Shown here in pieces: positions 1 through 41,377 of a stretch of 41,377 nt of DNA (position 1 is the stretch's first letter; each line of letters opens with the position of its first letter). This stretch comes from a virus, in IMG/VR virus record IMGVR_UViG_3300027762_000015, positions 1 to 41,377 of that record. One strand, 5' to 3'. The notes under the pieces were generated by a model. That model saw nothing but the letters and a program-made list of their open reading frames with translations. It had not been told where the DNA came from and searched no databases. The translations under genes and the position numbers were made by a program.

Positions 1-1371
1 GTTAATCATCCTGTTACGGGATTAACTATTGGTCATTATTTAAAAGCGACTGGGGCAACTACTTATGAGTTTGCAGATTTACCATCCCCAAGTGCAATGG
101 GGGCAATAGCTGATCCAGGCACCTCTGTTGATTATGATATTTTAATATGGAACGGTGCAACAGGTGATGCAGTATATGGTGAAAGTAAAGTATCTATAAA
201 TCCAGGCACTGGATTATTAATGTCAGACAATGATATAATTGCATATGGTTCTGGTGGCGGTGGTGCAGGTGGTTGGACATTTAGATATTCATTAGTATCA
301 GATGGTTCTTTTAATGTAAACCTTGTTAATGATAGTGCTGCTCCTGGTCCGAGTAAAGTATATGGTACAGATGGGGCTGGTACAAGGGGTTGGATTACAG
401 CTCCTACTACTATGACTTACCCAGGTGCAGGTATTGCTTTATCAACTGGTTCTGCCTGGGGTACATCAATAACTAATAATTCAGCTAATTGGAATACAGC
501 GTATGGATGGGGTAATCATGCTTCGGCCGGTTACTATGTTGGGACCAACTCAACAATAAGAGGTTTGTTTTCTTCTTCAGCTACAGGGCTTACCTACACA
601 AACTCCACTGGAATATTTTCTCTTTCATCGGGTTATGTTATCCCGACAACCACTGAGCAGAGCAACTGGAATACAGCCTATGGCTGGGGCAATCATGGTT
701 CTGTTGGTTATGCTGTAAAAGCTACTGATGAAACAATAACTGGTACTTGGATATTTACTGGTGCAGATGCTTATGGAGGTGGATTTTTAGCTGCTAAATT
801 TGATGATGGTGATTTATGGTTAACAAATGGAATATGGATTAGTTTTGGTACAGATGTAGATTCTTATATTAATTGGTCTGGTGATCAATATTTTAGATTA
901 AGTATTCAATCATATGCAGTAGACACTGCTATATTATTTGAAGGTAAAGATGCTGGTGGTACATTACGAACATTAGCTATGTTTAAACCAAGATCAGGAT
1001 GTGAATTATATTATACTGGTACTAAAAGATTTGAAACAAATAATTATGGTGCTACTGTAGTTGGACAATTATACTTAACTGATTCAAGTTCTACTATAGA
1101 AAAAGGTTCAACTGGAGCATTAAAACAAGTAACTGCTTATGGTTATGTTGAAATTGGTGCTCAAAATTCAAGTTATTGTCATTTTGAGACAGATAGATCT
1201 GCTTATTATTTTGATCATAACTTAGTTATAAATGAGGGTATTATTTCATCTTATGATGAAGATTTTATTTTAAAACGTGCTGGCACTACTAAATTAACTT
1301 TTACTACAACATCTGCTACATTTGAACAAACAGTATATTCAAAAGGAGATGTAATAGCTTATTCAACTTAA
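1..1371 (+). CDS. Tail fibre protein, C-terminal part (5' end outside window)
   Basis: The frame is open from base 1 and the first in-frame ATG (base 97) falls inside a continuing reading frame, so the gene almost certainly begins upstream; 456 residues are visible. The protein is rich in Gly, Ser, Thr and Asn, as in trimeric beta-structured fibres. It contains two copies of a phage-fibre repeat, NWNTAYGWGNHxSxGY, at about bases 490-540 and 667-711. An insert of ordinary globular composition follows (bases 770-1370). It ends in KGDVIAYST and a stop. In related fibres this phrase usually leads straight into a C-terminal Peptidase_S74 chaperone domain, which is absent here. Role inferred: receptor-binding appendage. 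A homing endonuclease gene starts three bases after the stop. Confidence 0.75.
   Translation, partial: VNHPVTGLTIGHYLKATGATTYEFADLPSPSAMGAIADPGTSVDYDILIWNGATGDAVYGESKVSINPGTGLLMSDNDIIAYGSGGGGAGGWTFRYSLVSDGSFNVNLVNDSAAPGPSKVYGTDGAGTRGWITAPTTMTYPGAGIALSTGSAWGTSITNNSANWNTAYGWGNHASAGYYVGTNSTIRGLFSSSATGLTYTNSTGIFSLSSGYVIPTTTEQSNWNTAYGWGNHGSVGYAVKATDETITGTWIFTGADAYGGGFLAAKFDDGDLWLTNGIWISFGTDVDSYINWSGDQYFRLSIQSYAVDTAILFEGKDAGGTLRTLAMFKPRSGCELYYTGTKRFETNNYGATVVGQLYLTDSSSTIEKGSTGALKQVTAYGYVEIGAQNSSYCHFETDRSAYYFDHNLVINEGIISSYDEDFILKRAGTTKLTFTTTSATFEQTVYSKGDVIAYST
490..711 (+). repeat. Two-copy fibre repeat NWNTAYGWGNHxSxGY
   Basis: Two copies of the same 16-residue phrase lie about 177 bases apart inside the first gene, at roughly 490-537 and 664-711. 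Conserved residues are N-W-N-T-A-Y-G-W-G-N-H. The same phrase recurs in many phage tail fibres, where it marks a shaft segment. The nucleotide copies have diverged at third positions, so this is an old duplication rather than a recent one. Confidence 0.8.
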
Positions 1372-1374
1372 TAT

Positions 1375-1878
1375 ATGGCACTAGGAACAAAACAATCTGG
1401 TATATATAAAATAGAATCAAAACATAAAAAAGAAAGATTTTATATAGGCAGTGCATCTAGAATTGATACTAGATGGAATTTACATTTACATGATCTTAGG
1501 TGTAATAAACATGGAAATCAAAAATTACAAAATCATTATAATAAATATGGGGAGTCTGATTTATTGTTTTCTATATTATTAATTTGTGATAAGGAAGATT
1601 TAATTAAAATCGAGCAATATTTTATTGATTTTTATAATCCGTGGTTTAATATATGTAAAATTGCTGGTAGTTCTTTAGGTATAAAAAGATCAGAGACTAC
1701 CAAAGAAAAAGTTAGACAAGCAAATTTAGGCAAGAAACAATCAAGAGAAACTGTCGAAAAAAGATTGAGGTCTAGAGGAGATGTTTGGAACAAAGGTTTA
1801 ACTAAAGAAGATCCACGGGTTGCTAGATCTGTTAGAAATTTTCATGGAGTGAGAAAAGAATTAAGGAAAGGAAAATAA
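1375..1878 (+). CDS. GIY-YIG homing endonuclease
   Basis: A 167-residue protein. The GIY motif is at residues 9-11 (SGIYKI) and the YIG motif at about 23-25 (FYIGSA). A conserved Arg and His follow, then NKYGE and EQYFIDFYNPWFNICK, which are hallmarks of GIY-YIG nucleases of the phage intergenic type. The catalytic Glu is probably the one in EQYFI. The C-terminal half (about 95-130) carries NUMOD3-like DNA-binding repeats (KRSETTKEKVRQANLGKK and the following copy), and the tail is Lys/Arg-rich. Such enzymes nick or cut unoccupied alleles to spread their own gene. Its first codons (MALGT) copy the start of the next gene, which begins directly at its stop codon. No self-splicing intron is apparent, so it is free-standing. 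Confidence 0.92.
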   Translation: MALGTKQSGIYKIESKHKKERFYIGSASRIDTRWNLHLHDLRCNKHGNQKLQNHYNKYGESDLLFSILLICDKEDLIKIEQYFIDFYNPWFNICKIAGSSLGIKRSETTKEKVRQANLGKKQSRETVEKRLRSRGDVWNKGLTKEDPRVARSVRNFHGVRKELRKGK

Positions 1879-3342
1879 GTGGCATTAGGTACTTCAAATA
1901 TTAGTTTAGGTTCAGTAAAATCTGAAATAGGTGAGAGTACTTATAGTCTTTTTGATATAGGTACATCTACTTTAATAAATAAATGGTCAAAGTATAAACC
2001 AATACGAGATGCTGGTGCAGGTACTAATTGGCCTACTGGTATTAATAATTTATATGGGTTAGATTTACCTGTTTGGGATAATACAAGTGATAGATTTGAA
2101 GATGATAATGGAGATTTAAGTGATGATTGGGATTATTTACATCCTCGTGGCGGTAGTCCTGGGGGGACTCCTGATGAACCAGCAAGGTTAGGAGATTTTA
2201 GGGGATATGAACACGATGATTCTTTAACCTGGCCACCGATGTATTGTAAAACTGACGATCAAGATGAAAATACTCCATTAAGTCCTGCACAACCTAGTGG
2301 TGGGTTTTCGTCTTGTACTGCTACAGGAAAGTTTAATGTTACTCCATCAAGTGTTAGAATAAAAGTTTCTGATTTAGGGTTAAGTAATTATTATTTTGGA
2401 GTTCTTGTAAAAACACCAGATAATGATTATTTTATAAAAACTAATTCAACAACAATTGGGAGTTCTAATGAAACTGTTGGTTTAGGCATTACTCCAAGTG
2501 TAACTTTAACTGATCCTACAGATCCAGAATCAACATATCAAAATTTACCTTATGGGGTTGGTAGTTATACTATGTATTATTGTATATCTTCTACTAATTA
2601 TACTACTTGGACAGAAGATCCAACTGCAACAATTTATTTAATGCCGTCTGGAAGTGTTACTGATTTAACATATAAAAATTATTTTACTTTTATAGTAGAA
2701 GATTGGGTTTATACAGCTGATGGAAGTTTATATTGGACATATGATGATGATGCTTATGATGATTATGATGAGGCTACTATATATATGTCTGAAGATGCTG
2801 AACCTTTTACAGTAGATTTAGATGGAAATACTTGGTTAGAATATGATGTATATGCTTCAGATGGTACTACTAAAATAACAAGTACTCCAGCATTGTGGAG
2901 TAATGGGTGTAAATTAAGAATGTTTCCAATAAATGCAAATGGTGGACTAGTTAAAGAAGGTATTGTTTATGTAGATGGAACAAATTGTACACCATATCCT
3001 ATAACAGTAACTCATCAAGCAGCTCCTGCGATAGTTACAGTTTATGCTGGTGATTCAGATGTACTTACAGTTTCATCAACTGATGGGCATGTTATTGGTG
3101 GGTTAAATATAGAATTTACACCTCATTATGTTCCAGATAATGATCCTCATTATGATGTTTGTTGGTATATTAAAGTTAATGATGGTGCTAAGGGTGAATA
3201 TAGTTCTCTTACAACGGGATTAGCTTGTACTCAAGATACACATGAAAACATGCAATCTATTGGTTATGGTTCATTAACTTGGAGTGATGGTGATACAGTG
3301 GATGTTTATTTATATTATGAAGAAGCACCAGCTGTACCATAA
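1879..3342 (+). CDS. Virion appendage protein with NKWSKYKP motif
   Basis: 487 residues, starting at a GTG immediately after the endonuclease TAA; the A/G-rich run AGGAAAGGAAAA just upstream could serve as ribosome-binding site. The N-terminus (ALGTSNISLGSV) and the phrase INKWSKYKPI at about residues 33-42 recur in tail-module proteins of Bacteroidetes phages. The rest is Asp-, Tyr- and Thr-rich and predicted beta-structured, without membrane segments or a recognisable enzyme motif. Two stretches around residues 120-260 and 270-480 look like Ig-like beta sandwiches (inference from composition). Probable minor tail or fibre component. The exact role is unknown to me. Confidence 0.6.
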   Translation: MALGTSNISLGSVKSEIGESTYSLFDIGTSTLINKWSKYKPIRDAGAGTNWPTGINNLYGLDLPVWDNTSDRFEDDNGDLSDDWDYLHPRGGSPGGTPDEPARLGDFRGYEHDDSLTWPPMYCKTDDQDENTPLSPAQPSGGFSSCTATGKFNVTPSSVRIKVSDLGLSNYYFGVLVKTPDNDYFIKTNSTTIGSSNETVGLGITPSVTLTDPTDPESTYQNLPYGVGSYTMYYCISSTNYTTWTEDPTATIYLMPSGSVTDLTYKNYFTFIVEDWVYTADGSLYWTYDDDAYDDYDEATIYMSEDAEPFTVDLDGNTWLEYDVYASDGTTKITSTPALWSNGCKLRMFPINANGGLVKEGIVYVDGTNCTPYPITVTHQAAPAIVTVYAGDSDVLTVSSTDGHVIGGLNIEFTPHYVPDNDPHYDVCWYIKVNDGAKGEYSSLTTGLACTQDTHENMQSIGYGSLTWSDGDTVDVYLYYEEAPAVP

Positions 3343-3370
3343 ATTTTTTAACAATTAAATATAATATAAT
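3343..3370 (+). promoter_or_regulatory. AT-only spacer, possible promoter or leader
   Basis: A 28-base gap that is almost pure A/T, containing the TATAAT-like string AATATAATAT next to the start codon at 3371. It could be a promoter, or an unstructured A/T-rich translation leader of the type used in Bacteroidetes. There is no hairpin. No experimental or comparative support is visible. Confidence 0.2.
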
Positions 3371-3520
3371 ATGGAATTTTTAATGGGATTTTTAGTAGGT
3401 GTTGTTCTTACTTTAGTAGTATTATTTGCTATTAAGAAAAAGAAAGATACAAAAGTTGTTCTTGATCCTAAACAATTTACACCAGGGCCTGAAAAAAGGC
3501 ACAATATACCTGAAGTTTAG
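3371..3520 (+). CDS. Small single-span membrane protein
   Basis: A 49-residue ORF beginning ATGGAATTT and ending in TAG. One strongly hydrophobic segment covers residues 3-21 (FLMGFLVGVVLTLVVLFAI), followed at once by KKKK. That predicts a short outside N-terminus and a basic cytoplasmic tail ending in KRHNIPEV. It lies in line with the tail genes, with a 28-base upstream and a 32-base downstream gap. Small proteins of this kind in tail or lysis regions are sometimes holin or spanin accessories. No family assignment is possible from the sequence alone. Confidence 0.6.
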   Translation: MEFLMGFLVGVVLTLVVLFAIKKKKDTKVVLDPKQFTPGPEKRHNIPEV

Positions 3521-3552
3521 GTTTAGGTAAAAAATATTAAACAACTTAAAAA

Positions 3553-3711
3553 ATGGAAAAGAGAATATTAAAGTTTACAGATCAAGAGTTGAATATTTTA
3601 TTATATAGTCTTCAAAAACAACCTTTTGAAACGGTTAATGGTTTGATACTAAATATAGTAGAACAACTCAAGGCAGATAATGAAGTTAAAGTAGAAACTA
3701 AAACAGAATAA
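3553..3711 (+). CDS. Small conserved phage protein
   Basis: A 52-residue protein starting at an ATG preceded by the A-rich leader CTTAAAAA and ending at TAA, three bases before the next start. The sequence MEKRILKFTDQELNILLYSL, followed by PFETVNGLILNIVEQLK, predicts two amphipathic helices. Small helical proteins of the same pattern (F-T-x-x-E-L-N-x-I, then P-[FY]-E-x-V-x-x-L-I) are common beside tail genes in Bacteroidetes phages. Function is unknown. It is probably a virion-assembly helper or a dimeric structural peptide. Confidence 0.6.
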   Translation: MEKRILKFTDQELNILLYSLQKQPFETVNGLILNIVEQLKADNEVKVETKTE

Positions 3712-3714
3712 TAA

Positions 3715-4329
3715 ATGGCATTTGCTCCAACATTTACAATAGTAGAACAGGGGGATAACAAACTATTGACCATAACAGACTCTACTGGAACTGGTTCGGA
3801 TGGTTGGGATGGCACCCCTGATGTTACACATATAAACGATAGTACTAATAATCTAACATTAGATATAACTATCACTTTATCAGATGGTACAGAAACAACG
3901 TATGATACTATCGATTTATATACATTAAATGGTGGTGGTTTTACCACTACAGAAGATTTAGTGTTTGAATTGGATTGTACAGATTTCACAGTTAGTGGTG
4001 TGGCTTTAGGAACTTCTAGTGATGAATTTCCTGACGGTGTTTATGATGTAACTTATGCATATCAGAAAGCTACTAATAATTATCATACAGATTATAGTAT
4101 ACTTATAGACGGTCAGGTTAAGACAGATTTATATGAGTTGTTAAGGACTATACCAACTGAGTATGAATGTGATTATAATCATGAGCGAGAGATATTAGAT
4201 GTTATATTTATGAAAGGTTATTATGATGCTATGTTAGCTACAGCTGCGATTGGTAGAGATGAACAAGTAATAGAACAATTAGGTGTATTAGAAGCATTAG
4301 TAGAAGATGGCAGCAACAATACTTGGTAA
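3715..4329 (+). CDS. Tail-region structural protein
   Basis: 204 residues. The first 115 are Thr/Asp-rich and beta-structured (TFTIVEQGDNKLLTITDSTG, with Gly-Trp-Asp around residue 30). From about residue 120 it switches to a helical, charged C-terminus with YECDYNHEREILDVIFMKGYYDAML. This two-part build, a beta head plus a C-terminal helix bundle, is seen in minor tail proteins of crAss-like and other Bacteroidetes phages. Its last 23 bases overlap the next gene, suggesting coupled translation. No catalytic motif is visible. Confidence 0.6.
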   Translation: MAFAPTFTIVEQGDNKLLTITDSTGTGSDGWDGTPDVTHINDSTNNLTLDITITLSDGTETTYDTIDLYTLNGGGFTTTEDLVFELDCTDFTVSGVALGTSSDEFPDGVYDVTYAYQKATNNYHTDYSILIDGQVKTDLYELLRTIPTEYECDYNHEREILDVIFMKGYYDAMLATAAIGRDEQVIEQLGVLEALVEDGSNNTW

Positions 4330-5269
4330 TTTAGGTACAGAAGATTTAACTGTACTTGGTGGTCCTGTAACAATATCTACAGGGTTAACTGTTACTACAT
4401 TACCAAATGTTAGTCCTGTTGTTATAGATGTTACAGGTATTGATGTAGACAGTTATTGGCATTTAGATAGTGGTAAAATAACTCCTGAAAACTTATTATA
4501 TAAAGTTGGCTTAGGTGCTGTTGATGCTGGTAATACTACTACAGACTATTTTCTTTTACTTAATTCAACTACTAATGAGGTAAAGAAGGTTATAGGGTCT
4601 ACAATGTGTTTGGCAAGTCATACACAAGCGTGGTCTACTTTAACTGCTACACCTACTACTTTGGCTGGTTATGGTATAACAGATGCTGCAGCTTTAGTAC
4701 ACACTCATTCTTATCAAACTTTAGATGCAGACTTAACTGCTATTGCAGCTTTATCTGTCAATGGGTTTTTAAAGAAGACTGCTGGTACTTGGGGGATGGA
4801 TACCAATTCTTATGAGGTTGCTTTAGGTAATCCTGCAGGGAATGGGTATATACTTAGTTCAGATACTAATGGGGCTAGGACTTGGATAGCTAATAATCAT
4901 ACAGGGGTATATGAACCTGTATTGCCTGCAGTGGGTGCAGATGGTTATGTGCTTAGTTCTGATATGGCTGGTAATAGGTCTTGGGTTGCTCAAGCCGGTG
5001 GTGGTGGTAGTGGTATGGCTATACACGCCAATGAATATCATAGTACATTGGATAATACAGCATTGTCTGGTACTTTAACATGGGGTGGTGTTCAATTAAC
5101 TACTACATTTACGAAATTAAATTACTTAACAAGTGCTACCGGGACTACTGGTACGAATACTACTAATATTGTATTTTCAACTAGTCCAGCATTGACTACT
5201 CCTAATATTGGGGCAGCTACTGGGACTAGTTTAACTGTTACAGGGGACGTAATTGCTTATTCTGCATAA
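4307..5269 (+). CDS. Tail fibre protein
   Basis: 320 residues. The start at 4307 overlaps the end of the preceding gene; it is preferred because MAATILGNLGTEDLTV is the usual N-terminal style of fibre proteins. It contains the fibre phrase WSTLTATPTTLAGYGITDA (about residues 105-123) and YQTLDADLTAIAAL. Two copies of a [ND]GY[IV]LSSDxxGxRxW unit follow, around 178-194 and 212-228, and then a glycine hinge (GGGGSG). The end is LTVTGDVIAYSA and stop, so the S74 chaperone domain that usually follows this phrase is missing, exactly as in the first gene of the window. Role inferred: shaft or adaptor of a receptor-binding fibre. Confidence 0.75.
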   Translation: MAATILGNLGTEDLTVLGGPVTISTGLTVTTLPNVSPVVIDVTGIDVDSYWHLDSGKITPENLLYKVGLGAVDAGNTTTDYFLLLNSTTNEVKKVIGSTMCLASHTQAWSTLTATPTTLAGYGITDAAALVHTHSYQTLDADLTAIAALSVNGFLKKTAGTWGMDTNSYEVALGNPAGNGYILSSDTNGARTWIANNHTGVYEPVLPAVGADGYVLSSDMAGNRSWVAQAGGGGSGMAIHANEYHSTLDNTALSGTLTWGGVQLTTTFTKLNYLTSATGTTGTNTTNIVFSTSPALTTPNIGAATGTSLTVTGDVIAYSA

Positions 5270-5271
5270 CT

Positions 5272-5550
5272 ATGGCTACAGCTGGTGAAATAACAACATA
5301 TTTAAATAATATACTGTATGGTCAGTCAGTATATATGGATGATATAATGAAACGTGAAAGGTTAGGTTATTCTGATATGTTTCTTTATAGATTGAGGGCG
5401 TACATACTAGATTGTTATGTACAAATAATGGTAAGTTACTTTTCTCAAACTGACTACGATTCTGAAAATTTCTTTACTACCGATGAGGTTAGGGAAATAA
5501 TAAATAGGATAAACATAATATGTGATTCTAATTATGATTTAGATTTATAA
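5272..5550 (+). CDS. Small tail-module protein
   Basis: 92 residues, starting two bases after the preceding stop. The sequence is helical and rich in Tyr, Asp and Ile (for example YLNNILYGQSVYMDDIM and DEVREIINRINIICDS). There is no membrane segment and no enzyme motif. Its position between a fibre gene and a structural gene, and the tight spacing, suggest a small virion adaptor or chaperone. I do not recognise a named family. Confidence 0.55.
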   Translation: MATAGEITTYLNNILYGQSVYMDDIMKRERLGYSDMFLYRLRAYILDCYVQIMVSYFSQTDYDSENFFTTDEVREIINRINIICDSNYDLDL

Positions 5551-5586
5551 CAAAACAAAATAAAATAAAATTAATAAATATAAATT
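5551..5586 (+). promoter_or_regulatory. A-rich leader upstream of structural gene
   Basis: A 36-base spacer consisting almost entirely of A and T, with repeated AAAAT/AAATA units (AAAATAAAATAAAATTAATA) running up to the ATG at 5587. Unstructured A-rich leaders are favourable initiation regions in Bacteroidetes, which rarely use Shine-Dalgarno pairing. It could also hold a promoter for the following structural genes. No terminator hairpin is present. Confidence 0.25.
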
Positions 5587-6987
5587 ATGGCATTAAGTAC
5601 AACTAAACGATTTTCACACAAGGCTGCTCCATACGCTGCATTTTATAATGAAGCCGGGGAACCTCGTTTGAATGTTGAGGGTACTGTAGAAATTGCAGGT
5701 GTATCTGATATAGATATAAATGCACCAACTATAGACTCTTCTTGTTATATAGGGAAGTCTGCTGGGACCAATGGTGGTGATTTTGTAGTGGCATGGACGT
5801 CTGCTACAGAATTAACATTGAGTTCTTTCCCAGGGGCTATAACCGCAATATATGCTGCAGACATTGAAGCTATCAGACAAATAAATGTTGCTGGTACAGT
5901 TGTTGCAACATATCATAGGGATGATACTACAATGTTGATGACTGGGGCAGTTCTTGCTGTTACAGGGGCAGCATTTGCATCTGATGATAAATTTATAGTA
6001 TTTACTAATATACCTAGGCCTGCTTCATCTGGTGCAGGCGGTGCTGGTGGTGGTAGTATTGTATATACTAATATGTCAGGTGACTTTGTAGCAACTATCA
6101 CAAATGCTACTACTAATATTACAGTTACAGGTCTTCCTTTTACTTTGGAAGCTGGTCATGTTGTATTAGGTAGTTTAAAGAAGAAAGCAGTTACCACTAA
6201 TGTGGTTACTACATTACTTCCTAGTACTGTTTCAGTAGCAGGTGGTGTTATTACATTAGGGGGGGTCACTAACTTTGCTACAGGAGATGAAGTATATGTT
6301 ACTTTAATTGGTCCTGATAAAGCTTATGATCTTGCATTAGATAGTTCACAGGGAGTAGTACAGAATCCGGAATATGGTCACTATACTGGTGTTGAGACAT
6401 TAATTAGTGAAACTAATCTTAGTACTATCCTTGCTACTGCAGATGGTGGTGGTGATACAGATACAATTGTAGATGCCGATGGGGCTTTTTCTGGCGCAAG
6501 TACTGCAGTTGGTTATATAGGTTATCAGACTACAGATAGTCAAAGTGCTACAGTTAATTCTGTTGCCAGTGCAACTACAGTAGAAACTACTACTCTAACA
6601 GGTGGTGCAACATGGGCTAGTAAAGCTTATAGTTTACCTAAAGTGATGAGATATGAAATACCTATGGAAGGGTATAATTTCTTATCTATGCATTGGCGTT
6701 TAACTACAGTTGCTAATCAAACAGTATATGTAAAATTATACGGTACACTTGATTCTACAGCTACCGCAGAGGCTGATACTAACTGGGTTGATTTAACAAG
6801 TACTTTACTTACACCAGGGGTATCTACAGGGGTTTCATGTACAGGGGCAGCTAGTGTTGAGGGCATTAAAGTATTAGATAGTCCTTTTACTATGCTTAAA
6901 TATATGGTTAAACTTGTTGTTGAGAAATCTACAGCAGGTGCTCCATCAGGTTCGTTATTTACAATGTTCATTAAAAAATCTAGTTAA
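5587..6987 (+). CDS. Virion structural protein, beta-rich
   Basis: 466 residues starting MALSTTKRFSHKAAPYAAFY. An N-terminal unit (about 1-150) is followed by a glycine-rich hinge (SSGAGGAGGGS, about 147-157). Alternating beta segments come next, then a C-terminal sandwich (about 355-466) with MRYEIPMEGYNFLSMHWRL. Proteins with this outline occur next to fibre genes in many Bacteroidetes phages, probably as baseplate or appendage components. A run of seven G residues (6259-6265), rare in this low-GC sequence, encodes part of LGGVT. No enzyme signature is seen. Confidence 0.6.
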   Translation: MALSTTKRFSHKAAPYAAFYNEAGEPRLNVEGTVEIAGVSDIDINAPTIDSSCYIGKSAGTNGGDFVVAWTSATELTLSSFPGAITAIYAADIEAIRQINVAGTVVATYHRDDTTMLMTGAVLAVTGAAFASDDKFIVFTNIPRPASSGAGGAGGGSIVYTNMSGDFVATITNATTNITVTGLPFTLEAGHVVLGSLKKKAVTTNVVTTLLPSTVSVAGGVITLGGVTNFATGDEVYVTLIGPDKAYDLALDSSQGVVQNPEYGHYTGVETLISETNLSTILATADGGGDTDTIVDADGAFSGASTAVGYIGYQTTDSQSATVNSVASATTVETTTLTGGATWASKAYSLPKVMRYEIPMEGYNFLSMHWRLTTVANQTVYVKLYGTLDSTATAEADTNWVDLTSTLLTPGVSTGVSCTGAASVEGIKVLDSPFTMLKYMVKLVVEKSTAGAPSGSLFTMFIKKSS

Positions 6988-6989
6988 TT

Positions 6990-7457
6990 ATGAGTAAGTT
7001 AGGGTTTAGATGTTTTACATCTCCAGAAGTACCAGTGGTACTAACATTAAGACAACAGGTTGTTGCTCTTACTGATGAACAAAGACAATCTCTATTAGTT
7101 GGGTTTGAACAACGTATACCAGCTGCTCATCTTGATCATAAGCTAGGTTTGTCAAAGCAGATTATCGAGTATGTATATGATGGTATGGATGCTATTGAAG
7201 AGACTAGTAGACTATTAATGCGTGGTGAATATGTTACTACTCCAGCTGTATTAGACGGTAATGGTGTTGTAATTACACCTGCAGTATATGCTCCAGTTCC
7301 TACTACGCAAGTATTGTTACGTCAAGCTATCGCACCTTTATTTTCAGCAGATTATCCAGTTAATTTTTGCAGTAATGTGGTCAATGAAATGATTGCATGG
7401 TGTAAATATGATGGTAGTGGTACATTTGCTTTTTATAGAAACAATATAATACTTTAA
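6990..7457 (+). CDS. Conserved hypothetical tail-module protein
   Basis: 155 residues starting MSKLGFRCFTSPEVPVVLTL, two bases after the preceding stop. It is mostly helical, with a conserved-looking central part (EQRIPAAHLDHKLGLSKQIIEYVYDGMDAIEETSRLL) and a short beta hairpin (VLDGNGVVITPAVYAP). There is no signal peptide or membrane segment. Its place between two structural genes suggests an appendage assembly factor or minor virion protein. I cannot assign a family. Confidence 0.5.
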   Translation: MSKLGFRCFTSPEVPVVLTLRQQVVALTDEQRQSLLVGFEQRIPAAHLDHKLGLSKQIIEYVYDGMDAIEETSRLLMRGEYVTTPAVLDGNGVVITPAVYAPVPTTQVLLRQAIAPLFSADYPVNFCSNVVNEMIAWCKYDGSGTFAFYRNNIIL

Positions 7458-7460
7458 GAT

Positions 7461-8198
7461 ATGAGTATATATACAAAATCATTACACAACGTTCCATTAG
7501 CAGATAGTACAAATAATGCTACTGTTGAGGATGCTGTTGGTAATAAGTCAGATACTGCTAGTACTACAGTTAATACTACTACTAGTATTGTAAGGTATAT
7601 TAAAGGTCTATTAGGTCTTCATAATGTACCTACTGCAGACGTTGCTACTAATACTAATGTCAGGGATGTTGTTGGTAATAAGACAGATACTATTAAAGGT
7701 GATTCATTGGTTAGTTTCTTTAAACGATCAATGCCTATCATAGTAACTAAGACAAATGTTTGTAATGGTAATGGTGCACAAGCAGACAATTTATTTACAG
7801 TTACAGGTTATGTTGAGTTAGTTAGGATATGGGCTGAATGTACTCAAGTTACAAACGGTACTGTATTCTCTGGCAACTCCCTTGCTTTATATGATGGTAC
7901 ATTAACAATTGAATTAACTGATAGTGGTGCTCCACTTGATATGTCAGGTGCTATTGAAGCTGGTGAGATTATACTTAAGAATGGTGCATCAGCAACCGCA
8001 GCTTTGGTTGTTATGCATAATAATACAGGGTATGTTACAGATACTGCTATTTCTACAGGTACAACATTAACAAAGAAAACAGGAGTTACTACTTATATTC
8101 AACATATATTTACTGGAAACGCAGATACAAATGTTACATTAGTTTGGTATGCAGAATATAAGCCTTTATCAACTGATGGTGCAATTACAGCTGTTTAA
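7461..8198 (+). CDS. Minor structural protein with VGNKxDT repeats
   Basis: 245 residues. The N-terminal part has two copies of a unit of the form LHNVPxADxxxNxxVxDxVGNKxDT, at about residues 8-33 and 53-78. Similar repeats occur in minor structural proteins of phages from gut bacteria. A beta-rich C-terminal domain follows (about 95-240), from TNVCNGNGAQADNLFTVTGY to WYAEYKPLSTD, resembling a jelly-roll receptor-binding or capping domain. There are no catalytic motifs. It is probably an appendage tip or hub protein in the same operon as its neighbours. Confidence 0.55.
   Translation: MSIYTKSLHNVPLADSTNNATVEDAVGNKSDTASTTVNTTTSIVRYIKGLLGLHNVPTADVATNTNVRDVVGNKTDTIKGDSLVSFFKRSMPIIVTKTNVCNGNGAQADNLFTVTGYVELVRIWAECTQVTNGTVFSGNSLALYDGTLTIELTDSGAPLDMSGAIEAGEIILKNGASATAALVVMHNNTGYVTDTAISTGTTLTKKTGVTTYIQHIFTGNADTNVTLVWYAEYKPLSTDGAITAV
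7482..7691 (+). repeat. Tandem protein repeat LHNVPxAD...VGNKxDT
   Basis: Two related units of about 25 residues, separated by a short Thr-rich linker (TASTTVNTTTSIVRYIKGLLG). Both keep L-H-N-V-P-x-A-D at the start and D-x-V-G-N-K-x-D-T at the end. The encoding DNA copies have drifted, so the repeat is maintained at protein level. Confidence 0.75.
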
Positions 8199-8215
8199 TA
8201 ACTTACTTATTTACA

Positions 8216-10147
8216 ATGAAAGAAAGTAAGACATGGGGTGAGAGACAATGCATCTTTAGGAGTTGCTTTAATGATGAAGCTACTGTTAGGGCTCAAGGTG
8301 GTGTACCTGTTGGATCTACTTTTGTTAATGGAACAGGTTTTATAGCAGGTAATGGTAGTTATATTACTTTTAACAGAAGACTTCCGAATGGAGTATATTC
8401 TATAAGGGCTAAGGTATTAAAAACATCTTTAGTATCTAGAGGATATGTTTTTGATTATAGGAATATAGGAATAGACGGTGTTGGACATTGTTATATTTCT
8501 GATACATCTGGAAGTTTAAGTGTTTCTAGCGGAACAAAATATGTTAATAATGTATTAAACGGATCTGTTGTAGCTGGTGTATGGTCGGAAATAGTAGTTA
8601 CAGGAATTACGATCACTAATGGTACTGGTAATACTCCTATTGTAATTGGTTCTTATGCTAATCTTCTTAGTTATCCATTAGGCGGTTATATAGAACTCTT
8701 TGAAATTTACAATTACACACTAACATCAGATGAAGTATCTAACCTATATAACAACTCAAGATACAGAGATGTAGGTCTGAATAAGGATGAACAGTTAGGT
8801 CCTGAGTTAGTTGTTGATGGTGGTTTTGATACTCCTGCAAGTTGGACTTGTTCTGCTGGATGGTCTGTATCTGGAAGTAAAGCAAATTATGATGATGTAA
8901 CTAATTCAACTGCTATAATAACTGCAGGTGGTATTAGTTTCACTGTTGGTAAAAGATATAAGATAACATATACTATTTCAGGACTTACTGCCGGTACTGC
9001 TGATTTCAGAATACAAAATCAAGCTCAAGTGTATTTTTTAGATGTGTTTGGAACAACTCTTAATAAGGCAAATGGTACCTATACGGAAATAGCATTATGT
9101 TTAGTTGCTGCAACAAATATTAGATTCAATGCTTATACTTCATCAGGTTCTGCATGGTCACTTGATAATCTCTCAATCAAAGAAGTTCTTGTTGAACGTA
9201 CACGTAAAATCCTTGATGTTGATGCTTGTTGTGGGATAAGGAATAAGTTGAGTGGGGATGTGTATGGTAGTGAATTAGTTCCATTATGGAATACTTATGC
9301 ATGGTGGACTACAGTTCAAGCGGGATGGTCATTTGTTGAAGGTGTTTCTGCAACTTGTAGTAGTGGTTCTCCTGTATTATATAAAGCTGCTGGTTGGACT
9401 AATGGAAAACGATATAGAATTATAATGACCATATCTGTAACTAGTGGTGGTATTACATTACCGTGGGATGGAGTTACTGGTGCAGCGAGTTATAGAACTA
9501 CATCTGGAACACATACAGTAGATTATATCGCAGGAGATGGTAAATTATACATTCATACAAATTTATTTGTTGGTACTATTACTGCGCTTTCAATTAAAGA
9601 AATAATTCCATCAGTAGTCAATACAGCAACTACAGTACAGAAGATCAATGATGTTAATGCTATGTCATTCAATGGTACTACAAGTAAAATTGATTGTGGT
9701 AGTTATGATGGGTTGGTTGGTGATAAGACTATTGTTGCTTGGATGAATCCAATAATAAAAGTATCAGGTTCAAATTTATATTTTTCTAATAATAAATTTG
9801 TATTTGGTTCTACTACGGGTAGTAAAACATTATTAGTTTATAGTGATGGTGCAACTGCTGCTTCTTCATCAGCCATAATAAATTATCGTAATTGGCAGTT
9901 GATTATAATTACTAGAACATTTACTGGAATTACAAATATTTATATTAATGGTATATTAAGTGGTACCGCTAATCAATCTTCTGGTACACCTGCTGTTGGG
10001 ACAGCAAATATTCATATAGGATTTAATCAATCAACAGGTCTATATTCAAAAGGTCTAATGGACAAAGTTCGTGTTGTTGATGGGATTTTAACCCCAGCCG
10101 AAATAAGTCAGATATATAGTAATGAACGTAGTAAATATTTAGTATAA
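8216..10147 (+). CDS. LamG-type carbohydrate-binding appendage protein
   Basis: 643 residues. An N-terminal LamG/concanavalin-like domain (about 1-185) closes with the typical LTSDEVSNLYNNSRY helix. Two carbohydrate-binding-module-like beta sandwiches follow, at about 195-325 (LGPELVVDGGFD to NLSIKEV) and about 345-465 (SELVPLWNTY to ALSIKEI). A second LamG domain (about 475-643) contains NAMSFNGTTSKIDCG and IYINGILSG and ends LTPAEISQIYSNERS. These folds bind glycans, so it is probably a receptor-binding protein for surface polysaccharide. The stop codon overlaps the next start (TAATG), and that neighbour has the same domain style, so the two look like a duplicated pair. Confidence 0.75.
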   Translation: MKESKTWGERQCIFRSCFNDEATVRAQGGVPVGSTFVNGTGFIAGNGSYITFNRRLPNGVYSIRAKVLKTSLVSRGYVFDYRNIGIDGVGHCYISDTSGSLSVSSGTKYVNNVLNGSVVAGVWSEIVVTGITITNGTGNTPIVIGSYANLLSYPLGGYIELFEIYNYTLTSDEVSNLYNNSRYRDVGLNKDEQLGPELVVDGGFDTPASWTCSAGWSVSGSKANYDDVTNSTAIITAGGISFTVGKRYKITYTISGLTAGTADFRIQNQAQVYFLDVFGTTLNKANGTYTEIALCLVAATNIRFNAYTSSGSAWSLDNLSIKEVLVERTRKILDVDACCGIRNKLSGDVYGSELVPLWNTYAWWTTVQAGWSFVEGVSATCSSGSPVLYKAAGWTNGKRYRIIMTISVTSGGITLPWDGVTGAASYRTTSGTHTVDYIAGDGKLYIHTNLFVGTITALSIKEIIPSVVNTATTVQKINDVNAMSFNGTTSKIDCGSYDGLVGDKTIVAWMNPIIKVSGSNLYFSNNKFVFGSTTGSKTLLVYSDGATAASSSAIINYRNWQLIIITRTFTGITNIYINGILSGTANQSSGTPAVGTANIHIGFNQSTGLYSKGLMDKVRVVDGILTPAEISQIYSNERSKYLV

Positions 10148-12801
10148 TGGCAAAAGTATATTCATCACAATATAGATTAGGTTCACTAGCTGATAAAGTT
10201 GATGGTTCAGTTGGGACTTTAACTAATGGTTCTTTTGTTAAAGGAGAAAAGGGACTTGCACTTAGATTTGATAGTACTGGTTATAATGTTATGGGTATGA
10301 AAATACCAGCAGGTAGTTCATATACTATTGTTGCTTATGCTAAACCTACTATACCAGCAAGTATTAATTATGCTGAAACAATTATTGGAAATGAATCTGG
10401 TGGTCCTTCTCAAGGAAGTTTTAAATTAGTATATGGTTGGTTAGTAAAAACGTGGACTTTTTACTATATTGATAGTGGTGTTGCAGCTAAGATATCAACA
10501 GTAACACTTAACTCTGATGGAAAATATACTTGTATTATATGTACTTATGATTCAACAACAAGAATAGGTACTATATATGTTAATAATTTGGCAGGAGTAT
10601 CAAGTACTGCACTTGCACATGACTGGATTTATCCTACTGCTTATTATCCGGAGATAGGTGCTAATAGAAGACAAGATGGAGGAAGAGAACAATATTTTGA
10701 AGGTGAAATTGCTTTATGTGATTTATATGATCATGTCTTTACAGAATCCGAACGTTCACAAGCATATAAGGACTTTCTCAACTCTCATCCTATAGAAGAT
10801 TGTAAGACTCCAGACTATCAGGCAATGAAGCCTACTGATCTTTCTATGGAGAAGGAGAATAAAATTATTGATATTGTTTCCGGATGGAATTTTATGGATG
10901 GTATCTGGGTAATAGCTACAGGATCAAGTTATATTACAGATAGTAATACTTTTGGAGCTAGTGGAGGTGGAGACGGTATTAAAAATCCAACTATTTTGTT
11001 TACGGTAGGAGTTACGTATAGAGTAAGAATGAGATTAAAAATTAATGTGGGAATTCAACTTAGTATTAGAGATTATACTGCTACAAATATATATTTGGTA
11101 ATTACTGGAACTGGAAATTATGAAACCATAGATACAACTTTTGTTGTTTCCGCTATAGCAACTAACGGATTTAGATTCAGATTGACTACTACATCAGTTG
11201 TTGATATTGATTACATGACTATTGAAGGTATATATGGTCTTGTAGCCGCATATAACTTCATACCTAATGGTAATACTGTTGTAGATATATCAGGCAATGC
11301 AAATCCAATTACTTTAGTAGGAAATCCTGTTAGTACTAAAGATGGAATAAGTCTTAATGGCTCTACAAATTATGGTACACTTACTAACCCACTACTTTCT
11401 AATGTATATAGTGTTGCTTTTACTATTATTCCAAAAAGTAACGGCACACTGGTTTTATTTGGTAACAATTCAAGTAGTACACAATTTTTGAGAATTTCTG
11501 CAGAGAATTCATTAGTTCATAGATTAACAACAGGCGGAAATGCAACGTGTAGTATTGCTTATAAAGTAGGTATTAAAAATACATTTGTTATAACAAGAAA
11601 TGGAACTACAACTCAGTATATATATGTTAATGGAATAAAATATACTATGACATTAGCCTCTAATGAGATATGGAGTGTTTCAAGGCTAGGAATAACAAGT
11701 AATATAACTGAACCTTATGTTTATAAAGGTGAATTTTGTGATCTAAGATTCTATAACAGGCAATTTACAGATCAAGAAGCTAAAGACTATCACAATCAAT
11801 TTGCTAAACGTATAACACTTCAAGAATCATTTAAAGATGAAGGTGCTGATGGTGTTAGTAAGGTTCCGAGTGGTTGGTCTAAGGTCAGTGGTACATGGAA
11901 GATTGGTGAACATCAGACATCATTAACTGAATATGCTCCGTTTGCATCTCTTACTCCAAGTAATGGATGGGCAAAAGTTGGTAGTACTTTTGTATATACC
12001 ACAAATGCCGCTCATTCTTATATCAGCAGGGTTACTTGTCTTACTACTGGTAAAAATTATAAATTAAGTTTTAGATGTGTTGCAAATCCTAATGGAACTG
12101 CTTTTAGAGCTTCGACAAGTTTAAACTATTCAGGAATCTTTTTTAATATGGTTCCAGTTGCAAATACTGTATATACATATCAAGGATCTGCATATGTAAC
12201 AACTGGTATTTCTTTACAATGTACAACTGGGGAACCATCTGGTCTTATAATAGATAATATTTCAGTTACAGAAATTCCCCCTCTTCCAACATTTACTAAT
12301 GGTACTAAATATCTTGAATGTGTTACTGCTGGTGTATTAGTAATACCAAGCAAACAAGCATATGGTACATGGGAATTTGATTGGTATAAAGGTGCTGATA
12401 GTAATGCATTACTTGTTTACTTAATTAATTCAAATGCTAAAGTTCCTGATAGTGCCATAGGTGCTTATCGTGCATATTTTACAAACGCAGAAAAATTTGA
12501 ATTTAGTAGACATAATTTAGCAGCACCAATTACACTACTTTCAACAGCAGCTGCATATCTAACTATTAATACTTGGTATAGAGTTAAAATAACTCGTACT
12601 CTTGCTGGTGTTTGGACTGCATATATAAAAGGTGGTGCATTTGGTAATAATACATGGACTACAATTTCTGTTGCTGGTGGTAGTGGCACTAATCCTGTTA
12701 CTGATAATACATATACTACGTCTGAATATATACTTGTTCAATCAACTGGTGCAGGAGATAGAGTTACTAATTTTGTTTTAAAAGAAGGAATAGAAGTATG
12801 A
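10147..12801 (+). CDS. Large LamG/CBM-like receptor-binding protein
   Basis: 884 residues, ending in TGA. Visible blocks are LamG-1 (about 1-220, closing FTESERSQAYKDFL), a CBM-like sandwich (about 240-380), LamG-2 (about 380-560, with SLNGSTNYGTL, IYVNGIKY and closing FTDQEAKDYHNQF), a second CBM-like sandwich (about 575-715, ending IDNISVTEI), and a third lectin-like sandwich (about 720-884, with GTWEFDWYKG and NTWYRVKITR). It has the architecture of the preceding gene with an extra domain. It starts inside that gene's stop codon, so translation is probably coupled. Role inferred: glycan recognition at the fibre tip. No glycosidase residues are recognisable. Confidence 0.72.
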   Translation: MAKVYSSQYRLGSLADKVDGSVGTLTNGSFVKGEKGLALRFDSTGYNVMGMKIPAGSSYTIVAYAKPTIPASINYAETIIGNESGGPSQGSFKLVYGWLVKTWTFYYIDSGVAAKISTVTLNSDGKYTCIICTYDSTTRIGTIYVNNLAGVSSTALAHDWIYPTAYYPEIGANRRQDGGREQYFEGEIALCDLYDHVFTESERSQAYKDFLNSHPIEDCKTPDYQAMKPTDLSMEKENKIIDIVSGWNFMDGIWVIATGSSYITDSNTFGASGGGDGIKNPTILFTVGVTYRVRMRLKINVGIQLSIRDYTATNIYLVITGTGNYETIDTTFVVSAIATNGFRFRLTTTSVVDIDYMTIEGIYGLVAAYNFIPNGNTVVDISGNANPITLVGNPVSTKDGISLNGSTNYGTLTNPLLSNVYSVAFTIIPKSNGTLVLFGNNSSSTQFLRISAENSLVHRLTTGGNATCSIAYKVGIKNTFVITRNGTTTQYIYVNGIKYTMTLASNEIWSVSRLGITSNITEPYVYKGEFCDLRFYNRQFTDQEAKDYHNQFAKRITLQESFKDEGADGVSKVPSGWSKVSGTWKIGEHQTSLTEYAPFASLTPSNGWAKVGSTFVYTTNAAHSYISRVTCLTTGKNYKLSFRCVANPNGTAFRASTSLNYSGIFFNMVPVANTVYTYQGSAYVTTGISLQCTTGEPSGLIIDNISVTEIPPLPTFTNGTKYLECVTAGVLVIPSKQAYGTWEFDWYKGADSNALLVYLINSNAKVPDSAIGAYRAYFTNAEKFEFSRHNLAAPITLLSTAAAYLTINTWYRVKITRTLAGVWTAYIKGGAFGNNTWTTISVAGGSGTNPVTDNTYTTSEYILVQSTGAGDRVTNFVLKEGIEV

Positions 12802-12835
12802 TACTAAATTTTTATTAGGTTTAAAATAATGGAGA
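12802..12835 (+). promoter_or_regulatory. AT-rich spacer before lysis cluster
   Basis: A 34-base gap between the last fibre gene and the lysis cluster, with TTTTTATTAGG and TTTAAAATAAT strings and a GGAGA just two bases before the ATG at 12836. The GGAG is one of the few Shine-Dalgarno-like strings in the window, though its spacing is unusually short. An upstream ATG at 12829 gives only a 15-codon ORF. It may hold a late promoter (inference). Confidence 0.2.
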
Positions 12836-13111
12836 ATGGAAAAGAAAACAAAAGATATGTGTACAGTACCAGATAGTGTATTAGCCACTCTACAGAAAGA
12901 TATAGCTGAGATTAAAGTTGCACTTTTGGGGAACGAGTATAATCCAGAAGGTGGTTTACTTTGTCGTACGACAGAGCTTGAAAGGGACTTTGAAAAACTT
13001 AAGGCAAAGTATGAAAAAACTATGGCATATGCTATGGGAGCTGCTGCTGGTGTATCTATAGTAATTAGCATTACTGAATTTATCTTAGTGCAGTGGGTTT
13101 TTAAGCAGTAA
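12836..13111 (+). CDS. Holin-like protein, coiled coil plus membrane anchor
   Basis: 91 residues. Residues 10-65 are heptad-like and charged (LQKDIAEIKVALLG, TELERDFEKLKAKYEKT), predicting a coiled coil. Residues about 67-88 form one membrane span (YAMGAAAGVSIVISITEFILV). This layout, with a short C-terminal tail, matches small haemolysin XhlA-like or accessory holin proteins. It directly precedes the amidase (11-base gap), which supports a lysis role: permitting or timing endolysin access to peptidoglycan. An alternative is a membrane-tethered regulator of the amidase. Confidence 0.6.
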   Translation: MEKKTKDMCTVPDSVLATLQKDIAEIKVALLGNEYNPEGGLLCRTTELERDFEKLKAKYEKTMAYAMGAAAGVSIVISITEFILVQWVFKQ

Positions 13112-13122
13112 AGTGTTATAAC

Positions 13123-13560
13123 ATGGATATAGTATTGCATTGTAGTGCAAGTAAGTTTGGGAACGCTGCACTCATAGACAGTTGGCATCGTGAACGGGGA
13201 TTTACTATGATTGGGTATCATTATGTTATACTCAACGGGTGGATAGGTTCCAAGAAATATCACAAATGGTTTGATGGTGCTATTGAAACAGGCAGACCTA
13301 TAGATGATGATAAGGATTTTGAATGGGATGAAATAGGCGCACACACGCTAGGTCATAATGGTAGTGTAGGTATATGCATCATAGGTGATAGTAATTCATT
13401 TACTGAAAAACAAATTGAATCAGTAGAGTTACTACTTAACGTTTTAAAGAAACAGTTTGGTGATATTAAAGTATATCAACATTCAAACTTTGATCCTGTT
13501 AATAAACCTTGGTGTGCAGGTTTAAGTAAAGAACAAATGGAAGAATTTAATAATTTATAA
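13123..13560 (+). CDS. N-acetylmuramoyl-L-alanine amidase (endolysin)
   Basis: 145 residues, the length of a T7-lysozyme-type Amidase_2 domain without a cell-wall-binding module. Zinc ligands are recognisable as H6 (LHCSAS), H120 (YQHSNFDP) and C131 (KPWCAG). The catalytic Tyr/Lys pair fits Y32 (GYHYVI) and K128. The GAHTLGHNGSVGICIIGD block (about 72-89) is the usual core strand region. The reaction is hydrolysis of the amide bond between MurNAc and L-alanine in peptidoglycan. There is no signal peptide, so export would depend on a holin; holin-like genes flank it on both sides. Its stop overlaps the next start (TAATG). Confidence 0.93.
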   Translation: MDIVLHCSASKFGNAALIDSWHRERGFTMIGYHYVILNGWIGSKKYHKWFDGAIETGRPIDDDKDFEWDEIGAHTLGHNGSVGICIIGDSNSFTEKQIESVELLLNVLKKQFGDIKVYQHSNFDPVNKPWCAGLSKEQMEEFNNL

Positions 13561-13805
13561 TGAAACTGTTACAAGGATTTATTCCAAATGGGAGAAGTAG
13601 AGCAAAACTTACAATCGCTTGTTTGATTGCTAACTTTGCTATTGCTATAGTGGGTATAATTTTAAAATCAGATATGTCAGATATTGGCACTGGTTTAGCT
13701 CTTCTTAACGCCCCACTATATACGTATATATTAGGTCAATCAATACGACCTTCTAAAATAGAAGAGGTAGATAATAATAATTTAAATAAAGATAAAAATG
13801 AGTAG
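13560..13805 (+). CDS. Two-span membrane protein, probable holin
   Basis: 81 residues. Two hydrophobic segments are visible at about residues 16-35 (LTIACLIANFAIAIVGIIL) and 41-61 (IGTGLALLNAPLYTYILG), with a hydrophilic, Asn/Lys-rich C-terminal tail. Short two-span proteins with a charged tail right after an endolysin gene are classic class II holin candidates, which permeabilise the inner membrane. It starts in the stop codon of the amidase gene and its end overlaps the next gene by eight bases. Confidence 0.6.
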   Translation: MKLLQGFIPNGRSRAKLTIACLIANFAIAIVGIILKSDMSDIGTGLALLNAPLYTYILGQSIRPSKIEEVDNNNLNKDKNE

Positions 13806-14457
13806 AATTAAACAAATTAAAGAGGGTTTATTAAATAAGCTTGTCTGGACTACACAGAATAATGTTAAAGCTAAATTAAGCTTTGATGGTACTGTGTTTG
13901 AAACAGATAAGGCTTTAAGGTTACCTGATGGTAGTGCGGCAGCTCCTTCGCTATCTTTTGATAGTAATCATTTCTGTGGTATTTTTTCAACTAGTAACTG
14001 TGTGAATTTTTCTACAGCTGGTTGTGAAAGGGTTATCATAGATGGTCAAGGTGATATTGACATATTTGGTGGAAGAGGTATAGAAGGTGGTCCTGCTGCT
14101 TTAGGTGGTTTTTGGGCACAGTTTGCCCCATTAGCAACTACAGATGATATTGCTGGTAATGTGGGTGGGGCTATTCCTATTACTACTTTTTGTACTACAA
14201 TTAGTTCAGATGCAGGTGGGGATGCTTTCACATTAGCAGACGGTCAAGTGTATGGTCAATTAAAGAAGATACATTTTTATGTAGATGGTGGTGGTGATGC
14301 AGTTGTTACTGGTAAATTTGGTACAGCAGGAACTAGCACTACTCTTACTTTTTCAGATGCTGGTGAATATGCATTGTTATGTTGGAATGGTACTGGTTGG
14401 GTGGCATTAGAATTATATAGTGTTATAACTGTTGCACACAGACCTGCTATTACATAG
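13798..14457 (+). CDS. Fibre-like structural protein inside lysis cluster
   Basis: 219 residues. The N-terminus is charged (SRIKQIKEGLLNKLVWTT). Fibre-style sequence follows (ALRLPDGSAAAPSLSFDSN, GIFSTSNCVNFSTAGCERV), then a beta-rich C-terminal domain with two FYVDGGGDAVV-like strands. The SAAAPSLSFDS...GIF pattern is frequent in tail fibres just before C-terminal chaperone or tip domains. It ends in TAG. It overlaps the holin-like gene by eight bases and is followed two bases later by a spanin-like gene, so a structural gene sits inside the lysis cluster. Probable tail tip or capsid decoration protein. Confidence 0.6.
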   Translation: MSRIKQIKEGLLNKLVWTTQNNVKAKLSFDGTVFETDKALRLPDGSAAAPSLSFDSNHFCGIFSTSNCVNFSTAGCERVIIDGQGDIDIFGGRGIEGGPAALGGFWAQFAPLATTDDIAGNVGGAIPITTFCTTISSDAGGDAFTLADGQVYGQLKKIHFYVDGGGDAVVTGKFGTAGTSTTLTFSDAGEYALLCWNGTGWVALELYSVITVAHRPAIT

Positions 14458-14459
14458 AT

Positions 14460-15122
14460 ATGAGTAAAATACAAACATATTTAATTGCTGGTGCAATTAC
14501 AGTATTGTTGGGTTTAGGTTTTTGGGCCGGGTGGAAATCCCACTCGGCTTTAAAACCGTGTCCTATTATTACAACAGATACTATAACTATACCTGATACT
14601 AATTGGTATCACTTAGAAGATTCTTTAGAGTTAAATATAAAGAATTTAAAAGCTCAAGTTTATTACTGGAAGAATCATCGTGATACAATTGTGTTGCCGG
14701 GTGATAGTGTTCTTATCCCAGCAGATGTTGATACGGCTGCTATATTGAAAGATTATTTTGCTATTTATAAATATGGATGGGCAAAACAAGACTCTAATAT
14801 TAGTATAGTAGATTCTGTTACTGTAACGCAGAATACTCCTATTGCACACAACATAGATTACAAATTAAATAAACCATTTACCACAATTATAAATAATGTG
14901 GATAATAGTATAAGCTACAATAATTATTTACAGTTTGGCGTTGGTCTACCTGTGTATAGAATTAAAGCTGATAGTACTGAATCTGTTAATTTAAATAATA
15001 TTAGATTAGAGTTAACATACGTATTTAAAAAAGGTTATGCCGGAATAGATTGGCAACCAAATACAAATACTATAGAGGCTAGACTAGGTACTACGATATT
15101 AAAATTTAAAAATAAGAAGTAA
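14460..15122 (+). CDS. Membrane-anchored periplasmic protein, possible inner-membrane spanin
   Basis: 220 residues. One N-terminal membrane span (about 6-25, TYLIAGAITVLLGLGFWAG) has a short basic N-terminus, leaving about 190 residues in the periplasm. A helical, Asp/Tyr-rich middle (DTITIPDTNWYHLEDSLEL, then LKAQVYYWKNHRDTI) is followed by PADVDTAAILKDYFAIYKYGW and a beta-rich end. Membrane-anchored proteins with this DVDTAAIL-D-Y phrase are common beside lysis genes in Bacteroidetes phages. An Rz-like role, linking inner and outer membrane at lysis, is inferred from topology and location. No outer-membrane lipoprotein partner was found. Its stop overlaps the next start (TAATG). Confidence 0.5.
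   Translation: MSKIQTYLIAGAITVLLGLGFWAGWKSHSALKPCPIITTDTITIPDTNWYHLEDSLELNIKNLKAQVYYWKNHRDTIVLPGDSVLIPADVDTAAILKDYFAIYKYGWAKQDSNISIVDSVTVTQNTPIAHNIDYKLNKPFTTIINNVDNSISYNNYLQFGVGLPVYRIKADSTESVNLNNIRLELTYVFKKGYAGIDWQPNTNTIEARLGTTILKFKNKK
14517..14557 (+). other. Long intragenic RNA hairpin
   Basis: Inside the spanin-like gene, a 9-base arm GCCGGGTGG (14526-14534) pairs with CCACTCGGC (14540-14548) around a 5-base loop, with one G-U pair. Outer arms GGTTTT (14517-14522) and AAAACC (14552-14557) extend it across a short bulge that could form two more G-U pairs. This is by far the most GC-rich stem I noticed in an AT-rich sequence. The downstream tract is not a T-run, so it is not a classical intrinsic terminator. 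Confidence 0.55.
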
Positions 15123-15811
15123 TGACTTTTGTAACTCTTAATACTATAATAACAGATATATTAAATATATTAAGGCAATCTAATGTTGCTGATACAGAAA
15201 CTATATCTAAACGTAGAATAGAAGATAAGATTCATCAGGTTAGGGCCTTATTACTAAAACGAGATTTAGATAAAGGTAAGAAGCCTAACCCTGATTATAT
15301 ACAAGAAATTGGTAATTTAAAACTCGAGAAGGTAGAATTAGCAGGGGATGATATTACTTCTTACGGTGTAGAGACTGGTACGTATATTTATAGGACTGCA
15401 TTAGAAATACCTAAAACCCTTGATTTAAATTATGCATCTGGTTTCATGTATGTAGGTACTCCAGTGGGTGATGAGATACAGTTTATTCCTGAAGGTAGGT
15501 CTAGGTGGCAGAGGTACAAAAAATATACACCGTCTGATAAGATGGCATTTCTAAGAGATAACAGATTATATATTATTAACCCAGAGGCAATACAGTTTAT
15601 TACAGTTCGTGGTGTGTTTGAGATCCCTTCTGAGGTTAGTAGATTTGTGAATCCTATTACAGATCAACCTTATTTTGATTATGATTCTAAATATCCGATA
15701 CCAATAAACATGTTATCAGATTTAAAGAACCTAGTTATACAATCTGAATTTAAAGTAGAATTATCAACACAGGCTGATGTTACAAATGACTCAGCAAACA
15801 ATCCACAGTAA
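15122..15811 (+). CDS. Head-tail connector (ring-like) protein, crAss-like
   Basis: 229 residues. The N-terminal helical part contains SKRRIEDKIHQVRALLLKRD followed by KKPNPDYIQEIGNLKLEKVE. This K-x-P-N-P-D-Y-I-Q phrase recurs in crAss-like structural proteins next to the muzzle gene. A beta-rich centre (about 75-175, with IEIPKTL-type strands and GRSRWQRYKKYTPSD) and a Pro-rich segment near 190-200 follow. By gene order (three small genes before the muzzle gene) I infer one of the rings stacked below the portal. Which ring it is cannot be told from sequence. It starts in the preceding stop codon. Confidence 0.62.
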   Translation: MTFVTLNTIITDILNILRQSNVADTETISKRRIEDKIHQVRALLLKRDLDKGKKPNPDYIQEIGNLKLEKVELAGDDITSYGVETGTYIYRTALEIPKTLDLNYASGFMYVGTPVGDEIQFIPEGRSRWQRYKKYTPSDKMAFLRDNRLYIINPEAIQFITVRGVFEIPSEVSRFVNPITDQPYFDYDSKYPIPINMLSDLKNLVIQSEFKVELSTQADVTNDSANNPQ

Positions 15812-16276
15812 ATGTTTTTTTCCAGAGGCAAAAATAAAGTACAGGATCTTCATAACTTGAAGGACTCTTATGTACATTACATAGATAATTTAGATGATAA
15901 TAAAACTTATGAGGTGGGGTATGAATTATACAGAAGTATTATAAGTAGATATTATAAATTATTAATGTTTGAAATATTACATGGATATGAATTTCGTTTA
16001 CCGTTTGGGTTTGGTTATATGAATATTATTAAGCGTAAAGTTAATATACATTCTTTAACTAGATTTGGTATAGATTGGACAGAGAGTGTTAAGAACAAGA
16101 AAGTTATATATTATTTAAATTCTCATTCTAAAAGTTATATATATAGGTTTAAATGGGCGAAGGAGACATCTAAAATCCCTAATCTGTATTTCTATAAGTT
16201 TGTTGCGTCTAGGGAAAACAAACGTGAACTAGCACGTATAATTAAAAATCGTGAATGTGATTTTTTTGAAGGATAA
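15812..16276 (+). CDS. Small basic connector-region protein, crAss-like
   Basis: 154 residues starting directly after the preceding stop. It is very basic and aromatic, with many Tyr, Arg and Lys, for example YELYRSIISRYYKLLMFEIL, LPFGFGYMNIIKRKVN and SYIYRFKWAKE. There is no membrane span and no enzyme motif. Its place between two connector-like genes, and a basic surface suited to contact with DNA in the channel, suggest a head-tail adaptor or assembly factor. Proteins of this outline are conserved in the same place in crAss-like phages, to my recollection. Confidence 0.55.
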   Translation: MFFSRGKNKVQDLHNLKDSYVHYIDNLDDNKTYEVGYELYRSIISRYYKLLMFEILHGYEFRLPFGFGYMNIIKRKVNIHSLTRFGIDWTESVKNKKVIYYLNSHSKSYIYRFKWAKETSKIPNLYFYKFVASRENKRELARIIKNRECDFFEG

Positions 16277-16279
16277 ATT

Positions 16280-17194
16280 ATGATTTACAAAACTACAAGT
16301 ATTAAAAGAGTTATATCTAAGGTGTTCACCGATCTTGATTTACAAGAAGGTGACCACAGGGTATCTGACATGATTGAGTGGGTTGGCGAAGCTCTTGAAA
16401 AGATTGGGGCATTTCCTGCATTTGTTAACAAGGTTACAGGTAAAGATGGTAATCCTATTCTTGTTGTGTCTGGGTATCAGACAAAACTCCCTAATGATTT
16501 TCATAGGTTAATTCAGGTTAGTTTTTCTACAGTGGAGTCAGGTCCTTATTATCCAATGAGATATGCAACTGGTTCTTTTGATTTTGGGTCAGTAGTGAAT
16601 ACCACAAGTGACACAGAAGCCGTTTACCCAGAATCTGCTTTGATTTCATTAGCAATGGATCTGTATGATCTAGATTATGAAGATGCCTTAGCTTATATTA
16701 ATGCACATTCCAACATACGATCTATATTGAATTCTTTGTTAGCTCAGTCTGGTACATATAGTACTACAAATGAACAAGACGATTTATTGAATACAACTAT
16801 TGATTATACTTATTTAATTACAGATAATTATATAAAGACTAATCAAGAGACGGGTTATATAATGTTGGCTTATCAAGCTATACCGACAGACAATAATGGT
16901 TACCCTTTAATACCAGATGATGCATCTTTTATGGAAGCATTGTATTGGTATATAGTAACAAAATTATTATATCCACAATGGAAACTTGGCACGATTAGAG
17001 ATGCTGTGTATTATGATGCTAGGCGTTCTTGGAATTTTTATTGTAAGCAGGCGTATGGTAATGCATTGATGCCTAATAAGGATCAATTAGAAAGTATAAA
17101 GAATACTTGGTTAAGGTTAGTACCGGAGATTAATGAACATGCAACAGGCTTTTCAACGTTAGGTGAAAGGCAGAATATATATGATGCCAATTAA
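16280..17194 (+). CDS. Head-tail connector (ring-like) protein, crAss-like
   Basis: 304 residues. The N-terminus has KRVISKVFTDLDLQEG followed by SDMIEWVGEALEKIGAF, the recognisable opening of a crAss-like connector family. A beta-rich middle (about 55-110, QTKLPNDFHRLIQVSFSTVE) and a late helical segment (PDDASFMEALYWYIVTKLLY, then ARRSWNFYCKQAYG) follow, a pattern also typical of gp4-like head-completion proteins of podoviruses. Together with the two preceding genes it probably forms the stacked rings joining portal to tail. It ends in TAATG with the muzzle gene. Confidence 0.65.
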   Translation: MIYKTTSIKRVISKVFTDLDLQEGDHRVSDMIEWVGEALEKIGAFPAFVNKVTGKDGNPILVVSGYQTKLPNDFHRLIQVSFSTVESGPYYPMRYATGSFDFGSVVNTTSDTEAVYPESALISLAMDLYDLDYEDALAYINAHSNIRSILNSLLAQSGTYSTTNEQDDLLNTTIDYTYLITDNYIKTNQETGYIMLAYQAIPTDNNGYPLIPDDASFMEALYWYIVTKLLYPQWKLGTIRDAVYYDARRSWNFYCKQAYGNALMPNKDQLESIKNTWLRLVPEINEHATGFSTLGERQNIYDAN

Positions 17195-20100
17195 TGGATG
17201 TAATTAATACATTTGTAGGTGGGATGCGTAAGGACATTGACAAATCGTTGATGTCTAATAAGACGTATTTAGATGCGCATAACTTTCGTATTGTAACAAC
17301 TAAAGGTTCAACAAGTGGGTCCTTAGAGAATATCAAAGGTAATATTGTGTTGAGCACAGGCGATGTTATAACATCTGGTCAACGTATTATAGGTTCGTGT
17401 GAGATTAGGGACAAGCTTGTATTGTTTACTACTAATAATTTAACACCGGGTACACCGGCTAGTGGTACAAGTAAAATATATGTTGCTGAAATAAATTTAA
17501 TTACAGAGGCACAAACTTCATTAACTTGTATTTATGATGATAATTTAAATGCAGGTTTGGGTACATCAGACTTTCTTAATTTTAGTGTAGCCTACCCAAT
17601 AAAAGCTGTATGTAGATATGAAACTCCAAATATACAAAAAGTGTATTGGACAGACGGTTATAATAATGTTAGGTTTTGTGACATCGGTAAATATTTAACT
17701 GTAGATGGTGAGGCTTATGTAAACCCTGGGGATTATATGTCCGTAGACAAGTTTGAGTTTTTACCAAAGTTTGTTGGGTCTAAGCCAACGTTGTCTAATA
17801 TAGTAGGGGGTAAATTAAGGTCTGGTATAGTTGCGTATTCATACCAGTTATACAATTTGAATGGGGCTGAGACTTCGTTCTCTCCAACAAGTGATCCTTT
17901 TGCTGTTACGTCGTGTAATGATTTTATGTCAAACACATTTACTTATCGTGGTGATAGTGAAGAAAAGAATACAGGAAAAGGGTTTATCATATCAATAAAT
18001 AATACAGCAAACACAGGTTATAATAGGTTAAGGTTAATTCGTATAGAGTATTCGGCTATTAATGAGTTACCAAAGATTTATATATGTAACGAAATAGAAA
18101 TAGATACTGCAGGTAGTACTGTTTTAATTACAGATATTGGTGATGTAATCGGGGAGCTTACAGTAGATGAATTTAATATAATATCTACTGAATTGTTTTC
18201 ATGTCAAGACTTAGCAATAAAGGACAACAGATTGTTTGCTGCTAATATTGAGAAGTCAGATTTTACTGTTGATAGTTTTGATTGTCGTGCTATAAGGTTT
18301 AGGGCTGGGGAAGTACTATCTAGTTCTGATATAACTAATTCAATAGCTGCTATAGACCATGCTGATTCTGAAGTTACTATTTCTAGGCAAGGAGATAGCA
18401 CCATATTAGTTACAATTACAACTGCTAGTACATATTTAGGTATACCATCAGGTCGCACTGTTTTAGATGGTATAGGCACAGGTAATGGTTTTACAGCAGT
18501 TGCTACAGTCAGAACTGTTGGTAATGTTGTATCTGGTGTATGGTATGATGCAGCTAGCAATCCTACAGGTTATTCTTCTACGGTTGCAGAAACTTCTCTT
18601 GCATTAGATTCTTATACAGCTGCTACAGATACTTTAACATTTACTGCAACTACTATTGGTTCTGCTTATTTTGGTCCAGCGTTTTGGAGTATACATTATG
18701 GGTTTGTATATGAAATAATATTTACATATAATTATACTTATGATACATCATATGAAGATGCGTATCTTTATGATACAGATGGTGTAAGTTCTATAATTAT
18801 AACGAAACCCACAGACCCTGATGTTGTAGCAGATTGGAACACAGCAGGGTGGACTAATTATACATCAGATCACGATGGTATAAATATATATAATAATCCT
18901 GACAATGATGGTGATTATTTATATCGCTATGTGTATCAAGGAGACTGTCAAACTATAGGAGCGGAAGGTCCTAATGTTAAAATAGATTTTGAGACAGAGT
19001 CTTTTGTATTAGACTCTTCTGGTAATGATGCAATATTTTATGCATCAACTCCAGGTACTGGTGTTAATACATCGTATACAAACTATGCTAGTGTTTGGCA
19101 AGGTGGTAAATTATCTTGGCAACGTGATGAGATATATAGGTTGTATGCTGTGTGGGGTAACGATAGGGGGCAATTATCAGATCCTAAGTGGATTATAGAT
19201 TTACGTATGCCTAGTTTTCATGAGGCTGATTTTACTAACAGCTCTAGTGAAACTGTTAAGGCCAGTGTTTTAGCAGATATAAGTGGTACTACTGTAGTAT
19301 CATATAGGCTGTATCCACGAATACTTTTTAAATCATTTCCAAGTAATGCAACTTGGGTTCAAGTGTATAGGGTTAAAAGAGATCGTGCAGATAGGTCTGT
19401 TGTTACACAAGGTCTAGCAATACCAACTAATAATGCTGCTGAGGAATATACTGCACTAGATTTAGATAATGTAATATTAGCAACAAATGGTATAGAATTA
19501 GTAAAACTTGTTTCACCAGAAATAAACATCAATAAAAATATAGCCAAACAAGCTAATGATTATATTGAGTATATTACTCATTTTTATGGGACTCCTGGGA
19601 CTACTACTGTTAAAACACCTAGTACTACAGATGGTTATTATAGATATATTCATAAGTTAAAAGAGAATACTCGTGTAGCATACACAGTAGGTTGTAAGAG
19701 TGTTGTAAATGATGCTATTGCTATATTACCACACTCTGCTAGTACAGAAGATGTTACAGTAGATGGAAAACAATATACTAATTATCATTCTGCCCATGCT
19801 AAAGGTTCTACAGGTCTATTAATATCTTATGATAATGAAACATGGGCTGCGGAAGGGGCAAGATATGTTTTAGTTAATTATAAGTCAGATAATTATGGTT
19901 CACAGTATGGTGGGTACACTTTTGAAGACAGGGCTTATAATGTATCTATACCTTGTTCTGATATAATAAAATATAATCAAGTTAGTACTTGGTTTGACAT
20001 TGATGGTGGGGATACATTTATAAATTATTATGATGTGTCTACCTTCTTGTTTGATTTAGCACAAGCTGATAACGGGGCGTCTTTTTCAGAATCAGCATAT

Positions 20101-21486
20101 GTACCATTAGAGAGTTCTGTAAATTGTGATTTAAGGTATGATGATAGTCAAGCACACTTAACTTATTCAAATACAGACGCCACACTTAGGCAAGAGTATG
20201 CTGGTACACACGTATTATCGGATGGTAGTGAATATATACAAGACAAAGATTTGTATTTATATAATACGGTATATTCTCAATTGATAGACATTAAGTATGC
20301 TATATCATTACCCTCAGATGCTGTTATAGAGACAGATTTTGATTGCATGGTTAAGGCATCTAATGTTAAAGATAATGGTGAACTGTCTGATTCGTGGACT
20401 AAATTTGGAGTTAATGAGTTTATAGAAGTAGAGACTTCTTATGGGCCAATTAATGCATTGTCTAATTTTAATGACAGGTTAATATATTTTCAAGACAAAG
20501 CCTTTGGTTTATTGTCAATCAACGAACGTTCATTAATAACAGATCAAGCATCTGCTGCTTTAGTTTTAGGCACCGGGGGGATATTAGATAGGTATACTTA
20601 TGTTGCTAACCAGACAGGCTGTAAAGATAAATTTAGTATATGTAATTCTAAATCTGGTTTGTATTGGTATGACAGGTTAATTAATTCTATATATAGATAT
20701 TCAGATACACTTATTAATTTAACTAAGGTTAAAGAGTTACAGTCTTATTTAGACAATTCTACTGTTATAACAAGTGCAGCAAAAGTATTAAGCTATTCTG
20801 ATATTAAAAATGATGAAGTTTTATTTACTTTTTATCAAGAAAGTGCAACAAGTGGGTTCACTATTTCGTATAATGAATTAGTAGATGCATACGTTTCATT
20901 CTATGATTTTATACCTACAATATATATACCTTTTAATTTTAGGTATTTGACTACTACTAATAGTTATTATTGCAGTTCTGATTTTAACAGAGACCGTCTA
21001 TTCCTGCACGATAGTTCAACATGGGATAGGTGTTATTTCTATGCCCTTACTACAGGGGTTGCAGGAAAGTATGTGGATTCTACATTGAAGTTATTATTTA
21101 ACCCTGAGTATGAATATACTAAGGTGTTTGATAATTTCTTTTATATATCTAATTCATATTCAACTACGGCTGATATATTTGCAGATACGTTTGCAACTGT
21201 TAGGTGTTATAATGATTATCAGAATACAGACTATATTACATTAACCCCTACAACTAATATTAGGCGTAGGGAGCGTGGGTGGACTTTAGCAGTACCACGT
21301 AATGCTGTTAATGCTAACGTTAGTACTAACCCTGATATATTCAGTGCACTTGATCAATCACAAACATTCAAAGAGCGTATGAGGGACAAATACCTTATAT
21401 CTGATTTTACATATGACAATGATGGTACATATGATAGGTTTGTAATATCTAATATGGGGCTACGCTATCGCAGTAGCATAAGGTAA
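17194..21486 (+). CDS. Tail muzzle/stabilisation protein, crAss-like
   Basis: 1430 residues. The N-terminus reads INTFVGGMRKDIDKSL, then YLDAHNFRIVTT and GSLENIKGN. This matches the start (N-x-F-x-G-G-M-x-x-D and N-x-R-[IL]-V-T, then N-x-K-G-N) that I associate with large stabilisation or muzzle proteins of crAss-like phages. The rest is beta-rich with many Tyr/Asp/Thr segments, no membrane span and no coiled coil, consistent with a large multi-domain shell around the tail opening. It lies after the three ring-like genes and before the cargo genes. Length is close to what I expect for the family. A run of six G residues sits at 20575-20580. Start and stop both lie in TAATG junctions. Confidence 0.75.
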   Translation: MDVINTFVGGMRKDIDKSLMSNKTYLDAHNFRIVTTKGSTSGSLENIKGNIVLSTGDVITSGQRIIGSCEIRDKLVLFTTNNLTPGTPASGTSKIYVAEINLITEAQTSLTCIYDDNLNAGLGTSDFLNFSVAYPIKAVCRYETPNIQKVYWTDGYNNVRFCDIGKYLTVDGEAYVNPGDYMSVDKFEFLPKFVGSKPTLSNIVGGKLRSGIVAYSYQLYNLNGAETSFSPTSDPFAVTSCNDFMSNTFTYRGDSEEKNTGKGFIISINNTANTGYNRLRLIRIEYSAINELPKIYICNEIEIDTAGSTVLITDIGDVIGELTVDEFNIISTELFSCQDLAIKDNRLFAANIEKSDFTVDSFDCRAIRFRAGEVLSSSDITNSIAAIDHADSEVTISRQGDSTILVTITTASTYLGIPSGRTVLDGIGTGNGFTAVATVRTVGNVVSGVWYDAASNPTGYSSTVAETSLALDSYTAATDTLTFTATTIGSAYFGPAFWSIHYGFVYEIIFTYNYTYDTSYEDAYLYDTDGVSSIIITKPTDPDVVADWNTAGWTNYTSDHDGINIYNNPDNDGDYLYRYVYQGDCQTIGAEGPNVKIDFETESFVLDSSGNDAIFYASTPGTGVNTSYTNYASVWQGGKLSWQRDEIYRLYAVWGNDRGQLSDPKWIIDLRMPSFHEADFTNSSSETVKASVLADISGTTVVSYRLYPRILFKSFPSNATWVQVYRVKRDRADRSVVTQGLAIPTNNAAEEYTALDLDNVILATNGIELVKLVSPEININKNIAKQANDYIEYITHFYGTPGTTTVKTPSTTDGYYRYIHKLKENTRVAYTVGCKSVVNDAIAILPHSASTEDVTVDGKQYTNYHSAHAKGSTGLLISYDNETWAAEGARYVLVNYKSDNYGSQYGGYTFEDRAYNVSIPCSDIIKYNQVSTWFDIDGGDTFINYYDVSTFLFDLAQADNGASFSESAYVPLESSVNCDLRYDDSQAHLTYSNTDATLRQEYAGTHVLSDGSEYIQDKDLYLYNTVYSQLIDIKYAISLPSDAVIETDFDCMVKASNVKDNGELSDSWTKFGVNEFIEVETSYGPINALSNFNDRLIYFQDKAFGLLSINERSLITDQASAALVLGTGGILDRYTYVANQTGCKDKFSICNSKSGLYWYDRLINSIYRYSDTLINLTKVKELQSYLDNSTVITSAAKVLSYSDIKNDEVLFTFYQESATSGFTISYNELVDAYVSFYDFIPTIYIPFNFRYLTTTNSYYCSSDFNRDRLFLHDSSTWDRCYFYALTTGVAGKYVDSTLKLLFNPEYEYTKVFDNFFYISNSYSTTADIFADTFATVRCYNDYQNTDYITLTPTTNIRRRERGWTLAVPRNAVNANVSTNPDIFSALDQSQTFKERMRDKYLISDFTYDNDGTYDRFVISNMGLRYRSSIR

Positions 21487-22481
21487 TGGCAATACATATT
21501 AAAAAAAGTAAAGTTGGTTCTTTGCACAAACACCTTGGCGTTAAGAAAGGTGATAAGATACCAGCATCTAAATTAAAGGATAAACCCGGTGATTCTAAGG
21601 CTGTTAAAAAGAAAAAAGTATTTGCTAGGAATGCTAAGAAGTGGAAACATCCAGAAGGTGGTACAGTTCGTCCAACTAAGACTTCTATGGTAGTTAGTAA
21701 TAATGTGTGGACTCCACAAACTAGGCAAAGTATATATCCTTTATTAGCTAAGGCTGGTATGGTTGGTCATGGAGCTGATAGTTTAACATTAGACCAATGG
21801 AATAAACTTATACCAGAAGATACAATGAAATATATGAATAGAGATAAAGGGTTTGATTATACTGTTGGTAATACAGCTAATCCTGGCGGAGTTAAATACT
21901 GGTCTATGGATTTAGTACCTAATATGCAGAGTTATGTACCAAATAGTAATAGTACTAATTATTTAACAGAGAGGTCTAATACTAAATATCCTGGTGGTGG
22001 CCAAGTTATGAGTGGTATAGGTGGTGTATTAGGTGCTATACCAACACCATATACACAAATTGCTGGTGCAGTTCTTAACTTTGGTGGCATGTTGTTATCT
22101 GGTAATGAACAGAAGAAGGCTGAAGAAAAAGCAGCTTTACAAGATTACCAGACTAGTGCACAGAATGCAGCTAGGTTATCTAACAGTAAAACACGTAATC
22201 CGTTTACTACTACATTTGCATATGGTGGTCTTGCACCTAATGGTACACCTATTGAAGTTGAAGATGAAGAAGTTATGCGTAATCCAAATGATGGTAGTAT
22301 GGTTGAGTTTGATGGGGCTACACATGCACAAGGTGGCATAGATGTAGAAGCAGAACCAGGCTCACAAATATTTGGTAATTTAAAAATTAAGTCAGGTACA
22401 TACAAAGGTATGGAATATAAAGAAGCTGCTCAAGTTATTAAGGATAAGATTGCTAGGTTACAAAAAAAATTAGATAAGTAA
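21486..22481 (+). CDS. Probable cargo/structural protein with THAQGGI motif
   Basis: 331 residues. The N-terminus is Lys-rich (SLHKHLGVKKGDKIPASKL, then KKKKVFARNAKKWKH), typical of crAss-like internal proteins. A Gly-rich hydrophobic segment (about 175-205, VMSGIGGVLGAIPTPYTQIA) could be membrane-active. The C-terminus has TPIEVEDEEVMRNP, then THAQGGIDVEAEPGSQIFG, the V-E-G-x-E ... H-x-Q-G-G-[IV] motif found in many Bacteroidetes-phage virion proteins. A coiled C-terminal tail ends in RLQKKLDK, encoded by a run of eight A (22462-22469). It joins the next gene by TAATG, and the two may correspond to a single longer protein in relatives. Confidence 0.65.
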   Translation: MAIHIKKSKVGSLHKHLGVKKGDKIPASKLKDKPGDSKAVKKKKVFARNAKKWKHPEGGTVRPTKTSMVVSNNVWTPQTRQSIYPLLAKAGMVGHGADSLTLDQWNKLIPEDTMKYMNRDKGFDYTVGNTANPGGVKYWSMDLVPNMQSYVPNSNSTNYLTERSNTKYPGGGQVMSGIGGVLGAIPTPYTQIAGAVLNFGGMLLSGNEQKKAEEKAALQDYQTSAQNAARLSNSKTRNPFTTTFAYGGLAPNGTPIEVEDEEVMRNPNDGSMVEFDGATHAQGGIDVEAEPGSQIFGNLKIKSGTYKGMEYKEAAQVIKDKIARLQKKLDK

Positions 22482-23437
22482 TGGCAACATTGATTGATAA
22501 ATATAGTATAGAGAAAATGATTGATCGTTATCAGAAAGAGTTAGATCAATTGTTTGCAGAACAAGAAACTTTAAAGGTTAAGGCTAATCCATTTAGAAGA
22601 CTTAAGGCTAAAGGTGGTTTAGATGTACCAGAAGATTATAGATTTAATACAGCATATAATGCAGATGATTATATAGCATTAGAAGAAGGTAATAATCCAG
22701 GGATACAAAATGTTGGTCAGTATTTAAATACAGCAGAACCTACACAATCCCCAAAAGGTGTTTTTAATTTTAGGGATAAATTTGATATATTTCTTGCTAA
22801 TGCTGCTGATAAATTAAAAAATGCTGATTGGGATAAGATAGGTAATAGTGCTATGCAAATGGCATCTCCTATGTATAATATAGTAAAAGGTTTATCCAAA
22901 CCTACTAAAACATTACCTAAGTATAATCCTTACAATGATTATATAAGGTCGTTGATGAGGAATAGGCGATTTAATATTGATCCACTGCTTAATAAGAATT
23001 TAGTTGCAAATGCTGTTGCAAATAAGAATATAAGTAATGTTGCTAGGTCTCGTGGGGAGTTAATGAGTAACCTTGGAGCAGCACAGAATTACCGTATGAC
23101 AGGTGATATGGCGGCATACGCACATAAGGATAACATGGATAATCAGTATATGGCAGAAGAAGCACAGATGGATTATGGTGTAGGTCGTGATATATCTCAA
23201 ATGGATTGGGGTACACAGATAGCTAATGAACAGAATAAGGCTGCAAGGAATCAGTTTTTAGGGCAGGGTATGGTAGACTTTGGTCAGTTTGCTCAGGTTC
23301 AGCAGCAAATGAAAAATCAGAAAGGTAGGGATCAACAATTAGCTGGTATATGGCAGGATTCTTATCCGTTTATGTCTCAGTTTATGCCAAATGTTCAAAG
23401 CATTGTAGACTACGCCAATCAACTTAAAACAACATAA
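22481..23437 (+). CDS. Probable internal (cargo) protein, crAss-like
   Basis: 318 residues. The N-terminus is a coiled coil (MIDRYQKELDQLFAEQETLK, residues 13-32). A linker and then a highly helical, Asn/Gln/Met/Ala-rich region follow (about 150-280, with YIRSLMRNRRFNIDPLL, NISNVARSRGELMSNLGAAQ, then NQYMAEEAQMDYGVGRD). This helical Gln/Asn/Met-rich style is that of virion-internal proteins ejected with DNA. It begins within the stop codon of the preceding gene and is followed one base after its stop by another internal-protein gene. No catalytic residues are visible. Confidence 0.6.
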   Translation: MATLIDKYSIEKMIDRYQKELDQLFAEQETLKVKANPFRRLKAKGGLDVPEDYRFNTAYNADDYIALEEGNNPGIQNVGQYLNTAEPTQSPKGVFNFRDKFDIFLANAADKLKNADWDKIGNSAMQMASPMYNIVKGLSKPTKTLPKYNPYNDYIRSLMRNRRFNIDPLLNKNLVANAVANKNISNVARSRGELMSNLGAAQNYRMTGDMAAYAHKDNMDNQYMAEEAQMDYGVGRDISQMDWGTQIANEQNKAARNQFLGQGMVDFGQFAQVQQQMKNQKGRDQQLAGIWQDSYPFMSQFMPNVQSIVDYANQLKTT

Positions 23438-23438
23438 T

Positions 23439-25580
23439 ATGCAGACAAATCGATTTGAACAACCTCTAGCAGCACAATTTGTAAATACATACGTGCCTAT
23501 ACCATTTGAGCAGATGATGCAAGCTGGTCAGATGAAGCAAGAGAGATATGATAAGGCTGCCGGGGCTACAGATGCCCTTATAGGGGCAATGGATGATATT
23601 ACAGCAATACCTAATTCTGCAGATGAACTTCGTGCTAAGGACTATGCTAATAAAATGCGTTCAATACGTGACAAGTATCTTACAAGAGATTTGTCTGACC
23701 CATTTGTACAGCGTGAGTTAAGTAATGAGATCAACAATAATATTAATAAAGAAGATATAAAACATATACAGCAGTCATACCAAGGTTATTTAAATTATAA
23801 TAAAATATTATCTGACTACGCAGCAAAGGGTGTAGATCCTCCACCGGAAATGTTAGAGAGATTTAGTGGTTATGATTCTACTGTTAAAGGTGTATTTACA
23901 GGTACTCCACAGCAGCAATTAGATGTTTATGGTGATACTAGGAAGTTCTTTGAGGACATGGAAATGCAGTATCAAGGAGTTGTTGATTTGTCTCCTGGTG
24001 TTAAGGGACTTAAGCACGCAGTAACAGAAGAGCGTATATTAGAACATGCTAAGAATAATATAGGTGCTTATATGGCGTTACCATCTGTTAGGCAACATGT
24101 AGAGGTAATGAAAAGGCGTGGACTTGATGAAGGTAAATCTCGTGAGCAATTAGCTTTTGAATATGTACAAAATCATGCACCTGAATTTGCTAGGTCTGCT
24201 GTTAGTAATCCATTTGAAGACCCGAATTATGTACCTGGTGGTGGTACAGGTAATCCTACTGGTCAGTCAGAGCCAGAAACATTTGGTAGAGGACCTGCCG
24301 AAGGGGAAGACTTTAAGAAACGTCAAATGATGAAGGATTATAATAGTCTTGTTGAACGTTATAAAGAAGGGGATACTTCTGTTAAAAATGATATAGACGA
24401 GATTGAAGCAGCTTGGGCAAATGCTGGAAATGTTCCTAGAGAGGGTTCTAAGACTACACCAAATGAAAATATTGAGAGGTATCAAACAGAAGGAGAAGCG
24501 TTGTTTCAAGCTACATTAGATGTTTTAGTTGATAAAGGGATGCCAGAAGACGAAGCTTTTCTTTATTTAGAATCTAATGCGTCAGAACCTTTAATAAATA
24601 TGTATAAGAGTGGTTCTAAAGCAGGTGTAATGTATATTAATGATCCATTACTTAAAGGTAAGGTAGAAAATATTGCAGATGCTTATAGGCTTAATTATTT
24701 TTCTAATCCGTTGATGCCAATGGAAGATAAGAAACGCAAAGAAATTTTTAATGAATATCAAAAAGCCAATTTATCCAATGAACAAATATTAGCAGATTAT
24801 GTAGGTAAGTCTAATGATTTGACTAAGAAAATTTCAAAAGAGCAAGACAACATAGAAAAATATAAGTTACAAGAATACAATAAGTTACAGCCTACACAAG
24901 ATACATATACTATTGTTAATGGTATGTTTGCTTATAATAAAAATATAGGCGCTTTTGAAGGCACTTATTTTGACAAAAACGGGGTATCTAAAAAGTATTC
25001 TAGTATATCTAGTAAAAAGGTAACTGATACTATTTATAATCCAAATAATTATGAAAAATCCTTCTTTGATGAAAAAGGTAAACCTATTAAAAAATCTGAA
25101 AAAATTAAAGAAGCAATAGCAAATAGTTCTGGTTTTACAATTACTGGGTTGGATAATAATGTAACAGATTCTCATAAGGCTAAAATAAAGATTAATATGC
25201 TTAACGAAAGTGGAATGCCTAGTGGTAGTAATTTTATAGTAGAGATACCTTTTGATAGTGATAAAGAATTATCAAGTTTTGTTAGAGAATTAACTAACAG
25301 GAATCAAACTAAAACAAAATTTCAACAACTCACAGTACCAAGTGTAAAAGCGGCTTTAGATGGTGTAGCTATATATGATGGTGAAGAAATAAGTCTTACA
25401 AAATTGGGAGCAATAGGGGAATCTCCTAACAATAAAATAGTATTTGAAAGGTATGGACAATCTCCTTTAATAATGCCAGTTTTAATAAAAGATGGTATAC
25501 GTCAAGAAATGACTAAGCAACCAGTTGGTTTAAAGAATTTACCTTTTGCCATTACTAATTATTTATACAATATTATTTAA
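23439..25580 (+). CDS. Cargo protein, crAss-like
   Basis: 713 residues. The N-terminus NRFEQPLAAQFVNTYVPIPF followed by QMMQAGQMKQERYDKA is a recognisable crAss-like signature for a helical virion protein encoded just before the polymerase. The first 250 residues are helical. A Gly/Pro/Thr-rich linker follows at about 265-290 (VPGGGTGNPTGQSEPETFG). A second helical part runs to about 490, and a beta-rich C-terminal domain from about 490 (YTIVNGMFAYNKNIGAFEGT) to the end. Inferred role: packaged inside the capsid and released at infection. Its TAA overlaps an ATG that is followed immediately by another TAA. Confidence 0.68.
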   Translation: MQTNRFEQPLAAQFVNTYVPIPFEQMMQAGQMKQERYDKAAGATDALIGAMDDITAIPNSADELRAKDYANKMRSIRDKYLTRDLSDPFVQRELSNEINNNINKEDIKHIQQSYQGYLNYNKILSDYAAKGVDPPPEMLERFSGYDSTVKGVFTGTPQQQLDVYGDTRKFFEDMEMQYQGVVDLSPGVKGLKHAVTEERILEHAKNNIGAYMALPSVRQHVEVMKRRGLDEGKSREQLAFEYVQNHAPEFARSAVSNPFEDPNYVPGGGTGNPTGQSEPETFGRGPAEGEDFKKRQMMKDYNSLVERYKEGDTSVKNDIDEIEAAWANAGNVPREGSKTTPNENIERYQTEGEALFQATLDVLVDKGMPEDEAFLYLESNASEPLINMYKSGSKAGVMYINDPLLKGKVENIADAYRLNYFSNPLMPMEDKKRKEIFNEYQKANLSNEQILADYVGKSNDLTKKISKEQDNIEKYKLQEYNKLQPTQDTYTIVNGMFAYNKNIGAFEGTYFDKNGVSKKYSSISSKKVTDTIYNPNNYEKSFFDEKGKPIKKSEKIKEAIANSSGFTITGLDNNVTDSHKAKIKINMLNESGMPSGSNFIVEIPFDSDKELSSFVRELTNRNQTKTKFQQLTVPSVKAALDGVAIYDGEEISLTKLGAIGESPNNKIVFERYGQSPLIMPVLIKDGIRQEMTKQPVGLKNLPFAITNYLYNII

Positions 25581-25588
25581 TGTAAATG
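25578..25588 (+). promoter_or_regulatory. Start-stop element TAATGTAAATG before polymerase gene
   Basis: The TAATG overlap used at six other junctions is present here too, but its ATG (25580-25582) is followed at once by an in-frame TAA. The real start, ATG at 25586, comes directly after and is in the same frame. Minimal ATG-stop units can stall or recycle ribosomes and so dampen the downstream start. Here that would lower synthesis of a 4461-residue protein. Regulatory effect is inference. Confidence 0.4.
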
Positions 25589-28500
25589 AATAATAACATA
25601 TTAAAAAGTCCTCAAGGAGAAATATTAAACGACACTCCCTTGGGTACTGAACCTATAAACTCTATGACAGGGTTAGAGGAAGGTCCAAAATTTAAAATAG
25701 ATGTCGACAAATTTAAAAATGCAGGAGCATTATCTCGTCAAGAGCTTATAGGTCGTATACATACAGACGATGTAGAAATACCTAAAGCTGTTTATAGAAT
25801 TTTGGATGATATGTATCACCCCGAATTCGATCCCGAGTATAATGCTATTTTGCTTTCTAGGGAACAGACTAATGCTGGTAAATTTGTTGCTGCACTCAAT
25901 CAAGCCGTTGTTGGTGAGATGTTTGCAGGTACATTAGAAGGGTTATCATATTTGGTAGATCTTCCTATGATGGTGGATTTAGCAGAGGGTACTGAACAAG
26001 AGTTTGGTAATGCTTTAACTGATTTTGCTAAAGGGATTAAGGGGTGGACTCGTGAGGCTACTCCTGTATTTACAGATCCGACAGCACCTAAATTTAATCC
26101 TACATCTTGGGAATGGTGGATGTCTAATGCTCCGTCCATTGCGTCTAGTATATCTTTAGCATTACCTGCAGTAGGTGGTATGAAAGCCTTATCTGCGGTT
26201 GGTAAATTGGTTGGTATGACTGGTAAGGCTGGTAAGTATAGCAAGTTATTTAGTACTGCTACTGGTCAGGCCATTATGTCAAGGCACATGGAGAGTTTGA
26301 TGGAAGCTAGTGGTGATCATCAACAGAATATTGAAATAGCTAAGCAAAAATTGTATCAGAAATATGCTAATCAAATAGATTCTGAGATTAAATTATTACC
26401 TGTATTTACTCCGGTGGACCCAGAATTAGGTCCTAAGCCAGGGCAATATACACAGGAACAATATCAAAAGGATTTAAATAGAATAAAAAACAAATGGGAG
26501 TCTGTTGTATCAGAAGAGGCTTCTAAGATTGCTGCAGTGTCAGCTTCTAATACTTATGCTAAAAACTGGGTTATGTTATTACAAGACATACCAGAGTATA
26601 TGTTATTAGGTAGGCTAATTAAACCAGGTGTTAAAGGTATAGCAAAAGAGGCAGTTGAGAATTCTGCAGAAGTTGCTAAGCGAGTTGGTATGGATATGCC
26701 AAAGTTCTATGCCAGTAAGGTTGCTAAACAAATAGGCAACATGGCTGGTGAAGGGTTGGTAGAAGAAAATTATCAGTTCTTAGTAAATAAGCAGTCTGCT
26801 AATATGATAGCTAACTTGGATAATCCTGAAAAGAAGAATTCGTTAGTATCTGTGTTAGGAGATGAGTATGATAATGGTGAACTTTGGACTAATATATTTT
26901 TTGGTGCTTTAGGGGCTGGTGCTATGCAAGCTACTATGGCAGGTCTAAATGCTAAAGCGTTTTCAGAGGCTGCAAAGACTAAGATTAAGAATATTAATAC
27001 TTGGTCTACATTAATGTATAAACTTAAATCTGATTATGTAGCAGCTGAGGAACTTGGTGATGAGGCGCTGAAAGAAGCAGCTATACAGAATTTTGTAGCT
27101 GCTACAGGTCTTAAGTCTATAGAGCTAGGCAATAAGGAGCATTTACTTAATATGATAGATGCTTTAGCCAGTGGTGATGAGAATGTGTTGCTTAATTATG
27201 AAATGGAATCTGGTACTAGGTCTTTCATGAAGGGGCATAACGAAATAGCTACAGACTTAAAGAAATCTATAGAGAGTATAGATAAGAAGTATAAAGATGC
27301 TATGCTTGAAGTTGTTGGTAAGGGGGTTGAAGAAAACAAAGCCAGACCAATAGCTAGGTCAATTGCACATGCTAACCACATGTTAGAGTTTTTAAATGGC
27401 AAACAGAAGCAAGCACAGGAGAATTTAAAAGGGTTACAAGTATTAGGGTATAATACACCAACCCCAGAGAATGAACAATTATCTATAGAAGGTCAACAAA
27501 TATTTGCAGCACGTCATGAGAAAGATGTACTGAATAAAAGGATATCTCAGTTAGATAAAAGGGCCGCTAATAATAGGGCTACAGAAGCTGAGAAGAACTC
27601 TTTAGGTAAAATAAAACAGGGTTTACAAAAGAGAGTTAAGGAGATAAGTGATGAAGCAAAGGAGCTTGGTAAAAGCCCTAATGTTTCAGAAGATCAAAGG
27701 GTTGTTGATAAAAAACTACTTGGTACAGAAAAGAAATCAGGTGTTATATCTCAGTCTGATGTAAGTAATTATTTAAATGCACAAGAGGCATTAGAGTCTT
27801 ACAACGTTGGTATTGAAGAATTTAAAGACCAATTAGAGCAAGCTAGGTTAACAGCAGATGAATTAGGTAAGAAGAAGCCTGATAGCAAACCTACTACACC
27901 AAGCAAACCTACAACAGAGGATGATGGTAAAGTATTTAAAGGTAGTGTAGTTAGCTACAAAGATCCTGAGACAGGTGAAGATAGACTTGGTGTTGTTGAT
28001 GAAGTAGAGTACGCTACAAAGGACTCTAAGGGGCAAGATATTGTACCAAAGTTAGAAAGTGCTGATAATTTTTACACTGTAACATCTTTAGACGAAAGGG
28101 ATAAAGGTAAACAGGTACACTTATCAGGACTTAGTATAAAGCCTGTATCTCCAGAAACTGTTAAAGAGATAGATAATGGGTTAGCAGAGGATGATACCGA
28201 TGATTGGGATGCTTATGTTAAATCTACAGTGTTTGGTGCAATAAGTATCAAAGATGCACACAGGCGTAAAACAAACACCCACAAATCGCCTAGTCAAGAG
28301 TCAGAGAAAGGTCTGATGGAATTTGTTTCATGGGCACATTATGAAGATGTGACCGATGAAGAGGCTAAAGAATTAGTAAATAATGGTCAGACACCTAAGC
28401 TTATTATACGTAATGAAGGTTTTAATAAGTTTATATCTAATCCAGAAAATCAGAAATATTTAGATAATGCTACTGCAGAATTTTCTATTGATGTAGAAAA

Positions 28501-31500
28501 CAAAGATTTTAAGGCAAAGTTAAAGGAGTGGAAGTCTGAAAAAGGTCTTCATAAGAATTTACCAAAAGGGTATGTTGAACTTATAGAGGAGTTCTTAAAG
28601 GGCAAGAAACAATTGTCTGCTGAGAATTTAAAAGTATTATCGTCTATACCCTCTTTTTATGGGGAACTCCCTATATCTGTTAGGTTAACTATAAATGGTA
28701 AGCCGTTTACAGAGGGGTTATATCTTCATACATTAAGTAAAACGTTAGGTTCTTTAACTAATAAAGACGTATACAAGGCTTATAAGGATATGCGTCTTGC
28801 TATTGTTAAGCATCTTATTAAAGGAGATAAAATATATACCAAAGGTTTATCAACAAACCGTGGTAATCCATTAAACATAGACAAATCTAATTCTGTTGAT
28901 TCTCGTAAACGTAATGTTGCAGAAACATTAAAAACACCGGTTAATGAATTAGAATTATATGTACTTAAATCATCTACAAAGTTATCAAAGCAGATACGTA
29001 GTGCCAAGACACCGGATGAAAAGGTAACAGATGAATACGAAAACCCTAGGTTAGTTAAGTCTGCAGAAGAGACAGTGGTGATGGATTTTAATTCATCTTC
29101 TACTGGTTCTGTGTTTGCTAAGACTAGTTTAACAGTTAATGGCAAACCTTTTGCAGTTAAACTAAACAAGTCGTTTGTTTCTCGTGATCATGCGTTTCTT
29201 TTATTCCATGCCTTTAGTAATTTAGCTAAGAGTGAAGTACGTGGGTTAGGCAAGATAGTTCCTAGAACAGATGAGAAGTCTGGTAAGGATGATATAGGTT
29301 ATTATAATACACCACTTGGGTCTACTAAGGAAGATAAAGAGGGTGAGAATGTTATTGATAATATCTCTGCAGGAGAATTATTAGATCTGTTAGTTGTACA
29401 TGGTGAAGAATTAACTAATCCAGATAGCGAAAGGTATTCTGGGGTTAATGAATATAAGCGTATGTCAGAAAGGCACAGATTTGCTTTGAAAAACAAGCGG
29501 CTGTTTCTTAAACGTGGATATGATGATAAGGGTAATATAAATGCTGTTTACTTGTGTTATGGTGTATCAGTAGAACCACACCCAATAAATACTTCTACAC
29601 CGGGTACTACAAAGCTGGTTGATTATAATGTTATTGATTTAACGTCTCCTGTTGGTAATAGTAAGGATGGTATAGCCTATCAATCTAGTGTTGAGAGTTT
29701 TGTAGATTGGGTATCTGGTAAATATGACCTAAAAACTAAAAAACTTATTAGTGCTCCTAATAAAACATATGCTGTACATTTAGAACATAAAAGAATAGGT
29801 CAGAAATTAAACGGTTCATTTTTACAAGGTCGTAGTTTTAGGCTAGGTAAAAAGGGTTTAAAGGTACAAGTAAAAGATGTTATGTATAAAGGGTTTGATT
29901 ATACATCTACATCTGAAATACTTCGTAAACCAGGCGAATCTTATGTTGAGTTTCTTGTCAATAATGGTTTTGTTACAACTGATTTAGAGGCCAAAGATGG
30001 TCTGTTATTTGACACTCCATTTGTTAAACTTGGGTTAGATAGGACAGCATCTAACTTTGGTATAATTGTTGGTGAACCAGATAAGGCAGAGACTAAAGTT
30101 GCATCTACAGAGGTAACAGAGGAGACAGATAAGAATGTTACAGTTACAGAAGAGGTTAAAGTAGATAAGCCAAAGGCAACAAAGAAAGTCAAAGGTAAAA
30201 AGTCTGTATCTGATGTTATGAATAAAGGTCAGGTACATCTTAGGGAACGTAAGATTTCTGTACGTAAGCCTTATGATAAGCAAGACTTAGAAAAAGAGTT
30301 GTCGTGGGTACGTAAGAAATTAAATATTAAAGACGTTGAAGTTGAAAAGCGTTTATCTAACATGATGTTACATGGTAAACGTGCATGGGCTATATATTCT
30401 AGTGAAGCTATAAAACTATATGAATTAGCAGAAAGTGGTACTATATACCACGAAGGTTTTCACAGAGTTAGTCTAGGTTACTTTACTAAACAAGAGCGTG
30501 AGGCTATATATAGATCTGCTAGGCAGTTATATAGAATGTCTAAAGAAGAGTTTACAGATAACCAAGTTGAGGAGAAATTAGCAGAGGAGTTTCGTGATTT
30601 TGTACTAATGAAAGGTAAGGAGTCACAACCTAGTATTATTAAACGCATATTCCAAGAGATTGTAGATTTTATAAAGGCTGTATTTTATAGGGTAGCTGGT
30701 AAAGGGTTAACACACTCTGACATAGAGAGACTGTTTAATCAGATTTATTCTGGTCGTTACAGGTTCTCTAACATACGTTCAGAGAATTTGGGTGTTGAGC
30801 CGAGGTTAAGAGAGTTAATGGGTTTACAGTTTGATACCATATCTTCGTATAAGGACATAACAGATATTACTAAATATCTATCTTGTAGGTTGTTTGCAGC
30901 AAATAAGATTAGTGACTTAAGTAAGGTGCGTAAAATTAAATGGCAGCCCTTAATTAATGATTTAAATAACACTATAAGTGAATTACAGAGCATAATAGAA
31001 GATGAAGAAACATCAGAGGCTGAGCGCAATGTTGCTTTAAAGTCTCAGTCCTTATTGAAAGATGTACTTGGTGAAAAAGGAGAGAATGGCGAGTATTCTA
31101 AATTTAATTCTTTTAAATATTATATAAGCAAATTCCTTCGTAGTAACGGTATTATACACAGGGAACGGGATACAGACAATGATGAGTTTTTTGATTCAGA
31201 TGATTTTTTTGCATCATTAGACTCAGAAGAGAAGTCGGTACGCCTTGGTTCTTTTGGTGATGTTGATTACTTTAAGCCATTAAAAGAAAATGCATTAGCA
31301 AACGTTAAATTTGTTATAAATACATTACACGAATCTGATGATATTAATGAGTCTACTGGTTTAGTTGGATTTGTTAATGGTAATAAGGTATGGGCTAAGC
31401 TGTTGAATGACATTATCAAGTATGATGATGTATATGAAATGATTGACGAGATCAAAGCAGTAGGTGAACGTGAAGAGTATTATCCATATATAGAATTAGC

Positions 31501-34500
31501 CTCTTATTTAGAGAAGTCAAGCGAATCGTTCAGGACTCAGTTCCAAACAACCTTTGAGGCACACAGACATGAGTTTATAAATGCTTCATTTCATAGGATA
31601 AAGTCTGGTGAAGGCTCTAATGCTGGTATTAATATAACGTTTGATGACGCTGCACACTCTGAATTAAAACGTGGTACTGCTCTAAGGTGGGCAGAATATA
31701 TACTGTATGATAATAAAATTATTGAGGGTGTTAAAGAAGAAGATACTTCTGTAAGGGATAAGAAAGTAAATAAAGATTTCTTTACAGAACTTGCATCAGA
31801 TTATAGGGATGTAGTAGAAGGTTATTATAGAGAGGTCAGCAACAACGGGCGTAATGAGTTATCAGACACTGAATTAGAAGAGTTGTACACTAGGGTAGCT
31901 AGGGCTTTATCTAAGATGCATATTGATGTAAGTACCTCTGTATTACGTAGGTATACACATAATATCAATCCAGACAACCAATTACAGGATAACTTAGAAG
32001 TTGCTATATCTAATATATTGGATATGCTATCCCCTGAAACTATAACAGAGGATGATAAACCAACAACCCCTATGGGTAACATACACTTCTTATCGTTGGC
32101 TACAGCTTATGCTGAAGTTAATACACACGAAGAAGCTGGTATGGTGCTAGGTCCACAAGGTGGGTCTTTTTACAGGTATGCTAAACTTAATCATGCTACA
32201 GATATAGTTCGTAAAATAAAACGTGGTCCTAAGTGGGCACAAGATAAACTTTCCAGGCGTTATAATGGTCATTCAAGAATAATGAATTCATTTGTTCCTG
32301 GTGAAACAGTTAATGAAGAACAAGCAAAACTTAACAGAAGTAAGTTTAAATTAGTTACATTAGCTGCATTTAAATCTGGGGCAAGGGCGGATCGTGGTCG
32401 TGAATATTTGAAGATAAATACAATTGAAGATTATTTACTTAAGGCCAATTCTGTTCTTAAAGGCGGACTGTTACCATTCCCTATTATAGCTAATAGGCAG
32501 ACTTATTATTTTATGCAAGGTGTTAAGCTTGTAGGTATAAAGGATGCTGAAGGAGATATATTACATGTCATAAAGAGTTCCGATAAGGATGGCAATGTAC
32601 AGTTTACAGACGAGGTGTTAGATTTATTCTATGGTTATTACTTAGATGAGAAAGATAGAATTGACAAAGCTGTAATTGAACGTAACGAATATGAGGCTGA
32701 GAATAAAAGGTTACAGGATCTTAAAAAACAACCAGGGGTAGACATAAAGAGTATAGATAAGCAGATAAGGGCTTTAAAACACAAGCTTATAGCTAATTAT
32801 CATTATCGTGGTAACTATAATTTAAAGCAAGGCAACGCTTATTATTTTATACACTTTAAAGGCTTTGAAGGGCTACAAACCCCAGAGGAAGTTCGTACCA
32901 AGATAAATAACTTACTTAATGATAGGCTAAAGGATGATATAAGGTTCTTATATGATCAACAAATTATAGGGTCAAATACAGAAAAAGAGCGTAAAGAGTC
33001 TGGTGAATTGTTATTATACAACAAACTGTTTGATCAGAGTATGGTGGACAATCACAGGATGTTAGAAGAACAGCCACACAACTTTGCAATGTTATCTGTA
33101 ATATCCAAAGTCATGGTTAATACTATGATGGGTATTGTGGAGTCTGAGAAAATGTTTCTTGGGGACCCTGCCTTATTTAAGCGTAATAAACGTGGTCAGG
33201 ACCGGGCAATGGAAGGTAAACTTACAGACTCCGAGTTTGATGTATATGAAGATGTATACAAACGTTGGTTTGGTGTAGGTTCTACTGGTACAAGGTTAAG
33301 GGCTAAGTATAATGGTAGGGGTAATACATATAATGTTTCTGTATTCAACACACAGTCTTTTGAGTCAAAGTACTACCCAGAGTTTGTAGAGAAACACACA
33401 GGCTTGTATGAGAAACTTTTAAAAAACAGGTTATCAAAAGAAGAACTTGCAGATGGATCAAAGTTAAAAGATATACAAGAATTAGCAAAAACATTAGCAG
33501 AGAGTAGGCTTAGTAAGTTTAGAAAGGTTGATGCTACCGATGGTATGGCATTGATATCTCCTTATATGTATAAGCAGATATTAGACCGTATGGGTATTTG
33601 GGGTAAGGATGCAAGGTTAGAAAGGGCTTATAATTTACTGCAGTCTGATAAAGAGTTAACTCCAGAAGAAATAATTGAGGCTAGCAATATTGTATTCAAT
33701 CCTTTGAAGACAATGTATATGGGCAACCACAATTTTAATGGGGTTGATTTGCTTATTTACAACAAAATGGCTATGTTCACCTTGTTTAGGCAGCATGTTA
33801 AAGGCACACATCTAGAAAAGGTGTTGGACCGCATGGAGTCTAAAAAGGAATTTAAGAACTTAGAAAAGGTAGATGTATATAACTTTAATAGTGCTGTCAA
33901 AGTAGGCGCATTGGCCGGTGTTGATTTATTTGAGAATGAAAATACTAGGAATAAAACAACAGACTTCTCTGAGTCTTTAGTATTCCAGCAGTCTTTTGAC
34001 AATTTAAAACATCAGCAAGTTACAGATCCACACGATTCAGCTAGGCAGAACTTTGGTACAGCTGGTATCAAAATTGGTATGGCAGATATAGATATGAACT
34101 CTCCTTACGGTTCGTTTAAGACCGGTAGAGAGTTATTAGAAGCTATGTCAGAATCTAGGGTTGCTGCTAGTGATTTTGGTGTACACAAGGTTAATGCTAA
34201 GTTTGGTATAGTTAATGGTAAAGTATCACAGAAGGTCTTTACTAATACTTTACGTCAGGATGCAGAGTCTGCTAACAAATCGCAAGACGTTGTTGAATCG
34301 TTTAAGGTAGGGGCAGATGGTAAAAAGTATTTAGAACTAGACTCTTATCCTAACAGACGTTGGATATACTCTAGGATAAAATCTCTTGTAGATGATGAGA
34401 CGGTTACGTTATCTACACCAGGTAATCAGCTTTATCAGATGTCTGATTATGGCATGGGTACGCATAATTATAAATCTGATTTACAGATGACAAGGTCAAA

Positions 34501-37500
34501 AGCTGGTTCATCTACAGTATATGCTATGGAATGTAGGGTGTCAGCTCGGTTATTTAAGGCGTTTTTCCCTGCTGGGCATGTTATTACACAAGAGGATTTA
34601 CAGAAATTATTGGATGATGAAACTCTTATATTTGGGTACCGTGTACCTACACAAGGCCAGAACTCCATTGTTAAATTAAAGATAGTAGAGTTTCTGCCAG
34701 AACAAACCGGGGATATTATACAACTTCCTTTAGAGTTTACTGCACTTACTGGTTCTGACTTTGATATTGATAAATTATTCGTAGCCATGTTTAATTATGA
34801 ACATGAATATGATGGTGATGCATTTAAAGGGCTCAAGAAAGTTGCATTTAAAACAGATGAGAATAGTACTGCAGAAGAAAGGTATAAGGATAAAGTAATA
34901 GAGTTGTTTTCTGTGTATAGGCATAACCCAGACATGTTTGCTGGTGGGCTGCTGTCAAAATATTTTAAAGATTATGATAACAAATTTAGGTTAAGTGATA
35001 TAGAGTCTAAAATAGATTCTGTAAATGAAGAGTATGGGGAAGAGTTAGATTTATTGATGACTAGGCGTGAGTCTATGTTAGATAAACTTAGTAAGTCTAA
35101 AAATAAAGAGTACAATAAAGCTCTTGAAGATGATATAGCCACAGCTAATAGGCGGATAGAGGAGATACAGGAGATTGTATACAACATGCCTTTACAACGT
35201 AAGGTTGATAAGCAGTTAGAAGATGTGGATTATGAGATGTTGAAGGGCATTCTTATTAAGTCTGGTGTTTTACAGAAATTAGAAGATTTTAAAAAGTTAC
35301 CAATTTCATTCCAGAATACTAATGCCGCTTGTTGTAACAGGCTATTGGATTGTTTATTTACAGTGTTAAGTGATGAGAAACACTTCCTAAATATGACAAC
35401 TCCTTTGGGGTCTTGCACAGATTTATTAGAAAACAAGTCTGCTTATTATGAGGAAGTTTATTCTAGGCAGAGTATTAGGAATGTACCTGCTCTGTTTACA
35501 ACAACCCCGTCGTTTCAGGCACACACTAAGGAAAAATTTGCTGCATCCGTATTTGGTATAGCTCCGTATGCTTTAAATAATAACAACCATTCATTAACTC
35601 AGATGGCAGATGTTTCCCTAAAATATGATATAGATTTAGGGTTTAATAAGAAAGGGGAAGTATCTTTAGCCAGAGTTATGGGTGAAGATAACAGGGCTGT
35701 AACCTCGTGGATATCTGCTTTGATTGATATAAACGTGGACGGTGTTAATAAACCAACCGCAGCCCCGTTGAATATAAATGAATCTACACACGATGTAGTG
35801 AACTTTTTAGTTCGTGCCGGTATTGGGGAACCTGTGTTTGATTTTATAGCACAGCCTGCCATAAGGAGCTATAGTTCTAATTTCTTTAAGTCTGCTACAG
35901 GTAGTAAACGTTTCAGTACTATTACGTCGATAGACTCTAAAGATCCTTTGGGGGATACTAGAGAAGAGTATGCAACTAATGCTGTTGATGGTGGCTTCTT
36001 TAAGAAAGAAGAATTAGAGTATGATATATTCTTAGAAAATTCGTTGATTCCATTAAGTGAACTTTTAAATGAGAGGTCTATACCTATTATGCGTGAAGAT
36101 GCAAAAGCATTTAATAAAAGGTCTTTACGTACAAAGGGTTGGTATCAGCGTCAGTTATCTATATTGTGGCACTTAGGGGCTTTAAAAGAAGCCTCAGCCA
36201 AACTCAATGCATTTGTATTAGCCTGCAGGGTAGATACAAAAAAATATGGTTCAAAACCTACAGAAATATTACATTTCATAAAATCTATACAGAATATTAT
36301 AGACAGTGAAGATTTTACAAATGTTGAAAAAATACTAACAGCTAATCCTAATTATGAATACAAGGCTGGCGATACATTTTTGCCTACACTCATAAGGAAT
36401 AGTATGTTTAAGATATACGAAATATTAAAGTATGAAAGTTTATATTCGTCATATGGGTTTAGGAAGTTATTAGAGGAATTAGTAACTGTTACCCCACAAG
36501 GAGAGTATAATAGAATGGGTTTATTAAATATGTTGTCAGAAGAACTGGTAACATTCTTTATGGGTAAGTTTTTTGCTGATCCTGTAAATGGTTTTGGTAT
36601 GGATCATTCTAAATTAACTAAGTTATTATTCGAAAAACGTGGTAATAAGTTTTTTGAAATGTTAATTCAGTTAAAAAATGGTACACACCCATTATCCAAA
36701 GAATTAGAGGGTAATGCTTTTATGGACTCTATAGTTGTAGACTTTTCCGATAATATACTTAAATTCAAGGATAATCGTGGCTCTGTTTATACATATATTA
36801 AAACGTTATATAGGTCATTGCGTGATGATTTAGAAAAGGATGAGCTGGTTGATTCGTTTAAACAGATAGTTTATAGTGATAAGAAAGAGCTGAGAGATCT
36901 TGGTATATATTTATATATGTATTCATTTTATACCTCTGCTTTTAGGGATAAGCGATTTTCTTATGCTTCGTGGATGCCTTTATCATTAAATAAAGAGCTT
37001 GAGTATGATGGTAGGGTTATTAGTTTAAATAATTTTGTTAGTGGTTTATTGAAAGAACTCAATGCACCAGATGGCTATATTAAATATATCCAAGATGCTA
37101 AGAGAGATGTATTCTTAAATACTGCAGATACTTTCGCAACTGTCCCTAGTGTTGTGGACACCATTGTTGCAGAACGTTTTGTAACGAAGGATGATGAGCC
37201 TCTTATGATACGTTTGAGATATGAAGATATGCCTAAGAGTTTCTGGCTAGGTCGTAATGCAGATAAGAATCATGTGTTTATACCTTATGTAATAGACAGT
37301 TCTAATGATTTGTATGAGTATGTTGGTTATGACAGACATTCGTTAGATCCTTACTATGTTAACGTGCCATTTAAAGGGTTTGGTAATAAAGGTATTATGG
37401 CCCATGAGTATGGTATTAAGACTAAGAAGGGTGATATACGTTCTGTATTTGCAACAAATCATGCACAGAAGCTATTACTTACCGTAGACCAAATGATCAA

Positions 37501-38971
37501 TAAGGTATTAACAGATCCAAAACTTATGAGTGAATCTCAACGTAATTTGTTTAATGGTGTATCATTCGAGAATCAGATAGTTAAAGACAAATCTAATCAA
37601 CCGTCCTCATCTATTTGGAATAATGATGCAGCAATGACAGCCAGGGAAGAAGAGTCTGAGCTTAACGCACAAGCCGAAGTAGATGCTGAAAAGGCTGTTA
37701 AACAGCGTAGCTTAGCAACTGGTTATGATGATGAAGTTGAAGCATTAGATAGTAATATTAAACAGTCTGTGGACAATAAAACAACAAGGGACCATCCCAT
37801 ATATATAGATGTTGATGGTTCAGCCAAAGGGGAAAATGGTATGGGCATTGGTGGTTACTCAAAGTTTGGTGACAAAGAGTACTACTTATATCGTAATGAT
37901 GAGAAGATACGTTCTTCTATAGCCAAATTAGCAGAGAATGCTGGTGTTGAAGTGCCAGATAATATAAGTAACCCAACTGCCGAGTTATACTCTGTTGTTA
38001 CGGTTTTATATGCATTTAGGAACACTTCTGAGCACTTACACATACGTAATGACAATGAGATGTCTATGTTATTATTAAAAAATAACTTAGTTAATCTAAA
38101 GAATAAGCCGCAATACAATGCTAAAGAGCCTATTATAAAGATTTTAACAGACATGGCTAAAGAGTATATAACTAGTATTGAAAATAACGGCGGCACTGTT
38201 AAATTTGAATGGGTTGAGAGTAAATCTACTCCTCAAAATAAGATAGCAGACGTTATAGCAAAGGGTAAACACAAGTTAATAAGTAAGGTTCAGAATGATT
38301 TCTCTACTGAACAGTGGGGTAAACCAACTAAGTTTGACATGAACAAATTGTCTCCGCCATCTCCCTTTAATGTCATAGAAAAGATTATATCTGGTGGTCA
38401 GACTGGTGCAGATGAAGCAGGTCTTGAAATAGCAGATGAAATGGGTCTTAAGTTTGGTGGTACTGCCGCTTATGGTTACAATCAACAGCCAGAAAAGGGT
38501 AAAAATATACCAAATTATAAACTTCGTGATTACTATAGGCTAAAACAAGGTAAGAAAACCATTAGGATTGTCAAAGATACTAATAAATATTGGGATGATT
38601 TTTACTCGGACAGGACGGCAGAGAATGTAAAAAATTCTAGTGGTACGGTTTGGTTTGGCCACATAACAGAAGATGAAAAGCGTGGGTATGGTCTTACAGA
38701 GAGGGCGACTAAAGCCAACGACAAACCTTTCTTAGTAAATCCAACAGAAAAAGAATTAGCAGACTGGATTGTAAAGAATGATATACGTATATTAAATGTG
38801 GCTGGTAATAGGGAATATTTAAATGTTGGTGTCAAGAATAGGACTAAAAAGACTATACGTGAGGCATTAGAGCTACTTAGGAAACCTGCTGGTGGTGTAG
38901 AAGTTGTAAATGACTTGAATGCATCTGACGTTAAAGACGGTTCTGAAACAACTAAAAAGTGTAGGGGGTAA
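25586..38971 (+). CDS. Giant virion RNA polymerase polyprotein (zincin, RNAP, RNase H, SLOG)
   Basis: 4461 residues, roughly twice the ~2,180 residues I recall for phi14:2 gp66. Layout by eye: 1-460 ejection-type region with hydrophobic stretches (about 184-211, 438-456); helical part; linker 763-782; second region; linker about 1496-1541; zincin with HEGFH at 1622-1626 and probable third ligand E1667/E1668; polymerase core with SAVK (K2772), DNLKHQQ (2805-2811), GYRVPTQGQNS (3017-3027) and catalytic DFDID (3058-3062); charged linker about 4018-4068; RNase HI-like domain (D4075, E4133, D4156, D4222); SLOG-like domain (ISGGQTGAD, 4268-4276). The polymerase would enter with the DNA and transcribe early genes. 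The protease may process the chain or a host target. Start ATG 25586 follows a start-stop element. Confidence 0.85.
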   Translation: MNNNILKSPQGEILNDTPLGTEPINSMTGLEEGPKFKIDVDKFKNAGALSRQELIGRIHTDDVEIPKAVYRILDDMYHPEFDPEYNAILLSREQTNAGKFVAALNQAVVGEMFAGTLEGLSYLVDLPMMVDLAEGTEQEFGNALTDFAKGIKGWTREATPVFTDPTAPKFNPTSWEWWMSNAPSIASSISLALPAVGGMKALSAVGKLVGMTGKAGKYSKLFSTATGQAIMSRHMESLMEASGDHQQNIEIAKQKLYQKYANQIDSEIKLLPVFTPVDPELGPKPGQYTQEQYQKDLNRIKNKWESVVSEEASKIAAVSASNTYAKNWVMLLQDIPEYMLLGRLIKPGVKGIAKEAVENSAEVAKRVGMDMPKFYASKVAKQIGNMAGEGLVEENYQFLVNKQSANMIANLDNPEKKNSLVSVLGDEYDNGELWTNIFFGALGAGAMQATMAGLNAKAFSEAAKTKIKNINTWSTLMYKLKSDYVAAEELGDEALKEAAIQNFVAATGLKSIELGNKEHLLNMIDALASGDENVLLNYEMESGTRSFMKGHNEIATDLKKSIESIDKKYKDAMLEVVGKGVEENKARPIARSIAHANHMLEFLNGKQKQAQENLKGLQVLGYNTPTPENEQLSIEGQQIFAARHEKDVLNKRISQLDKRAANNRATEAEKNSLGKIKQGLQKRVKEISDEAKELGKSPNVSEDQRVVDKKLLGTEKKSGVISQSDVSNYLNAQEALESYNVGIEEFKDQLEQARLTADELGKKKPDSKPTTPSKPTTEDDGKVFKGSVVSYKDPETGEDRLGVVDEVEYATKDSKGQDIVPKLESADNFYTVTSLDERDKGKQVHLSGLSIKPVSPETVKEIDNGLAEDDTDDWDAYVKSTVFGAISIKDAHRRKTNTHKSPSQESEKGLMEFVSWAHYEDVTDEEAKELVNNGQTPKLIIRNEGFNKFISNPENQKYLDNATAEFSIDVENKDFKAKLKEWKSEKGLHKNLPKGYVELIEEFLKGKKQLSAENLKVLSSIPSFYGELPISVRLTINGKPFTEGLYLHTLSKTLGSLTNKDVYKAYKDMRLAIVKHLIKGDKIYTKGLSTNRGNPLNIDKSNSVDSRKRNVAETLKTPVNELELYVLKSSTKLSKQIRSAKTPDEKVTDEYENPRLVKSAEETVVMDFNSSSTGSVFAKTSLTVNGKPFAVKLNKSFVSRDHAFLLFHAFSNLAKSEVRGLGKIVPRTDEKSGKDDIGYYNTPLGSTKEDKEGENVIDNISAGELLDLLVVHGEELTNPDSERYSGVNEYKRMSERHRFALKNKRLFLKRGYDDKGNINAVYLCYGVSVEPHPINTSTPGTTKLVDYNVIDLTSPVGNSKDGIAYQSSVESFVDWVSGKYDLKTKKLISAPNKTYAVHLEHKRIGQKLNGSFLQGRSFRLGKKGLKVQVKDVMYKGFDYTSTSEILRKPGESYVEFLVNNGFVTTDLEAKDGLLFDTPFVKLGLDRTASNFGIIVGEPDKAETKVASTEVTEETDKNVTVTEEVKVDKPKATKKVKGKKSVSDVMNKGQVHLRERKISVRKPYDKQDLEKELSWVRKKLNIKDVEVEKRLSNMMLHGKRAWAIYSSEAIKLYELAESGTIYHEGFHRVSLGYFTKQEREAIYRSARQLYRMSKEEFTDNQVEEKLAEEFRDFVLMKGKESQPSIIKRIFQEIVDFIKAVFYRVAGKGLTHSDIERLFNQIYSGRYRFSNIRSENLGVEPRLRELMGLQFDTISSYKDITDITKYLSCRLFAANKISDLSKVRKIKWQPLINDLNNTISELQSIIEDEETSEAERNVALKSQSLLKDVLGEKGENGEYSKFNSFKYYISKFLRSNGIIHRERDTDNDEFFDSDDFFASLDSEEKSVRLGSFGDVDYFKPLKENALANVKFVINTLHESDDINESTGLVGFVNGNKVWAKLLNDIIKYDDVYEMIDEIKAVGEREEYYPYIELASYLEKSSESFRTQFQTTFEAHRHEFINASFHRIKSGEGSNAGINITFDDAAHSELKRGTALRWAEYILYDNKIIEGVKEEDTSVRDKKVNKDFFTELASDYRDVVEGYYREVSNNGRNELSDTELEELYTRVARALSKMHIDVSTSVLRRYTHNINPDNQLQDNLEVAISNILDMLSPETITEDDKPTTPMGNIHFLSLATAYAEVNTHEEAGMVLGPQGGSFYRYAKLNHATDIVRKIKRGPKWAQDKLSRRYNGHSRIMNSFVPGETVNEEQAKLNRSKFKLVTLAAFKSGARADRGREYLKINTIEDYLLKANSVLKGGLLPFPIIANRQTYYFMQGVKLVGIKDAEGDILHVIKSSDKDGNVQFTDEVLDLFYGYYLDEKDRIDKAVIERNEYEAENKRLQDLKKQPGVDIKSIDKQIRALKHKLIANYHYRGNYNLKQGNAYYFIHFKGFEGLQTPEEVRTKINNLLNDRLKDDIRFLYDQQIIGSNTEKERKESGELLLYNKLFDQSMVDNHRMLEEQPHNFAMLSVISKVMVNTMMGIVESEKMFLGDPALFKRNKRGQDRAMEGKLTDSEFDVYEDVYKRWFGVGSTGTRLRAKYNGRGNTYNVSVFNTQSFESKYYPEFVEKHTGLYEKLLKNRLSKEELADGSKLKDIQELAKTLAESRLSKFRKVDATDGMALISPYMYKQILDRMGIWGKDARLERAYNLLQSDKELTPEEIIEASNIVFNPLKTMYMGNHNFNGVDLLIYNKMAMFTLFRQHVKGTHLEKVLDRMESKKEFKNLEKVDVYNFNSAVKVGALAGVDLFENENTRNKTTDFSESLVFQQSFDNLKHQQVTDPHDSARQNFGTAGIKIGMADIDMNSPYGSFKTGRELLEAMSESRVAASDFGVHKVNAKFGIVNGKVSQKVFTNTLRQDAESANKSQDVVESFKVGADGKKYLELDSYPNRRWIYSRIKSLVDDETVTLSTPGNQLYQMSDYGMGTHNYKSDLQMTRSKAGSSTVYAMECRVSARLFKAFFPAGHVITQEDLQKLLDDETLIFGYRVPTQGQNSIVKLKIVEFLPEQTGDIIQLPLEFTALTGSDFDIDKLFVAMFNYEHEYDGDAFKGLKKVAFKTDENSTAEERYKDKVIELFSVYRHNPDMFAGGLLSKYFKDYDNKFRLSDIESKIDSVNEEYGEELDLLMTRRESMLDKLSKSKNKEYNKALEDDIATANRRIEEIQEIVYNMPLQRKVDKQLEDVDYEMLKGILIKSGVLQKLEDFKKLPISFQNTNAACCNRLLDCLFTVLSDEKHFLNMTTPLGSCTDLLENKSAYYEEVYSRQSIRNVPALFTTTPSFQAHTKEKFAASVFGIAPYALNNNNHSLTQMADVSLKYDIDLGFNKKGEVSLARVMGEDNRAVTSWISALIDINVDGVNKPTAAPLNINESTHDVVNFLVRAGIGEPVFDFIAQPAIRSYSSNFFKSATGSKRFSTITSIDSKDPLGDTREEYATNAVDGGFFKKEELEYDIFLENSLIPLSELLNERSIPIMREDAKAFNKRSLRTKGWYQRQLSILWHLGALKEASAKLNAFVLACRVDTKKYGSKPTEILHFIKSIQNIIDSEDFTNVEKILTANPNYEYKAGDTFLPTLIRNSMFKIYEILKYESLYSSYGFRKLLEELVTVTPQGEYNRMGLLNMLSEELVTFFMGKFFADPVNGFGMDHSKLTKLLFEKRGNKFFEMLIQLKNGTHPLSKELEGNAFMDSIVVDFSDNILKFKDNRGSVYTYIKTLYRSLRDDLEKDELVDSFKQIVYSDKKELRDLGIYLYMYSFYTSAFRDKRFSYASWMPLSLNKELEYDGRVISLNNFVSGLLKELNAPDGYIKYIQDAKRDVFLNTADTFATVPSVVDTIVAERFVTKDDEPLMIRLRYEDMPKSFWLGRNADKNHVFIPYVIDSSNDLYEYVGYDRHSLDPYYVNVPFKGFGNKGIMAHEYGIKTKKGDIRSVFATNHAQKLLLTVDQMINKVLTDPKLMSESQRNLFNGVSFENQIVKDKSNQPSSSIWNNDAAMTAREEESELNAQAEVDAEKAVKQRSLATGYDDEVEALDSNIKQSVDNKTTRDHPIYIDVDGSAKGENGMGIGGYSKFGDKEYYLYRNDEKIRSSIAKLAENAGVEVPDNISNPTAELYSVVTVLYAFRNTSEHLHIRNDNEMSMLLLKNNLVNLKNKPQYNAKEPIIKILTDMAKEYITSIENNGGTVKFEWVESKSTPQNKIADVIAKGKHKLISKVQNDFSTEQWGKPTKFDMNKLSPPSPFNVIEKIISGGQTGADEAGLEIADEMGLKFGGTAAYGYNQQPEKGKNIPNYKLRDYYRLKQGKKTIRIVKDTNKYWDDFYSDRTAENVKNSSGTVWFGHITEDEKRGYGLTERATKANDKPFLVNPTEKELADWIVKNDIRILNVAGNREYLNVGVKNRTKKTIREALELLRKPAGGVEVVNDLNASDVKDGSETTKKCRG
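30300..30780 (+). other. Zincin metalloprotease domain in polymerase polyprotein
   Basis: Residues about 1572-1732 contain SGTIYHEGFHRVSLGYF, an HEXXH zinc motif (H1622, E1623, H1626). About 41 residues later comes KLAEEFRDFV, whose Glu is the probable third ligand. A helix with IFQEIVDFIKAVFYR follows. The same order of elements occurs in zincin domains of other phage polyproteins. A polyprotein-processing or host-directed protease role is inferred. Confidence 0.75.
33800..35000 (+). other. RNA polymerase catalytic core (double-psi barrels)
   Basis: This part encodes the barrel with the SAVK lysine (K2772) and the DPHDSARQNFGTAGIK segment. The second barrel follows, with GYRVPTQGQNS leading to LTGSDFDIDKLF. 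The three aspartates D3058, D3060 and D3062 should coordinate the catalytic magnesium, as in the DxDxD loop of crAss-like gp66, YonO and QDE-1 type polymerases. Confidence 0.85.
37800..38290 (+). other. RNase HI-like domain
   Basis: Four acidic residues occur in RNase HI order: D4075 in IYIDVDGSAKG, E4133 in NPTAELYSV, D4156 in HIRNDNEM and D4222 in NKIADVIAKGK. Just before the last is FEWVESKS, where RNase HI normally has V-x-G-H. The GH histidine loop is replaced, but the metal-binding set looks complete, so cleavage of RNA in RNA-DNA hybrids is plausible. Confidence 0.72.
38370..38920 (+). other. SLOG / putative molybdenum-carrier-like domain
   Basis: Residues about 4263-4445 begin with EKIISGGQTGADEAGLEIA, and continue with GGTAAYGYNQQPEKGKNIP, Y-K-L, DRTAENVKNSSGTVWFG, AND-KPFLV and ILNVAGNREYL. 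This order matches the putative molybdenum carrier family (a Rossmann-like LOG/SLOG relative: SGGQTGxD, RTxxNVxxSDGT, LNVAGxR). The GGQTG loop is the expected nucleotide- or phosphate-binding site. Substrate is unknown. Confidence 0.78.
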
Positions 38972-38972
38972 T

Positions 38973-41377
38973 ATGGATTATTGTATTAATGAATCTAGCA
39001 ACGATTATAAAGAACTATTTGAAGTATTCGGTTCTACTGAAATAATTCATGCGTTATGGGATCGTAACAAGGGTAATAATCTTGATAAAGACCCTGATGG
39101 CAATGATAGTATTTTGTTTAATCAATTACTCCAACTTACTAATAATAATAGGTATGATGCATTGCGTATGAAATCACGGTTTTATCTTGACTCATATACA
39201 GATATGCATGGTAAATGGTATGATAATTTTATAGAAGAACCTGAGTTAGACTTCCCACAATCTACCAAAAAGTTAATAAGTTTTGTATCTAAGATGTCTA
39301 ATAAATTTGGGTATGCATGGGACTTTGCTGAAGAAGGAGAATTGCCAAGTGGTGTTGCGGCCGGTATTAGAACAACCGGTAAGCATCCTGTAGCAATATT
39401 TAGAAAGGACAAACTAGCTACATCAGATGTAATACATGAATTTGGTCATTTAATTCTTAATCATATTAAGCGAGACAATTCTGAGTTGCATGATAATTTG
39501 TGGAAAGAATTTGAAAATATGAGTGATGGGTTTAAGAAGGAGATGTGGGATTATATAAATTCTCAATATCCTGGTTACACTCAAATAGCTAAGAAAGATG
39601 AATTACTAACACACTTGTTAGAAACCTACGGTAATGAATTAGTAGATAAAGAAACTGGTTTATTTAAGGCTTTAACAAAAGTATGGGAATATGTCATAAA
39701 AGTTGTTGCTGATGTGTTTGGTGTTGTAGATGTATCAAAACTTAAACCAAATACAACTTTAGTAGAGCTTGCTTATATTATAGCAGACCCTAACATTAAA
39801 TTAAGCCTTGGTGAAATATTTGGATCAGGGGAATTAAAAGAGAGTTATTCTGGTGAATATGATCTTAGCGGAAATGCACCATTTAAAGTAGAGGGTGAGT
39901 CAACTCCTTTTACCATAGATGAAATTAAAACAAAATTATTAGATGCTAGTAAAAATATTGTCAAGGAAGATGTAGAAGTAAATGGTAAGATTAAAGAAAA
40001 GAGATTCCTTAAAATAGACGACAACACCAAACAACCTCTTATAGGTATTAAGAGATACATGGCAGAAAAATGGGGGTACGGATCTGTCGAGGCGTCAGAT
40101 GAAGATGCACTTCCTTTACGTATTGGTAAAACTATACACGGTCATGTAGATAATATATCTAAGGATATCATTGATGATTTGTCAGATAAGTACAAGGTTA
40201 ATTTAACACCCCAAGCTAAGAAGGATATTGAAAAGATATTTAAAAAACTTAAGGGTAAAGCTACTGCTTTGACAGAAGTAGAAATATGTGATCCAGAAAA
40301 AGGGTTTGTGGGTATAATTGACTTAATATTAATAACAGACACAGGTCGTGTACAGCTGTATGATTTTAAAACTAAGATACGTCCACTAGTAGAACAATCA
40401 AATGGCGAATTTGAATTAAGTTACAGTAGGTTTGACTATTATAATCGTAAGAATTCTTGGAGTAGCCACACTCAGCAAGAAGTAGATCACTTACAGATAT
40501 CTATGTATGCTTATATGATACAGAAAGTTTTACAACTTCCTGTTTCTTCTATATCTATTGTTAAATTAGATGCTGTTGCCAAAGGTAAAGAGATTAAAAG
40601 TAATAAGTATGCATCTGGTAAAGAATTTGTAGCTAATGTTGATAGTAAAGGTTATACAAAAGTAGAGTCAGTTGAAGTACATACAGAGTCTGAGGAAATA
40701 TTAGAATTACCATTCTTTGATGAATCAAATAAGATGTTATTACATCATAGGACTAGACGTATATATGAAGGGGACGAAGCTTATTTACATAGTAGCACAT
40801 TAGAAAATAGAGAAAAGTTTAGAAAAGAGGGTGGCGAAAAAGACTTTGTAAACGTTACTGAATCTGCATCAGAAGCAGGTGAGCTTTTAGAAAAGCTTAA
40901 GTCAGAATTAGACGCAAGGTTAAAAATTGCACGTAAACGATTTGATATAGGGCAACGTGGTTCTCTGGAAGATTTAATGGATATATTTGAATCAGAACAA
41001 TCGACTACTACTTCCTTATATCACATTATATTAAATGCTGCAGAAGCTATATCACAACTGGACAAAGAATATACTGATTATTTATCTAATTCTACTCCAT
41101 TTACACCAGGTTTATTATATAGGTGGAAGGATATAGTACAATCTTACAAGAGTTTACAGGAACTGAAAGACTTGTTCATTATACATCCAGAAATTATACC
41201 AGATAAAAACTATGTAAAGAAACTTAATATCATACTTGAGAAAGTAAATTTCTATGAGAATCAGTATAAGAAAGAAGGTAGGTATCTTATAGCAAAGTGG
41301 TTAGCTCCATTCTATAATGGTATAAAAGTAAAGCATGAAGATTTATATAAGGCTGAATGGCGCCGCAAACGTCATCA
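38973..41377 (+). CDS. Zincin plus RecB/Cas4-like nuclease virion protein (3' end outside window)
   Basis: The first 801 residues are visible; the frame is still open at the window end. The start ATG lies one base after the preceding TAA. A zincin motif HEFGH is at 155-159 (VIHEFGHLILNH), with ELLTHLLETYG about 55 residues later supplying a third Glu ligand, and then LFKALTKVWEYVIKVVADVFG. This parallels the zincin block of the polymerase protein. A PD-(D/E)XK nuclease follows with RecB/Cas4-type motifs: RIGKTIHGHVD (H389), GFVGIIDLILI (D450), LYDFKTK (D464, K466) and DHLQISMYAYMIQ (Q-x-x-x-Y). The rest is helical. It is probably packaged with the polymerase. Acting on host DNA after injection is inferred. 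Confidence 0.75.
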   Translation, partial: MDYCINESSNDYKELFEVFGSTEIIHALWDRNKGNNLDKDPDGNDSILFNQLLQLTNNNRYDALRMKSRFYLDSYTDMHGKWYDNFIEEPELDFPQSTKKLISFVSKMSNKFGYAWDFAEEGELPSGVAAGIRTTGKHPVAIFRKDKLATSDVIHEFGHLILNHIKRDNSELHDNLWKEFENMSDGFKKEMWDYINSQYPGYTQIAKKDELLTHLLETYGNELVDKETGLFKALTKVWEYVIKVVADVFGVVDVSKLKPNTTLVELAYIIADPNIKLSLGEIFGSGELKESYSGEYDLSGNAPFKVEGESTPFTIDEIKTKLLDASKNIVKEDVEVNGKIKEKRFLKIDDNTKQPLIGIKRYMAEKWGYGSVEASDEDALPLRIGKTIHGHVDNISKDIIDDLSDKYKVNLTPQAKKDIEKIFKKLKGKATALTEVEICDPEKGFVGIIDLILITDTGRVQLYDFKTKIRPLVEQSNGEFELSYSRFDYYNRKNSWSSHTQQEVDHLQISMYAYMIQKVLQLPVSSISIVKLDAVAKGKEIKSNKYASGKEFVANVDSKGYTKVESVEVHTESEEILELPFFDESNKMLLHHRTRRIYEGDEAYLHSSTLENREKFRKEGGEKDFVNVTESASEAGELLEKLKSELDARLKIARKRFDIGQRGSLEDLMDIFESEQSTTTSLYHIILNAAEAISQLDKEYTDYLSNSTPFTPGLLYRWKDIVQSYKSLQELKDLFIIHPEIIPDKNYVKKLNIILEKVNFYENQYKKEGRYLIAKWLAPFYNGIKVKHEDLYKAEWRRKRH
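39380..39720 (+). other. Second zincin metalloprotease domain
   Basis: HEFGH at residues 155-159 of the last gene supplies two histidine ligands and the catalytic Glu. E210 or E217 in DELLTHLLETYG is the likely third ligand. It resembles the zincin block of the upstream giant gene in order, though not closely in sequence, so the two may be ancient paralogues. Confidence 0.7.
40100..40530 (+). other. PD-(D/E)XK nuclease domain, RecB/Cas4 type
   Basis: Motif order is H389 (IGKTIHGHVD), D450 (GIIDLILI), D464-x-K466 (YDFKTK) and Q-x-x-x-Y in QISMYAYMIQ. This is the full active-site set of the RecB/Cas4/AddB exonuclease group. No cysteine cluster for a 4Fe-4S centre was seen nearby, which distinguishes it from Cas4. 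Confidence 0.78.

What the first reader, a model, noticed from the sequence alone, without database searches (positions are those of the whole stretch)
25586..38971. Single 4461-residue polymerase fused to protease, RNase H and SLOG domains
The crAss-like virion polymerase is usually described as one protein of about 2,200 residues or as separate large proteins. Here an ejection-type region, a zincin, the polymerase core, an RNase HI-like domain and a SLOG-like domain are in one unbroken reading frame. All would enter the cell together, which suggests a pre-packed takeover kit. The RNase H and SLOG parts have no obvious place in transcription.
Basis: partly seen in the sequence, partly recalled or inferred. 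Interest (0 to 1): 0.75.

Follow-up and report, generated by a model that had tools for sequence, protein, structure and literature searches.

The report
Giant phage polymerase with swappable tail
This phage makes one very large protein that joins an RNA polymerase to a protease-like domain and to extra enzyme domains at its end; relatives swap those extra domains, and the protein ends in a cysteine that faces a cysteine at the start of the next protein, which suggests that the injected proteins travel as one linked chain.

Summary
In detail: 25586-38971 is one open frame of 4461 codons with a zincin motif, a crassviral virion RNA polymerase core, RNase HI and cpYpsA SLOG. Size and fusion are ordinary: 15 named Suoliviridae genomes have single genes of 4328-6386 aa, equal to phi14:2 gp67+gp66.

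Two things are not ordinary. First, the tail beyond the core is a swap site: window and its three closest relatives end in cpYpsA SLOG, A1S_2505, DprA-like SLOG or nothing after RNase H. All 31 SLOG/NADAR/A1S_2505 library hits in the crassvirus records scanned lie inside the polymerase frame. I infer co-injected counter-signalling effectors.

Second, gp67-, gp66- and gp65-type proteins have cysteines at the ends that face each other and lack them where genes are fused: polymerase N-terminal Cys 24 of 24 split, 0 of 51 fused; gp65-type N-terminal Cys 76 of 76 (about 1.6 expected); no Cys at all in 7 of 7 gp66-gp65 fusions of the main set. The window fits (KKC4459RG, then MDYC4). Five further genomes fit, one after moving an annotated start. 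I propose a disulfide-linked protein train. No bond or activity has been shown.

The parts
25586..38971 (+). Giant crassviral virion RNA polymerase ORF, 4461 aa (gp67-type + gp66-type fused, plus accessory tail)
25586..30202 (+). N-terminal gp67-type region, about residues 1-1539
   Evidence: hhalign of 15 relatives (window among them) to phi14:2 gp67, E 2.5e-13 over 248 columns
30203..30835 (+). Zincin-like domain, about residues 1540-1750; HEGFH 1622-1626, Glu1663
   Evidence: HExxH and Glu invariant in 17 of 17; same domain at the C-terminus of Steigviridae gp67-type proteins, hhalign E 2.5e-30; fold not proven
31283..37555 (+). RNA polymerase core, about residues 1900-3990; DFDID at 3058-3062 (34757-34771)
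   Evidence: phi14:2 g066 tblastn, PDB 6vr4 E 1.3e-24; 21-row alignment
37796..38320 (+). RNase HI domain, residues 4071-4245; carboxylates D4077, E4133, D4156, D4222
   Evidence: PF00075 in the homologous L003 domain E 1.6e-5
38384..38863 (+). cpYpsA SLOG domain, residues 4267-4426, GGQTGAD 4270-4276
   Evidence: PF12694 E 2e-18; 3imk E 3e-7
38960..38962 (+). C-terminal Cys4459 codon, third from the end
38973..41375 (+). gp65-type RNAP-associated protein, cut by the window end; Cys4 codon at 38982-38984; HEFGH at residue 155; exonuclease-like 384-563
   Evidence: 48% identity over 805 residues to the gp65-type gene of L003; phrog_298 E 2.5e-5. The gp65 match of the family (E 4.6e-58) is to columns that may lie beyond the part held in the window
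22481..25580 (+). Two upstream cargo-type genes (318 and 713 aa), no Cys
   Evidence: blastp to cr118_1 and cr50_1 neighbours; Cys count
17194..21486 (+). Muzzle/stabilization-type tail protein, 1430 aa
   Evidence: tblastn to crassviral 'virion structural' or 'putative stabilization' proteins

Best explanation
The ORF is the crassviral virion RNA polymerase in its fused form (gp67-type subunit with zincin + gp66-type catalytic subunit). Shown by sequence: after the core lies a variable slot, here RNase HI + cpYpsA SLOG. Shown by sequence: the chain gp67-gp66-gp65 has terminal cysteines at ends that face a separate neighbour and hardly ever elsewhere at the ends. Inferred: the three parts sit in the virion as one covalent chain, through peptide bonds where genes are fused and disulfides where they are split. 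The chain is threaded out in order and reduced in the host cytoplasm. The slot carries co-injected effectors: SLOG (elsewhere NADAR) to bind or break ADP-ribose-type immune signals before any phage gene is expressed; RNase HI to remove RNA from RNA-DNA hybrids during early transcription or to attack host R-loops. In the window the giant would be linked through Cys4459 to Cys4 of the next protein.
For: RNAP identity. Slot; on a 94-row tree SLOG is in 20 of 90 rows (17 changes), NADAR 7 (6), A1S_2505 7 (6), SF1 helicase 9 (7), RNase H 6 (2); cr112_1 against crAss001 97.3% identical over 2412 residues but for about 149 residues that hold A1S_2505; L101/L103 swap between conserved flanks; 31 of 31 places inside the polymerase frame. 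Cysteines: gp65-type genes 76 of 76 with Cys in the first 12 (window included; 1.6 expected for the 75 longer ones), but 1 of 63 with a visible stop in the last 12; polymerase N-terminal Cys 24 of 24 split and 0 of 51 fused; C-terminal Cys 80 of 81 ORFs not fused to gp65, and no Cys in 7 of 7 ORFs fused to it, the fusion shown by a separate gp65 profile that hits these 7 and the 3 Intestiviridae fusions and none of 11 others tested; other ORFs 3 of 168 first 8 (12.3 expected), 18 of 168 last 11 (16.5 expected); added test in five genomes. Tail disulfides are known in crAss001 (PMC10172136, passages).
Against: No bond, activity or virion proteome exists for this phage. The window giant has 8 further cysteines and many relatives more (up to 39); the Intestiviridae fusions keep 4-8, so cysteine avoidance is not strict. 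cr273_1 lacks the C-terminal Cys though its neighbour has the N-terminal one. In 5 of the 81 ORFs no gp65-type neighbour was found in the stretch held. In two gp67-type proteins the Cys is 24 or 32 residues from the end. One row (L086) was classed as split by hand. Three of the seven gp65 fusions are cut at their 5' end. The split/fused state changed only about 6 times; 4 supported independent pairs agree but cannot reach significance. In four Steigviridae the gp67-type gene is on the other strand, so partner identity there is inferred. p-crAssphage gp47 has a C-terminal Cys without an obvious partner. 28 of 53 tails over 1000 residues hold none of the five domain families (the gp65 fusions are among the 53). 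Fig. 3 of PMC7886860 marks conserved domains in the transcription block; the figure is not held, so some of these domains may already be drawn there.
Confidence: 0.6

Rival explanations
1. The terminal cysteines are a docking or packaging tag, or bind metal, for capsid, portal or scaffold; they do not bond to each other.
For: They sit at protein ends; gp67- and gp66-type proteins share C-terminal Cys.
Against: They are nearly absent from the two chain ends: giant N-termini 0 of 51, gp65-type C-termini 1 of 63; and they vanish when a junction is fused. A per-protein tag should remain on fused proteins.
Confidence: 0.3
2. RNase H and SLOG serve the polymerase itself: RNase H trims hybrids, SLOG senses a nucleotide and tunes early transcription.
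For: Direct fusion to the core; RNase H is stable within the window clade, only 2 changes on the tree. PMC9503650 also suggests sensor roles for some phage SLOG fusions (passages).
Against: 84 of 90 tree rows lack RNase H and 70 of 90 lack SLOG; close relatives exchange or lose the last domain; accessory domains can sit at the N-terminal side instead (cr112, L078, L086).
Confidence: 0.25
3. The tail is passive: it is cut off, or is kept only because fused genes are packaged anyway.
For: A charged linker lies between core and RNase H; a zincin is in the same chain; zincin processing is proposed for polyvalent proteins (PMC5512222, passages).
Against: RNase H carboxylates invariant in 6 of 6; the same few families recur, and all 31 places found lie in this gene.
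Confidence: 0.15
4. Assembly error or chance open frame.
For: Only one contig for the window itself.
Against: Independent relatives share frame, order and neighbours.
Confidence: 0.01

Closest known systems
Virion RNA polymerase of Cellulophaga phage phi14:2 (gp66, PDB 6vr4) with gp67 and gp65
   Same: Core homology E 1e-24, DFDID motif, gene order; terminal Cys at gp67|gp66|gp65 junctions
   Different: phi14:2 is split into three proteins, with no accessory tail on gp66
Suoliviridae single-gene polymerases (cr4_1, cr109_1, cr130_1, cr50_1 and others)
   Same: One gene of 4.3-6.4k aa, same neighbours, zincin and core
   Different: The window has RNase HI + cpYpsA; others have other cassettes or none recognised
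Polyvalent proteins (Iyer et al. 2017, PMC5512222) and N4-type vRNAP with zincin
   Same: Injected or injectable multidomain proteins with zincin and effector domains; idea of a pre-packed set (passages)
   Different: The word crAss does not occur in that text; N4 vRNAP is a T7-type single-subunit polymerase (recalled), unrelated in core
Phage SLOG/NADAR proteins predicted to counter ADP-ribose signals (PMC9503650)
   Same: Same domain classes; predicted role (passages)
   Different: That paper calls them typically standalone and has no 'crass' in its text; here they are fused to the virion polymerase

Membership tests
Crassviral virion RNA polymerase (6vr4 type) | DxDxD catalytic motif in a homologous core | tested here: met
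   DFDID 3058; its aspartates invariant in 21 rows that were picked by this motif; 6vr4 E 1.3e-24
Crassviral virion RNA polymerase (6vr4 type) | Position between cargo genes and gp65-type gene | tested here: met
Crassviral virion RNA polymerase (6vr4 type) | Two double-psi beta-barrels in one chain | not tested
   no model of the core was made
Crassviral virion RNA polymerase (6vr4 type) | Present in virions | not testable with these tools
   needs proteomics
RNase HI | RNase H fold | tested here: met
RNase HI | Four active-site carboxylates (DEDD; roles recalled) | tested here: met
   D4077, E4133, D4156, D4222 invariant in 6 of 6
RNase HI | Auxiliary active-site His (E. coli H124; recalled) | tested here: inconclusive
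   GH motif in L042 (and AH in L043), not seen in window, L003, L040 or L121
SLOG, cpYpsA family | PF12694 above curated cut-off, with GGQTGAD loop | tested here: met
   67 bits, cut-off 26.2; loop shared with 3imk
SLOG, cpYpsA family | Binds or cleaves a nucleotide ligand | not testable with these tools
   bench assay needed
Zincin metallopeptidase | HExxH plus downstream Glu | tested here: met
   17 of 17 (rows were picked by HExxH, the Glu was not used to pick)
Zincin metallopeptidase | Zincin fold | tested here: inconclusive
   best metallopeptidase hits PPEP/Zmp1 E 0.3; no model
Polyvalent protein | Several unrelated enzymatic domains in one injected protein | tested here: inconclusive
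   domains met; injection not testable

The most novel reading that the evidence does not exclude
Crassviruses pack gp67-, gp66- and gp65-type proteins as one covalent thread, stitched head to tail by disulfides between terminal cysteines wherever the genes are split; gene fusion replaces the bond. The thread pulls each protein through the tail in order, is released by cytoplasmic reduction, and carries an exchangeable slot for effectors against nucleotide-signal immunity.
Probability: 0.5. Interest if true: 0.92.

Novelty: new variant of a known kind. Interest (0 to 1): 0.78.

Why it matters
How megadalton amounts of protein leave a phage head in order is open; PMC10172136 proposes partial unfolding and ordered ejection of cargo, and the passages read give no link between cargo proteins. 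A disulfide-stitched chain makes a simple prediction that a non-reducing gel of existing laboratory crassviruses can test. The swap slot would place counter-signalling enzymes in the cell with the first injected molecules, before host signalling can build up, in phages that are very abundant in the human gut.

Tried and rejected
AlphaFold2 on the tail alone (391 aa, single sequence) gave pLDDT 33 and was discarded; the usable model is RNase H only. The A1S_2505 and DprA-like SLOG profiles gave no credible PDB hit, and L003's A1S domain gave only chance-level hits, one to a viral macro-type protein at E 0.86, so a macro-type fold for A1S_2505 is not claimed. RNase H had no credible PDB sequence hit. 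Literature: nine searches. 'crAss'+'SLOG' and 'crAss'+'NADAR' listed unrelated papers because 'crass' begins other words (20 of 42 and 20 of 169 listed); the others listed no title on these tails or on cargo disulfides. Most subscription papers are not held. All papers were seen as search listings, abstracts in listings, or passages; the phi14:2 structure paper and Yutin 2018 are not held, so nothing is claimed about their text, and Fig. 3 of PMC7886860 could not be seen. Assembly error was rejected on relatives. A nucleotide-level (stop/start overlap) cause of the cysteines was rejected because cr112_1, cr128_1, cr106_1 and cr116_1 carry the gp67-type gene on the opposite strand and still end in Cys.

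Rows dropped before counts: 7 duplicate loci (L039, L052, L055, L075, L094, L119, L120); L047, L070 and L116 lack a match to the motif pattern used; Dulem virus 42 (L028) was not used; cr131 pieces and cr124 were left out of the 66|65 boundary count; 4 ORFs running off their contig without a recognised domain (L044, L046, L050, L108) were left out of the 90. L121 runs off its contig, so its C-terminus is not evidence (it is in the 90, not), and more may follow its SLOG. The seven gp65 fusions were first noticed because they lack Cys and have long tails; the gp65 profile was the later check. Local HMM E-values include their own seeds and are not independent; the library hits are. One of the 31 places (cr131_1) lies in an annotated piece (record 61111-65316) that I take for the third part of an interrupted polymerase gene.

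Full report
What is there. ORF 25586-38971 encodes 4461 residues without a stop; one base after its stop codon a second large gene starts (38973-) and runs off the window. The record is a virus fragment; the 101,841-base contig that contains it is the same sequence. Neighbours upstream match crassviral muzzle and cargo genes, so the locus is the transcription/cargo block of a crassvirus. Its closest named relatives by polymerase are Suoliviridae at about 28-32% identity; its closest relatives of all are unnamed IMG/VR contigs, L003 at 51% over the giant, L040 and L121.

Domains. From the N-terminus: a gp67-type region (phi14:2 gp67, hhalign E 2.5e-13); a zincin-like domain with HExxH and a downstream Glu, both invariant in 17 of 17 relatives aligned there; the polymerase core, found by tblastn to phi14:2 'Catalytic RNA polymerase subunit' E 2e-24 and to the solved structure 6vr4 E 1.3e-24; a linker; RNase HI; cpYpsA SLOG; a short end with Cys4459. 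The RNase H rests on a 6-row AlphaFold2 model (pLDDT 90.3) whose best matches are RNases HI, and on four invariant carboxylates. The SLOG rests on PF12694 and 3imk. In Steigviridae the zincin lies at the C-terminus of the separate gp67-type protein (hhalign E 2.5e-30), so the giant is gp67+gp66 fused. The next window gene is 48% identical over 805 residues to the gp65-type gene of L003 and carries an exonuclease match (phrog_298 E 2.5e-5); the family as a whole matches gp65 (E 4.6e-58).

Is the giant gene unusual? No. In 15 of the 16 Suoliviridae genomes whose polymerase gene could be read whole the annotated gene is one of 4328-6386 aa; the sixteenth, cr131_1, is annotated in pieces, and cr124_1, which begins at its record's end, is not counted. 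Two of these genes are annotated 'DprA-like DNA recombination-mediator protein', which is a SLOG label: the fusion was already visible in public annotation.

The accessory slot. Polymerases without a tail have about 930 residues after DFDID (927-947 in cr52, cr60, cr6, cr125, cr53); the window has 1404. Tails found: RNase H + cpYpsA (window), RNase H + A1S_2505 (L003), RNase H + DprA-like SLOG (L121, L043), SLOG + RNase H in the other order (L042), RNase H only (L040), SLOG alone (cr109, cr10, L048, L049, L060, L097), A1S_2505 alone (L051), SLOG + NADAR in either order (cr130, cr272, L083, L072), A1S_2505 + NADAR + SLOG (L063), SF1 helicase with or without these (cr118, cr50, L062, L087, L099, L101, L103, L115). 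Tails in which the scans named no family: L041, L045, L054, L058, L064, L068, L074, L092, L110, L079, L090, L091, L113, L114, cr7, cr55 (L054 and cr7 had hits below cut-off). Of 53 closed ORFs with more than 1000 residues after DFDID, 25 hold at least one of the five families. On a tree of 94 cores the presence of SLOG needs 17 changes in 90 rows, NADAR 6, A1S_2505 6, helicase 7, RNase H 2. Window and L003 are alike (25-78% per 60-residue block) to the end of RNase H and then unalike, 14-26%. cr112_1 and crAss001 (record L088) are 97.3% identical over 2412 residues except for about 149 residues that hold A1S_2505, there at the N-terminal side. L101 and L103 are 72-100% identical up to, and 92-100% beyond, a 13-49% block that holds SLOG in L101 only. 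Record-wide searches for phrog_768 (22+24 records), PF08719 (46) and phrog_2072 (46) gave 31 places, all inside the polymerase frame; several records are fragments, and the IMG/VR ones were chosen partly for their tails, but the 20 named complete phages alone give 8 of 8.

What the slot may do. SLOG and NADAR domains of phages are predicted to counter ADP-ribose-type immune signals (PMC9503650, passages); [quoted passage not shown] Carried on a protein that enters with the DNA, such domains would act before any transcription. RNase HI could clear hybrids made by the polymerase on incoming DNA or attack host R-loops; this is inference. The helicase cassettes point to more than one purpose for the slot.

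The cysteines. Closed polymerase ORFs nearly always have a Cys close to the end, whichever cassette comes before (70 of 86 in the last 4, 0.5 expected). phi14:2 shows the logic: gp67 has one Cys, the last residue; gp66 has two, residues 3 and 2179 of 2180; gp65 has one, residue 3. Across the set: gp65-type genes directly after the polymerase have Cys in the first 12 in 76 of 76, window included (1.6 expected for the 75 over 900 aa, 42 of which have no other Cys); of the 63 with a stop in the stretch held, 1 (L073) has Cys in the last 12. Polymerase ORFs split from gp67 start with MAC, MSC, MSNC and the like, 24 of 24; ORFs fused to gp67 do so in 0 of 51 (L086 was put in the split class by hand because an upstream ORF ending SCGF precedes it; by length alone there would be 1 mismatch in 75). 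L090, split at another point, has the pair too: upstream ORF ending KKCN, then MACR. Where the polymerase is not fused to gp65 it has a Cys in the last 11 in 80 of 81 (exception cr273_1; in 5 of the 81 no gp65-type neighbour was found). In the 7 fused to gp65 there is no Cys at all in 2994-5714 residues (L076, L097 and L112 are cut at the 5' end). That these 7 contain gp65 was checked afterwards with a profile of 15 gp65-type genes: E 2e-43 to 1e-157 in all 7, hits in the 3 Intestiviridae fusions, none in 11 other polymerase ORFs tested. Upstream gp67-type ORFs of 700 aa or more directly before a split polymerase have Cys in the last 12 in 12 of 14, L086 and L090 apart, which have it too; the other two have their single Cys 24 and 32 from the end. 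Other ORFs of 250-999 aa in the same loci show no such enrichment: 3 of 168 in the first 8 and 18 of 168 in the last 11. With longer ORFs included, 27 of 259 controls had Cys in the last 4; many of these are gp67-type proteins or polymerase ORFs that the filter missed. Changes of split state on the tree are about 6, and N-terminal Cys changes with them; four supported independent pairs all agree, too few for significance.

Added test. After forming the idea I fetched five further genomes, three of them Intestiviridae, a family not among the named genomes of the set. There gp66 and gp65 are fused and gp67 is separate, so one junction is expected. p-crAssphage...SFSCM | MSCG..., end without Cys; Rudgehvirus...YTCS | MACE..., end without Cys; crAss002...FVCS, and the annotated gp33 start reads MVLDYS with MSCTPSNP at residue 33, which I take as the true start. 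These fusions keep 4-8 cysteines in all, unlike the seven above. cr106_1 and cr116_1 (Steigviridae) show all four expected ends each (cr116_1 with an interrupted polymerase gene). So 13 of 14 expected cysteines as annotated, 14 with the moved start, and 0 of 10 outer ends with Cys in the 12-14 residues printed. Thioredoxin genes lie beside the p-crAssphage block and a 'TRX' note stands in Rudgehvirus. An unmatched C-terminal Cys in p-crAssphage gp47 is unexplained.

Mechanism. The cysteines appear at facing ends, are nearly missing at the two outer ends, and vanish on fusion. The simplest reading is a bond that does the work of the missing peptide bond: a covalent chain of the three cargo proteins. 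Virions meet oxidising conditions outside the cell, and crAss001 tails already use disulfides (passages); the host cytoplasm would break them. The window has the two-protein form, with Cys4459 facing Cys4 of the next gene.

Limits. All is sequence evidence. Internal cysteines in the window giant (8) mean that cysteine avoidance is partial. The sample is biased towards the window's relatives. Novelty of slot and cysteines is judged from the held open-access papers only, by the nine searches named under Tried and rejected.

Noticed in passing
L088 and L018 (cr112_1): crAss001 and its close relative cr112_1 differ by about 149 residues holding A1S_2505 near the N-terminus of an otherwise 97% identical polymerase subunit: a ready natural pair for testing that domain.
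   Followed up: partly
L061:10764-11975, L111:12713-14566: Tails match the N4-type virion RNA polymerase profile phrog_2206 around positions 2043-2249 (E 9e-10 and 2e-5), near the zincin-bearing part of N4 vRNAP: a link between crassviral and N4-type cargo proteins.
   Followed up: no
L122 1588-4161 (p-crAssphage gp47): 857-residue protein with a single Cys, second from the end, and no obvious partner; similar single Cys 8-11 from the end in crAss002 gp30 and Rudgehvirus gene49.
   Followed up: no
L126 8723-19588 (cr116_1): Polymerase gene interrupted just after DFD by a stretch with a small ORF, intron-like; the second half still ends in Cys.
   Followed up: no
window 1375-1878: 167-aa ORF that looks like a GIY-YIG homing endonuclease (motif recalled, not searched) between two tail-fibre-like genes.
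   Followed up: no
window 13123-13560: 145-aa ORF that looks like an N-acetylmuramoyl-L-alanine amidase (recalled, not searched), with a small possible holin-type ORF after it.
   Followed up: no
L101 and L103, block between NADAR and helicase: Both blocks contain a stretch that looks like an AlkB-type dioxygenase (recalled motif), diverged between otherwise near-identical proteins.
   Followed up: no
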